Of a stretch of 64,000 nucleotides of DNA, positions 1 through 64,000 are shown piece after piece. Source of the stretch: Amyelois transitella (taxonomy: Eukaryota > Arthropoda > Insecta > Lepidoptera > Pyralidae); contig NC_083510.1 of assembly GCF_032362555.1 (NCBI RefSeq), positions 8,893,501-8,957,500 on the forward strand. Reading direction: 5' to 3'. The position numbers and the translations under genes were made by a program. The notes under the pieces are model-generated. The model was not told the DNA's origin. It was given only the letters and a program-made list of their open reading frames with translations, and searched no databases. How positions within the stretch are numbered: position 1 is the first letter of the stretch; the number at the start of each line of letters is the position of its first letter.

Positions 1-2756
1 ATTGGGTTTAATAATGAAAAAGTTATTTAATCCCTAGAAATATTTATACAAAACTAGTACCAACTTTATGTTTCTACATGTCCTTAAAAATGACATAATT
101 TACCGAACGGTAAAGGCTAGCTAGAACAGCTGACAACATTCAATTTCCTCTTAGCATATTTCACAAACATTACTCTATTTTATAATGTATAATCTTCTTT
201 CATAAACCTGGTTGCCCTTATAATTTCCTATTTGCTACTACTTTTTTAAATTTCATACAAATCGAGACTTTAATATTACAAGTGTAAGGCCCACCAGTTT
301 GTTGAAGGAAAGTCAGTTGTATGTTTGTATAAAATATATTTTTATTAATGAAGGCAGGATATATGACCGTTACTCACGCGCAGGGATGTATAAAGTATGA
401 CTTTGAGTACCTAACGGTGGCCAATCACGCATTTGAATGAGGCGAGTTGTAGGGCGATCTTCTTTTTCACATTTCAGAGCTTTAATTTTTTACAAGATTT
501 TTCCCTAGACTTTATAAGGATTTCTAAAAAGTGAAAAAAGTAATTTAAATCTAAGTGGTTACTCCTGAACGTATAGTCTATATCTCAGCAAATTTCATGA
601 AAATCGGTGTACTTATATAATCTTTTCTAAGATTTTCAACCGATCTATTTGGTTTTACTTCTTACAAAAGTTGGACTTTTTACATATTCGTAGTACCCTT
701 TAGTATAGATATTGATAAGAATACACGTGTTGTAGCTACAAAATTAAGGCTGGTTTTATTTATTTTATCATTCATGATAATGTCAATTAAATGTAAAAGC
801 GTGTTAACCCACCATGACAAACCTGTAGGGATTTTACATATCACGTCTTTATCCCTCACGGGGTATACTAACCAGAAATTCACATGATGGAAGCGAGATA
901 GGGATTTTAACGAGCGGAAATCTAACGTGTCTATCTATTTCGGTCATTACTATACAAAATTAGTTTGATCGGCATTTTGACATAAAACAACTATTATCTT
1001 ATCTCGATACGTCTCCTGTGAGCACCCGTGCACCCAGACGAGGTGCCATTGGAACCGCTAGGAAACTAGCCATTGATATTATAGGGGTGTCAATAAATTG
1101 TTGATTTCTTTCTTTTCTTTAAATATATAGGTAGTAAAATTTAGATAGGCTTGCAATGTAAATTTTATTTACTTCATCTCAATATGGTTATTTAGTAATA
1201 CTTTTTTTTGTTTAAAAGGTACTTATTTATTTATCCATAATACTTAACAAATCTATGTCATTTTGTGTGGTTCACGGCACCAATAGTAAAAAGAAAAGGA
1301 CCACATCATCTCGTTCCCATGGATATCGTAAAAGGCGATTAAGGGGTAGACTTATCAACTTGGGATTCCTCTTTTAGGCGATGGGCTAGCAACATGTCAC
1401 TATTTGAATCTCAATGCTATCATTAAGCCAAACAGGTGAACGTGGCCTATCAGTTTTTTTCAAGACTGTTGGCTCGGTATACTCCCCTAGGGATTCAGAA
1501 GTAATTATATGTATGTATGTAGACCTGAAGCTTTTTGCCTAAATAAAAATTAAGCTCAAAGATTCCGTTACATACATACATATATACAACCCAAGCTAAT
1601 AAAAGCGTAGTAAAATATAAAAATCCAACCGATAGTCAGCCCTGTAGTAGAAAGTCGTCCCGTTGCACCGGCCTGGTGCGCTATCGCTCCATATCTCAAG
1701 GGCCGGTCTAACGCAGCTATAAGGGAATCCCGGTTTTTGCATGTCTAAACCTGTTCAACTGCACCCAATCATCTGCCTTACAGATTTGATGTATAAGCAC
1801 ATAATTACTATAAAGAACAGTTCATATCCGTTGGGTTGATGTAGGTATCCCTACCCGAGCAGGAAACGTGAGAAAATGGTATTTATTAAGAAAAAAACTT
1901 GTTGTAAATAAATTGTTGAATTGCAGATCTTGGCTATATCATGAAACATGGATAGCTTAAAAATCGATGAAAACCATTATGTTTTTATTCTTTGTAAAAC
2001 AGAATTTCTGAATGATAAAAATAGTTTCCATCATATAAACTGAAAGTGATAAGAATAGAAATGAGTCTGTTATTTAAATGATCAACTTTTATCTAAAATG
2101 TGAAAACAATAACCGATAAATAAAATTATTATCTCAACTAGGTAAAGTATTGTTTTTTAAAAATTGTTTTGTTATTAGATTTTTAGAGAGAAACTAAAAC
2201 TAAAACTTATATATATTTTTAAAATAAAAAAAAAACATCAAAAATATCTTTTTTATTATATTTCAATATTACATGCACACATCTGATATTTCATTAATCA
2301 GGTACGATAAAAATGTATAATTTATGATAATTTAATTCTGAACATTTTTTTCAAATGAACCAATCACTCTAACGTGCAAATAAATATTATAGAAGTATCA
2401 TTGTATTTTAATGTAAATTTACTGTACTACGATGTTCACTATTTTTAATGTGATTTTTCATTTGAACCTATTGAGCAATTTGCAGTAACGTAATTTTAAT
2501 TTCAAATCAGGAACATTTTTGTTAAAACTACTTTTGTATCACCTATAGTTACGATTACTAACATACAATAAAACCCTCTTCATATTTTCAGTTTGTTACG
2601 TATCTAAAATTAAATTATCAAATTGTTTAAATAAAATATTAACCAGTTTTGATTTAATTACTATTTGTTTTTGTTTAGTAGAAGTGTTTTTCTTTTAAAT
2701 CCAAGGGTAGTCTTGTTTTGAGTCAGTTGTTATTTTCATGGCTTCAAGTGTCTTAT
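1..2756. other. AT-rich sequence downstream of the first secreted-protein gene
   Basis: I find no supportable gene here. The stretch holds a diverged family A repeat (about 1264-1522), a short tail fragment of the same family in the opposite orientation (about 838-880), and a moderately GC-richer patch at 1640-1780 that looks like an old repeat. The part just below 2757 is the 3' untranslated side of the minus-strand gene. Confidence 0.5.
1264..1522 (+). mobile_element. Family A short interspersed element, diverged copy
   Basis: This copy shows the family landmarks in order: a GTGTGGTTC..GGCACCAAT head, the CCCATGGAT-TCGTAAAAGGCGA block, GGCGATGGGCTAGCAAC, GTCACTATTTGAATCTCAAT, and a tail ending in ATGTATGTATGT. 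Several substitutions and a damaged pre-tail (CTCCCCTAGGGATTC instead of CTACCCCGCAAGGGATA) mark it as old. Confidence 0.75.
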
Positions 2757-5700
2757 TTACTTCTTGACTTTGTTTCGTTGTTGAGCAGAGTTTGGTCGGC
2801 GTCTCAATTCTTCTGTTTGGTCTTTTGTTTCATTGCTCTCGCTGGCTTCAGCTAGTCTTTTAGGCTCAGTAAGGGCTTCGGATTCTGCAAAAAAAAAATA
2901 TATATATTATGTTACAGTTCTTTTAAGATTTCTCTAAGGTTGTTTAATTTTGTTTTTATTCGATAAAAATATTTTTAAAATGCTTATCAAAGTAATAGAT
3001 ACTTTTGGTGAAAAAGTTGAACGGTTAACTTATATATATTTTGTATGTAGTATAAATAATAATTAAAATCTGGTGTATTGGTTGTCTATTTTTACATTTT
3101 TTCAGAATCAGATCTGCTTTGATTCGTGATGTAAGGTTCTAAGGAGAAGTTAAAGTTCATTAGCCCATTCTGAACCGATGACTCTTCACTGCCCATAATA
3201 CCTACGCTGTTATCTTCTCTCATCTCAGTATCTACCCAAATAGTCTTATTTCCTTTCTATCAAATTTATATAACTCTGAAACCACCTCTTCATTCTCTCA
3301 CTAATCTTAGGTTTTTTTTATGTTATTTGATTCCAAAGTTTCCATCCAATACATCAAGTCTGGATATCATACCATTGTTCCCGGTTCTGGCATTGTTGGC
3401 AGGACTGCCCCCTCCCTGCAGACCCACGAACTGGTTCAAACGGACTGATCCTCTAGGACCTTCAGCGCCTTGAGGGCCAGGCACAGGTCTGTAAATAAAT
3501 ATTTAAATAATGAATTAAATAAAAAAAAAAACAATGAAGATATATTCTTTAATTTAAGAATTGTTAAGTATAAAATCTAGATCGAAAAGTTTTTTGTGCA
3601 TGGATTTTAAATTAGACTTTGGGTTTTTCATGTTGTAGACTAAAACTTCTTCCTAATGAAATAATTGAATTATAATGATAAGATTAATAGGTTATTTACT
3701 TATGTAATCACATCTTAGACATTAATGATAATATAAGGAATATATTAGTCGTTACATACTGTTATATTATATGTATTGAATTTCAGGCGAACATAAATAA
3801 TTTAGACACACATAACCAACCATCTTACTAACAAATTAATTTATCAAATCCGGATTAAGATATGTAACAGTTAATCAATGATCAATGAACGAGTTGATTT
3901 AAATTGTTATATTATATTAATGTACGTCGAGTAATTTTTTGACATTATAAGAACTTAAATAAACCCTTATCTTAATTTTTACATCCATTGCTTTTTGTAA
4001 ACACGAAAGTTTTTAATAAAATGTTATCCTACATAATAGCGGTTTTTTAGGGTAGTATTTTTTTACGAATGATGATGTGGATACTTCTTTGTAAACTTCT
4101 TTTTGATTTGTATATGAAAAAATACATAAGACTTACTGATAGGCAATCACTGGTTCCTGGTACCCCAGATCAAAAGGTCTGTTGATGAGTGGACTGCCGA
4201 GGAGGAGGTTTGGGTTCCCTCCCTGGGCGATCCCAAACTGTCTGGGGTAGCCAACTATAGGAGAAATCACGGCTTGTCCTGATGGGTCCAGGAGAACCGC
4301 ATTTTGGTAACCTGCGGTAAGAAAGATAGAGTAATTAATAAGATGTAAAAACGATAAAATAATTAACTAGGTACTAGGTACTCTTCTGGATTTAGTATTT
4401 TTTTATATTTAAAAGTTACGTGCATATAGCCTATTTTGGTGGAGTAAAATGGAGCGTACTTCTTCTTCTTCTTCACTCTTAGTAGAAGAGAGGAGATAAT
4501 TTAATTTTGCGGTTGTTAAATATTTTCAACTTTTAGGTCTGTAAGCTTCTAAGTTTTAAGTAAGGAATTTATCTATTAATGCACTTGTCAGTTTCTGGGA
4601 TCATCAGAACATCAGATCCTGGGATCAACCAAAACTTTACCATTACTAAATCATGGATATGTGCTTCTGGATACATTCTTGTGTAGGCACAACTAACAAA
4701 AACGCCATGAGATTGATGTACTTAATGCTCTCACCATTAGCGGGGTATGCAGAGTTACCCTGGGGAGCTGCGGCCACAATGTACACGGGTTGGTAACCTC
4801 CAATAGTTCCCGGTCTGTAAGAAAATATAAAATTACAAGCCTTAAACTGAGTGATCAAGTTCTATAAATTTGGTTATTTTAATTGCTTAATTTTAAGCCA
4901 GTTGAAACAATATCTTTTTCTTGATTGTCTTTGTTTTGTACTTAGCATATCACATAAAAGCCGGATATGATTTTTATTTTTTTGGCATTATTACTCTACT
5001 TTAAGATTTAGGCCAGATCTCTTTCTCTCTTATTATTATATTTTCTCATACCCAAAGAAAGAATGTATGTAATGTATGAATGTAAGTGATTTTATAAAAT
5101 GACACAAAGTTTTTACTAATAATAATATAACGAAAACCGGCTTTTTAATTTTTTTGGCTTTTTTTTTTTATATCAGATAATGTTATGTCAGATAAGTAAG
5201 TGGATATATATATATATAATATGATAAAACCATAGGAGCTCAAGTTTCTTTGCAGTACATATGTATGTTGTGATGTCGCGCCTCAACTTGCGACGTTTAC
5301 TTCAACGTCACAATGTATAATTAGTTTATACAAATTTGTTTCAATGTATACTTAGTTTATACAAATATGTGAATGTTCGGGACCTGTATCCCGGTACTGG
5401 CATATGGACGATGAACACTCGTTGCCCGGGAACCAATCCGGGTATGTTGGGCGAGACTGGATTCTGTAAATGTAAAATTATCATGTTCACATTTTCATTA
5501 TTTTTAGTTCGTGTTTGTCTCATTCCTATGCATAAAGAATACTTTAGCACAACTTAAATTTAACAAAAATCTCTCCACAATCCCTCTCTAATTCAAAAAT
5601 TTAACAAGTTAATTTGTCCATAATTTTAGCAAAGATTTAAATATATATAGATGAACGTTAAGGGATAGGCTTATACCCTTGGGATTCTTCTTTCAGGCGA

Positions 5701-6568
5701 TGGGCTAGCAACCTATCACTATTTGAATCTCAATATTATGAACGTGGCCTAACAGTATTTTCAAAACTGTTGGCTCTGGCTACCGCGCAAGGGATATAGA
5801 CATGATTATATGTATGTATGTACGATAAAAGTATGAATTTGTTCACCTGCGTTCAGTGCCGTGTGGTCCCCGGCACCAGTACAAAAAAGAATAGGACCAC
5901 TCCATCTCTTTCCCATGGATGTCGTAAAAGGCGACTAAGGAATAGGCTTATAAACTTGAGATTCTTTTTTAGGCGATGGGCTAGCAACCTGTCACTATTT
6001 GAATCTCAATTCTATCATTAAGCCAAATAGCTGAACGTGGCCATTCAGTATTTTCAAGACTGTTGGCTCTGTCTACCCCGCAAGGGATATAGACGTGACC
6101 ATATGTATGTATGTATTTGTTCACCTGTTGTGGTGGTTGCTGCGGGGTCTGCGCCCCGGGGATCAGCTCGACCTCACTGTCGGGCTCCAAGGTCTCAAGT
6201 CTGGAGGGAGCGCCGTTCGAGCCCGCGTTCGGGTTTCCTGAAACCAATCCAACATTGCATGAAGAAGTTGTGACGCTAATTCAAAATTCAAAATTTTTTA
6301 TTCATTATTATAGGATATTATTATATCGCTTAATAATTGTCGTATGGTTTAACAACTTGGTTGACGTCAAATAAATTACTTAAAAACTAAGTTTACTGCC
6401 GCTTCCAAGGCGTCAGTGCAGAAGAAGCGGTAACAAACTGCACTGCAGCATTTTCTTCACAACGTCAACTTCACAATATTAATTTATACTTAGAATAGAA
6501 TGTGGACGGGAGAATACATTGTTCACGGGAGATTTATATATTTGTGAGATTTAATATTGAAAAAAGAA

Positions 6569-6608
<40 letters not shown>

Positions 6609-9600
6609 ATGGATTGCCAATTTTAAAAAGATTTATGTACAGAGTGTACTGAAATTTTGATTTAAGTTCAAATTAAACTACAATTAATTACGAGGTTCCT
6701 GTGCCAAGCTCGAGCCAGATGTTTTTATCATTTAGGTAATCATCAGTCCTATAATAAGCCTTCTCACAAAGTACTTTCTTTACATACTCTTTGAATTTTC
6801 GGTTGGGCATATCAAGAACAGACTCCGGCAACCTATTATAAAATCGTATACAGTTCCCCATAAATGATTTACTGACTTTGCTAAGCCTATGAAACGGCAT
6901 GACTAATTTATGTTTATTACGTAAATTTCTATCAGTTGTGGCACTAACTTTTTGAAAAAAAGAGGTATTTTTCCTAACATACATTATAAGATCAAAAATG
7001 TACTGGGACGCTACTGTAGGTATGTTTATTTTCTTAAAGAGTTGTCTTAACGAGTCTCTTGGTCCTAAGCCGTAAATTGCGCGAACGGCCCTTTTCTGAA
7101 TTATAAAAATAGTTTGTATATCAGCCGCGCTACCCCATAAAAGTAAACCATAAGATAACAAGCTATGAAAATAGCTGAAATAAACAAGCCTAGCTGTAGC
7201 TACATCTGTCAAATATAAATTACGAATATACATTAAAAAAGAAAAAAAAAAATCAACCTAACCTATAAGTACATGTTCTCAAGGTATATATTCTAGTCCA
7301 AAGAATTTTAAAAGTTGGTAAGTATTTTATTATCAAGTCTTAACAAAATTCGGACAAGTGAACTGAGTGATGGAAGGCATTAGTTACATAGATACATATA
7401 TTACGTCTTTATCCCTTATAGGGTAATCAGAGCAAAGTCTCTTGATAAGACTAATGGCCTTTCAATCTTTTCCACTGACTCTGTGGCTCAATGATATATT
7501 GTAACTCAAATAATGACAGGTCGTTAACTCATCGCCTAAAAGAGCAATCCCCAGTTAATTTGTTTATTTGATCTTTTACCAAAATTTTATTTTAATCCTT
7601 TCATAATATTCAAGGCAAAAAAACTTGCCTGTACGTGTTTGCTGTCAGTGTATTTCTTTACCTTGTTTTTGTTGAGCTTGATTGTAATAGTTGGCAACTT
7701 CTTGATTTTCCAAATAGTAATCGTAACTGGAACAAAAAAAAAGTAATGAATTAGTAATCTTTGTGTTTCTGTAGAAATAATAATTAATAATGTTGCGCAC
7801 CTATTCCTAAACATGTTTCAATTGTTTCTGCATCAAGTTTGTAGTTCACACGAAACTTGACATAGGTAATATATTAACGAGTTCAGCTTGTTTTAATAGG
7901 TAGGTAGGTATGTTGGATGGTACAATAACTACATACACTGCAATACGGTTAAAGCATTCTTAGCTATGCATATATAATTTGTAAAATACGAGAAAATTGT
8001 TGGTAAGTATATGATGGCTGGTATTCGTATTTGGAGCAAGTAGCTAAAAACAATTTTACTTTTTAACAGTACTTACGGGTTAATTTGTTGAAGCTGCGCA
8101 GGCGCCTGCTGCTGGTAGAGCCGCGGGGGTGAAGGAGGCGCCGCACTCACAGCCAGCCAAAGGCAAGATAGTAAGTACTGAAAAAATAAAATGTAATTAT
8201 ATGTTATGTAAATAGCTGCACTTATTTTCTTTACTTATAGAATATGAATTACTTATAATAAACAACAATTATACCTTTGACTTAATAAATGATTAAGGAT
8301 GTAGCTCTCCTGTAAAAAAACCATATATTACCCGTTTCCATGGAAATTTAGACGTACTTTTTTTGAACTTGTCCACTGTTTTGTTTAAAACTGTCCAAGT
8401 AAAAAAACATGACAGATTTCAGCATTTTACGCCCAGTAATGTCGACTTTACCACGTCTAATCATTAACTTGTTACTTTAAAAATGCTGCACCCGTTGAAA
8501 TTGGTATAATAATTATAGTTTTTCGGATTGTTGTACCAATATCCACCAAGTGAAGAAATTATGAATCACCTTAAACTTGAAGTAGGTCTTAGATTGTTGA
8601 ATTTCTATCACAAATTGATCTTTTTTTTAACCACCCAATCTAACTAAAGGTTCGACTGGTATAGAATGCCTTATGGCATTAAGTATCTACATTATTTTAG
8701 TTGCAATAAAGTTTACATTAATAAAAAAAGAAGTGTTTTTAATCATTTTATGCTTTTGATACCAAACTTTTTTATATGCTAACTAGCTATGCCCGCGACT
8801 TCGTCCGCGTGGAATATTTATTTTGGGCATCACTGAAGCCCTCAAGGATGAATAATTTTCCCCATCTTTTTTCACCGCGGATGGTTCCCAGCACCAATAC
8901 AAAAAGGAATAGGACCACGCCATCTCTTTTCCATGGATGTCGTAAAAGGCGACTAAGGGAATAGGCTTACAAACTTGGGATTCTTTTTTTAGGCGATGGG
9001 CTAGCAACCTGTCACTATTTGAATCTCAATCCTATCATTAAGCCAAATAGCTGAACGTGGCCATTCAGTCTTTTCAAGACTGTTGGTTCTGTCTACCCCG
9101 CATGGGATAGGTATAGATGTGACCATATGTATGTATCTTTTTTCACATTTTCCATTATTTCTTCGCTTTTTTTTTTGAACTTTTAGGAAAGTTGCAGCGT
9201 GATGTTATATAGCCTTAGCCTTCCTCGATAAATGGTCTATTCAACGCAAAGAATTTTTCAATTCGAACCAATAGCTCCTGAGATTAGCGCGTTCAAACAA
9301 ACAAACTCTTCAGCTTTATAATATTAGTATAGATTAATTCTCTTAGCTTGCAATTAAAACAATGAAATTTGAGATTTCATCAGACACTGATAAAACCAAG
9401 TACGTGTCAACTCATTGCCTCTTTAAAGATGAGACAATCAAACAATACGACTTAATTATAATTCAAATGTGTGACTAACACCATTTCACCTTCGCCGGGG
9501 TCTGCAGAGGCCGACTGGCCGGAAAATGAAGGGTTACGAAACACTCGCAAAATCGCGACCTCACCATGGATCGGGACGGCAAATAATTGGAGATTTATGG

Positions 9601-12600
9601 TGGAAATGAGCCGTGCACTGAATTTGTGGAAGGAGTTTGAAGGACGTGTGTTTTAGAGGATTTTGATATGTGACGAGTTCGAAATATTAATTAGGTAGAC
9701 ACTCTTAATGAATTTATTTTCTTATAGCGGGGCAAATATCGTGAGGAAACTTGCATGTTCACCAGATTGAATGTGTATCCTAACTACATAAGTTAGGATT
9801 TAAAGTGCATCTCAATATCAAATGGAAGTCGCTTCTCTTATGACCTGAGACGGACCCCGCTATCTTTTTTGAGAGTAAAGGACGCAACCGGGAATAAGCC
9901 CAGGGGGATCAGGATGATTCTTTTTTCAAACATTAATGTATGATTGAATATATATAATGTTTCTACGCAATTAGGACTTGCAACATAACTAATGTCTGAG
10001 ATTTAGAGAAAAGCTATCAGCTTGCAAAAATAAGTTCAGTACCTATATTTTTACGAGTTTTCTTTCACTCTCGCTTTAAAGATTACTCTTATTGTCTATT
10101 CATTTTTACACAAACATTTTTTAATGAAGAACATATGAGACATACCGAAAACATACGTATTAAATAGTTAAAAAACGTGGTAAGTAATTTTTTTCACATT
10201 CATAGAAATGCAAGTACGTAAACTAGCATACGGTTACTAAAAAGTGTAATTGTTATTCAATGCAGTAAACATACTTGTGTTACACAATAGAACTTCCTAC
10301 ACGCAGCTACAATGTGCATTAACTATTGATTGTTTGTAAACAAATGTGAAAAATACGTTACGTTTTTACTAGACATGATACATTTATAGGGATTGTGTTA
10401 AAATATTTCCAGAACTTTTATATAAACTGTTATGATAATGTTAGTGATTTGCTGTTTAGCAATGAAGGTTTGTCAGCAATCCTTCGAAATAGTCTAACTG
10501 CTATCAATTTTCTTCGGATTTTATTCGGCCCGTATTATTAATAAGATGGCTCCAGTAACTATAGGGCTCAAAATTTTAGTAAATGATGGTTCTTTAGTAT
10601 ATTTGTGTGAGTAGAATAGGAATGTAACGTCTCATTTCGTGAAGATGACAGAAAAGTAATCGGGATAATAAATGTGGATAGTTATAAAAGCAATAACAAT
10701 GTTAGCTTCAGAAAATCTGAACACTTCATTGGTCATAACACCTTTGCCAATTTCTTTCAGAGCAATAAAGTATCATAAAACTATTTGTAGCGAGCACTTT
10801 TGAAGCCCCAACCCAAAAAAGACCGAAAGCCGAACAATCTAGAAAAATATAACCCATCGAGTCAAGAATGTATTTAAAGGACTTATTGGCAAAACGACCG
10901 AACAGTAGAACTTCGAAACAAATAGCTGGAAATTGTGATGATGATTCTTCTTACATATTTTCTAGCGGAATCTGTTTCATCACTGTAAATAACGATGATT
11001 TAATTGTCGATGACATGATCGCCAATTACCATAGAGCATCGAGACATAAATTAACAAACATAACATTGTTTACTGATAGACCATCGATGCATTCTTTAGA
11101 TTTTTCACTGATTGGCGCCAGTTGATTGCTGGGTTTTTTAGTACTTATAGAGCTTATAAATTAGTAAGCATATTCATTTGTTGCGATACAAAAAGCAACC
11201 GTCAGTGATTTTATTAGGAGTCAACCTTCGTCTTTTAGGATGTTAATCTACAATAACTTATTAGACATTAAAGCGAAGTAAACATAAAAATATTGTAAAA
11301 CAGAATAAAAATTGTCAAATGGTGATATTTTACTCGTAACTCACTTGAAATAACAAAGTAAACATCCGTTGCATCTGGGGACAGACAAACATAAGATAGA
11401 TGCATCTAAAAGTGATGGTATTAGAGAAATCTATGTGAAAAACAGTGACATTGATTGAATATTTTATTCAACAGATGTTTGTTGAGTATCTAACTAAATT
11501 AATGAATACAACAAAACAACAATCTATGTATCCTGCTTATAAAAGCTAGCTATTATATAACTGAGACAATACTTAACGGATGTGCACACGTATTATTTTA
11601 TTATTTGACGGAAGGAAGGCAAAAGTATGAACATTAGCTGACCGTCACCTCATTATAGGAACAATCATTGTACCACTACTTAACAATGTGTACAATCTAT
11701 GATTTTATGTACCTGTACGAGGTAAGATACATTTTAATACTCAAATATATCAAAAACTAAACAAGGAAAGATGAATCAAAATATGCAAGGAAATTTGTGT
11801 ACGAAATTAGACTACAATCTACACTAGGTATTATGTTTCTCCTCTTAGATTTCACGGGTCTATACACCCCGGATTTTTGAGAGGCTTGCGTGGGGATATA
11901 AATCCAACACGTAGAGGCCCTTTGGAGAAGTTGATGTTATGTTGTCTCTCTTATGAGGTGGAGCTATTACAAAATAAGGAAAAGGATTATGGGTTATGGA
12001 GTTGACGTTTGGATGGATTTAAACTGGGCTATTGTTGGAGAAGTTCGGACACCTGCCATAATCATGAATACGTGACTATTATGTGGCAGGTGGTGACTCG
12101 CCACTCACTAAATGGGCCCCTCAAATCAGTCACCATGATAGGTAACAAAGGGGCAACATCGGCGTGGGTGGCTAAGGATGTCGAGAGGTGAGACTGCGGG
12201 GCGTGAAATCATGGTGATCCAGTCAGGCACCCCCGGCGTTATGACATTTTACACTTCCATCCTTCGAGCGTATAGCTCTCGCGACTCCACTCTGACCGGC
12301 CGGTTAAGGCAAGCCAGAGGTAGGGGTCCTGTCCCTCATCGGTTTCCACTCCGACCTTGGCGAAGGAAGATCGGAGGCGAGGAACAGGGGCCTCCCCTGG
12401 GAGCACTCAGGTCCGTGGGGTCGCTACTCCCCAACAGCTCGCCACAAGCTGCCCTGCGGAGACTGATTGCACTGGGAAGGTGACCCAGGGGGCTTAGGTA
12501 TGTTCTTGTGATTGCCTGGAAGAGATTGCATAATGCGATAAGGTCGACTTTTGTACATCACCTTAGTATAACTTTATGATAAGTTATTTTTGTTAATACA

Positions 12601-15600
12601 AAAAAGAATAGGACCACTCCATCTCTTTCCCATGGATGTCGTAAAAGGCGACTAAGTGATAGGCTTACAAACTTGGGATTCTTTTTTAGGCGATGGGCTA
12701 GCAACCTGTCACTATTTGAATCTCAATTCTATCATTAAGCCAAATAGCTGAACGTGGCCATTCAGTCTTTTCAAGTCTCTTGGCTCTGTCTACCCCGCAA
12801 GGGATATAGACGTGACCAAATGTATGTATGTATGTATGTATTTTTGTTACAATTTATGTGCAACAAAGGGTATTCTATCTTTCTATGTAATCCTCTTTAA
12901 AAAAAGCCGCTTTGATGTTGTGTGTGGTCATCACCAAATTTCTGTTGTCTGTAAAATATTTTTCGAGTTTACCGTTGTGCGTTAAAATGTGAAATATATC
13001 CACTTTTTCATTTTAAAACTGCCTTCATTTCAAATCTTATCAATAAGTATAACATATACTTTAATCAGCTTAATTGAAACTCCGCTTCCAAATACAGATT
13101 AGACTAAACAAGATTGATATTATCGGAAGGAACCTAAAAGTATGAATGTATTTAGTATGTAGGATCCGTCTGGCCGTCACCCAGTTAAGCTTCGTTGTAT
13201 GGACTGCGTGTTACAGTGTTTACGACCTTACAGCCTTCGTAGTCATCGAATTCGTCATCTAGATTAGACAATACATGCTCTCCTTTCACTATCAATAGTG
13301 TCGTCATTGGTACATGTTCCAAAATCGTCGTAACACAAGAATTCATACAAGTGGACACGATTAGAATCGTACAAATTTGGAGTAAAGAATCACCGAAGAA
13401 CATCTGAAAGATATACATAGTTATTAAGGGCAATTCTAGAAAGATATTCTATACTGTGTAATTAACCAAATGTGGAAAAAATAATCAGATATATTCAGTT
13501 CTGACTCTTAATATAACCTATAATCAAAATAATTCAACGTTTAAGTTGATCAAAGACTTATTAACACTTAAAAACAATTCATTTCTGAGCATGCTATCAG
13601 AACCTTTTTTGTTGTTGCAAAATTATATCATCCAAAGCAATATGCTGAGCAGTTACTATTACGGGAACATTCACCTCTTCCTTGCGTCTACACGACACGC
13701 ATGATTCATCATGAGATTCATTCTTACGATTACCTGGAATTAGATTTTATTTACGTTCCCACATTTAGCAAAAATTTTTTATGACTACGTAAAGTAACGT
13801 TTAGGAGATCTGGATCGACAACATTTTCGGCTGTATATAAATAACCTCGCAGTATTTATAAGTTAAATTTCCAAGTCCCACGGCAATTAGGAAAAGATCA
13901 TGAACCATCATTACCTGTCTGGCTACTGAATTCTAAACATCAATCTTATTAAGTGATGAGTATTAAGGTACTTTTATATTCATCTCAAAATAAATTTTAC
14001 GTTTCAACATAAACATTGTTGTTTATCGTAAATCACACACAATCTCCACAATTTCTTCTTTGATTTGTTGGAGCCACCACTCCAGATTCCGAAAGAATTT
14101 TCATGCAATCAATCATCAATGCTTTTCATGTGCGCTGCCTTTTTTAATGATTTTTCCTATATATTTTGGTTTACTGAAAGAAAATCCCAATTGGAATAAG
14201 TCCGCTATTGTACATATTCTCCTTAATCCAATAACTGTTTTGTAATTTGATATAATAATTTTTATGTGCAATACAGAGTTTACAAACAAACAAACAAATT
14301 TATATTCTGTCCCACAACCAAGACGATTTAATACCTCGTTACGCGTTACAAATCGCGACCAAACAAAACGGTTCAAAAACGCCCCTTCCCATATTGCAGA
14401 AACTGTCACACACACTTTAACAGCGGGCATGTCAACGTCTTCATTCCTTATTGCATCACAAAGCAAGGCGAGTGCATGTAATTTACAGGTAATTGCAAGA
14501 AGTGACAGAAGAGGACTCGCGCCGGTGACTTTGCTCAGTGTAGCTACCTTTTGACCTGGTTTTCACGGTTGCTTTGAAGCTATGATGTACTGAAGGGTCT
14601 CGTTTTAGAAATGGATTTTTAATCGATATTTACTTATGCAATGTAAGGTGAAGTTCCAATTCAATATTTGAGATATATGTTATAGCTATTTTATCCTAAC
14701 AAATTTTAATTGATTTAAATTAACAACTGAATTGGCCTAAATAGCAAGAAATAATGTAGCTACAACTGAAGGAGGCTATAACACATGATTTGGTTGAACA
14801 AGACTAAAAAGAAGAATTGATAGGATTATTCATCGATAATTTAACAAGAAGTTTAGTAGTAGTGACACTATAACATATAAAATTATTTATTTAATTTTCT
14901 TTAAAAAGTATTTATTTCAAGAAATGTGTCAGTTTTGTAAGTTTCTTTAGTGACACAGTTTCACTATTCTGTACATTAGACTAACCCAAATATCTACCGA
15001 TGTTATTCGACTTTTCTTAAATTTTCATAATATATTGTTGAATCATTAATAATTTAAAATAAAACTGGTTAAGAAACTTAATCGCATTCCCACAGGGCTT
15101 GGTTTATCAATGAGATTATTAAAATTCTGAAGCTACTAATATGGAAGCAGTTAATATAAACCATTACAAAATGTCACCCAATGCTAACATCCTCCTTAAT
15201 ACAGTCAGATGTCTATCAAGAAGATATAAGATGTTTACAAGTTTTCAACGCTTATATTACATCCTTTTTGATAAATTCAATCTGTACGTACGTACATGTA
15301 CCTATGTTTGAAAAAACTTATGTTTTAATGGTATTAATGTTACATTGGGTAACTTACATTTTTGAATAGTATATACTTTTAAAAAGTATGAGTGTACATT
15401 GAATGAGTATTTAAAAAATAAGTATTAATTGGGTGATCAAGTAATAGTAGTCGTTTGACAATTTAAAAAATTACTTCTGTTTGTAAAAAAAAACGCTTGT
15501 CTCTGGACGCGGCGAACAACTGGATTTTACTGGTAACTGTAGAACTAAGAAAAAGTACTAACAATTATGAAATATTCTTGACTTATCAGTGGATTTTTCA

Positions 15601-16995
15601 CTTTCACTAAGACTAACACACAGATAAACTGTTTGTAAGAAACTGAAATAGACAGTATTGTGGAGCTTTAGAAGAAGGGAAAGCATTTTTTGGGTAGCTT
15701 TATTGTAGCTGTGTTATTTTATGCATTTTTATAGTGCATAAAACTTATTACATATAGAAAAATAAAGGCAAGAACCGAACAAATTTGTAAGTTCAATATT
15801 ACTTTTACATGAGTAGGGGTTGATTACATGCCTCTACAATCGAGTCATGTAAGTAAATAATAGGCAAATCACGTATCTTGATGGTATTCCAGCATAGTGG
15901 ATAATGTACGGAACCTAATTAGTTCCTTATGGCCTATTGTCTAAGCTAGTAAGGTTAGTCATTCTTGTTAACTTGAGGTAAAAGCTAACGTATGGTATAA
16001 CAAAATATACATTCGTGAACTTGTTATTTGGAGAATGCGTAATGATATTTACCATTATTTTACATGTAATATTATTAAGTTAATAACTTAATGATGGAAA
16101 AAAATATTAAAGTATGCAATTAAAGTAAACTGTTAAATAAGAAATTCCTAGCTACTTTTACAGTTTAGGGCAACACTCATCAATTAATCAATGCCTATAA
16201 AATTAAATGTTGCGTTATTTAAAGATAGACAAAGTACAGTCGAAAATACTGAAAAAGCTGTGGCATAGTTAAATGTTTATACGGAAATTCCCACGAGAAT
16301 CGGAAATAAATGAAACTTTTCTTTACTCGGGTGGAGCTTTTGTCGACATAATCAATAACATATATATGTTTTCCCGCACTGATAATTAAACCTTTCAAAT
16401 TTGGCACTTGCTATCAGTTAACAAAAATGTGAATACAAGAATGAGTGTTTAATGTATTCACGAAAATTAAGTCAGAGTTAACAAATTCTACGTTATTTGT
16501 ATGTTGATTAATAATTTAAATTGAATGTCATCATAACTTAGCTACTTGAAAATCTATGGGACATAGTGCTTTACTAAGTAGTGTTGATTTAACTATGTTT
16601 ATGAATATGGATATGAATATTACAAGTCTCATTCATTTTAATTGCAGTTTATAATTTAATTTGTAGTTTACTTTTTTTCACTAAATATCTTGTTTATTTT
16701 ACATAAATTAGTTTCAGATTTATCTGATAAACTAAAAAAATAGTTTACATTAAGACAAATATTAGAGATCATGCTGTTTAGGTTTGTAAGAAATGAGTTC
16801 AAAAAAATCTAAAACAAATTGTATGAATTTATGCGCTTTCGGGAGTAACTATTTCAGAAATATCCCCGGAAGCCGATTAAAAAAAGTAAAAAAAGAAGAG
16901 TGAAAATCAGAAAAAAATCCTTGCAATCTTCCACTTATCATCCACATTAATTATTAAAAAAATAATTTAAAATTACTTACAACGTGTTTGGCCAT
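2757..16995 (-). CDS. Uncharacterised secreted P/Q/G-rich protein, 290 aa, nine exons
   Basis: Exons, 5' to 3' on the minus strand: 16995-16981, 8177-8077, 7726-7662, 6237-6125, 5463-5384, 4814-4735, 4311-4137, 3488-3373, 2884-2757. Every junction keeps frame, and the coding sum is 873 nt including TAA. Exon 1 gives MAKHV and exon 2 supplies the hydrophobic core (YLLSCLWLAVSA), so the signal peptide spans intron 1 with likely cleavage before APPSPP. The mature part is Gln/Pro-rich, then carries two related segments (VFIVHMPVPGYRPG and QPVYIVAAAPQ), then a VLLDPSGQAVISP/VGYPRQFG region and a Gly-rich stretch, and ends in a charged Lys/Arg/Glu tail. I recognise no enzyme or adhesion domain. It is probably an extracellular structural or matrix-type protein; function unknown. 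The exon 5 donor (AG/GTCCCG) is weak but is the only phase-consistent choice I see. Confidence 0.85.
5656..5822 (+). mobile_element. Family A element, 5'-truncated copy
   Basis: This copy begins inside the family at GTTAAGGGATAGGC, continues through GGCGATGGGCTAGCAACC and GTTGGCTCTGGCTACCGCGCAAGGGATATAGAC, and ends in ATGTATGTATGTA. It lies about 27 bp before the next copy in the same direction, in the intron between exons 4 and 5 of the minus-strand secreted-protein gene. Confidence 0.8.
5850..6114 (+). mobile_element. Family A element abutting exon 4, with 13-bp target duplication
   Basis: This is a near-full-length copy from the GTGCCGTGTGGTCCCCGGCACC head to the (ATGT)n tail. The 13-bp sequence ATTTGTTCACCTG occurs directly before it (5837-5849) and directly after it (6115-6127). 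A duplication of this length fits target-primed (LINE-type) insertion. The right-hand copy contains the last three bases of exon 4 and its GT donor on the minus strand. Confidence 0.85.
6571..6605. repeat. (AT)n microsatellite
   Basis: About 17 AT units follow the 3' end of the retrotransposon fragment at 6688-7233, so it may be that element's simple-repeat tail. Confidence 0.85.
6688..7233 (-). mobile_element. C-terminal fragment of a non-LTR retrotransposon polymerase (jockey-like)
   Basis: An open frame of 181 codons has the layout seen after the reverse transcriptase palm in jockey-type LINEs: a segment like YFHSLLSYGLLLWG, then IQKRAVRAIYGL, then a basic stretch with RLSKVSKSFMGNCIRFYNRLPE. 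The catalytic FADD region is absent and the upstream side runs into T-rich sequence with stops, so this is a 5'-truncated insertion lying in intron 3 of the first secreted-protein gene. Downstream comes an (AT)n tract. The intact frame suggests a fairly recent insertion. Not a host gene. Confidence 0.85.
7400..7545 (-). mobile_element. Family A element, decayed fragment
   Basis: The reverse-oriented landmarks ACGTCTTTATCCCTTATAGGGTA, CTAATGGCCTTTCAATC and CAGGTCGTTAACTCATCGCCTAAAA are recognisable but heavily mutated. Confidence 0.6.
8779..9331 (+). mobile_element. Family B (CCCGCGACTTCGTCCGCG) repeat split by a family A insertion
   Basis: The left part (8779-8875) starts CTAGCTATGCCCGCGACTTC and includes GGGCATCACTGAAGCCCTCAAGG. 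The right part (9135-9331) continues with CACATTTTCCATTATTTCTTCG and ends GCTTTATAATATTAGTATAGAT. The copy at 61903-62176 has the same two halves joined, which shows that the 259-bp family A element at 8876-9134 is a later insertion. Confidence 0.8.
8876..9134 (+). mobile_element. Family A element nested in family B, with 12-bp target duplication
   Basis: ATCTTTTTTCAC lies immediately left (8864-8875) and immediately right (9135-9146) of the insert, so both ends are defined: about 259 bp, head GGTTCCCAGCACCAATAC, tail ATATGTATGT. The variable-length duplication and simple-repeat tail point to retroposition, not cut-and-paste transposition. Confidence 0.88.
9720..9910 (+). mobile_element. Family C repeat, diverged
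   Basis: It contains CGTGAGGAAACTTGCATGTTCACCAGATTGAATG, the core seen in better copies at 18690-18880 and 42460-42640, followed by GACGCAACCGGGAATAAGCC, which recurs near 45035. No coding frame. Confidence 0.5.
10868..11125 (+). other. Open frame of 85 codons inside an intron, doubtful gene
   Basis: This plus-strand frame lies antisense within the 8.8-kb first intron of the minus-strand gene. It has an acidic central part and no signal peptide, membrane segment or motif I know. Length alone is not convincing in AT-rich DNA, and I see no clear flanking splice sites. I list it only because its composition (many Asp/Ser codons, few repeats) is less obviously random than that of its neighbours. 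Confidence 0.12.
11830..12540. mobile_element. GC-rich repeat remnant, probably a retrotransposon fragment
   Basis: Base composition jumps well above the surroundings, especially 12220-12490, which has short open frames with Arg/Pro/Gly-rich translations. This resembles a 5' or untranslated part of a LINE. I cannot name the family, and no reverse transcriptase motif is visible. Confidence 0.4.
12596..12842 (+). mobile_element. Family A element, 5'-truncated
   Basis: It starts at AATACAAAAAAGAATAGGACC (head missing), keeps all later landmarks including CTACCCCGCAAGGGATATAGACGTGACC, and ends in five or so ATGT units. Confidence 0.85.
13185..13403 (-). CDS. Possible alternative last exon: small secreted peptide, 72 aa
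   Basis: On the minus strand a good acceptor (TATATCTTTCAG) directly precedes an ATG that opens a 72-codon frame ending in TAA. The N-terminus (MFFGDSLLQICTILIVSTC) looks like a signal peptide. The rest has an acidic patch (DDEFDDYEG) and three Cys after the hydrophobic core. It lies inside intron 1 of the first secreted-protein gene. Its acceptor is phase 0, the same phase as the MAKHV exon donor, so it could be an alternative terminal exon of that gene (about 77 aa), or a separate gene with a non-coding first exon. No family recognised. Confidence 0.4.
   Translation of the reverse strand: MFFGDSLLQICTILIVSTCMNSCVTTILEHVPMTTLLIVKGEHVLSNLDDEFDDYEGCKVVNTVTRSPYNEA
13597..13733 (-). CDS. Possible terminal exon of an unidentified gene
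   Basis: An acceptor (CTAATTCCAG) is followed by a frame of 45 codons including TGA, with a hydrophilic translation containing a CVSC pair and ending ILQQQKRF. It needs a phase-1 donor upstream, so it cannot join the phase-0 MAKHV exon, and I found no matching upstream exon between 13.7 and 17 kb. It could be a genuine orphan exon or chance. Confidence 0.22.
13860..13930 (+). mobile_element. Fragment of a tRNA-headed SINE
   Basis: The stretch from AAGTCCCACGGCAATTAGGAAAAGATCATG matches, with changes, the block CAAGACCCAGGGCAATCAGAAAAAG beside the tRNA-like head of the copy at 41880-42145. Confidence 0.4.
14000..16980. other. Intron sequence without a recognised feature
   Basis: This is the upstream part of the first intron of the minus-strand secreted-protein gene. 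The overlapping open frames at 14116-14466 (minus) and 14264-14554 (plus) sit in somewhat less AT-rich DNA but show no motif, splice pattern or start context that I trust. Confidence 0.4.
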
Positions 16996-17074
16996 TTTGA
17001 AAACAGAGTTTTTGCGCGGGAAACACGCGCACGCGCCACTCGCACGGAGAATATGTGCCGCGGGACTCAATCCT

Positions 17075-17085
17075 CTTATATTTAT
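17075..17085 (-). promoter_or_regulatory. TATA-like box of the first secreted-protein gene
   Basis: On the minus strand the motif ATAAATATAAG lies about 80-90 nt upstream of the MAKHV start codon, followed by an unusually GC-rich leader (about 17065-17005). A transcription start some 30 nt below the box would give a 5' UTR of roughly 55 nt. I could not place a clear initiator. Confidence 0.4.
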
Positions 17086-18689
17086 GTCTGTCTGTCCACG
17101 CGTTGTAAACACCATGTATGGGAACTTATGAAAAACATCACAAACATTAAAAAATGAAATTAATCGCATCTTCAAATTTTGCGCGTCCACGCTGATTTGA
17201 AAGTGATGGTAAAACATGGTGTGGTTTTTTGTAACGGTCAATCAAGGGAAAGCCTTTAAATTTGAGATTAATCCTTTTACGAGTAGTTGATTGACTAACA
17301 ACCAGTCACTAACGAATGAATCTCAGGCTTAATGTGACTTCTACTCTTGTGGCTATTGGCTCTGCCTACTGCATAAGAGATAAAAACGAGATAAGTACTT
17401 ATATGATGTAAATTTAACAACTTAAATTTTGATCGTCGCTTGCTATTGGAATTGTTGACTCTGCATAAACTGCTGTCAAAGTTTTGAGTGACATGGCAAG
17501 GAACACAAATGTTAATTGTGATTATTTGCTTTGTCTTCACCGCAAGGTATGCAAAAGTAATATTATTTATACACGTTATAATTGTGTGATCAACGGCTTA
17601 AAGTGCCTAGTGAAATATTTTAACGAATTTTTAATCCTAGGTGTCTATCAATACAGTTAACAGACGATACGGAAGTAAGCAATACATTTTCACACAAACA
17701 GGTACTTTATTGTAAGACTTCACTTTATGACTAAACTTTTCTGGCATTTAGCCAAGAATCTTCATCTAAGAATATTGTGGTAATGTTAAATTCTTCACCT
17801 TTATTGAATCCGAGAAATAACAGCTGAAAATGTGGAAATACCCAGAGATACTTTGGTGACTTTTTCTTAAACAAGCCCTTAAAAGTTTCAAACTTCTATT
17901 TGAGATTATGATTACCAGATGCAAATGATTGATTACCTTTAGAAGTTACATTAAATCCCAACTTTATTTGACTAATTTGTTTATTTGTTAGTTAACTCTT
18001 AGCGCGTTATCTACTGAAGCGATTTTCTTGAAAGTTGAGAAGGACATTGGGCACCTTTTGTCCCAATAAAAACTAATGATCCCGTGCAATTTGCGAAAAA
18101 CCTAGGTTCTTTTATAGAATGTGCTAAATTCTTGCGTGCGAAGCCGCTGGTTAAAGCTAGTTAGTCTATAAAATTTAAAGAGTCTTCTCGTTTTATCCAA
18201 GTTGCCATCATCATATTTCGACGAGATGATGTCGAGAGTATAACTTTTAAAAATCTGTTCACGACTTGATGTAATGACAAATCGGGTAAGAAATATAAAA
18301 AAACAGTCGATATAAGAACCCTCTTTTCTGAAGTCAGTTGAAAAAAAAAATAAGAGAAATAAACGTTCTTTTGTGATATATGACGAACTGCAAAATGTTC
18401 CATACAAAAAGCTACACGGTTTTTCTTGGAATGCTTTTATACTTGTTTGCGTATTTTCTCAAAACTGTATTGCACTTTCTGTGCGTTTACTCATCACGAC
18501 AACCACAAGGCTAAAGTACTTACCTATTGCATGAGACAGTCAGGAACTAAAATATATTTTTGCCAAACAATCATTACTCATAAAGGAAATTGATAATAAT
18601 TATAATTTTTGTTACCTATTTAACTTTAAGCAAATTTCTATTAATTAGAAATATTTTTTAAGTGACGTATGTACTTACACACAGTCACC

Positions 18690-18880
18690 TGCAGAGTATC
18701 GGTGGTCAAATCGTGATGTTTGATACGCATAAGGGTACACGTTCAAATCCCACCATGGACAATGAATATTTCGGAACATATATGCATAGTTTGAAAACTA
18801 ACCGATGCTCTTACGGTAAGGGAAACCTGCACATTCAGGCAACTGGATGTGCAATCATTATCCTATATGAGTAAAGGTTC
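18690..18880 (+). mobile_element. Family C repeat with tRNA-like B box
   Basis: A GTTCAAATCCCACC string (RNA polymerase III B-box-like) is followed by CTTACGGTAAGGGAAACCTGCACATTCAGG and CAACTGGATGTGCAATCA. The same order, in either orientation, appears at 42460-42640 and 47890-48150. This fits a tRNA-derived SINE. Confidence 0.55.
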
Positions 18881-19321
18881 AACTGCAACTGTTTGTAACG
18901 AATAAACTCAAAAACTACGAGACTTATTTTTACGAATTTTGGCCCAGATATTATGTAGAATAGATATTCAAAGAGTAACATTAGGATTTTTTTCTAGAAA
19001 TTCAATCAAAAGCTAATTTAAAACTTTATATAATTCATAAAATTTATAACAAAACAATTACTAATCCTTTCCTGGTGGTTCATAGTTTGAAGTAACATAT
19101 TATTGTAAGGTGAGTCAAATGGGATTTCCAATGCCGACGCATATTTTACCTTTATATCGATGTCCTAATACTAGAAATTTAAAAACCACAATTTTGTTCC
19201 ATTTGCTTGGAAAAAATATATGATAAATACCATTTAGCACCATTTTATAGTTTTAAATGTTTCCATCCCGTGGGAATTTACAGATATACTTTCACAGTGC
19301 TGCCATGCCGCATTTCGCCAT

Positions 19322-19445
19322 TTTGCCCGCGACTGCGCCCGCGTGGAACTACCCTACGCGCTTCTCTGTATGCAAAATTTCATAGAGATAGGTTCAGTGC
19401 ATTGTCTGGGTTACAAATAAGCTTACTTTATAAGTATAGATGTAG
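19322..19445 (+). mobile_element. Family B-like fragment
   Basis: It begins TTTTGCCCGCGACTGCGCCCGCGTGGAACTACC and ends with ACTTTATAAGTATAGATGTAG, the family's terminal style, with a different middle. Confidence 0.5.
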
Positions 19446-19986
19446 ATTTTTGAAAACTTTGCAAATTTTATTAGGCTAAAATCAGAAAATACAGATTGTG
19501 AATAACTTTAATTTAAATAAATTTATGACACATTTTAGTTTATTAAAAACTTATTTCGATACAATGTTAGTTAGATATGTTTTTATTATGTATCTTTATT
19601 CTAATTTAATCAGGAAAATGAGTCAAGTTACTACTGCGCACTAAATCCATATTATTATTGTAAGAGCGAAAACAACCTTGTCTTTCTGTCTGTTTCACCT
19701 TTTTTCGCAAGTTAACTGCTAAACCGATTTTTGTAAAATTTTATGAAGCTTGTCACTAAATGATGTCTTCTTATTCCTGACATATGCAGAGAAAGTGGTT
19801 GTAAAATAGATATTAGTATAGAATTAAATGGGGAGAGAAACGCGGACGGAACCGCGGTCAGAAACTAACTCATTAATAAATGCAATAATCCATATTGTGT
19901 TTGTGTTCAATCGTATTACTGTTTTCTATACCACGTGTAAAATTAACATGTAAATGAGTAGGATTAGACGTAAAACCATCAAATTA

Positions 19987-20213
19987 AACATACATACATA
20001 TAATCACGACTATATCCCTTGCAGGGTAGACAGAGCCAACAGTCTTGAAAACGACTGAAAGGCCACGTTCATCTGTATAGCTTTATGATAGAATTGAGAT
20101 TCAAAAAGTGACAGGTTAGTTTACAAGCCAATTCCTTAGCCGCGTTTTATGAAGTCTATGGGGAAGATATGGAGTGGTCCTATTCTGAAGTGCCCGGAAA
20201 CCACACGCCACAA
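19987..20213 (-). mobile_element. Family A element
   Basis: Reverse-oriented copy: the CATACATACATA tail comes first, then TCCCTTGCAGGGTAGACAGAGCC, the ATTGAGATTC block and a diverged head ending near GGAAACCACACGCC. A deletion removes much of the GGCGATGGGCTAGCAACC region. Confidence 0.8.
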
Positions 20214-21828
20214 ATTAATCGTATTCCGTTTTTATATTTAACACAGCAGTTTAAAAAAGAAGTTGTTAAATTCAACCAATCCAGGATCCATGATCAAAAG
20301 CCTGGTTCCTCTGCAGAATGAAGAGAGTGTAACTGGTACTTAAGCCAAAAGCAGAAAAAAATAAAGGTTGTTAGACTTAATAGCTTATTATTTATCTTCT
20401 TAATTCTAGCTGCGCAACCCACAGGCGGGATCAACCTTTGAAACCTTTTTAGTTGGAATTTTGAGTTGATACTTGTAAAGCCACTAATTCAGATGTGGGC
20501 ATAATTTTCTTTACACTTTATATACGAGAACTAGACTCTACCTAGGGAATAATGCTTGTCATGAATTTTGCTATATAAAATTTAAAAGGCGCGAAGTAGT
20601 ACAGTCTAGATACTGGTTTAATAAAATTTAGACAAATTATTAGTTTTGAGAAAACAATATACACATTTTCTTATACCAAGTGTACCAATTTTGTTTTTTT
20701 TTAAGGTGTTAATCTACTACTTGGTAAAATGAAATGTACAATAAATAGTTTCATATCACGTTGATATGATACCGTTGTTTATTGCCATGTAAGTATAGAG
20801 ATGCTATCAAGTAAATGTCTTATGCATAGTGATGTAGAATCAAGATGGATATTAAGGATGGAAAGTCTGAAATAATTATAAAGTTGAAGAATTCTCCATT
20901 GTTTGATGGGAATCGGTTCAAGAAATAAATTTAGGTGTTGACTTATGTAAGTTTTGAGTCAATAAGTAGAAAATCGAATGGGTAGGTATGGACAAAGACG
21001 TGACTTTATGTATGTATGTAAGTAGTTACTCATGGATTGCATAAAAGTATTGTGTTTTGAAGAAGGATAGCAGATAGTAGAGTAGTAGAATACAGGATCG
21101 TGGTCATAGGCTATAAGGCTTTTCTCCAGTCAGGCAAGAACACAATCGGGTGAAAAATTATTTTATAGATAATATGGGGCAACGGTTTGTGAGCTTGGTT
21201 AATCTCTGTTATATCACAGAAAGTCAAGATATCGTTACCTATGACCTCAACAAACTCCAATTTCGACCTAAATCATGAAATATCCAACTCGTCTTTCTTA
21301 AAAAATGCTGTACTATAAAATAGGTTTTTTTTTAATAATCTGGGAATTTGCCACCCTTCAAACATACCAGAGGTTGTTATTGAGGAATTGACAAAGACAC
21401 ATATTGGAAATAATTTAATCATTAGTATAAGAATAAAAATAATAAATATTGATTGTATTTATAAGTAGATCATTATTACAATGATTTTTAGTCTCATTTA
21501 GACATTATTATCACGTTTACTTATTTTCATAGTTCTTAAGTATTTAAGTTATAATAAAGGGGAATAAATGTGACAAAATTTTCATTAAGTTGCGTAATGG
21601 ATACGAGGAGCAAATGAAATTACCCTAGAATGGAAATGGGTAAAAAATCATGATGTGAGTCATTAACCATCACTCATTGCGATTATAATTCAATTTTTAA
21701 TTTTGCTAAATCAATTTAACTTTTGTTTTAAAACTGTTATGGCACTTATTTAATCTAAAGATATCTTTTAGATTTTATATGTCTTTTTTAGATTTATCAT
21801 GATTGTAAGTATTTCAGGAGTAATCATA

Positions 21829-24800
21829 TCAGTTTTTTGAATGGTTGATTGATAAATTCAGCCCTAAGGCCGCAGGGTTGACACCAGCGACCGCAGTAGC
21901 TACTGGTCTAGCAATAGCTATACCCGATACTGCTACAGCTGTGCCTATCGGTCTTGAAGCTGCTAAACCATTCTCTCCAATAACAGCTAAACCTGGAATG
22001 AATATTATAAAACATGTTTAATATGAAGAAAATTAAACTAATGAGGGTTCATTTTGATACTTCATTGGCGTATCACTCTTAATTCAGGAAAGCGAGTATA
22101 AATTGTTATATTTATTAAAGGTCTTATTCCTCCTGGCGTTAGTCCATCTTCACTCTTTTGGAGAGGAGCCCTGGGTGCGCCTTTACTATAAACGTGACGT
22201 TTATTATTATGGTATAAACACAGAACAGGGAATTAAAAAATGAAGTCAAATTTGTGAACTAACTTTAGTATAAACTCTTACCAACTGGTTTGGCCTCAGC
22301 AACGGTAGCACCTCCTAAAAGAGCATCAGAAAAGGAATCATCTCCATTTGGGGCATCTATACCGATGCCTTCCTCGTTTATCTAAAAAATAAAATTTATA
22401 TTAAAATTGTCATAGTTGCGAAAAATAAAATAAAAAATTAAAATTTGTTTGGTATCTGTGACAAATATATGTAATTATTGAATACAAAAATATAAAAAAA
22501 TACCTCATCTGTCTCGTCCTCTTGATATTGTCTTACTTTGGGATTACTTTTGAAGAGACCATCAATATTGTCAGAAACTTCTTCAATAAGTTTAATTGTA
22601 TTCGACGCTGTTTCTCCAAGTTTCTCTAATTGGCTTTTAAATCGTTCTTTATCAGCATTGTCTAAAGAACCAGTCCTCCTCCCCAAATTGTGAAGTTTAA
22701 GTGTACTGCTCGATAGTACTTTTAAGCTTTGCAAATTTGCTGCAAGCACCTTCGCAAGAAGATTTTCGTCGCTATTTTTGATCACACTGTCCATGCTGAT
22801 TTTGTCTTCTGATACAACTAACTCGCTTATGACTCTGCCTGATGTATCTTTTTTTATTTCTAGGTACATACCCTTGCCCCCGCCGTAGAAGGGTAAGTAT
22901 TGTACTGAGCCACTAATAAAAATAAAAAAGAATATTAATGATTTTTTGAAATTAAATTCACTTTGAAAATATTAGGAATCCAAGTTTTATTATTAAATAC
23001 TCCGTTATATATATAACAGTAAGTAAAATATTAAGTCGTATTTATTTTGTAACAGTTGTGAGTTTAGAAGAAATAAAAGAGTCTATACGTTCATATATTT
23101 TTATTTCTAATTTTTTTTAAGGATACAAAATTAAAGCCTAATTTACAAATATTTATATATGCACGTTATATTCAGAAAATAATTCAAGTATCCAGTCGAA
23201 TCGGTTTCCGAAATTGCATAGATTCTACAATTTTAATTCTTATTTCTAACTTAAATGCATTTTAGGAATAAAAGATTGAGTATTAAGTCTCTGGAAGTCG
23301 ACTTACACATATCCTGTATAACTTTTTAATATTTAATGTATTCATATAAATTTAAATCCGATTGAGCATGAGCTATGCCCCCAGGACCAGCCACAGCTGT
23401 TGCCATTGGAGCATGTTCTATCGATGCTGTCTCATTTTGAGAGATCACTACATTTGATACTGGATTAGCTATAGCTACACCAGAGCTAGTAAGTGCGAAA
23501 GCCCTTGGTTTCACAAAGAGCATAAACTTAGGATGAATTGTTAAATGTCTTTCTTTCACAAATCTGCCACGGTTGTAGTGGTAAATGTCTGGCCTCCAAT
23601 TATATTCTTCCCTCTTATACTCTCCGTTATCTCCTTGGAATCCTCTTCGCTGTTCTCCTCGGAATAATCTAAGAAGGAAGAAAGACGAAAGTTAATATAC
23701 AGATAGATGAAAAATGAAGTGAAGATAATAGATAAGAGAAAGAAATTAAGATTGATCATTAAAATTTGAATTATAATAAATAACAGGGCCAGTCGCAACG
23801 ACTTTCCCTTCAGGTATTTCTTTTAAAAATCTTGGTACAGAACCATCTTTTGCTGACAAGTGATGTAGCTGGGAGATTATTGACGAGAGATTGCTGTCTG
23901 GCGATAATGCTACTACGCGAGCGGCTGGTCCAGCAACTGCAAGTCCGCCAGGCTGTGTGTAGGCGAGTCCACCCGGTCCTACTATAGCTGTTCCACCCCT
24001 TCCAGCAGTTGCAACTCCTCCTGGCCCAGCGATTGCTACACCGCCTTTTCGAACTTTAAGTCTATTGATGAAAAAACCTGGACTGGGAGCCACGGGCTTC
24101 TTTTCGCCGAAAAATGTAAACGCTCCAAATCGCAAATCACCGTCATCTTCGTTAGTATTTTTAACATCCTTTGTTGGTTCAATTGAAGAAACAGGTTGTG
24201 GCCTTGCAGGTTTTTGGGTTGTATTCGGCTTTAATAGGAATTTTTCCGACTTTTGTTGAGTTTTTGAATCATCTGTAGATGTAGATTTAGATACGTTTCT
24301 TTTTTTAAGGGCTCTTCCTTCCCTAGAGCTGATGGTCAACTTTTTTGTTATGTTGTCATCGCTTTCTGTTTCGTTATCAGATGCATCTTGAAATGTCAAT
24401 TCATTTATTTGTTCAGAAGATTTCTGTTTTCTACTGCATACATCAGCGTTTTGTCCTGCCTCAAAGATATTGCTCCAACCACCTCCTTGAAGGAATGTTA
24501 GGAAAGGATCTTTGATTAATATAGGAAAGTACGGTGCCAAAGGCCATTGGAAGGGTAATGATGGCAGCCCTTGTCTGTTTTGATAGTGCGATATTCCATC
24601 AACATTATTGTAATCATGTCCTGATCCTGGATTATAAGCATTTAAAGTAGGCATAACAAGTACAGGGATATTTTGAACGTATGGTAGTGGTATAACAGAA
24701 GGAGTAATTTGATTTCCTGCCATAATTTGGGGGTTGTATGGCAAGCTTTTTGAATATCGTTGGATATTTCTATGGAAATCATTTAACGAATTACTTTCTT

Positions 24801-27800
24801 GATAATTATTCGTTTCTAAAAGCGGTTGTAGTTTACCAGACGCAATGATTTGTTGTAATTTTTCTAAAATATCTCTGTTAAGAACATATCCACCAGGATT
24901 TGGTGACTCAGTATTGTATTTTATTTGTTGTCTTCGATTTGGTTTTTTTAATGCTGCATTCACAATGTTTATTTTGTCTAAAATTTCTTTTGTATTGTCA
25001 AGAAGTGTTAAATATTTTTCTTTTTCATTTAATAGCTTTGCCTCGTTTCCTTCTGTATCCTCTTCTATATTTGTTGGCGTCGTCAACCTGAAAAATTAGA
25101 AATTTGTAAATTTAATTACAGTTTTTTGAAATGTAATAAACCATACCCAGCTATGTATTAATTTTGCATGTACGCTAATAAAGCAGTGATTAAAAGCATA
25201 AATATAAATTAGAAGAGGGCATACCTGAACCAAGTGTTCTTGAGATACTTCAGTGCACATATGGAACTCTTTATAAAGCGGTAGATATATTCAAAATTTG
25301 ACTTTGTAATATTACTACATACACGTTAGAAAATTTTAATTTGTTGGGAATATACCACTGCCTTATAAAGGCTTAAAAAAGCCTTTGCTGTAGTTGTTAT
25401 TGTTAGTGATGCTTTCAGTGCTATATTTATAGTGAGTTTAGTTTTTTTGGTTTAACTAGTGTGGATTATGTTTAAATATAGACCTTTTCGACAAGTTATT
25501 ATAATCATAATTATAGATTGATCTTAAAGAGCGATAAGTTATTCTTAATATTAATGTAGATTGTATTTTTATATACCGATTTTAATGTTATGCTACTCAT
25601 TCCGTTTGTAAGATTAGATAGACGGATAACCTATCAGTTAGGTAAGATTATTGTGTACGGTATCGATTTTAAATTTGATAGGAGAAGACGCAAAAGACAG
25701 AGTTTAGAAAGCACTAAACCTATATTATATCTAACTGTCTAGCCTAACTTCCCGAGACGACATTTTAGAAAGCATTGTTACATCTTTTAAAGTTTTCAAC
25801 TAAGTACTTCTAAAAGTTTTATAAAATAAAAAAAAACACTTACTCATTACTCGACGGACGACTTGACACTTCTAGTAGAAAACATGTACAGAGGATCTGA
25901 AAAAGAAGAAGAAAATTGTTTGCTAAATGCGATAAAACGATATTGGTAAAATGGATATTTGAAACAAAACTTGACTCAAAACATGCTTTGCTCAAGTTTT
26001 ATAGATGCATGCATGTTATTAACCAAAAAAATGTATATTAGTCTGTTTCACTCGCTCATCGTGACGTGTATTTTATATCATTCACATTGATAACAAGTGA
26101 TACTTTACATGCTTGAAAAATTTGGAACAGTTTTATGGTAGACTGCGTCTTTCTCATTCGTGTTTGAAAATGTTTAAAATACAGTCTTTGTCAAATAAAT
26201 GAGTTCTAGTTTCAAACTAGTTTGAATAAACTCATCGATGAAATAATGCAAATATAGAGGAAACTGGATCCAAATTATCATTTAAGTATTATTTGTTTAT
26301 GTTTCTCTTTGAAAAAGAAAGTGGTTCGTGTGAGGAGAAACTTGTTAAGTTTGTCATGTGTAATATTTGCACGATAGTGTAAAAGCGAAAAGAAATCACT
26401 AAAAATAGTTTAAGATTGTAAGAATAGCCCATCCTTATTAATGGTCTAACCAAATAGAATTAAGTCTATAAGCTTCGTAATTTTAGAGCTATTATTTTGG
26501 CTATAAAATTTATTACCATTTTTTTTAATTGTAGAATATATCAACAAAACTAGAACAACTTTGGAAAAATATTACCTTATCTTATGATAATAGTAATAAT
26601 ATAACAGTATTATTAAATTTCTTTTAGTTGCAATTTATTTAGTTTTATCCCATTACATTGATAGCTAAACTGACAAAAATTTCGATTCATTTTTCCTTAA
26701 TAAACATAAGTCTATTTTTTTAAAATAGTCAATAAGATCAAATACCGTTGAAATAAGAAAAAACACAATGCAAACAACTAAGTTCTACCGTTAGCACATG
26801 TTATAAAATAAAGTTTATATCCTTTGAAAATTAAGCAAGTGTGTTGGACAGATGGAAAAATATATTTATCATTCGGAATAAAGGATTGAGCAAAAAACTG
26901 GTAGCGTTCATGTGCGATGTGTTTTTTTTTTTTTATTTTTTAATTTTACAAGTAGGTGTCCAATTAACTGGGTTTTGTTCTTTTGTCAAAACATGTTAGG
27001 TCCGCTTCGGTCAATAACACTGTATAAAGTTCACTGGTCTTAATAAAGATACGAAATTGGAAAAACATTACTACATTTGAATTCGGACGGTTTTTATCAA
27101 ACAAATATTTTATTCAAGAGCCTTTGAAGAATTGAGATAAGATTATCAGTATTGAATTCAAAAGAAATGTCTGAATTAAAATAAGCACAAGTTCATATGA
27201 CGTGTTAATAATTTTGTTAAATTTTATTGTTTGTGCGAATACTATTGGTGGGATCTGTGCTATTTTTCCTATTTCTCAATATGGCCAATGAAGTCGACTA
27301 ACGGATTATCTACCATCGTATTATATCTACCAGTTATTACCAAATACAAAAACTTTACAACCAATAATAACGGACGGCACTTATATGCGGTTATAGCCCA
27401 AGAATAAAACTTGTATTATTCTTGGGCTTGTATTATAGTTTTGTTTTATTTTTGTTTTAAGTTTTACCCCTCAAGGAACATAGACGTGATGTCTGTATGT
27501 ACGAGTATGTATGTAGACAGACCCATATCAAATTGAAAGACTGATAAGCTACGTTCAGCTTGATAGAATTGAGATTCAAATAGTGACAGGTTGCTAGCCC
27601 ATCGCCTAAAAGAAGAATCCCAAATTTATAAGTCTATCTCTTAGTCGCTTTTACGACATCCACGAAAAAGATGGAGTGGCCCTATTTTTAAAAGAAACAA
27701 AAATATTATCACGTCTTTATCCCTAACCTTTTAATAAATAAGGGATTGGATTGGACTTGAATAAATTAGGGATTATTATTAGGTACAAGACTTAAGTTCA

Positions 27801-30342
27801 GTTAGATGGCAAAACGTTATAGAGGACTCAGATTGTTTAATTTTATATCGCAGACGTGTTTTACTTGGTCCAGCTTGAAAACTGGTATACAAAAAAATCT
27901 CCCCCTCCAACTCTCTAAAGGGCGAAATACAGGGGTAAGCTTTTTCAGTAAACTTTTGTGGCGAACGAAATCATAGTTTATAGCTTATCTTTAAGTTTTC
28001 AATTTAAGCTGTTGATATTGGCAATTGGCAAGTAGCCTCGAGTCATTGTGTCGTTGACCGTTGAAGGCGAAAATCTAGGTCGAGTGAGGAGGCACCGTTA
28101 TCAGGTTCGATTTGGCGATAGCTACCTTTCTTGTCCATTATTGTCCATACTATTTAAGATTAAGCTCCAAAGTTTATGGTAAACATATATTTTCACCTAG
28201 TTTCATACGGTTTTTATGGCAGCGTGGTATGAGTCTTCGAAATTTGAATTTGGCTTTATTAGTGCACTATAGTGCATGCGAGATGCGAGATTTTAAACAC
28301 CCGAGCTAACTATAGTTAAAATCTCGTATAAAGATGCACGTATTTTTAGTAGGTACTGAGAAATAACTATATACTTCATCCCGTAAAAAGGTGCAGGAGG
28401 CTTAGACAATGTAGTATCGCTTCTTAACGAAACGATGTCGTGGAACGAAAATGTGAGCGAGTGAAGTCGCAGACAAAGGAAGGAAATATAAAGGAAGTTA
28501 CCGACTGATTGACTGACATATCAACCGCTTTAATCGCTGGATCTAGAGATTTTGATTTGGGGTGTAGGTTCCAATATATGGTCTTTATTTATTTATGATG
28601 TTATATGTTTGGAAAACTTACAGCTAAAAACTTAACGACAAAATAAATATAAGGCCATTTACAATTTCTTGGGGTGAACTAAGACAAGATTTTCCGAAAT
28701 ATTCGTGGGAAGATTCGATATAACCCCGTAGTCCACTTTGTTTATTAAACTTACGTAACCAGTCACAAGAGAAGATTTGTTTCGCTGTTTGGTAAAACTA
28801 CGCGAACGGAGTCGCGGTCATATGTACGTTCAAAAGATAAAATAGAACAATACCTATCTTAAAAAAAGTTAAATCGTTGGCATTGTCTAATATAAAAGCT
28901 TAGCAATCTACAGGCACGATGTTGTCCCCAAAATGTCGAGATAAAGCAAGGCAAGGCAAAGCCATTATAAATTGCAATCAAATCACTTTAGACAGATACT
29001 AGCTTTTACTCACAGCTGAACCCGCGTCTAACTAAAATTTCTTTTATTTTCGTTCCTATGGGATTTTCAAATATTCTTAATTAATGCTTTTGTATATTTC
29101 TAGAGTAATATAATTATATTATAACTTCATACGTTTACTAAGTAACGCAGTAACTCGATAAGACAAGACTTTTTTATACATTAATATTTATTACTGATCA
29201 AATATACTGGATGTTGCACTCAGTGCTTCATAAAGAATAAAATGATATAATAAAATGCACAAAAGTCATGTTTATTAAATAGAATCTACTCAATTAAAAC
29301 GTTTTATACAAATACAATTATAATAGTAAAGTGACACACTTGCATTTTATGAAAGTGGTTGTATATAATAGCTCGTCATGACCTGTATAAGTTGGAAAAC
29401 AAAAAGTATCAAGCCGTTTATCTTGACGACACAATTGTAGGGTCATCATTGTCATCAAATGTAACTTTAAAAAGATAGATGTCCGGCTTTGAAGTCTGTA
29501 AAAATTGAGACTTGATAAGACAGGTCTTGTTAAAACTCTTTATGTTTTTCTTATTTTTATGTGAAATATTTTATACTTTTATTCCTCCTGGCGTTTATCT
29601 GACAAGTGTACTTCTCTGGAGAAAAGCACAAGATGTGTCTTTTGACAATGATAATGCTCCCTTAGCCAAGTGTTAAGCGTTCGGAAGCGTTTTTATATTA
29701 CGAGCCGCTGGCGTCTTAGATTATTATTCCTCAGAAACCGCGTAGCAGCTTTGCATAAATTATTGCCCTCTTTTTAAGCTATGATTGTATGGTGTCACTC
29801 CATCTAGTGATAAATTTATCTATGGCTATCGCTTTGACAATGGCGCTTTGTTTGTCGATTTACATTTCCTAAACGGGATGAAATGGGTAAGTCATACGTT
29901 TTATATTCTTAGTTATTTTTAAAGATATCTTTAAGAGAACGAGTGATAGGAGTATGTGAGGAAGTTTGTAAGGTACAATTATATTTTTTAATTTGTGATC
30001 TAACGAGGTAAGATATCGAATAAAAGTCACTGATCGACAGTAGGAGAATAACATAGTTTTTGTCAATTCTCCGAATACCTTAGTTCCATTATGTATTTGA
30101 CTCTTGTTTTTCTCAACGACAATCATTGAATACAAATTCCAATTTTGCTTTTTAAGTACATGTACATTGCAAATTTATGACTGCATAAAACTACATATCT
30201 TGGTGGTTTAACTTTTTTAAAAGACAGGTATCTGAGCGTACGCATCGATAGCATATTTTATTTAGTACTAGCTTCTGTATGTGGCTTTGTGCGTGTTAAT
30301 TATAGGCAATATGTATGAGTTGTATTACTGTAAAGTATCTTC

Positions 30343-30383
<41 letters not shown>

Positions 30384-31743
30384 TCAGCTGTTTATTGCCA
30401 TTTAGACAGTGTTGAAAAATGCTTCTGCACTGGGGGCCAAGATGGTGAAAATAACTTATTTTATATGTCTGTGGAATGAATTAAATATGTGCAGAGTGCC
30501 TTCAAAAGCAGAATTTTTCCCACAAATTAATATTTTTTGTCGGCATAATATCGCAGTATTAGTTTAGGTTTAGGTTTGTTATCTTGTTTAAATACAACGT
30601 TTAATACCTGCAACAGCGTTGGGCTGGACGTATTGTTACAGAGAGTAAGCCCGAAAAATTATTTTGGTTACTTCGAACCTATAAAAAAGTCGTACAAAAC
30701 TAGAAAGCAGGTAAAAAAATAGTTGCTAGGACTTGGACTACGATTTGAATCTCGGCACAACTAGAACCAAATTGAAATTGAACAAGCGAGGAAGAAAAAT
30801 ATGTCTAACACTGAACGCTCGCAAATATGTTGAGAATTATATTATTACGTGAATTTTATGACTGAGAAGTTGTGTAGTGTACTACTCCACGCTAGATAAC
30901 GTTTCACTCTTGTCAATAAAGTATAACAAATAGAAAGGTCAGATTGCACACCGCGACGAAACTTCAACTAGTTTGCCTTTTGAAAACCGGAGTGGGCTAC
31001 AATTACGTTGTTACCTAGAATCGAAATAAAAACAAAACAAAAGTATACAGCAGAAGCAGACCTTAATGTGCATGTTTTTGTATGGTAATTTCATGAATTA
31101 GTGTTAGCAATTTGGTCGGGATTCAATTTATAAATTCGTTTCTGACAGCGGTCGTAACAAAAATATCTTCATTATTTTATAATAAAAAATATGCAAATGA
31201 GCCTTTACTTGAAATGCCTACAGGTACTTATGTACAATTTTAAATGCAATGCATTAGAGTCATTTATTTTTGTATCGTAATCTTTCCATCTTGTTCAATT
31301 ATTATAATATATTTGCAAATACTATCAATTACAAACTTCTGATTAATTTTAAGGGAAAATTTGCAAGTATGTAACACGAGTTCATTCTATTCAAATTGGT
31401 GGACACCAAGTAATAGGAGTTATTACAATTCATTACATCCCATAGATAATTGGATGTAGGAATATAAAATCGATTGGATTTGAGAATAATACAATCAACA
31501 ATTGTAGACACATTTCCTATTACACTCATGTTTTGTGAAAAAAATTGGTTATATTAGGTTATATATTGGTGTACCTATATGAAATATTAAAAAAATCAAT
31601 AAAGAAAAATAATCCTAACAGTCAATTATTAATAAAATAATGCTTGTAGTCAAAGAGTAAAATAAGGTAGCACCTTAAAGAGAGTAAAAAAAAATTACAA
31701 AATATTAACTTACCAATAATCCAGAGAAATACTGAGGCGCCAT
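21829..31743 (-). CDS. Secreted protein, module 3 isoform, about 251 aa
   Basis: Module exons: 22912-22504, 22381-22282, 21992-21829 (TGA). The first opens in phase 2, again fitting the leader donor at 25844 (split codon GA+T). Internal junctions are phase 0 and phase 1 with GTATTT and GTAAGA donors. The translation starts GSVQYLPFYGGGKGMYLEI, continues into a charged helical region (about 100 residues, with Leu/Lys/Glu repeats that may form coiled coil), then an acidic linker, then Ala/Val/Gly-rich GTAVAVSGIAIARPVATAVAG and ends LSINHSKN. It shares the low-complexity C-terminus style of modules 1 and 2 but has lost the PGG units. Assignment to the leader is by phase and lack of another start; there is no ATG exon between 22.9 and 23.3 kb that I trust. 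Confidence 0.65.
23326..31743 (-). CDS. Secreted protein, module 2 isoform, 141 aa (DUF4774-like)
   Basis: The last exon is 23668-23326. Its acceptor is excellent (a TATATTAAC branch-like site, then a pyrimidine tract ending CCTTCTTAG) and lies only 78 bp after the module 1 stop. The frame opens in phase 2, which matches the GA/ donor of the leader exon at 25844 and no donor at the end of module 1, so the likely product is leader plus 113 residues. These are a basic/aromatic region (NWRPDIYHYNRGRF), then HPKFMLFVKPRAFALTSSGVAIANP, then an Ala/Val/Gly segment with ATAVAGPGGIAHAQSDL, ending EYIKY. The final part is a shorter, decayed version of the module 1 repeat. If the leader is not used, this would be the end of a separate gene whose start I cannot find. 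Confidence 0.7.
23746..31743 (-). CDS. Secreted GPGG-repeat protein, module 1 isoform, 474 aa (DUF4774-like)
   Basis: Exons: 31743-31714 (MAPQYFSGLL), 25896-25844 (the rest of the signal peptide, ILCTCFLLEVSSRPSSN, plus two bases of a split Glu codon) and 25087-23746. The first two junctions carry textbook GTAAGT donors. The large exon is 446 codons: an acidic/Lys-rich N-terminal region, a long Pro/Asn/Gly/Tyr middle, a basic Ser/Thr stretch with KKRNVSKST, then at about residues 376-422 a Gly/Ala/Val repeat (AGPGGVATAGRGGTAIVGPGG and variants), ending with VVATGPVIYYNS and a stop. The PGG repeat resembles insect DUF4774 proteins as I remember them; their function is unknown. Predicted extracellular and largely disordered. 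The start has a short leader and an initiator-like TCAGTT at 31774-31779. Confidence 0.85.
26000..31713. other. Long first intron of the three-module secreted locus
   Basis: I see no exon here. It contains facing family A fragments (27466-27693), a (AT)n run at about 30349-30376, a short hairpin at 27398-27427, diverged repeats around 28400-28830 and at 29580-29640, and otherwise AT-rich unique sequence. Confidence 0.5.
27466..27693 (-). mobile_element. Family A element, minus copy with facing tail fragment
   Basis: At 27466-27520 a plus-oriented tail (CCCCTCAAGGAACATAGACGTGAT..GTATGTATGTAG) faces a minus-oriented body (27530-27693) with ATTGAGATTCAAATAGTGACAGG and GCCCATCGCCTAAAAGAAG. Two insertions or a rearranged copy. 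Confidence 0.7.
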
Positions 31744-33139
31744 TTCCAAAAATATCGATATGTTTAAATTTAGAACTGATGTCCACGTCCGTGCGGTCTC
31801 ACGGTCACTTCGCAAGTTAGGTGCTTGGGTACATCCCGCAGCTTTTTGCTATACGCTTCAAAACAAATTTACCATTTGTCGCTTTCTCGATTTTGTATTG
31901 AGTCGTTATTTTGTTAAAACATTGGTCGATATCAGCCTTGACCTTGGCAAGAATGGTACACAGATGAACTTACGCTGTGTGATTGTTCCTTATCTTCTTC
32001 CACATCTAAAAGACTGTTTTTATTCCTTAATACAAGAAAATAAATAAACAATAAGAAGTAACTTATACTTTTTTATGTTTTTATTTATATTAATAATTAT
32101 TGAATAAACTTAATGATTACAAATAAATACTAATTAAATTTTATATGTTGTCCTAAAGACACTACATCAGCGTGTTCTTGTGATATAGGTAAATTCTAAT
32201 CAACATTCTGTAAAATTAGTGTTAAAGAATAACGAATCCTATAAACATTTTGAGACTTAAAATTTTCGCCAGAGTTGAATCGAGTTTCATAAGTAAATCG
32301 TCAGGGATGCGAAAGGCGAAAGTCGCTGCGCGTTCAGTGATTTATTAATTGCCCCTCACGAATTGATCTTATTCACATGTTTTGTCGATACTAATTTCTC
32401 TTGACGACAATCAGGCCGATTATTATTACTGTACTTGATGTTGCCCGCGACTTCGTCCACCTGTACTTTTAACTTATTATATTATTCCAATGTCTTGGCT
32501 TATGTTACTGAAATGTTTTATGAAAATCGGTTGAGTATGTTTTGCGTCAAAAGAGTACCTCCTCCTTCCTTGAAAACTTTGCACTTATAATACGAGTATG
32601 AGAAGGATTTCATTATAGTCAAAGTTCTTAATAACAATAAAGACTTTTCTATCAATTTGCTTCCGTGGCGAAGTGGTTAAATTTTGTGCATTCTCATACT
32701 CATGTCAAATTGCTTTACTGAAAATCATTTTTACTTACAAAAGTTACGATTGGCAATACTTATTATTTATTTATTTCCTAAGTCATATGTAAGTGTTACC
32801 GCTTTAAAAATTCGCGAGTATCTGTGTATGAAGTTATATAAAAGTAGAGATGAATAACAAACGATTGAAATAATTCAGATTGAAAATTGCCTGCTCTAAA
32901 CAGATTTTATGATTCGCTAATATAAGTAGCTATAAAATTAAAACTTGATGTTTATATCCCAATTAAGATTTTATCTTAAGATGTTAATTAATGAATAACT
33001 TAATTTTTCATTCTGTTACTATACTTAAAACATATATATTAGCAATTTGAAATTTAAATATTGACTTAAAGTTGAATTAGCAAAGTGAAATTTAGTTTAG
33101 ATTTTGTTTTATTTTTATTCATTTACTTTCATCACTATC

Positions 33140-33330
33140 TTGGTTTTTGTTCATCCTGGTTACTTCTCACCTCTTTGGAGAGGAGCCTAAGGTACATCTA
33201 TGCCCACCATCCTTCTTCATCCAATACAGGTTTCCTCACGATGTACATAACTCATAAAGAGTAATTGGTTCATGGCTGTGGTGGGATTGTAACCTGCGCC
33301 GTTGTCGATCAAACTTCATGTATGTATGGG
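33140..33330 (-). mobile_element. Family C repeat
   Basis: It contains CTTTGGAGAGGAGCCTAAGG, then CAGGTTTCCTCACGATGTAC and ATGGCTGTGGTGGGATTGTAACCTGC, the reverse-oriented core and B-box remnant seen in the other copies. Confidence 0.5.
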
Positions 33331-33419
33331 CACCCCACTGATTCTCTTATTCGCTTTCTTTATTAACCTACAAATAACTTCTTTAAACGAATGTGATTGC
33401 AAATGAATTTGTTTTGACT

Positions 33420-33590
33420 CAGAGATAGGCTTATAAATTTGGGATTCTTCTTTTACGCGATGGGCTAGCAACCTGTCACTGTTTGAATCTCATTCATCGA
33501 GCCAAAAACCTGAACCTATCCGTCTTTTCAAGACTGTTGGCTCTGTCTACCCCGCAAGGGATATAGACGTGACTATATGTATGTATGTAT
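33420..33590 (+). mobile_element. Family A element, 5'-truncated
   Basis: It starts at AGAGATAGGCTTATAAATTTGGG and runs through all later landmarks to CCCGCAAGGGATATAGACGTGAC and three ATGT units. Confidence 0.85.
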
Positions 33591-34572
33591 GAATTTGTTT
33601 CAAATTTTCAATTAGGTAAATTTTCTATTCTATATAAATTTTAACATAACAAAATGTATTTATTGTTATGTTGTGCATGTGTATACGTAAATAAGATAGT
33701 TATCTTAACCTAGTTCCAGCTTTGTGGACGGTCATCCTATTTGAATAAACTTTGCATGTTGCAGTCAAGATGTTTTCTGATAAAAAGGACAAATTACAAG
33801 ACGGTTTTTAATTAGTCGACTACAAATGAAGCATCTCATTTTCAGGCGTATGTGCAAAGTATGTAAGTATATTTGTAAGTAATACTTTTTGTATAAGTTA
33901 TTTTCGAAAGTTAAGATGTTTGCAGATTTTTTTAAACCGAGTATTCTTAGTTTTTAAATAATTGTATTATTATGTTTGTGTTATGCTTTGGAGCCTGTGT
34001 TTCGGTCCAATTTAGTATGTATAACCAACTGCATTATTTAAATTAAGCCGTTTGAAATGAGTTGGCAAAGTTAAATACAGTCGGCAGCTTGGGAACAACT
34101 CTTCTTCTTTTAACCTAAAAAAAGACAAAATAAGTCACGAATCCATTAAATAATAAGCTGACGTTTGTAATTATTTATTTTAATAAAACAAAAACGTTGG
34201 CTGCGGCTAATTATCATAGCATTAGAAGCGTGTAAATATAACAATTGATTTAAAATGTCTTTGTTGTAATCCCGGATATAAAACAGAGTGTAATGTCAGT
34301 CGTCATGGCAATCTTTTGACATTCTAACCTGGAAACTACATTGGTACTTAGATCTATCTATCTCACGAACTATGAAGATAGAATATTATGACTGTGTTTG
34401 CGTATCTACGAGTAACGGTACATGTCTTAAGCAAGAAGAAGAAAAAAAATCGAGATATTTTGGGAAAATTCCTCTTCGTCGGGCTATATATTTAAGCTTT
34501 CAGTGAAAGAAAGAAGGAAACTATTAAAGAAAATATACATAAATTATATTAAACTTCCCTAAAAAAACCTCC

Positions 34573-34800
34573 TGCCGTGTGGTTCCCGGCACCAATACAA
34601 AAAAGAATAGGACCACTCCATCTCTTTCCCATGGATGTCGTAATTCTTTATTAGGCGATGGGCTAGCAACCTGTCGCTATTTGAATCTCAATTCTATCAT
34701 TAAGCCAAATAGCTGAACGTGGCCATTCAGTCTTTTCAAGACTGTTGGCTCTGTCTACCCCGCAAGGGATATAGACGTGACCATATGTATGTAAGTGTAT
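34573..34800 (+). mobile_element. Family A element with internal deletion
   Basis: The full head (TGCCGTGTGGTTCCCGGCACC) and tail are present, but about 40 bp between the CCATGGATGTCGTAA block and TTAGGCGATGGGC are missing. Confidence 0.85.
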
Positions 34801-35806
34801 GTTCCTTAAAAAAATTTTTTATTTTTCGGAAGGTTGCTAATGCATGTTTACTAGTCACGATCCTTACATACTTTTTTTGCTTCATCATCTTTCATCAATC
34901 TTTTCATGTGTGTTCGTTCAATAAAATATATAAAAATTGTTAAGTGTACTTGTACCTACGTGGAAGTGAACTGGAATCAGGTAAAGTATTCCATAGTGCG
35001 GTGCCGTGGGAGAATATTTTTATAAAAAACCTGTTTACATCTTCCTCAATTAGTAAAACTTTCATCTGGTAATGTTTCTGATGTAAATAGATAGTAATTG
35101 TCGGTTTTATTTTGTAAATTATACGTTTTGTGCATTAAAAAGTTCAGTAATTATTATATTTGGAAAATGTTTAGTATAGTATAATAGTATCTATACCATA
35201 GAATATCTTCTGTTGGGATGTGATCTCACAGACTTCAGGATACAATATCGGGTGGGTATTGGTGACAAAAAATTTTATACATTAAATTAGGAGTTAGAAT
35301 GCATTGCTGTGTATATCCTTGACAAATACACTCAATTGTTAAAATGCTTTCATAAGCTTACACAAATTATGGCTTTCTTTGAAGCCTTATTATTATAAAT
35401 CTAAAAAGATAAATCTGGTAGTGATGTGTGATGAATTGTGTTACTGTTGTATGGATATTTTTTCGATTTAAATAAAATCTTTAATATTGTTAATGTGCCG
35501 ATAATGTACTGAAATCGATAAATAATAGTAATTAATTTACAAAGAAATGGTGAAAATAAAACAATGTACAACTATAAATGAAATATGTAATGACATACTG
35601 ATATGAACGTAATCGATACACATTTCAAATATTTACTTACTTTATTATCACTAGACCACAAATTTCTATTTTTAACTAAATATTATAAACTCTTTAATGC
35701 AGAGCAATTAAATCGAATAGTAGTAGCTAATTTATAGCAGAAAACATCTACATAGACTAACCTACATAATACACTTTCTAATGACAATCGACAAATTTGA
35801 TGAGAG

Positions 35807-36661
35807 CTAAACAGAAACTAATATTTGCAACACATCAATACTGCGTCCTTTTTGCTCGCCTTTCTGCGCTTTCAAACCAGCTGTCTCGCACATCATCATG
35901 TCCTCTTCCTTTTTGGTTACATTTTCATATATTTTCACTTCTTGCTTTACAGTATTCTGTACATTTTTATCACTTGCATTTCTCGCTTCAGTCATGGCTC
36001 TATACAAATTTATTTCTTGCTTAACGTTGAAAACGTTGCCACCCATGTCTGGTATTGTATAATTTTGCTTTTTCTGTAGTCTAATGTCACTATCTCTATG
36101 ACTGACTGTACCTCGTAGGTTAACTATAACGGTCGGTTTTACTACTGTTTGAGATTCTCTGTCTCCTATTTGACTTTGTCCGGCCATTGTATTAGAAAAA
36201 GGTACTAACAACGGATTTTGACTTACGGTGCTGCCATTTTGTTCCTCCTTGTTTTTGATACGTTTGTGAGGTTTTTTGGTTGGTTTAACCTCTGTACTTG
36301 TTTCAATATAAACAATTACCTCATGATTACCATCCGATTCCCTTTCAGTGATGTTTTCAAGACTTTTAGGGAATCTGTATTTTAGTGGTGGCGTATCTAT
36401 TCTATCATTTCTTCGAGGTATGAAGTCTGTATCGCTTGGGAGTTCCGGAGCATCATTTTCATAGTATCGTTCATCGTTCTGATAAAGGTTATTCTCGTCG
36501 TTTTGGTTTGTGTCTTCTGGTAAGTGGGTGTGGATTCTGAGTGATTCAATAACGTCACGGAAGAGTGACCTTTTTTGATGTTCCGTGGATAATTCCTTTG
36601 TTTCTGGGGGTCGTGCACTGCAGAGGATCATCATATACGTAACACAAATGAAACAATGCAT
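35807..36661 (-). CDS. Uncharacterised acidic secreted protein, 284 aa
   Basis: A single coding exon of 285 codons including the stop. The ATG directly follows an acceptor (TTTTATTTTCAG), so a non-coding exon lies upstream; the best donor is at 37260. Residues 1-16 form a signal peptide (MHCFICVTYMMILCSA) with likely cleavage before RPPETK. Residues 45-85 are very Asp/Asn/Glu-rich with a Tyr pair; 115-140 are basic with KPTKKPHKRIKNK; 175-195 contain KPTVIVNLRGTVSHRDS; and 213-245 hold two related units (VKQEINLY and VKQEVKIY) spaced by 25 residues. Possible N-glycosylation sites are at NIT, NYT, NAS and NVT. Only Cys 259 lies outside the signal peptide region. I know no family. It lies on the same strand as the other two secreted loci. 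Confidence 0.75.
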   Translation of the reverse strand: MHCFICVTYMMILCSARPPETKELSTEHQKRSLFRDVIESLRIHTHLPEDTNQNDENNLYQNDERYYENDAPELPSDTDFIPRRNDRIDTPPLKYRFPKSLENITERESDGNHEVIVYIETSTEVKPTKKPHKRIKNKEEQNGSTVSQNPLLVPFSNTMAGQSQIGDRESQTVVKPTVIVNLRGTVSHRDSDIRLQKKQNYTIPDMGGNVFNVKQEINLYRAMTEARNASDKNVQNTVKQEVKIYENVTKKEEDMMMCETAGLKAQKGEQKGRSIDVLQILVSV

Positions 36662-37305
36662 CTGAAAATAAAAATATTAATAATATATTATAATTTTGAA
36701 TTGTTATTTTTGCGCGCGTCGTAATACTACTCTTATTACGTTCATAATCGTTAAAATCGGAATAATAATATTATAAAAATTGGGATTTGAACTTATCATA
36801 TCAAGTTCAGTTGCATAAACGTTGATATGTAATCATATATACCTACACACAAACATGTAATCACCTGTATATTCCTTGCGGGGTAGTTTTTTACGCTACA
36901 TATGTAAATTTCTTTTGACGTAGAGTAAATATAGTAAAAGAAATAAATATTAATACTACTTTAATAAAGAGAAAAAAGATATTTGTTTTTTTATTTCTTT
37001 TCAAAAACTACTATCGCACAAACTTACGTAGAAATCGGAGTAATTCATCACTCATATCATGGTATTATCCAGATTTTTATGACTAGACCTGAAGTAAACA
37101 TAGATTCCTTTTATTTCTTAAGTTCCCTTTGGAGGGCTAGGTCCCAACTTGTGAACTCTAGAATAACAATATTTTTGTCTTACCTTGACAGTGCAGACGG
37201 GATGCGCGCGCGCGACTGTGGTAGCTCGCAAGGTGCATGTGCAAGTTGATTGAACTTACCTGAACTGCAGGTAAGCTCAACTATTTTTCTAGGCCCCCAG
37301 AAATC

Positions 37306-37343
37306 TCTGAAAATTTTCCAATATTGTAATATTATTTATATAA
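37306..37343 (-). promoter_or_regulatory. TATA box and initiator of the acidic secreted-protein gene
   Basis: On the minus strand TATATAAATA (37333-37342) is followed about 34 nt later by the arthropod-type initiator TCAGA (37306-37310). The resulting leader exon of about 49 nt would end at a strong donor, CAG/GTAAGT, at 37260, and splice to the acceptor beside the start codon at 36661. Confidence 0.45.
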
Positions 37344-37374
37344 AATCTAATATAATAAATATTATTATAAAAGT

Positions 37375-37583
37375 GGGAAGACCTAGACGAACGTATCTTG
37401 ATCAAATTAAGGACGTCCTGGTAAAGGGTCAGCTCAAAAGTACCCGAAACCGCCGAGCTTGTATGAAGAGAGTTATGAATGTGGACGAAGCGAAAGAAGT
37501 ATGCAGAGATCGTGGCAAGTGGAAAGAGGTAGTCTCTGCCTACCCCTCCGGGAAAGAGGCGTGATTTTATGTATGTATGTATT
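37375..37583 (+). mobile_element. 3' end of a LINE, sharing its tail with family A
   Basis: A frame ending in TGA reads GRPRRTYLDQIKDVL..NRRACMKRVM..KEVCRDRGKWKEVVSAYPSGKEA, the style of the extreme C-terminus of insect endonuclease/reverse-transcriptase LINEs. Right after the stop comes TTATGTATGTATGTA. The last 40 bp (CTACCCCTCCGGGAAAGAGG, then CGTGATTTTATGTATG) match the family A 3' end closely. Confidence 0.75.
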
Positions 37584-38937
37584 ATTATAAATTTTAAATA
37601 TTACGAGATAACATAAAATTAGTGGTGTGGAAACGTAAAAAAATATTTTGTTTAATTATATCCCACGCTTATAATATCATTACTCGTATTACGACTTTCA
37701 TGGGTAACATACTTCAATTATTTTCCACAATGCAAAACATTTTCATTGAGTAATTACTAATCAAATACATAATTTTAGTAACCCTTGGCCTGGTTTAGCA
37801 ATTTTTTCCAGCTATCATGCATTAAAATAAACTGTTTTGTAAATTAATTTGGTACTTGTAAAAAATACTTCACGCCTATGCAAAATATACAAGCAAACTG
37901 GTCGTTTTAATATAATATTGCACTACAAATTATTCAAAATGGTATCTTTAATCTGTCTCGTTGATTTTAATATAAAGATAATGAATGGAAAACTTATTTA
38001 TTGCAGCAATTTTTTATTTTATTATTTACAAAATATCTATACCTAAATCTGAACACAAACGTAAGAGAAATCGTAGGTAATTATATTAGGAATTGTAACA
38101 TGTCATTAGTCATTTTACTAATCATTAATAAACAGACATTTGCTATTTTATTTTTGTTTTCGAGTTTTGGGCGTCAACTGATATTGAGATCAGTTTTGAA
38201 CTAAGTCTTGAAAAGAGAATTCAAAATAATCAATAAACGGCGCTGAACAAACATTTGTATATTTTCTTATAAGTTAAATAAAAAACTTAATCTTTCACGG
38301 GAAATACTCAACTGTTGAGAACCCCTGAAAGAATTGACCAGCAACTCGTCTATCTCAACATGGGAAACTGCAGGATTCCTGACATCCGGAAACTATGGCC
38401 ATATTGGAATTACATCATCAATGTTGCACACAAATATATGCCTTTTCCTAAAAGCTACATAGTAGTAAATTGCGAAATAATATTATCATTTCTTGTAAGC
38501 TCCTTCATGGATCAGGGGTTTGCGGTCTTGTATGTACGTATGTAGTAGTAATAAAAGAAATAATTTCATAAGAACTTGTTTCTATTTTAGATACACTATG
38601 GATAGCATGTTGTGAAAATGTAAAGAAACTCATCTTTAAGTTTAATTTTTTTTAATAATGAATAGATAGGTTCTTAAAATAATCTGAATATTTGTAAGTA
38701 TACGGTCTAGGCATACACTGGGCTACAAACTATTATTTAGATTTTTGGATTTAGCTTTTTAATATTCATAGAAAATTAATTCTCTATGGATCCAAACTGC
38801 AAAGCAAAATAAAACACATAAATAGTAAAATTTTTACTTAGATTTTATATTTTAATCGTTCACTTTTCTTTATAGTATAGAAATTTCTTCAGAATCTTCG
38901 AGCTTAGTGTATTAATGAGATTAAAAATCCCATGATT
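37584..38937. other. AT-rich sequence between the secreted-protein loci and the P450 pair
   Basis: I see no gene or recognisable repeat. The several short plus-strand open frames here are AT-rich and lack any motif. The last part is the 3' flank of the minus-strand P450 gene. Confidence 0.45.
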
Positions 38938-41900
38938 CTATCTCCTTTCCTCAATTTGGACTTCATAACCATCTACATGCCTCATGATAATGTCAAATTT
39001 GGTTCGTAATGGTTTGGTCTTTTTGCGTTTTTGAGAACCATGTGAATAAACATTTTTCGGTGGCAATAGCTTGAATTTCCTCACTAAGTTCGCAATAACA
39101 GTCATCATTGATGTCATTGCGTACCTTGCACCTGAAATAATAGTCAATTAGGTTTACATGCTGAAAAAATATTCAATAAGGGTACATGACTTGTTGTAAA
39201 TCTTTTGGATTTGGATATGGCCAACTTAAATACAATTTGTCTGAATTTAACTAAGCCATGGTTTGAAAACTAGCGTAACATAACAGTTGTTTCAGTTTGA
39301 ATTTAATGATTTTTCTTTGTTTTAAGTAACTAAGTGTTTAATCTTACCAACGCAATTTCTTACTCCAAAACTAAATGGCATATAAGCAGCTGGATGCTTT
39401 AGATTATTATCCAAAAATCTTTCAGGTCTAAAGTCTTCTGCGTCATTTCCCCAAAACGTAGGATTTCGGTGCATAGCCCAAATATGTATCACCGCGCCTA
39501 CGTCGGGCACAAGTTTGAAACCAGATGCTGAAATGTAAAAATGTGTATTATTTAACAACATTAAACGAAATTATAAAAAAAAAAAAAACAATAAGAACAG
39601 CAGATTTAAATGTTGGAACATGGATTCACATCCAATTGCCTGAATAAGCAGATTTCCTGATGGTATTTTCCCATATCGTAAACACGCCTTATAATAACCG
39701 TCAATACCCTTAATAGGATAAAACATAACTTACGCAGGATGTATTCCTTCTCGACCATTCTTACAACCGCTGGCACAGGCGGATAAAGTCTCAAAGTCTC
39801 CTTTATAACGGCTTCCAGATATTTAAGTCGAGGTATATCTGAAGGTTCCAATGGTCTGTCGGAGTTTCCGAGTACTTCCATTAGTCTGGAAATGGAAAGC
39901 GAATCTTAATTATCAGCTAAAATTTCCTTTGGGTGATCCCAGGTTTCTGTGCGATTTAGCTTTTATATTTGAGAGCGTAAGATCCACTTTGTATACATAC
40001 ATAAATATAAATGTCATAAATGTCAGGTTGCTAGCACATCGACAAAGAGACGAATCCCTAATTTATTAGCCTTACTCTTGATTGACTTTCATAATTTGCA
40101 CAGGAATAGAAGCACACTAGTACACAATATGTTTTTCTTTACTATTAGACCAGCATTTGTATTCCTAATATAACTTTGGAATTGGGCGAACACGCGGATT
40201 TCGGATAAAGTATGTTTTGCACCTAGCTAGAGATGTTGATTAGAATAGCAAATGTGCACAACTACCATTAAACTCTAAGAAAAAAATAAGGGGAGGTCAA
40301 CACTACCCAATATAACTGTTTCTGCACTTCGGCCAGATTAAAAAAAAATACTACATTTAAAAATGTTTTGCAAGAAAAGATTTCAATACAAAAACTTACT
40401 CTTCATACAATTTATCTTGAACGTGTTGATGCTGAGACAGCATTACAGCTGTAAACGAAGCGCCGGCCGCCGAAGTGTCAGTGCCTGCTAAAATTAGAAC
40501 TAACATTTCTTCTTGAAGATCTATGTCATTATACCCAATGTCAATGAGCTGTTCAAGGAAAGACTTTCGGCTGTTTTGTTGGTCTGTGAATAAAATGCGA
40601 ATAAATAACCTTTACTACGGGTAAAAAGTAGATTTTAAATTTTGTCTTCAAAATTTAACCAATCATTATACTTATACTTATTTCCACCAACTATTTCTTA
40701 TATACCTACTTACTTTGCAATTGGTCACATTCCGCAAGGTTTTCATTTTCAATGTCTCTAAATTTTATCCGTTTCGCTAAGATTACCTGAAATTTTAAAT
40801 GATTAACCTTTTCAGTGGAATCACAGTAATTTCATCCGATCGATCAGTTGTAATAGTTAAGCGTAGCCTTTTTTAATAGCGTTAATAAGTTTTAACTTTA
40901 TGCAATATTTATCAACATTGGCATTAAGAAAGTTATTGGTTATTTTTTTATTGAGAATTTGAGTGTCTTTCATCTCAATCTCCATATTATCATCGTCTGA
41001 TGATAATATAGAAGTCTCTCTATTATATTATCCATAGAAATCGAAATATTTAAGTCCCGTTGGAATTTAAGGCAATTTTTGTCATCACGAGTAACAGCGA
41101 GGTTATTACTAGCTATTATAGTAAATTATATTCCTAGATATCACCTACCTGTTTAACAAATTCTTGGAGTATATCAGTCTGTTTTTTATAAATGCGATAG
41201 CAAGGCATGAGTTTATATACAAAATCTGGGTAGAGCCACGATTGCATCAAGCGATCCACAACCATCTTCTCAAATGTTTGGAAAGCCAATAGAAATGGAT
41301 GGTATTGATTATTTTGGATGTCCATTTTGATTCCAAGGCTGGTTTCTGAAAAGTGAATTATTTTGATGAATAACTCCACATATTGTTGCAACATGAATTT
41401 TACCTGAAATTATAATTATAATTTATTAAATTGAAGTCACATAGTAAATAAGTGTTCGGGATCTTACCGCAAATAGCATCCATTGAATAAGCCGTAATAT
41501 ACTTTGATAAGGATATAGGTTGTCCACATAACTTCGTGAGCTTGTCTATCATATTTTCACTATTTCTCGTAAACACTTCTAGAAACATTTCCAAATTTTT
41601 TTGACTTAGCATTGGAGCGATGACTTTTCGACGGGGACGCCAAATTGGTACTAAAAGAGTATATTAGATTAATAAGATAAACTTTATGTATCCATACTTC
41701 AGTATTACTACCTACCTACTACCTATTTTTTGTCTGTCCGTTTTGCGGCTAAATCGCTTCAAATATAAGTAAGAATTCCTCTCTCAAACCTCCTACGTAT
41801 TTAAAATAGCTACGATTTTTTATATAGTTGCTTACTGTATGTACCTAATTTAAATATTTTCATCTTGAACTTATTGTTATTCTGAAGCCACTTAATAATT

Positions 41901-44601
41901 AATGAATAAATAATTTTATTTATATTATTAAAGATTGAGTTAGCCTCGAAGTAAGTTCGAAACTTGTGTTACGAGATACTAACTCAACGATACTATATTT
42001 TATAATAAATACTTATATAGATAAACATTCAAGACCCAGGGCAATCAGAAAAAGTTCTTTTCTCATCATGCCCTGGCCGGGATTCGAATCCGGGACCTCC
42101 GGTGTCACAGACAAGCGTACTACCGCTGCGCCACAGAGGCCAACTACTACTACTACCTAATTGAACTTATCACATAGTGATAGTAAATACCTACATTAAA
42201 ATTTTTTATTACCTTTTGCAAACATATGCCCATTTCCTAGTAGATCCTCTGTGATGTCTAATCCGTCCATTTTCCGTAGACTGACACGCATTACTTCTTC
42301 AGCATCAAATGGATCGGCAATAACTGGGAAGATAGAAATGCATGTTTTTGTGGTTTGAAATTAATACTTTCACTTCATAGCGAAAATTCACAAAATCATT
42401 GAATGGACATATCATTATTTATTTAAATTGTGAGAAATTTAAATTTCCTCTTTGTTACCTTTGAACCTTACTCACATTAACATACAGGTTTTCTCACGAT
42501 TTCTCACGATAATTCCTCACTGTAAGAGCATTGGTCAGAGAACTCGGAAAATATTATAATATATTATCTTGAAAAATTAGTCATTGGTGGATTTGAACCT
42601 GTGAAACGTGCTTTTCTAGTCATACCTTAACCGTTGGAATGAACTCCTTTGAAACTACCACAAAATTGACCATCCCCTGAAGACTTTTTTATCACGCAAA
42701 AAAATATCGTTGTCTCGCTTTTTATTATGACGTGAAATGGAACAGCGATAGTTTTTCGCGCGATAAAAACGGCGTCGCACGTGACAGGCACGTCAACTTG
42801 TTATTCCGGTTTCTATGGTATTTACCACAGAGTAGGTACTAAAAGAAGATGATCTTCACTGATCTGTGGATGCGTCGCCTCGGCCTACATAATAAAGTTC
42901 GTCAAATGCAGGGTTAGGGCCAAGGATTGTTTATTAATTAATTGCTTCGATGATTTTCATTTCCCGGTATTATGAATTGATATATTTTAATGTTATGCAG
43001 TCCAAAATCGTAATTTATTGTATTAAAACACTTCAATTTGTGTTTAATTTGTTGAATTATTTAGTTTATTCATGTACTTATCAACAAGACAGTTGTTTGT
43101 TAAATTATAAAAACGTCAGTTATAAAAACGCCCGCGTTACTACCTTCGTACAATGAAAAATCACATTAATTTCCTTTCTTGTAGGAATTTTGGGTATCTT
43201 CTCTTATTACATGACTATATAAGGAACCAACATACCAAGTTTCAAATCTTTAGACCCATCAGTATGGGCTGGAATCTACACGCAAAATTTTCAAACTTTA
43301 GACCATGCGGTGAGTACTGTGCAGTCACTCACTCATTAACGAAAGAGTTATATACATATAGATAAATAAACTTACCAACCATAAGCATATTCAGTAGCCA
43401 TCCTCCCGCAAAGCCTCCTTGTTTAATGGCTTCTCGCCCAATTTTCATTAAGGCTTTCATACGATCTAAAAATGTCGAATTACGTTATAGAAGCGAAAGC
43501 ATAATAGGCTTACAGACAAATTTTCACGTTTACAATATTCCCATAATTCCCATAATACCGTAACTTTACTTTGACCTGTGATACAGGAATAATTTATTGT
43601 TTTGATTTTATTAATAAATATTTTATATTGATATAAAAAAAATACATACATACATATGGTCACGTCTATATCCCTTGCGGGGTAGACAGAGCCAACAGTC
43701 GTTGTAGTCGTGGAAAAGACTGAAAGGCTACGTTCAACTATTTGGCTTAACGATAGAATTGAGGTTCAACTAGTGACAGGTTGCTAGCCCATCGCCTAAA
43801 AAAGAATCCCAAGTTTGTAAGCCTATCCCTTAGTCGCCTTTTACGACATCCATGGGAAAGAGATGGGGAGTGGCCCTATTCTTTTTTGTATTGGTGCCGG
43901 GAGCCACACAACACAATAAATAAAATTAAGAAAGATAAATCATAACTTTAAGTAAAGGCTTCTATTTGTTAAATTCATGTCAATTATGTCGGATGACCTT
44001 CTCAATGTCGTGAAAATGTGTTGATGCAAGCCGCTCCTTAAATATATCGCAGTTGTAGTGTTTTCGTCTCAGATTTACAGAGCTCGGGTTCGAGACCTGG
44101 TTTGGATTGTACCAACGATGATAAGACAATTATCTTCCCTCGGTTGTGAAAAATATAAAAAAAATTTTACTTACTTTGCGGATGAACTCAAAGATAGGGA
44201 AGATAGAAGTTAAGAAACGTTCCTTGTCAAAGTTCGTAAATAAGTGGGCCGGTCAAGATTTTGGTCAACGATTATTATCTCATAACAAACATAAGTCTTT
44301 GGCATACTCGGGTCTTCAGTCTTGAAAGACTAAAAGGCCACCTTCAGCTGTATGGCTTGATGACGGAATTGAGATAGATGTAAGATATACCTATACATAC
44401 ATGTAGATATACCTATACAAAAATTGTGTTTTGACAGACTTTACCTTCCTCAGTGCCAATGAAATGATGAGCCACTCCGATTATAGGAAGACTCATACGA
44501 TTATTTCTACACAGATTAGCTAGCTTCCTTTTGTGACGGTTCCTATATCGAACGAACACAAACCACAATACAAAAACCAACAAAATTAGGAGCCACACCA
44601 T
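38938..44601 (-). CDS. Cytochrome P450, CYP4 clan (CYP340/341-like), 506 aa, ten exons
   Basis: Exons: 44601-44445, 43465-43376, 42323-42213, 41650-41468, 41345-41149, 40786-40714, 40583-40400, 39885-39734, 39527-39348, 39131-38938. All junctions are GT..AG and in frame; the total is 1521 nt. An N-terminal membrane anchor (MVWLLILLVFVLWFVFV) places it in the endoplasmic reticulum. The I-helix oxygen-activation motif AGTDTS is at 303-308, the K-helix ETLR at 361-364, FRPERF at 415-420 and the heme loop FSFGVRNCVG at 434-443 with Cys 441 as the iron ligand. The typical CYP4 EVDTFMFEGHDTT signature is replaced by LQEEMLVLILAGTDTS, which suggests a lepidopteran-expanded family such as CYP340 or CYP341, though I cannot assign it. 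It is a mono-oxygenase of unknown substrate. The C-terminus is unusually basic (GSQKRKKTKP). Confidence 0.92.
41880..42145 (-). mobile_element. tRNA-headed SINE
   Basis: Read on the minus strand it begins GCCTCTGTGGCGCAGCGGTA (A box, TGGCGCAGCGG) and contains CGGGATTCGAATCCCGG-type symmetry around the B box GGATTCGAATCC (42079-42090), followed by CCAGGGCATGATGAG. The body (CTTTTTCTGATTGCCCTGGG and onward) runs to an AT-rich end near 41880. It lies in an intron of the minus-strand P450. It is a SINE, not a tRNA gene, because the body continues and a related fragment occurs at 13860. Confidence 0.75.
42460..42640 (-). mobile_element. Family C repeat
   Basis: It has CATACAGGTTTTCTCACGATTT (with a small internal duplication of TTTCTCACGAT), CACTGTAAGAGCATTGGTCAG and GGTGGATTTGAACCTG, the reverse complement of a B-box-like GGTTCAAATCCACC. 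Confidence 0.55.
43643..43915 (-). mobile_element. Family A element, near full length
   Basis: Reverse copy in intron 1 of the minus-strand P450, from the CATACATACATATGGTCACGTC tail to the TGCCGGGAGCCACACAACAC head, with all landmarks and a short insertion (GTTGTAGTCG) in the AGTC..GACT hairpin region. Confidence 0.88.
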
Positions 44602-45827
44602 TTTTAACAGTAAATGAGTAACTTTAAATAAAAAAAAATGAAAATACGTCTGTTATGATAACCGATGCGACAATCTATCATTAACTAAAAATGTATGAAG
44701 ATTCCAAGTTTCAAGATAGTTACAAGCAAAATGACATTGAAAGGTTAGCAGGTATTGTTATTTTATGTATTTTTAATGAAACACTACTCGTATGGTTTAG
44801 AAATTTTACTACTCATACAAATTGTAAATGTGACAAAAATGTTTGCTAACGTACAATATTAACATCATTGAACATAATTTGGCTTGCATACAGCTAAAGG
44901 TCCGAATTCAAATGTAACTTACCTTTTTAAAAAACCACGGATAAAAGCTAGCAAGTAATCCTATCAGGCTTTCAAGACTAGACAAGGCTCTGTCTACCCC
45001 GTAAGTGATATAGACGTGATTATATGAATGTGAGGATGCAACCGGGATTGATGCCAGTAGGTATATTAATGATGATTATAGGTGTTACGCTGTTTGACCA
45101 CAAAGACACTTAAATACATATATAAAAAAAAGTTAATAAAACAGCAGTTATGTATTGTTTTTTTTTTGTCCCAGGCAATTAAGCACATTTAACAGTTTTT
45201 GTTAACCTTGTCATTTCTGCATAGTTGACAACTAATCAGCTTTTTATCCGATTCTTGACTCTCGCGACAGTTATTAGGTTTAATCGGAAAAATGAAAGTC
45301 TTTGACTGATATGTGGTTAGATAAATGATTATTTCAAAAACGATAAATTAAATTAACTTTATAAACATAAAAAAATTAAAACATACTCGAATAAATGTTA
45401 CAAACAATTGTTCTTTTTTTCTTTACAACCACAGAATCAAACTGTATGGTCCCATGTAAAAAAGCACCTTATGTAAGTAATACATTTTAGTTAGCTACTA
45501 ATAAAACATGTGATCAAAGTCGGGATCGTGAGTATGTGATACGTAAACCCACCAAACCAAATCTACTTATATACTAACTATATAATAATAAAATGTACAT
45601 GAAAACAAGTTTCTTAAATGGGTAGTTTTATTCAAATGTTATAGTTATTGAGGTAATAATATAACGCTAGTGTTTACTTCTACAGCCTATGATTTTTTTT
45701 CAACGCCAATTAGAGAAGTAATTAGAAAAAACATATTACCAAAAACGTCCCACAATTAACCTTTAAAGTCAGGGATTTTATGAATTTATTAAGGGGTAAG
45801 GTTTAATAGATTTGCTTTTTTATTTAC

Positions 45828-46075
45828 ATACATACATACAATCACGTCTATATCCCTTCCGGGGTAGACAGAGCCTACAGTCTTGTAAAGACTAATAGGC
45901 CACGTTCAGCTATTTGGCTTTAAGATAAGCTTTAAGATTGAGATTCAAATAGTGACAAGTTGCTAGCCCATCGCCTAAAAGAAGAATCCCAAGTTTATAA
46001 GCCTACCCCTTAGTCGGCTTTTACGACATCCATGGGAAAGCGATGGAGTGGTGGTGCCAGGAACCACACGGCACT
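45828..46075 (-). mobile_element. Family A element
   Basis: Reverse copy from CATACATACAATCACGTCTATATCCC to GCCAGGAACCACACGGCAC, lacking only the AAAAAAGAATAGGACC piece near its head. Confidence 0.85.
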
Positions 46076-47604
46076 TAATTTATTAGCTGTTTACCTACTT
46101 ATAATAAAAACAGGAAATAGATGCACACAATAAATCATGGGCCGTATGCTAATTTTGCTGGTAAATTATTAAAATTATGTCAAACACGTTTATTTTCTTG
46201 AATAATGAGAACAATTAAATATTCATGTGACCCACATTTTTTCTTAAATTTTATCCAACTTATTATAACTTTACTTATTTCAAGGTAATCAACAAATCAT
46301 GACATTAGAATATTGTAGGTGCATCTTCGGAAGACACCTGTAAAGTTTAAGTCTGCTGGAAAAATGATTAATTAAAGATGAGTCCGCATTGAAGTTCTCT
46401 GTTAAAATCAATAGTTTATCTCTAGGTTAGTGTTAGGTGCAGCTATTTGGCTAAACAACACGTATCGAGTAATAGTCCATCCCAAACTTTACTTACTTAT
46501 TATCGATACAAAAGAGTTTGAATATTTGTTTGTTTTTTACCTCTTATATTATAAAAAATAAACCTCTATAAATAAATACCTTCACTCCTAGATATATGTA
46601 TGTTGGTTAAAAATTGTAATGAAGAACTGCAAAAAAAAACAAAGGCTTCTGCAGGATTTGCGGTAAATTATAGAATACGCAGATAAAAGACTATCCTGTA
46701 TCCATAATTCTATACACATAATTACGGATCAAGAGTAAAAGTGTTTCGGAAAAATTCTTTATAAATATGAGGAAGTATTAACATAAACGTATATTTGCTC
46801 AGTGCCAACAGAATGCGCATGTCAGAGTTCAAATAATTACTTCTAGGTTAGTAAACCACGTGCATACGATCACAAATAGTTACATAGCCTTGCAAATGGA
46901 AGTCAGTTGAGATGAACGCCTTTGAACAATCTTTTGTGGCTGAAATATTTTCAAGTAACCGCAAGCTGAAGAAATTGTCTTGGACCATTGGTCTATAGCA
47001 GTATATGTGGGACCAGGGTAAAAACATATACAGGGTGACTTTTAATTCAACTGCATAAATTTAACTGTTAAGTGTACTCATCAAATATTTAAAAACAAAA
47101 AAAGTGAAAGTGAAATAAGTTCTGACGTATATTCGCTATCGTTTATAAATAAAGTGGGATTAGGTAAGGCTTTAAGCATACATTCATTTATAAAGTTACA
47201 TAACATATATTAGTAAGCTTTTTCCAGAAGAGTAGGCATAGACACATGTTACGATTTCTGCGTACATCTTTTGCTTCATTTACATTCAAATCTCTTTATG
47301 TTAGCTCGACGAGTCGATTAAGCTACTCTTGACCTGACATTTTGTTAATAAATACCAAAAAAATTATAATATCGTACTAATCGTACTTATGATCTGGGAT
47401 ATCGATTCCATAGAAAGGTTATGCGCGTTGTCAAATAATTACTTTGGAGGTTTAAACGCCTATGTAAATATATCCACGGACGGTCATATTTCGTAACGTA
47501 AATATTTTTCAACATTTTGACACTTTATATTACCATTGTGACTAGGTTTTTGGTGTCAGATTATCTTAATAATCCTAATGTTAGTCCCAGTTGCATCTTC
47601 ACAT

Positions 47605-47872
47605 ATAAACATATAGTTACGTCTTTATCCCAAGCGAGGTAGACAGTGCCACCAGTCTTGAAAAGACTAATAGGCCACGCTCAGCTGTTTGGCTTAATGA
47701 TAGAATTGAGAAATTGAGATTCAAATAGTGACAGGTTGCTAGCCCATCGTCAAAAATAAGAGTCCCAAGTTTGTAAGCCTATCCCTTAATCGCCTTTTAC
47801 GACATCCGTGGGAAAGAGATGGAGTGTGCCTATTCTTTTTCTAATGGTGCCGGGAACCACACGGCACTTTTC
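47605..47872 (-). mobile_element. Family A element
   Basis: Reverse copy with the sequence ATTGAGAAATTGAGATTC, a small local duplication, and an intact head ending GGTGCCGGGAACCACACGGCAC. Its ATGT tail is almost lost. Confidence 0.83.
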
Positions 47873-47889
47873 ACCTCTTATACATTAAC

Positions 47890-48150
47890 TACATTTCGTT
47901 CCTATTCCCTTCTTCCTGGCTTTAGTCCTGATAACGTCCTCACCACTTTGGTGTACACTCTAGACCATGGATTCTCGATTGGATGAATCAGGTTTTTACA
48001 CGAAGCGACATTTTACGTCCGCAATATTTGCAGAGGAACGACACCCGTATTGGATTATGGGTGATTATGGTTACATATCCAGTGGCTGGATGTGCAGATT
48101 TCCTCACGATGTTTTTGCTCACCGTAAGAACACCGGTCAGTATTCAAACT
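47890..48150 (+). mobile_element. Family C repeat
   Basis: It contains GACCATGGATTCTCGATTGGATGAATCAGG, CCAGTGGCTGGATGTGCAG, TTTCCTCACGATGTTTTTGCTCACCG and GAACACCGGTCAG. The open frames over it (98 and 61 codons) are products of the repeat. Confidence 0.55.
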
Positions 48151-49428
48151 GCATTTCGTTCATTTTAATATTATTTTTTATAGAGAAGGCGTGTGTGCCT
48201 AGAATTGTTATTTATTTATATAAAATTATATATTGTTGTACCTATACACGATATAATGCTTGAATTTTGTGTACATAACCTAAATTATAATTATATTTTT
48301 GTTTAATTATAATATATGTAAATTTTTATAAGTGTTTGTGTAATTATTTATTTATTTTCAACAATTACTTTGGTAGAAGCAATAATTATACTTTTAATGT
48401 TTTGTAGTCATAAACTCGTGCGTTCAAAAAACACAGTTTTTATAAAGTGTACTCTCCCCACCTACCAAGCTAAGTTCATTCATGTATGTACTTCGTTATG
48501 ATACATATGTATAATGCGATAATTTCATAAAGGTTCCGTGAGATTGAATGATCGTCTTTTGAATTATATTTTAAATCTAAAAATCTAAATTACAAAAAAA
48601 TGCTAAGGGATATTTAGAAATATAATTTAATAATAGTAAAAAAAGAGAACTGTAAGAATTGTTTAAAGTAGGCAATATATATAAAAAATATTTTTAGGTG
48701 ATGAGTAAATTTTTTTCCCAAAAAGTAGAAAACGTCGTTTCTGTAAAATATTTCGTTGAAAATAATTTTACCGAAACGATGTTATTTTTTTTTTCATTCA
48801 AATTGGTTAGCATATACATATGTAAAATACAAGAAAATTATTAGTATGAAATATTGTATCGTGACCATAAGTTGAACAAAATTGAACAAAAACTGGACGT
48901 AAGGAACAAAAAAGTGACTTATGAAATACGTTTTTAAAAATTTTGTCGCAAGGAAATTTTTTGGAGACATACAGACGGGCGGACAGACAAGGCGAGTATA
49001 ACACCGCTACGGAACCCAAACAAGGCCACCGTAATTAGCCTATGACATTGGCTATGAGTTTATCAGTTTAATGCTATAAACTGGGATCGCAACCTTTTTT
49101 TCCACTTGTCGTCGTAAGCCTGCTTAAGATTATAGTATTAATGTACCATTATAAAAAATGCCATATAAGTCCATCTCGTGTTGTCTGCCCGTCCATTATG
49201 CAATTGATACACATTGAGTCACTAGTGCCTATTTTATTATTTAATTAAAAGTGTCAATAATAAAAGAAATACAATTAATTTATGAATATAAATTAAGAAA
49301 GTGTTAAAAATATTTTAATATTTTATAAAGTAAATTTGTTCCAATATTATTATATTTTCAACAAAACTTTTTTAAATGAGATCACGGTGTTAATTTCATT
49401 TAACTTATAATCTTTTTTAAACAAAAAT

Positions 49429-52400
49429 ATGTTGTGGCAAATATGTTTAATTTTGCTTGGGGTGTATGCAATGATTGTCCGTCGGAAAAATAGAAAATTA
49501 TATGAAGTTGCTAAGCAACTTCCTAACAATATGAAAAGAGTGCCTCTATTAGAACATTGTGTAAATTTCATTGGAGATTCTTCAGGTATGTCATCTATTA
49601 TAATTTTTTAACAGAGAAAGCGTTTTTCTGTGTAAAGTTTTAAGTAGTGTGAAGCTTGTGCCATAAAATCGATTTAAAAATTATATCCACTTGAAACTTG
49701 AATTGTATTTATTTATACTTATTTTACGTTAAATGTACAACAAATGGACTGGATGGTCTTTTAACGTTAATTTAAGTAATGCTATATTGAAATTAAGTTG
49801 TCAGCAATTTTGGGTACAGAATTATTTACTTTCTAGATTGCTTGTTAAATCTACAGAACCTGAGATATTAATTTCGATAATGATGGCCTGTATATTTTAT
49901 ATCTAGATTATATAGGCGTTAAATAATTTAGTATTTAAAAAAATGTTTCAAGCAATTAACGAAATTCAATAGGTTTCATCATATTCATTCATTAATTGCA
50001 TTGTGTGGCTCATTGGAATATAAGATGTTACAATAAAAAAAAATGCAATAAAAACTTGCCTCCACAGATTGTAAAAGATTATCAAGAGAAAGGCTTGCAA
50101 ATTGAAATTCTTCTTTCATTTTCAAACCGTTACTGTCTGAATCACAATTCCAAAAAAGAATTAACTCTTCAGAATTAATAATTCTGCTATCTAATATTTT
50201 CGATTAAATTTCAGCTCGTTGGGAGGCAATTAAGGAGTTAGGTGACGAAGCAATAAATGCACGTGATGGCGTTACCAGCATATGGCTCTCATACAAACTT
50301 ATTGCTGGTGAGTAAAATTATTGTAGACTATTTTTAGCATACTGTTCCATCCAAAACTTTATCTCTTGCCAAATTCCCTAATAATTTTTAGTTGTTGAAG
50401 ACTTGCATGATGTATGTAGAGGCTCGTGTACTGAGACTATACGTACTGCTTAGTCGACATACCAGTCTTTCATAATCTAAAATTTTACATTACTAGCACA
50501 CAAAATATAAATAAAGGTCGGATACAGAATCTCCTTTCATAATAGTGTATTTTAAAATAAATAAATGCTTTTAGTGGTGGGTGACCCGGAGGCAGCAGAA
50601 GTGGTAATGAGAACATGTCTGGATAAACATGAGATGATGAATGTATCCAGAGAACTAATTGGCAACGGCAGCATATTTGCACCAGGTGGGTTAAGCTAGA
50701 ATTTAAGATATCTCATTACATACTCCTTGCTCTCATACTCCAAAGTTAGAAAAGACGCAATTGATACTTCTTTTTGACTTCTCTGGAGGAGGACCGGGAT
50801 GCAACAATGACCATCATCTTAGCTTAAGTAAGTGTAGTTTTTACATGAAAGCTACTCCAGTCTGATTTAGCTTAAGTAAGTGTAGTTTTTACATGAAAGC
50901 TACTCCAGTCTGATCCACGCAAACTCGCACATTAACTAATTAATCGCAGTTGTTTTAATGTGCAAATTTTATTGATTCTGAAAAAGCTTAAACTTATGTC
51001 GGTCACTTACACAATCACTCATCAGAACAATAATCGATAAGCAATCAACTAATTGTCCATAACACAATCATGAGTCAATGGCCGCGGTACGGCTTGGTCC
51101 TTTTTTTCGCGCCTCATGCTCTAAGCCAGATTTGTAATTCTTTTTTTTTACAAATATTTCACGTGGTAGCTTTTTTTGCTTGTATTGCCGTAATTATGTA
51201 CATATGTTCTTTATATTATTTTCAGTTGCAATTTGGCGTCCGCGTCGGAAATTCCTGGCTCCAACTTTTGCACAGAAGACGCTCAACAATTTTGTAAAAG
51301 TCTTTAGTAAACAGGCTATTGTTTTGACAGATATATTAAATGGCGTGGAAGGGAAGGGAAACTTCTCTATTTTTGAATATATTACCAAGTATTCCATGGA
51401 CTCTGTTTGTGGTAAGTGATTTCTTTATAAATACATATGAACTCTTTGTGTGCATTGTCGAGTGGAAATTCTTAAGCTACTCGTATTATTATTAATTTGC
51501 TTTTATTTAATACCTAGGTCAGTAAAAAAAGCATATAAACTGATAATTATTCTTTAAGGCGGTTGGACTGTCACTAAATGAGAATCACAATTTCATAATA
51601 AAGCCAATCGAGTACCTATTGCGCCCATTGGCTTTGTCTATCATGTGAAGGATACATGATTTAAATTAGTTGTTAATATTTTTTACAGAAACGGCTCTTG
51701 GAATCGAAATGCATACTCAGAGCGACCCAAACCATCCAGTGTCGAAGTCGTTCAACGAATTCTGCGATTTAGCTGCTGGTCGCATGGTCAAACCCTGGTT
51801 CCACTCAGATTTCCTGTACAAGTGGTATTGGGAGTTCCCGAAATATGCATCGTCGGCCAATGTTATGAAAAATTTTGTTTCTGAGGTATGTACTATTTTT
51901 TAAAGATTTTGTAGGTATACTTTAATATTTTTATCGAAAGGAAAGACGAGCAAACACCCTATTTGGTATTTTTACAACAGAATTAAATTAAGTCAATTAT
52001 ACAGATTAAGCTATTCCTGAAAATTTTTCTTTATCTTTCTTTATCCCTAAAAATTGGGTTTTTACTTAATTGGGAATCGAACTTTAAAATTTACTACTAC
52101 TAATAACTAATTAAAAATTTAAAGAAATAGAATTTTAATTATTTAATTTAACCATTTTCTTATGTAAGCATTATGTATGCATAATTTTATGATAATGCAT
52201 TGTGCGACAGACAATATCAGTTAAATTTATAATTTTTGCCCCTGAAATTGTAAGCCACTGAGCTATAAATGAAAACCTGACACAATTGTAAGAATTGGTA
52301 TGGTTTCCAAATAACTTCTGTTTGGATTTATTTATAAGTTCATTGTATTATTGTGTAATGTATTGAATGTAGAAAAAAATCATAAGTATATCGATTTACC

Positions 52401-55400
52401 TTTGAGATATTATTAGATTATTATTAGCATGAAATAGGACATGTTTGAAGGGGAGATTATTATCAAAATGATTATGATATTATCAAAATTAGATCAAATC
52501 AAATGTCTCTATAGAATTGTATACAAAGACAACATATTCTTAAAAAAAAATTGAGAGGCTACGTTTAGCTGTTCGGCCAAGATGGAATTGAGATTCAAAT
52601 AGTGACTAGGTTGCTAGCTCATTACGTACAAGATGAATCCCAAGCTTTTTAGCTTTTCCCTTAGAAGTTAAATTAATGTTGTTTTGTTTTATATGTTGGT
52701 GATAAACAAAAAATGTACATAAATTATTATTTAATTCCAAAGATGAATCGATAAAAACATTTAGATTTTTTTGTCTACAGCGATAATAATACATAAAATA
52801 CCTTTTAGAGATGCTTATTTTTATCACAAAATAATAACAAATTCCGTGTTCTTCCAGATAATCAGATTGAAAAGAGAGAGCATGATGGAGCAGAACAATA
52901 ATGAACAAAATCATGAAAAAACCGAATGTGGTTAGTAATTATTATGTTATGATAGTATCCAAAAATTAAAAGATTTTATTGTATGAATCATGATTATCTT
53001 TTTCATCAATTTATCAAATTAGGTCCGCGCATATTAAAATTTGAATTAAGAAGGAACTGATCATATTTATTATGGACTCATATCACGAAAATGGGATCAA
53101 GTTCTTTTCCTTTGCTACGCTGTTTGATGTAAGAGTGTCTGCAAATGTTATGCTTTACGATCGAAAGCGAGTCAATGTTGTTTCCCATAATGATGTGATC
53201 ATGGTCTCGCATGTCGTTTTTTGACTAAACCATAATTATGCATAAATTTTCAAGTTAACACTTGAAAATTTATGATGTTAACACTTGAAGATTTTTAAGC
53301 GGTTCGAAAGTTATCGTGTTCCATACGTACACACATTTTTTTTTCACCCCAATTTGATTTGTAGATCATTTACTTCGGCCGCTTAGACAAAAAAAATATT
53401 TATTTATTATTTTATTTTCAGACCAAGAAATGGGCAGATCAAAAAGTTTCCTAGAGCTTTTAATCGAATCAGGGGGTGACAGAGGATTTAATGATCTAGA
53501 GCTGCAAGAAGAATCGTTAGTGATGCTTTTAGCTGGCACTGACACGTCTTCTGTGGCCGCGTCGTATACGTCACTTCTGTTAGCCAAATATCCTGATGTA
53601 CAGGAGAAATTGTACCGAGAGTAAGTATTTTATGTGCTGTTGACTTTTTTAGACTAAAAAGCTCAGTGGGGCTAGTATGGCATGCGCGATAACGTTATTA
53701 GTGCGATCGCTAACAGCGGTAATAACTGCGCCACGCTTGCCATGCTGCCCCGATGGGCTAAAAAAAAGTGTACTATAACAGAACCAACTAATTTCAGACA
53801 TGATCAAAAATATCGTTTAAAATTTTTTTAGGGTTCTCATTATAAGTTATTTTTTTTTACACTTTAATAAAAACACATGAAAATAAAAATTGATCAAATA
53901 TTGTTTGCTAAACTTGATTTTTCATATAAATTTTTGTGAGAAATGTTTACACTTGCTTTTTAAAAAATTACATATTATTATAAACTTTATTCATAAAAAA
54001 ATAATAAAAATCGCTCTAACAGGTTAGATATCTACGAAAGCATAACAATATATAGACAGATTTTTTTGTATAAATATTAGTTAATTAATGAATTAATTAA
54101 TCAAATCAAACATTTATTTGCATAATAAATTAAATGATCAGATTAAAGATTTTTAAATTGTTATATTATGTATTTTTCAGAATACAAGATGTAATTAAAG
54201 ACCCCGAGAGACCTTTAGAAGCAAGTGATTTGCCGAAACTGAAATACTTGGACGCGGTTGTGAGGGAATCTTTAAGGTTGTACCCTCCAGTACCCCTCAT
54301 TATCAGAAAAGTGGATAAGGCTACTACTTTACGTAAGTACTACTAAGGAACATAAATATGTTTGTATGTATAAAGGTATTGGTGTTATTTTGATTATTCT
54401 TCACTGATATCTGTTTAACTTTTTAATGTCTAGTAAAAGGCTAATTAACAGACGATCTTCTTTTTAGGTGATAGCAAATTATTACTATTACATTAAGCTG
54501 CACAGCTGAATGTGGCCTTTTAATGTTTTCAGCGTCAGCTTTGTATACCCTTTTGGGGATAGAGATGTGATTATATGTATGATTTGGATAGATTTTTATT
54601 GTTGCTATACAACAGGATAATATAACAGTCTCTCTCTCATCTCTGTTTGTTCCGGCACCCTCTACAGATGTGTATCGGGGCCCAGGGTCCGCCTTCTGAA
54701 TTTTCTCTCTCCACTTGGTCACGTTTTCGGCGTCCTCGGATTTGGGTCCATTGGCTCGCGTATCATCTTTTGAGACGTCCAGCCATGATCTTTTCGGCTT
54801 TCCCCGCTACCACTGAGCCCAGGTAGAAACCTGGGCTCAGTGGTAGCGGCATGGCCAGTCATCTGTTCCCTAAGTAGTCTGCCGTTTTCCGCAAGGCATG
54901 GCCGTTCTAGCGTAAGAGACTGTAACAGTAACAAAATGAATTATTTTTTGCAGCGTCAGGCGTAACTCTTGTTCCTGGAATGGGGGCAGTGATACACATA
55001 TGGGCTATTCATAGGAACCCTAAATATTGGGGTCCAGATGCGCACGTGTTCAGACCAGAAAGGTTTCTCGAAGATTCTTTGAAACACCCGTATGCGTTCA
55101 TACCTTTCAGTAACGGTGCAAGGAATTGTTTAGGTAAGTTTTGCTGAACAAATATATTTCCACTAAAATTATAATACGTTACCCGCTATTGCTCCAACTT
55201 CGTCCGTGTTAATTCTGAATTTGTTTAAGCTATTACTATAGTTTCACGAAAATCTGTTCAGAAGCTTTTGCGTAAAGGGTAAAAATACACATTCACATAT
55301 CCTTACTAACTACTAAACTTTTTTGTTTTATTACTGGCCAGCAATTCAACCTTCTTGAATTAAGATAGAAAAAAAAATTGAGACTTTTGGATAACTTTGT

Positions 55401-58369
55401 TTTGAGGGTTCTAGATAGTCTGACTTTTTAATTATGAAGCAAGCTTTAATAGTGAAGCAGTTCTTAGTTAAAAAAAGATTTTTTATTAATAAAAAAAAAA
55501 CAATACTATAACAGAATCAAATATGTTTTAAGTAATTTATTTGACGTCAACCAATGTTGTGAAACCAAATGATATCATAATTATTAAGTGACTAGCTTTC
55601 CCCCGCGACTCCGTCCGCGCGGATGTCGGTCTTCGCGTAGATGGTTTATTTCTCCATTTTATTTTCAGTCCGGTCAATTTAGACCAAAAAATAGGAATGA
55701 AGCTACATTAATTCCCATCAAGCTGAAAATGAGTATAATTGTTTAAAACACAATCAAAAGCATTATTTCAAAATTCCCCATGATTCCGGTTTAAGGAAAA
55801 AAATTACCCAAGGTCAAAGGTAAGAAAATGGGATTTTCACGATTTTCTTCAAAACGGTAAGTTTTATAGGAAAATTACCTCAGACATAGATTGTAGATCA
55901 TAAAGATATCTATAAAAAGGAATCAATATTTTTTTTTCAATAAAGCTACCGTTTCTGAGATGAAAATGAAGATGATGATGATTACGATGCAAAAAGTTGC
56001 AAGCGTCATAATATGCATAAGCACGTCTCGTATATACTCTATGTAGCAGTAATATAAGTAAAAATATTGTTCTGTCAGTAATTTTAACTTGAATTCAAAA
56101 TATAAAATATACATAAGTATAATGAAACCCAGTCCCTTCATTTATACTGTAGTGAAACCTTGAGACAACATCTGTCTCTCTGTTTAATTGTGTACGTGGC
56201 TAGGGTCGTATAGCTGCTTTATCTCAGAATGCTCAACACATGAAATACCGTTAGTCTTTAATAATAGTTGTCCTTGCGGGGATACCGTTGTCGGCTGTGG
56301 ACACCACGGCCTCTCATGCCCTAGGAGTGCCGGCCGTTTAGAGCGCCATGCCGCCCTAAATGATATAATCCTCCGTGCTCTTGCCACCATCCATGTTCCA
56401 GCCGTTCTAGAACCAAACGGTCTGGCTCAGGATGATGCCAAGAGACCGGATGGTATGACTTTGGTACCCTGGAGATTGGGGCGGCCTTTGGTGTGGGATG
56501 CTACTTGTGTCGACACACTTGCGCCGTCTCATCTTCAGGTTACTAAATCTAAGGCCGTTCTGCTTCAAATGAGGCAAAAAACCTCAAAAGGCGCAAATAT
56601 GTAGTTATCGGTAATATCTATACTTTTGAACCTTTTGGGGTAGAAACTCTGGGACCGGGGGGCCTATCTGCCCATCAGCTTTTCCAACAATTGTCGAAAA
56701 AGCTAATTGAGGTATCTCTTGACCGGAGGGCTAGAAATTATCTGGCTCAGAGAATCAGCATTGCCATTCGAATTGGCAATGATGCCAGCCTTCTGGGCAC
56801 ATTCCCACATGTTGATGCTCTGCAAGGACTGTACAATTTATAAATTAAATTTTAGTTTGTAGTCATCTTTTTTCTTTCTTTTTATAAGTAGTTTTAGTTT
56901 TAATTTGATTATTGCATTGAATTTGATAATTGTAATCTCTATTATTGTCCTAAGATGATTTTCTTCACTTAGGGTTATTCTATTTTTTTAAAAATAATAA
57001 ATGCGAAAGTTAGTCTTGAGTGCCACTGCGTAGTGAAAACACGTGTTTATTCTAACCTATTTCAGACTTTTTTAAGTTTAATAATAAAAATGTAAAAAAA
57101 AAACGCGCTAATTGTACACTACCTCAGAGGTGGCAAGGAAACGGATGCATATTATGACGCTTGCAACTTTTTGCATCGTTATATCACAGAAACGGTAGCT
57201 TTGTTGAAAAAAAATATTGATACCTTTTTTATAGATAACTTTATGATCTACAATTTATGTCTGATATAATTTTCCGATTTGAAAAACTTACCGTTTTAAA
57301 GAAAATTGCGATACACCATTTTTTACCTTTGACCGTGAGTAAATTTTTTTCCTTAAACCGGAATCATGGGGAATTTTGAAATAATGCTTTTGATTGTGTT
57401 TTAAATAATTATACTCATTTTCAGCTTGATGGGAATTAATGTAGCTATGTAGTATTTTTTTCATAGTAATTAATAGCGGCCCGCTTGTGCAGCAAACGGT
57501 TCAAGCCAAAGCCGACTTTAGGCGCTACAGGTTACGGCGCTAAATCCACTGCGGGTAACACAACGTGTGTTCGCGGTTCTACAGAACAACGTCTATGGAT
57601 AAACTGAAAAATTAAGATTTTTTTTCTTCGTATTTTTTCGGGATAAAAAGTATCCTATTTTACGCCCAGGATAATAAGGTATAATTATACCAAGTTTCAT
57701 CAAAATCGAACCGTTAGTTTTCACGTGATGCCTGAACATACAGACAGACCGACAAAAATTTTTTTAATCACATTTTTGTATTTGGTATCGATCCAGTAAC
57801 ACCCCCTGCTATTTATTTTTTCAATATTTTCAATGTACAGAATTTACCTTTCTACAGATTTATTATATGTATAGATCACATTTTTGTATTTGGTATCGAT
57901 CCAGTAACACCCCCTGCTATTTATTTTTTCAATATTTTCAATGTACAGAATTTACCTTTCTACAGATTTATTATATGTATAGATCACATTTTTGTATTTG
58001 GTATCGATCCAGTAACACCCCCTGCTATTTATTTTTTCAATATTTTCAATGTACAGAATTTACCTTTCTACAGATTTATTATATGTATAGATATGAAGTG
58101 TCCTATAATAATGAATATTTATTCTTTAATTTTGAATTTGATGAATGTTTTAAACATGTACATGTTTTTTCTACCCAGGTTTTCAATTCGCCACGATGTC
58201 AATAAAGACAGTCATGGCACAAATCATCAGACGATATCGAATTCTCCCACCAACGGTGCCAGACGGCGAGAAGACCAACCAATTGACAGACGAGGAACTG
58301 TACTTGAAATTTGAAGTCATGTTGAAGCACGGGGGCAATTTCGTTTTACAATTAGAGTCAAGAAAGTGA
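49429..58369 (+). CDS. Cytochrome P450, CYP4 clan (CYP340/341-like), 512 aa, ten exons
   Basis: Exons: 49429-49585, 50215-50307, 50575-50685, 51226-51411, 51689-51885, 52858-52930, 53422-53620, 54181-54332, 54954-55133, 58179-58369. Reading frame holds throughout (1539 nt). The N-terminus is a short membrane anchor ([17 protein letters not shown]) with a basic stop-transfer (RRKNRK). Motifs: [12 protein letters not shown] (C-helix) in exon 4, AGTDTS at 310-315, ESLR at 368-371, FRPERF at 422-427, and heme loop [10 protein letters not shown] at 441-450 with Cys 448. All introns fall at the same places and phases as in the divergent P450 at 38938-44601, so the two are paralogues. Intron 9 is 3.0 kb and full of repeats, and separates the heme exon from the last 63 residues. 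Likely an ER mono-oxygenase; substrate unknown. Confidence 0.93.
50821..50914 (+). repeat. 48-bp direct duplication in intron 3 of the plus-strand P450
   Basis: The unit starting AGCTTAAGTAAGTGTAG and ending GCTACTCCAGTCTGAT occurs twice in a row with no visible difference over the first 46 bp. A recent local duplication. Confidence 0.85.
52540..52665 (-). mobile_element. Family A element, decayed fragment
   Basis: GAGAGGCTACGTTTAGCTGTTCGGCC, ATTGAGATTCAAATAGTGAC and GGTTGCTAGCTCAT are recognisable. It lies in intron 5 of the plus-strand P450. Confidence 0.6.
53660..53765. repeat. GC-rich imperfect palindrome in intron 7 of the plus-strand P450
   Basis: GGGGCTAGTATGGCATGCGCGATAA on the left is roughly complementary to the right side (GCGCCACGCTTGCCATGCTGCCCC), with the GCGATCGC palindrome near the middle. 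This is the look of a small MITE or hairpin repeat; composition differs sharply from the flanking AT-rich intron. Confidence 0.45.
54475..54582 (+). mobile_element. Family A element, decayed fragment
   Basis: TTAGGTGATAGCAAATT, GCTGAATGTGGCCTTTTAATG and a tail of TACCCTTTTGGGGATAGAGATGTG follow the family order. Confidence 0.55.
54585..54812 (-). mobile_element. C-terminal LINE fragment
   Basis: The minus-strand frame reads [19 protein letters not shown], then [20 protein letters not shown], typical of the last residues of insect LINE ORF2 (the KRSWLD..A..RxxWR..ADP pattern), then a stop. It lies in intron 8 of the plus-strand P450. Confidence 0.7.
54804..54849. repeat. Perfect 21-bp inverted repeat with 4-nt loop
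   Basis: CCGCTACCACTGAGCCCAGG plus T is followed by AGAA and then its exact reverse complement. It sits at the 5' edge of the LINE fragment in intron 8. If transcribed, it would form a very stable hairpin. Confidence 0.9.
55590..55640 (+). mobile_element. Family B head fragment
   Basis: GACTAGCTTTCCCCCGCGACTCCGTCCGCGCGGATG matches the start of the family B repeats at 8779 and 61903. It lies outside the left arm of the adjacent inverted repeat. Confidence 0.5.
55690..57460. mobile_element. Foldback-like element: about 320-bp inverted arms around a LINE tail
   Basis: The left arm (55690-56018) and right arm (57145-57460) are reverse complements with scattered mismatches; shared blocks include AGCTACATTAATTCCCATCA, ATGATTCCGGTTTAAGGAAA and AGTTGCAAGCGTCATAATAT. 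The interior of about 1.1 kb is the LINE fragment at 56213-56840 and its untranslated tail. It lies in intron 9 of the plus-strand P450. Confidence 0.8.
56213..56840 (+). mobile_element. LINE 3' fragment with CCHC and restriction-like endonuclease motifs, one frameshift
   Basis: The first frame (to 56601) has a [10 protein letters not shown] zinc-finger-like cluster, then [12 protein letters not shown], then KRPDG followed 15 residues later by WDATCVDT. This order (Cys/His cluster, R-H-N/D, RPD..D) is that of restriction-like endonuclease domains at the C-terminus of R2-type and related LINEs. Around 56565-56580 the frame shifts; the second frame continues with [20 protein letters not shown] to LQGLYNL and a stop at 56840. 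The fragment is 5'-truncated and broken, so a dead copy. Confidence 0.7.
57767..58090 (+). repeat. Three tandem copies of a 108-bp unit
   Basis: The unit starting ATCACATTTTTGTATTTGG and ending TTATTATATGTATAG begins at 57767, 57875 and 57983. Copies are nearly identical and the period is a multiple of three, so an open frame runs through. It is in intron 9, 88 bp before the last P450 exon. A single related unit is recognisable, diverged, near 60350-60440. Confidence 0.93.
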
Positions 58370-58793
58370 AGTGGTTAAAAAGACACCGAGGTGTGTGACA
58401 TCACGCCAAGATCAAAATTTTTTTGCTTGCTTATAGTGTAAGCCCGTGAAATATTCAAAGACACTTTGTTTGTTGGGTTAACTAGCCTCTAGGTTTCATT
58501 GTCTGGTAATTAATCCGTTCTTAACAGAGTTCTCCTAAAATGACGTAACCTTAAAATTATCTATACAGATTTTTTGACTATTCTTTAACAGGGAATGAAC
58601 TGTGTGTGTATGTAAGTCCAGAATACCATTAGTATTTAACGTAAGTTTACATTGCAACTGCAATTTGAATTCTGATTTCTATGTAACGGAATTACCAGCC
58701 GTAATTGAAGTTTGGAAACAAGAATTTTGACGAGAGTAAACGCAGTCTGTAGTCAAGTTATAAAGTTCATCTTCTTCTATACTTATAATAGCC

Positions 58794-60340
58794 CAAGAGC
58801 CCGTGAACGCCAGACATACCTTATTTTGTAAAAGCTGAAAGTTTCTGTAAATATGCCTCTAGTACAGGTAGGAACGATCCCCACCTATGGTACTCAGGCA
58901 GTGGTTGCTTTGGCAGGTAGCAGGTAATAAAGGTATACTTTTTTCAACCTGAAATTCGTTAATTTGTAAAGCTCAATTTTTTGATATTTTATCCGTAATA
59001 ATACACAAACTCGCGTTACTCATTGCCAGACACGTACTATGGTTGCAACCCCTTGCCAGACACCCCTAAACTATAATATTTTGTAACTCTACTTACGTCA
59101 TTTTGTAAAATCTGAATTTAATACATATTTTTTGGGGAATTATTCAAACAAAGTTTCTGAAGTAGCCAGACAGTTTTGAAGGTTCTATTATCCTGCCAGA
59201 CGCATTGGAGTGAGCAAAAGATGCAAAAGTGCGGAGTATATGTAGTAACTGGAGCGAGTGGGACAGAGTGTTCGGTTTCTTGCGACGTTTCATTGCGCAT
59301 CAGCTGTCGTTTATTTTGGGGATGTGACCTGATGAATCAATCCTCAAAAATTCGATATTTTTCCAAAATGTTTTTTTCACTGTAAGTATAAATCAAATTC
59401 ATAAAAAACAAGACAAATGTTAGAATTAACGATCTTTTTATCAAATTCTTTTAACAATTATTTTTATTACTATTATCATCAATGTATCAGATCAGGTAGA
59501 AAACAAAACATTTATTTTCAAATCTTTTTTAATCAAAAACAATAAGATAATTTGACTTAAAGTTCCCAATGATTAATACCTTACCTTTTTAAAAACAATA
59601 ATCTGTCAAGTCTACCGGGATCCAAGCGGTTCCGCTCATCATTTGCTATGTTTCCAGCAACTGAAAACAGGCGCTCACAAGGAACGGATGATGCCGCAAT
59701 AGTCATATACGTCATGGCTATTGACGGTTTTTTAGCTCTTGCCAGTAATGTATAGGATCATATTTCAGGTCCACGACAAATAATCGATTTTTCGATTAAT
59801 CGATCTTAGATCGCCATCCCTAGTTTATTTTGTATTGTTCAACGGACGGTTATATACGCATAGTAAACTGTCCCACTCGCTCCAGTTACTACATATACTC
59901 CGCACTCTTGCATCTTTTACTCACTCCAATGCGTCTGGCAGGATAATAGAACCTTCAAAACTGTCTGGCTACTTCAGAAACTTTGTTTGAATAATTCCCC
60001 AAAAAATATGTATTAAATTCAGATTTTACAAAATGACGTAAGTAGAGTTACAAAATATTATAGTTTAGGGGTGTCTGGCAAGGGGTTGCAACCATAGTAC
60101 GTGTCTGGCAATGAGTAACGCGAGTTTGTGTATTATTACGGATAAAATATCAAAAAATTGAGCTTTACAAATTAACGAATTTCAGGTTGAAAAAAGTATA
60201 CCTTTATTACCTGCTACCTGCCAAAGCAACCACTGCCTGAGTACCATAGGTGGGGATCGTTCCTACCTGTACTAGAGGCATATTTACAGAAACTTTCAGC
60301 TTTTACAAAATAAGGTATGTCTGGCGTTCACGGGCTCTTG
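58794..60340 (-). mobile_element. Non-autonomous hAT-type element with 473-bp terminal arms
   Basis: Arms at 58794-59266 and 59868-60340 are reverse complements of equal length with very few differences; outer ends read CAAGAGCCCGTGAACGCC. The interior minus-strand segment 59755-59581 encodes the end of a hAT transposase: YTLLARAKKPSIAM, then ASSVPCERLFSVAGNIANDE and RNRLDPGRLDRLLFLKR before a stop. This is the conserved hAT dimerisation region. The rest of the transposase is missing. I could not find a clean 8-bp target duplication. Confidence 0.8.
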
Positions 60341-61019
60341 CTCTATAAAAAATCTGTAGAGAGGTCAATTCTGTACATGGAATATATTTTCAAAATAACT
60401 ATCAGGGGGTGATTAGTGATCGATACTGATGCCAAAAATGCAATCAGTAAAATTTTTGTCTGTCTGTCTGTCTGTATGTTCTTTATAGAAACAAAAACTA
60501 CTTGACGGATTTTAACGAAACTTGGTACAGTTATTCTTCATACTCCTGAGCAGGTTATAGTATACTTTTCATTACGCTACAATCACTAGGAGCAGAGCAG
60601 TGACAGGAAATGTTGGGAAAACGGGAGAAGTTACTTGATTTTTTAAGCTTCCGTCGCGTGTGCAGCCTTAATGGTTAAAGATTCAGCGAAACCATGTATA
60701 ACGGAAATATTCTACATAAAATTATTAAAAAAATATCCCAAGACAGCATAAGTCTATCTTTTATGGTTGACTCACAATAACACGTGTAATTCCTAATAGC
60801 TTAGCAGTTCGGAGATTTCTGATTATATTTCTTTACTCTGATGTTTATAATACCAATAACACTTACACTCATTCGTAATTCTTAAAAGTTAATATAAGTA
60901 CCTATTCAATAAAAAAAGAATCATCGAAATCGGTATAGAAACACCAAACTTATACATGAAATGAAATACGCTAGCAAGCCATCGCGCGTAAATACTGAAT
61001 CATGCTATAAGGATTATTT

Positions 61020-61515
61020 TTGCGTAACGGTTACCGCGCTCGACGCGGCTAGCGGCGGCAGGGTAGAAAAGGGGCGGGAGGCGAGCGCAAGCTTCATGAC
61101 CAAGACAGCCAGGGGGAGACTTCACGCAGTTCTCTCCTCCAGGCTCCCCCTGAGGACGAAGCTCGGGATCTACCAAACGTACGTCAGATCCCGCCTCACG
61201 TACGCGGCCCCGGCGTGGTACGCATTCTGCTCTGAGACCAACAGGAGAAGACTCAGAGCCCAAGAGAACTAAAGTCTCAGAGCAGTCGTCGGAGCCCCGC
61301 GCTACGTGAGGAACTCGACGATCCGCAGGGACCTGAAGTGGGAGAACCTAGGTATTCGAGAGGGCGGACGCGTCATCACACAGCCACCTGCGCGGCATCT
61401 CGCCGCTCCACGCCCGCCCTCCGGGCCGTCGGGTGAAACTCTCCCCTCGCTGCCTTGCGGCAGACGTCGTCGACCAGTGACGACGCCGCCGCCGATGGGA
61501 ACTCCCAGTGTATAA
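61020..61515 (+). mobile_element. Jockey-clade LINE polymerase fragment with in-frame stop
   Basis: The frame contains LPLRTKLGIYQTYVRSRLTY, AAPAWYAFCSETNRRRLRAQ, a TAA at 61270, then in the same frame SLRAVVGAPRYVRNSTIRRD and LKWENLG. This is the post-palm region of jockey-type LINEs. After about 61350 the frame degrades. GC content is far above the flanks, marking it as foreign to the local sequence. Dead fragment. Confidence 0.8.
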
Positions 61516-61902
61516 AGTCGTGAAGACCCAGGCCGTCACGGCCGCCCCATCGACCTGCCTACAGTCGTAGGCAGCGATGATGCCATTGAAGAGGGCCAAA
61601 AGCCCTCACCAATCTACTCCGGGAGTTTTCCTAAGGGAGTATGGGAAGACCCGACGTTGGCAAGATAGTATTGCACAGGCGTTTCAACTTTATTTTCATT
61701 TCTTTTTCTTTTGTAAGTTGTAGGTACATATTTCTGGTTATAATTCTATTACTATATTTTTTTTAGTTTAAATAGGCACTTAGATTTATCTAAACTAATA
61801 TTATAAAACAGAAGAGTTTGTTTTTGTTTGAACTACTGGTTCGATTAAAAAGATTATTTTTGTGTTGAATAGACCTTTTATAGAGGAAGGCTTTAGGTTA
61901 TA

Positions 61903-62665
61903 CTAGCTGTGCCCGCGACTCCGTCCGCGTGGAATAGTTATTTTGGGCATCATTGCAGCCCTCAAGGGTGAATAATTTTCGCCATGTTTTTTTTTCACAT
62001 TTTCCATTATTTCTTCGCTCCTAACAGTTGCAGCGTGATACGTTATATAGCCTAAAGCCTTCCTCGATAATTGGTCTATTCAACACAAAAAGATTATTTC
62101 AATTCGAACCAGCACTTCCTGAGATTAGCGCGTTCAAACAAACAAACTCTTCAGCTTTATAATATTAGTATAGATTTTGTCTATCAGTCTATGTATTATA
62201 ATTATTAATAGCTTTTTATATCGATTTAAAAATGACGAAGTTCCATACAAACTTGCACCCCCTATTTCATCCCCTTGGGAAAGAATTTCAGGATAAAAAG
62301 TAGCCTATATTCTAATCCAGGTTACTAACTATATCTGTGCCGAATTTTGTTCGATCCGTTCGGTAGATATTGCGTGATGCGCGTACAAACATACAGACAG
62401 ACAGACAAAAATTCAAAAAAAATTTGTTTTGGCTTCTATCGACCCTAAAAAGACCCCTTATATTTTTTTTTCTTAAATATCTTCAATGTACAGACAAAGT
62501 TCAGTTACAGTTTTATTATATGTTTGCATAACTTCTAGCTGCAACTATTAGGAGCGAAGAAATAATGGCAAATGTGAAAAAAATCGGGGAAGGAGCATCC
62601 TTGAGGGCTTCAATGATGCCCAAAATAACTATTCCACGCGGACGAAGTCGCAGGCACAGCTAGTT
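61903..62665. mobile_element. Family B inverted pair enclosing a second repeat
   Basis: The left member (61903-62176) starts CTAGCTGTGCCCGCGACTCC and ends ATAATATTAGTATAGAT. The right end (62560-62665) is its reverse complement at the head (CTTGAGGGCTTCAATGATGCCC, then CACGCGGACGAAGTCGC and CACAGCTAG). Between them is a stretch with CAGACAGACAGACAAAAATTC resembling 57600-57780. Confidence 0.7.
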
Positions 62666-64000
62666 TTATAATATAGTCACCCAACCAAAGTAAAATGAAG
62701 ATCAAGTTAAGATGGTCCAGTAAAATTAAATTAGGTTTTTTAAACTATATGTGTCACCATCAATTTCAATGCCTTTATATATATATATATATTTATTTCA
62801 ATATTAAGGAAGTTATTTTTTCAATTATTATCTTAATTGTACAAATACACAACATAATAATATTCTACCACTAATCAAATCAGTCAATGTTATATTTATT
62901 TCTTTATTGTTTGTTTGTATAAATACAATATAATGTAGGCAGGTAAAATTGTTCTTGCAGAAATAAAATGTAGTTTAATTGAAATGGTTACACAATTTTT
63001 AAATATTTGAAAAAGTATAATAAATTAAGTAAAAGTATGTGAGCGTTAGCACTAGTAGACACTTAAATCTATATATGTATTAGATTTCCGTTACTAGTTT
63101 TAAGCAACAGTTTTCATTATTTTTGTTTTTAGAATAAACGCTTTTTCTGAGAAACTTATTTTTAGTCAAATTCTGGTCTATGTAATAGAATTTTTGTCAG
63201 TATTAAAAATATTATTATTTTCTTAAAGTGCTCTCTCCTCACAATATGAATAATAAGTGATTAATGAATAGTGTTGTGATTTTAACTATAAATTTAAAAG
63301 GGTACTTGGAAAACTGTTATATTTTTAATAAATTTAAATACTTAGGTTAATTAATTACTTAAAAACTAATGAACTTAGTGTAAGTAGTTACTAGAATAGC
63401 CCTTTTTAAATATTAAATAAGTAGAAAGAAGGCTCGTAACTTTGGGACTTGCCATTATTTTGCGCTACTCAAAGAATTTTAATAAAATATTAAAGGCGAT
63501 GTAAATTTTTACTTATTACAAAACAGTGAAAAATTAATATGTTTTTATAATTAGGTCAATGGGAAGGACTGCAAGTACAAATAAAAATAAGAACTTATGT
63601 GAAGAAAGATATTATGTACAAATAGTTATTTAAAAAAATCCAATAGTGAATAAGAAATGTGTTCAAAGTAAACCTAATTAAGAATTTTATTTCATTTATC
63701 CTGTCTTTTATACATACACTAGATTTCACCCCCGGCTCCGGCGCCCGTGCGAATTTCGTGCCACCTACAAAGAATACAGGTTTTTTGAAAATGTAACAGA
63801 CTTCAGTATTTACCGAGATGAAAGATACCCTAGTTCTTCTCCATCATCTAAATTAATATACCCGAAATTTCAAGAAGATTGTTTCAGTAAATAATGCTTA
63901 AAGAGTCACCAAACAAACTTACTTTCGTATTTAGTTAGGATTTTGGTAATTTTATTAGTTGGAACGGTGAGAGTTAATAAAAAAGTGTCTTACCGTAAGA

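Follow-up and report, generated by a model that had tools for sequence, protein, structure and literature searches.

The question raised by this locus is whether one signal-peptide leader can serve three separate downstream coding modules, so that one lepidopteran gene would give three secreted DUF4774 proteins. The window, which is the whole stretch of DNA analysed, comprises 64,000 nucleotides from Amyelois transitella.

Leader exons and coding modules

On re-translation the exons, phases, split codons, stops and coordinates put forward in the sequence-only reading all proved correct. The features are as follows.

31714..31743, minus strand: leader exon 1, MAPQYFSGLL, with a phase 0 donor GTAAGT (placed by translation)
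25844..25896, minus strand: leader exon 2, remainder of the signal peptide, with a phase 2 donor (GA/GTAAGT)
23746..25087, minus strand: module 1, one exon of 446 full codons plus the split codon and stop, with DUF4774 towards its C-terminal end
23326..23668, minus strand: module 2, one exon of 113 codons plus the split codon and stop, DUF4774
22504..22912, minus strand: module 3 exon a, open frame, acceptor 4.21 bits, donor 1.35 bits
22282..22381, minus strand: module 3 exon b, frame unbroken across the junctions, weak acceptor (0.4 bits, 87.7 percentile)
21829..21992, minus strand: module 3 exon c, most of DUF4774 and the stop, acceptor 5.62 bits

The joined leader exons (30 + 53 nt) end in phase 2 and encode MAPQYFSGLLILCTCFLLEVSSRPSSN, in which the signal peptide and cleavage site were called solely with a simple rule based on hydrophobicity and cleavage. 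The phase of the leader donor fits all three modules, the split codons being GA+G (module 1), GA+A (module 2) and GA+T (module 3). As the leader ends in GA, the split codon is GAN whatever the first base of the module, which always means an acidic residue, Glu or Asp, and rules out a stop. Lengths of 474, 141 and 251 residues for modules 1, 2 and 3 had been given for the mature proteins; this was wrong, as they are the precursors including the leader and exceed the mature lengths by about 22 residues if the simple cleavage rule is right. Each module has its own stop, and there is no common downstream coding exon. Phase matching alone is weak evidence, since agreement of two extra modules has a chance of about 1/9 and whole-gene duplication would also give it.

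Module 1 sits in an open frame of 449 codons. The codon usage of all seven module segments scored above every one of 400 intron samples, for which an open frame was not a requirement, while the antisense frame scored slightly above the sense frame in the DUF part of module 1 (0.26 vs 0.25) and in module 3 exon c (0.29 vs 0.23). Both leader exons are short (30 and 53 nt); leader exon 1 was matched or exceeded by 7 of the 400 intron samples, and codon usage lends no support to leader exon 2, as 201 of the 400 scored as high.

The DUF4774 family (PF15999) was recognised in module 1 at 63.9 bits, in module 2 at 52.3 and in the joined module 3 at 49.7, all above the Pfam gathering cut-off of 25 bits. 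In the 327 Mb genome the model matched three times (4 of 4 candidates scored), these being modules 1 to 3, and it matched in none of 14 control genomes. Neither the portion of module 1 outside DUF4774 nor module 3 exon a had any genome match other than itself. A comparison of module 1 with viral contigs gave five pattern matches, none of which was confirmed, and no relative was found there. Predicted structures were not used as evidence: the C-terminal part of module 1 was poorly modelled (mean pLDDT 45.1), and the model of module 3 exon a (pLDDT 64.6) had no PDB match at an E value of 0.001 or better.

Splice sites and the order of the modules

Splice sites were scored with approximate matrices of rounded values that had not been fitted to this species, and were compared with nine donors and nine acceptors obtained by reading the neighbouring genes. 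For the leader, the exon 1 donor reached 4.85 bits (99.4 percentile of 3256 minus-strand GTs), the exon 2 acceptor 8.81 bits (percentile 100.0 as rounded) and the exon 2 donor at 25844 a modest 1.7 bits (95.5 percentile), with A at -1. Ranked among 3311 minus-strand AGs, the acceptors of module 1 (25087; 3.9 bits), module 2 (23668; 6.11 bits) and module 3 (22912; 4.21 bits) stood at the 98.07, 99.70 and 98.58 percentiles, within or above the range of the nine neighbouring-gene acceptors (-1.05 to 5.31). Only five AGs in 25800-21831 lie at or above the 98th percentile: these three, the internal acceptor of module 3 at 21992, and 22314, an AG within a module 3 exon.

The presence of the same domain in all three modules would also suit a single long protein with several DUF4774 domains, in which the modules are serial exons and the stops are the ends of retained introns. 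The donors speak against it. It had been claimed that module 1 lacks a phase-2 donor near its end, and this was borne out, the best phase-2 GT in module 1 scoring -2.3 bits (23858) against 1.40 to 7.37 for the nine neighbouring-gene donors; for a junction from module 2 to module 3, no phase-2 donor in module 2 exceeded -5.9 bits. The scored donors of modules 1 and 2 thus leave each of the two to end at its own stop, with none fit to carry its frame into the next module. The best donors in module 1, 2.6 bits at 24141 and 2.2 bits at 24483, are both phase 1, lie upstream of its DUF4774 part and would shift module 2 out of the DUF4774 frame. Module 2 also opens with a second frame (YSEENSEEDSKEITES..., stop codon 23556-23558), which was considered because the 2.6-bit donor would feed it; it was rejected on the better codon score of the DUF4774 frame (0.21 vs 0.13 per codon, 23667-23524) and on the domain. 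With phase-2 donors wanting, we reject the serial fusion and hold it to be extremely improbable.

Another explanation takes modules 2 and 3 as relics, or as sequences that no spliced mRNA presents for translation, either former exons now carried within the module 1 3' UTR or duplicates that are drifting. The leader splice to both is deduced rather than seen, both could ride in the module 1 3' UTR, and a donor-like site at 23307 (1.55 bits, about 20 nt below the module 2 stop) could join the tail of module 2 to the module 3 acceptor in a non-coding splice. Against this stand the open frames, codon usage above all 400 intron samples, DUF4774 scores well above the cut-off and strong acceptors, and we regard relics as quite unlikely.

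Intermodule gap and poly(A) signals

The sequences between and below the modules hold three further features.

23669..23745, minus strand: gap from the module 1 stop to module 2, 77 nt, 80.5% pyrimidine, the sole AG being the module 2 acceptor
23100..23105, minus strand: AATAAA, candidate and probable poly(A) signal of both module 1 and module 2, with a T-rich stretch after it
21749..21754, minus strand: ATTAAA, weak candidate for the poly(A) signal of module 3

The gap looks like the final part of an intron. It contains no ATG, no AATAAA and no ATTAAA, and without an ATG it cannot hold a coding first exon. The AATAAA at 23100..23105 was assigned to module 1 as well because there is no poly(A) signal between modules 1 and 2; further AATAAA motifs lie at 23046 and 22991. 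Modules 1 and 2 would thus probably be cleaved at a common poly(A) site, with a distal one serving module 3.

That module 3 sits beyond a poly(A) signal and differs in exon structure could mean that the leader is common to modules 1 and 2 only, or to 1 and 3 only, with the remaining module in an unrecognised transcript. The modules agree in phase and domain, however, and 36000-22913 yielded no leader of their own except the candidate at 31094-31015 described below, which makes such a partial sharing very unlikely in our view.

Search for other leaders

Modules 2 and 3 had been described as having no start of their own. This holds for the gap and for the sequence below module 2: from the module 2 stop down to the acceptor of module 3 there are four ATGs, none of which gives a phase-2 leader. 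One of these regions' candidates, ATG 23310 with GTAAGT at 23307 (4 nt on, phase 1), was rejected as it encodes no signal peptide. Any leaders of modules 2 and 3 must therefore lie higher up, where the claim needs amending, as besides the shared leader the scans turned up a single weak rival.

31015..31094, minus strand: rival single-exon leader in intron 1, MKLPYKNMHIKVCFCCILLFCFYFDS, phase 2 donor of 1.05 bits

The two-exon scan covered 36000-22913. With stricter thresholds, set after the real sites were known, it returned one candidate, against none in 30 shuffles and none on the plus strand. A repeat with relaxed thresholds gave 12 phase-2 candidates, seven phase-0 and none in phase 1, again with none on the plus strand; the exon 25896-25844 was used by 11 of the 12 phase-2 candidates, and none of 100 shuffles reached the total of the leader 31743-31714 + 25896-25844. 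An alternative exon 1 at 33197-33171 outscored 31743-31714 (total 17.06 vs 15.36). Its region has six other genome matches, one spanning the exon and five the adjoining DNA, and it was set aside as probably a repeat, which the matches suggest without proving. The scan is an unreliable judge of exon 1, since the exon 1 predicted at 16995 in the downstream gene was not ranked first either.

The candidate at 31094-31015 bears on the explanation by interleaved genes or alternative first exons, in which module 2, module 3 or both have a leader of their own upstream of module 1. Tandem duplicates of genes for secreted proteins usually retain their own leader, which we count in favour of it, and so do we this single-exon signal-peptide candidate with a phase-2 donor, whose DNA had no genome match other than itself. 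Yet its donor reaches just 1.05 bits, at least one such candidate is present in 16.5% of 200 shuffles, and it must still splice past module 1, giving transcripts that overlap those of the shared leader. We consider separate leaders unlikely.

Proposed mechanism

Three competing acceptors behind one shared leader is the best and most economical reading, and we hold it with moderate confidence, the splicing being inferred. The modules had been proposed to be mutually exclusive terminal modules; the shared leader and the alternative 3' coding modules survived the tests applied, but competing 3' splice sites describe them better than strictly mutually exclusive terminal exons. Mutually exclusive exons of the strict Dscam-like kind are spliced into common downstream coding exons, and no such exon was found here. 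The leader donor at 25844 would join one of the acceptors at 25087, 23668 or 22912. Choice of 25087 would give the 474-aa precursor, with the module 2 sequence as 3' UTR; a skip to 23668 would give the 141-aa precursor from the same poly(A) site as module 1; and the 251-aa product of module 3 would additionally need the transcript to run past the poly(A) site near 23.1 kb. Since the proximal acceptor scores lowest (3.9 vs 6.1 and 4.2 bits, the last difference being small), the distal acceptors could compete. Transcription, splicing, poly(A) site choice, secretion and a structural extracellular role, suggested by the repeat-rich domain, are all predictions from the DNA.

More tentatively, it is possible that the whole DUF4774 complement found depends on one signal peptide, as an old tandem array of genes for secreted structural proteins that has lost all leaders but one. 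A GA/N hub codon would then take any module, and acceptor strength and poly(A) choice would set the ratio of three extracellular proteins.

Comparison with known systems

Alternative coding exons occur in secreted extracellular proteins such as Drosophila dec-1 and Bombyx sericin 1. The layout had been thought undescribed for DUF4774-like proteins. In the literature searched, neither DUF4774 nor PF15999 appeared in any paper, so there is no described gene layout for comparison, but the layout itself has insect precedents (PMC4237046, PMC6585902).

The Locusta migratoria neuroparsin gene is such a precedent, in which a single family of similar exons is reported, with transcript data, to yield five hormone-like products (PMC4237046); the present locus would encode three DUF4774 proteins that are larger and strongly diverged, as predicted from genomic sequence. 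In Tribolium DH37/DH47 the first coding exon is joined by alternative splicing to either the second or the third, a pair that exon duplication probably produced, and beetle DH31 precursors have one N-terminus and different C-termini (PMC6585902). These are small peptide hormones, whereas the products predicted here are long, structural-looking proteins and module 3 is spread over three exons. A reported conotoxin splice variant is of a different kind (PMC3862624). The layout is not new for insects, given neuroparsin, DH37/DH47 and DH31; the family DUF4774 is unstudied.

If the shared leader is real, gene models that show three genes here, or that omit modules 2 and 3 because these lack a start, would be in error, and a single regulated locus would be the source of one uncharacterised family of insect proteins. 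The locus would also offer a simple system in which to study how the output of a shared leader depends on distance, acceptor strength and poly(A) choice. Should the arrangement be conserved, it would extend the leader-sharing array beyond hormones to matrix-type proteins.

Three related coding modules downstream of one proposed leader

The sequence-only reading had placed a two-exon leader, encoding a signal peptide, in front of three alternative 3' coding modules, each with its own stop:

31743-31714, minus strand: leader exon 1, 30 nt, ATGGCGCCT...
25896-25844, minus strand: leader exon 2, 53 nt
25087-23746, minus strand: module 1, downstream of the leader
23668-23326, minus strand: module 2, downstream of the leader
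22912-22504, 22381-22282 and 21992-21829, minus strand: module 3, three exons, downstream of the leader

Spliced in silico, the leader exons give MAPQYFSGLLILCTCFLLEVSSRPSSN, with a phase-2 end. Whatever the acceptor base, the split codon GA|N encodes Glu or Asp, hence the leader tolerates any of them. The lengths of 474, 141 and 251 residues, earlier given for the mature proteins, hold for the precursors including the leader; the mature proteins would have about 452, 119 and 229 residues if cleavage falls after residue 22, as placed by a simple rule.

Judged from their sequence, the modules are coding and mutually related. Modules 1, 2 and 3 match Pfam DUF4774 (PF15999) with 63.9, 52.3 and 49.7 bits, the gathering score being 25 bits. 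A search of the whole assembly (327 Mb, 33 contigs) with the DUF4774 model gave three matches, exactly these modules (all four candidates scored; genome counts are lower bounds), and 0 of 14 control genomes matched. Little in common was found outside the domain: BLAST among the joined modules, the leader apart, mainly aligned segments 24 to 91 residues long at 32-42% identity, most of them around the domain, and both module 1 minus its domain and exon a of module 3 matched only themselves in the genome. With a codon-usage model trained on 888 codons from neighbouring genes, each of the 7 module segments beat 400/400 intron samples, leader exon 1 beat 393/400 and leader exon 2 only 199/400. As these samples were taken without requiring open frames, and as the antisense frame had the edge in two segments (0.26 vs 0.25 in the DUF part of module 1, 0.29 vs 0.23 in exon c of module 3), the domain match is the stronger coding evidence.

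Splice sites and the gap between modules 1 and 2

Using an approximate, rounded splice scoring matrix, the acceptors of modules 1, 2 and 3 scored 3.9, 6.1 and 4.2 bits (percentiles 98.07, 99.70 and 98.58 among 3311 AGs), and nine neighbouring-gene acceptors scored from -1.05 to 5.31. Only five AGs in 25800-21831 reach at least the 98th percentile. Three are the module acceptors, a fourth is the acceptor for the last exon of module 3, and the fifth falls within a module 3 exon; the middle exon of module 3 has a weak acceptor (0.4 bits). The nearest in-frame stop lies 3, 8 and 20 codons above the acceptors of modules 1, 2 and 3.

The 77 nt from the module 1 stop to module 2 are 80.5% pyrimidine and contain no ATG, no AATAAA or ATTAAA, and no AG besides the module 2 acceptor, the next AG upstream being 135 nt away. 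The gap thus looks like an intron end, which would place the upstream coding exon of module 2 inside module 1 or above it. The former was already doubted, and we confirmed that no phase-2 donor within module 1 exceeds -2.3 bits, vs 1.40 to 7.37 bits for nine neighbouring-gene donors.

Searches for other leaders

Four ATGs lie between the module 2 stop and the module 3 acceptor. The only open-frame donor above -1 bit among them is at 23307 (1.55 bits, phase 1), 4 nt past the first ATG below the stop; a second donor passing -1 bit, at 22962 (-0.26), has no open frame from any of the four. Scanning 36000-22913 for single-exon phase-2 leaders gave one donor site, 31015 (exon 31094-31015, inside intron 1), with two possible starts, and at least one such candidate occurred in 16.5% of 200 shuffles.

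For two-exon leaders in this range, strict thresholds, chosen knowing the proposed leader, returned it as sole candidate, with 0 in 30 shuffles. Loose thresholds gave 12 phase-2 candidates, 11 of them with exon 25896-25844, and no candidate on the plus strand; shuffles held 1.05 candidates on average and 0/100 matched the score of the proposed leader. A rival exon 1 at 33197-33171 outscores 31743-31714 and probably lies within repeat DNA. Exon 1 at 31743-31714 is plausible, not fixed.

33150-33290, minus strand: probable dispersed repeat, CTCCTCTCCAAA..., with six further partial genome matches

By eye, a piece resembling this repeat is present at about 22120-22190 (minus strand), within the final module 3 intron.

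The phases of the modules do agree, as the sequence-only reading had stressed. For the two extra modules this agreement counts for no more than about 1/9, and it would also be expected from tandem duplication of complete genes. The case for one leader is strongest in how tightly the modules are packed and in the lack of alternatives, rather than in the phases; throughout, we infer the splicing of leader to modules from sequence.

Proposed splicing and polyadenylation

Most likely the leader donor competes for the three acceptors, with introns of 756, 2175 and 2931 nt to modules 1, 2 and 3. AATAAA at 23105 is the probable common end of modules 1 and 2, and when module 1 is chosen, module 2 would become an untranslated tail. 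Module 3 would need read-through of this poly(A) site, its transcript probably ending after ATTAAA at 21754. The lowest score of the three belongs to the proximal acceptor, which fits with leaky skipping, though the margin below the module 3 acceptor is small.

Neighbouring genes

36661-35807, minus strand: complete secreted-looking protein in one coding exon, just upstream of the leader, signal-peptide-like start MHCFICVTYMMILCSARPP...
about 3300-16995, minus strand: downstream gene, probable secreted protein with a probable split signal peptide, several short exons by eye
6688-7257, minus strand: 189-codon open frame inside the downstream gene's span
38940-44650 (minus strand) and 51000-55150 (plus strand): two genes with cytochrome P450 motifs
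42069-42140, minus strand: tRNA-like match
57736-58314, plus strand: open frames in two registers, three tandem 36-codon units with identical translations

Neither the 36661-35807 protein nor the partly guessed joined product of the downstream gene matched Pfam. The former gene probably starts with a non-coding exon whose end is at 37184. The latter probably begins with a short exon, 16995-16981 (MAKHV|GTAAGT), followed by a second, signal-peptide exon, 8177-8077, and extends by eye to about 3.3 kb; it is a predicted analogue of a short first coding exon and long intron before a signal-peptide exon. We take the 189-codon frame to resemble the last part of a reverse transcriptase from a non-LTR retrotransposon, and the opposite-strand pair to be putative P450 genes by their motifs (haem-binding FSFGVRNCVG and a second 10-residue one). 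The tRNA-like match, at 30.5 bits just above the Rfam gathering score of 29 bits, is perhaps a tRNA-derived repeat.

Comparison with known systems

The module 1 domain has visible octapeptide-like G-rich repeats, and its low-confidence model (mean pLDDT 45.1) has strands about every 8 residues; together these suggest, no more, a secreted structural protein. Searches of a literature library under the names DUF4774 and PF15999 found no paper on the family. The shared-leader layout is already known in kind. The Locusta migratoria neuroparsin gene (PMC4237046) is one insect precedent. PMC6585902 describes the first coding exon of Tribolium DH37-47 as joined either to exon two or to exon three, and precursors of beetle DH31 genes as sharing the N-terminus and differing at their C-termini.
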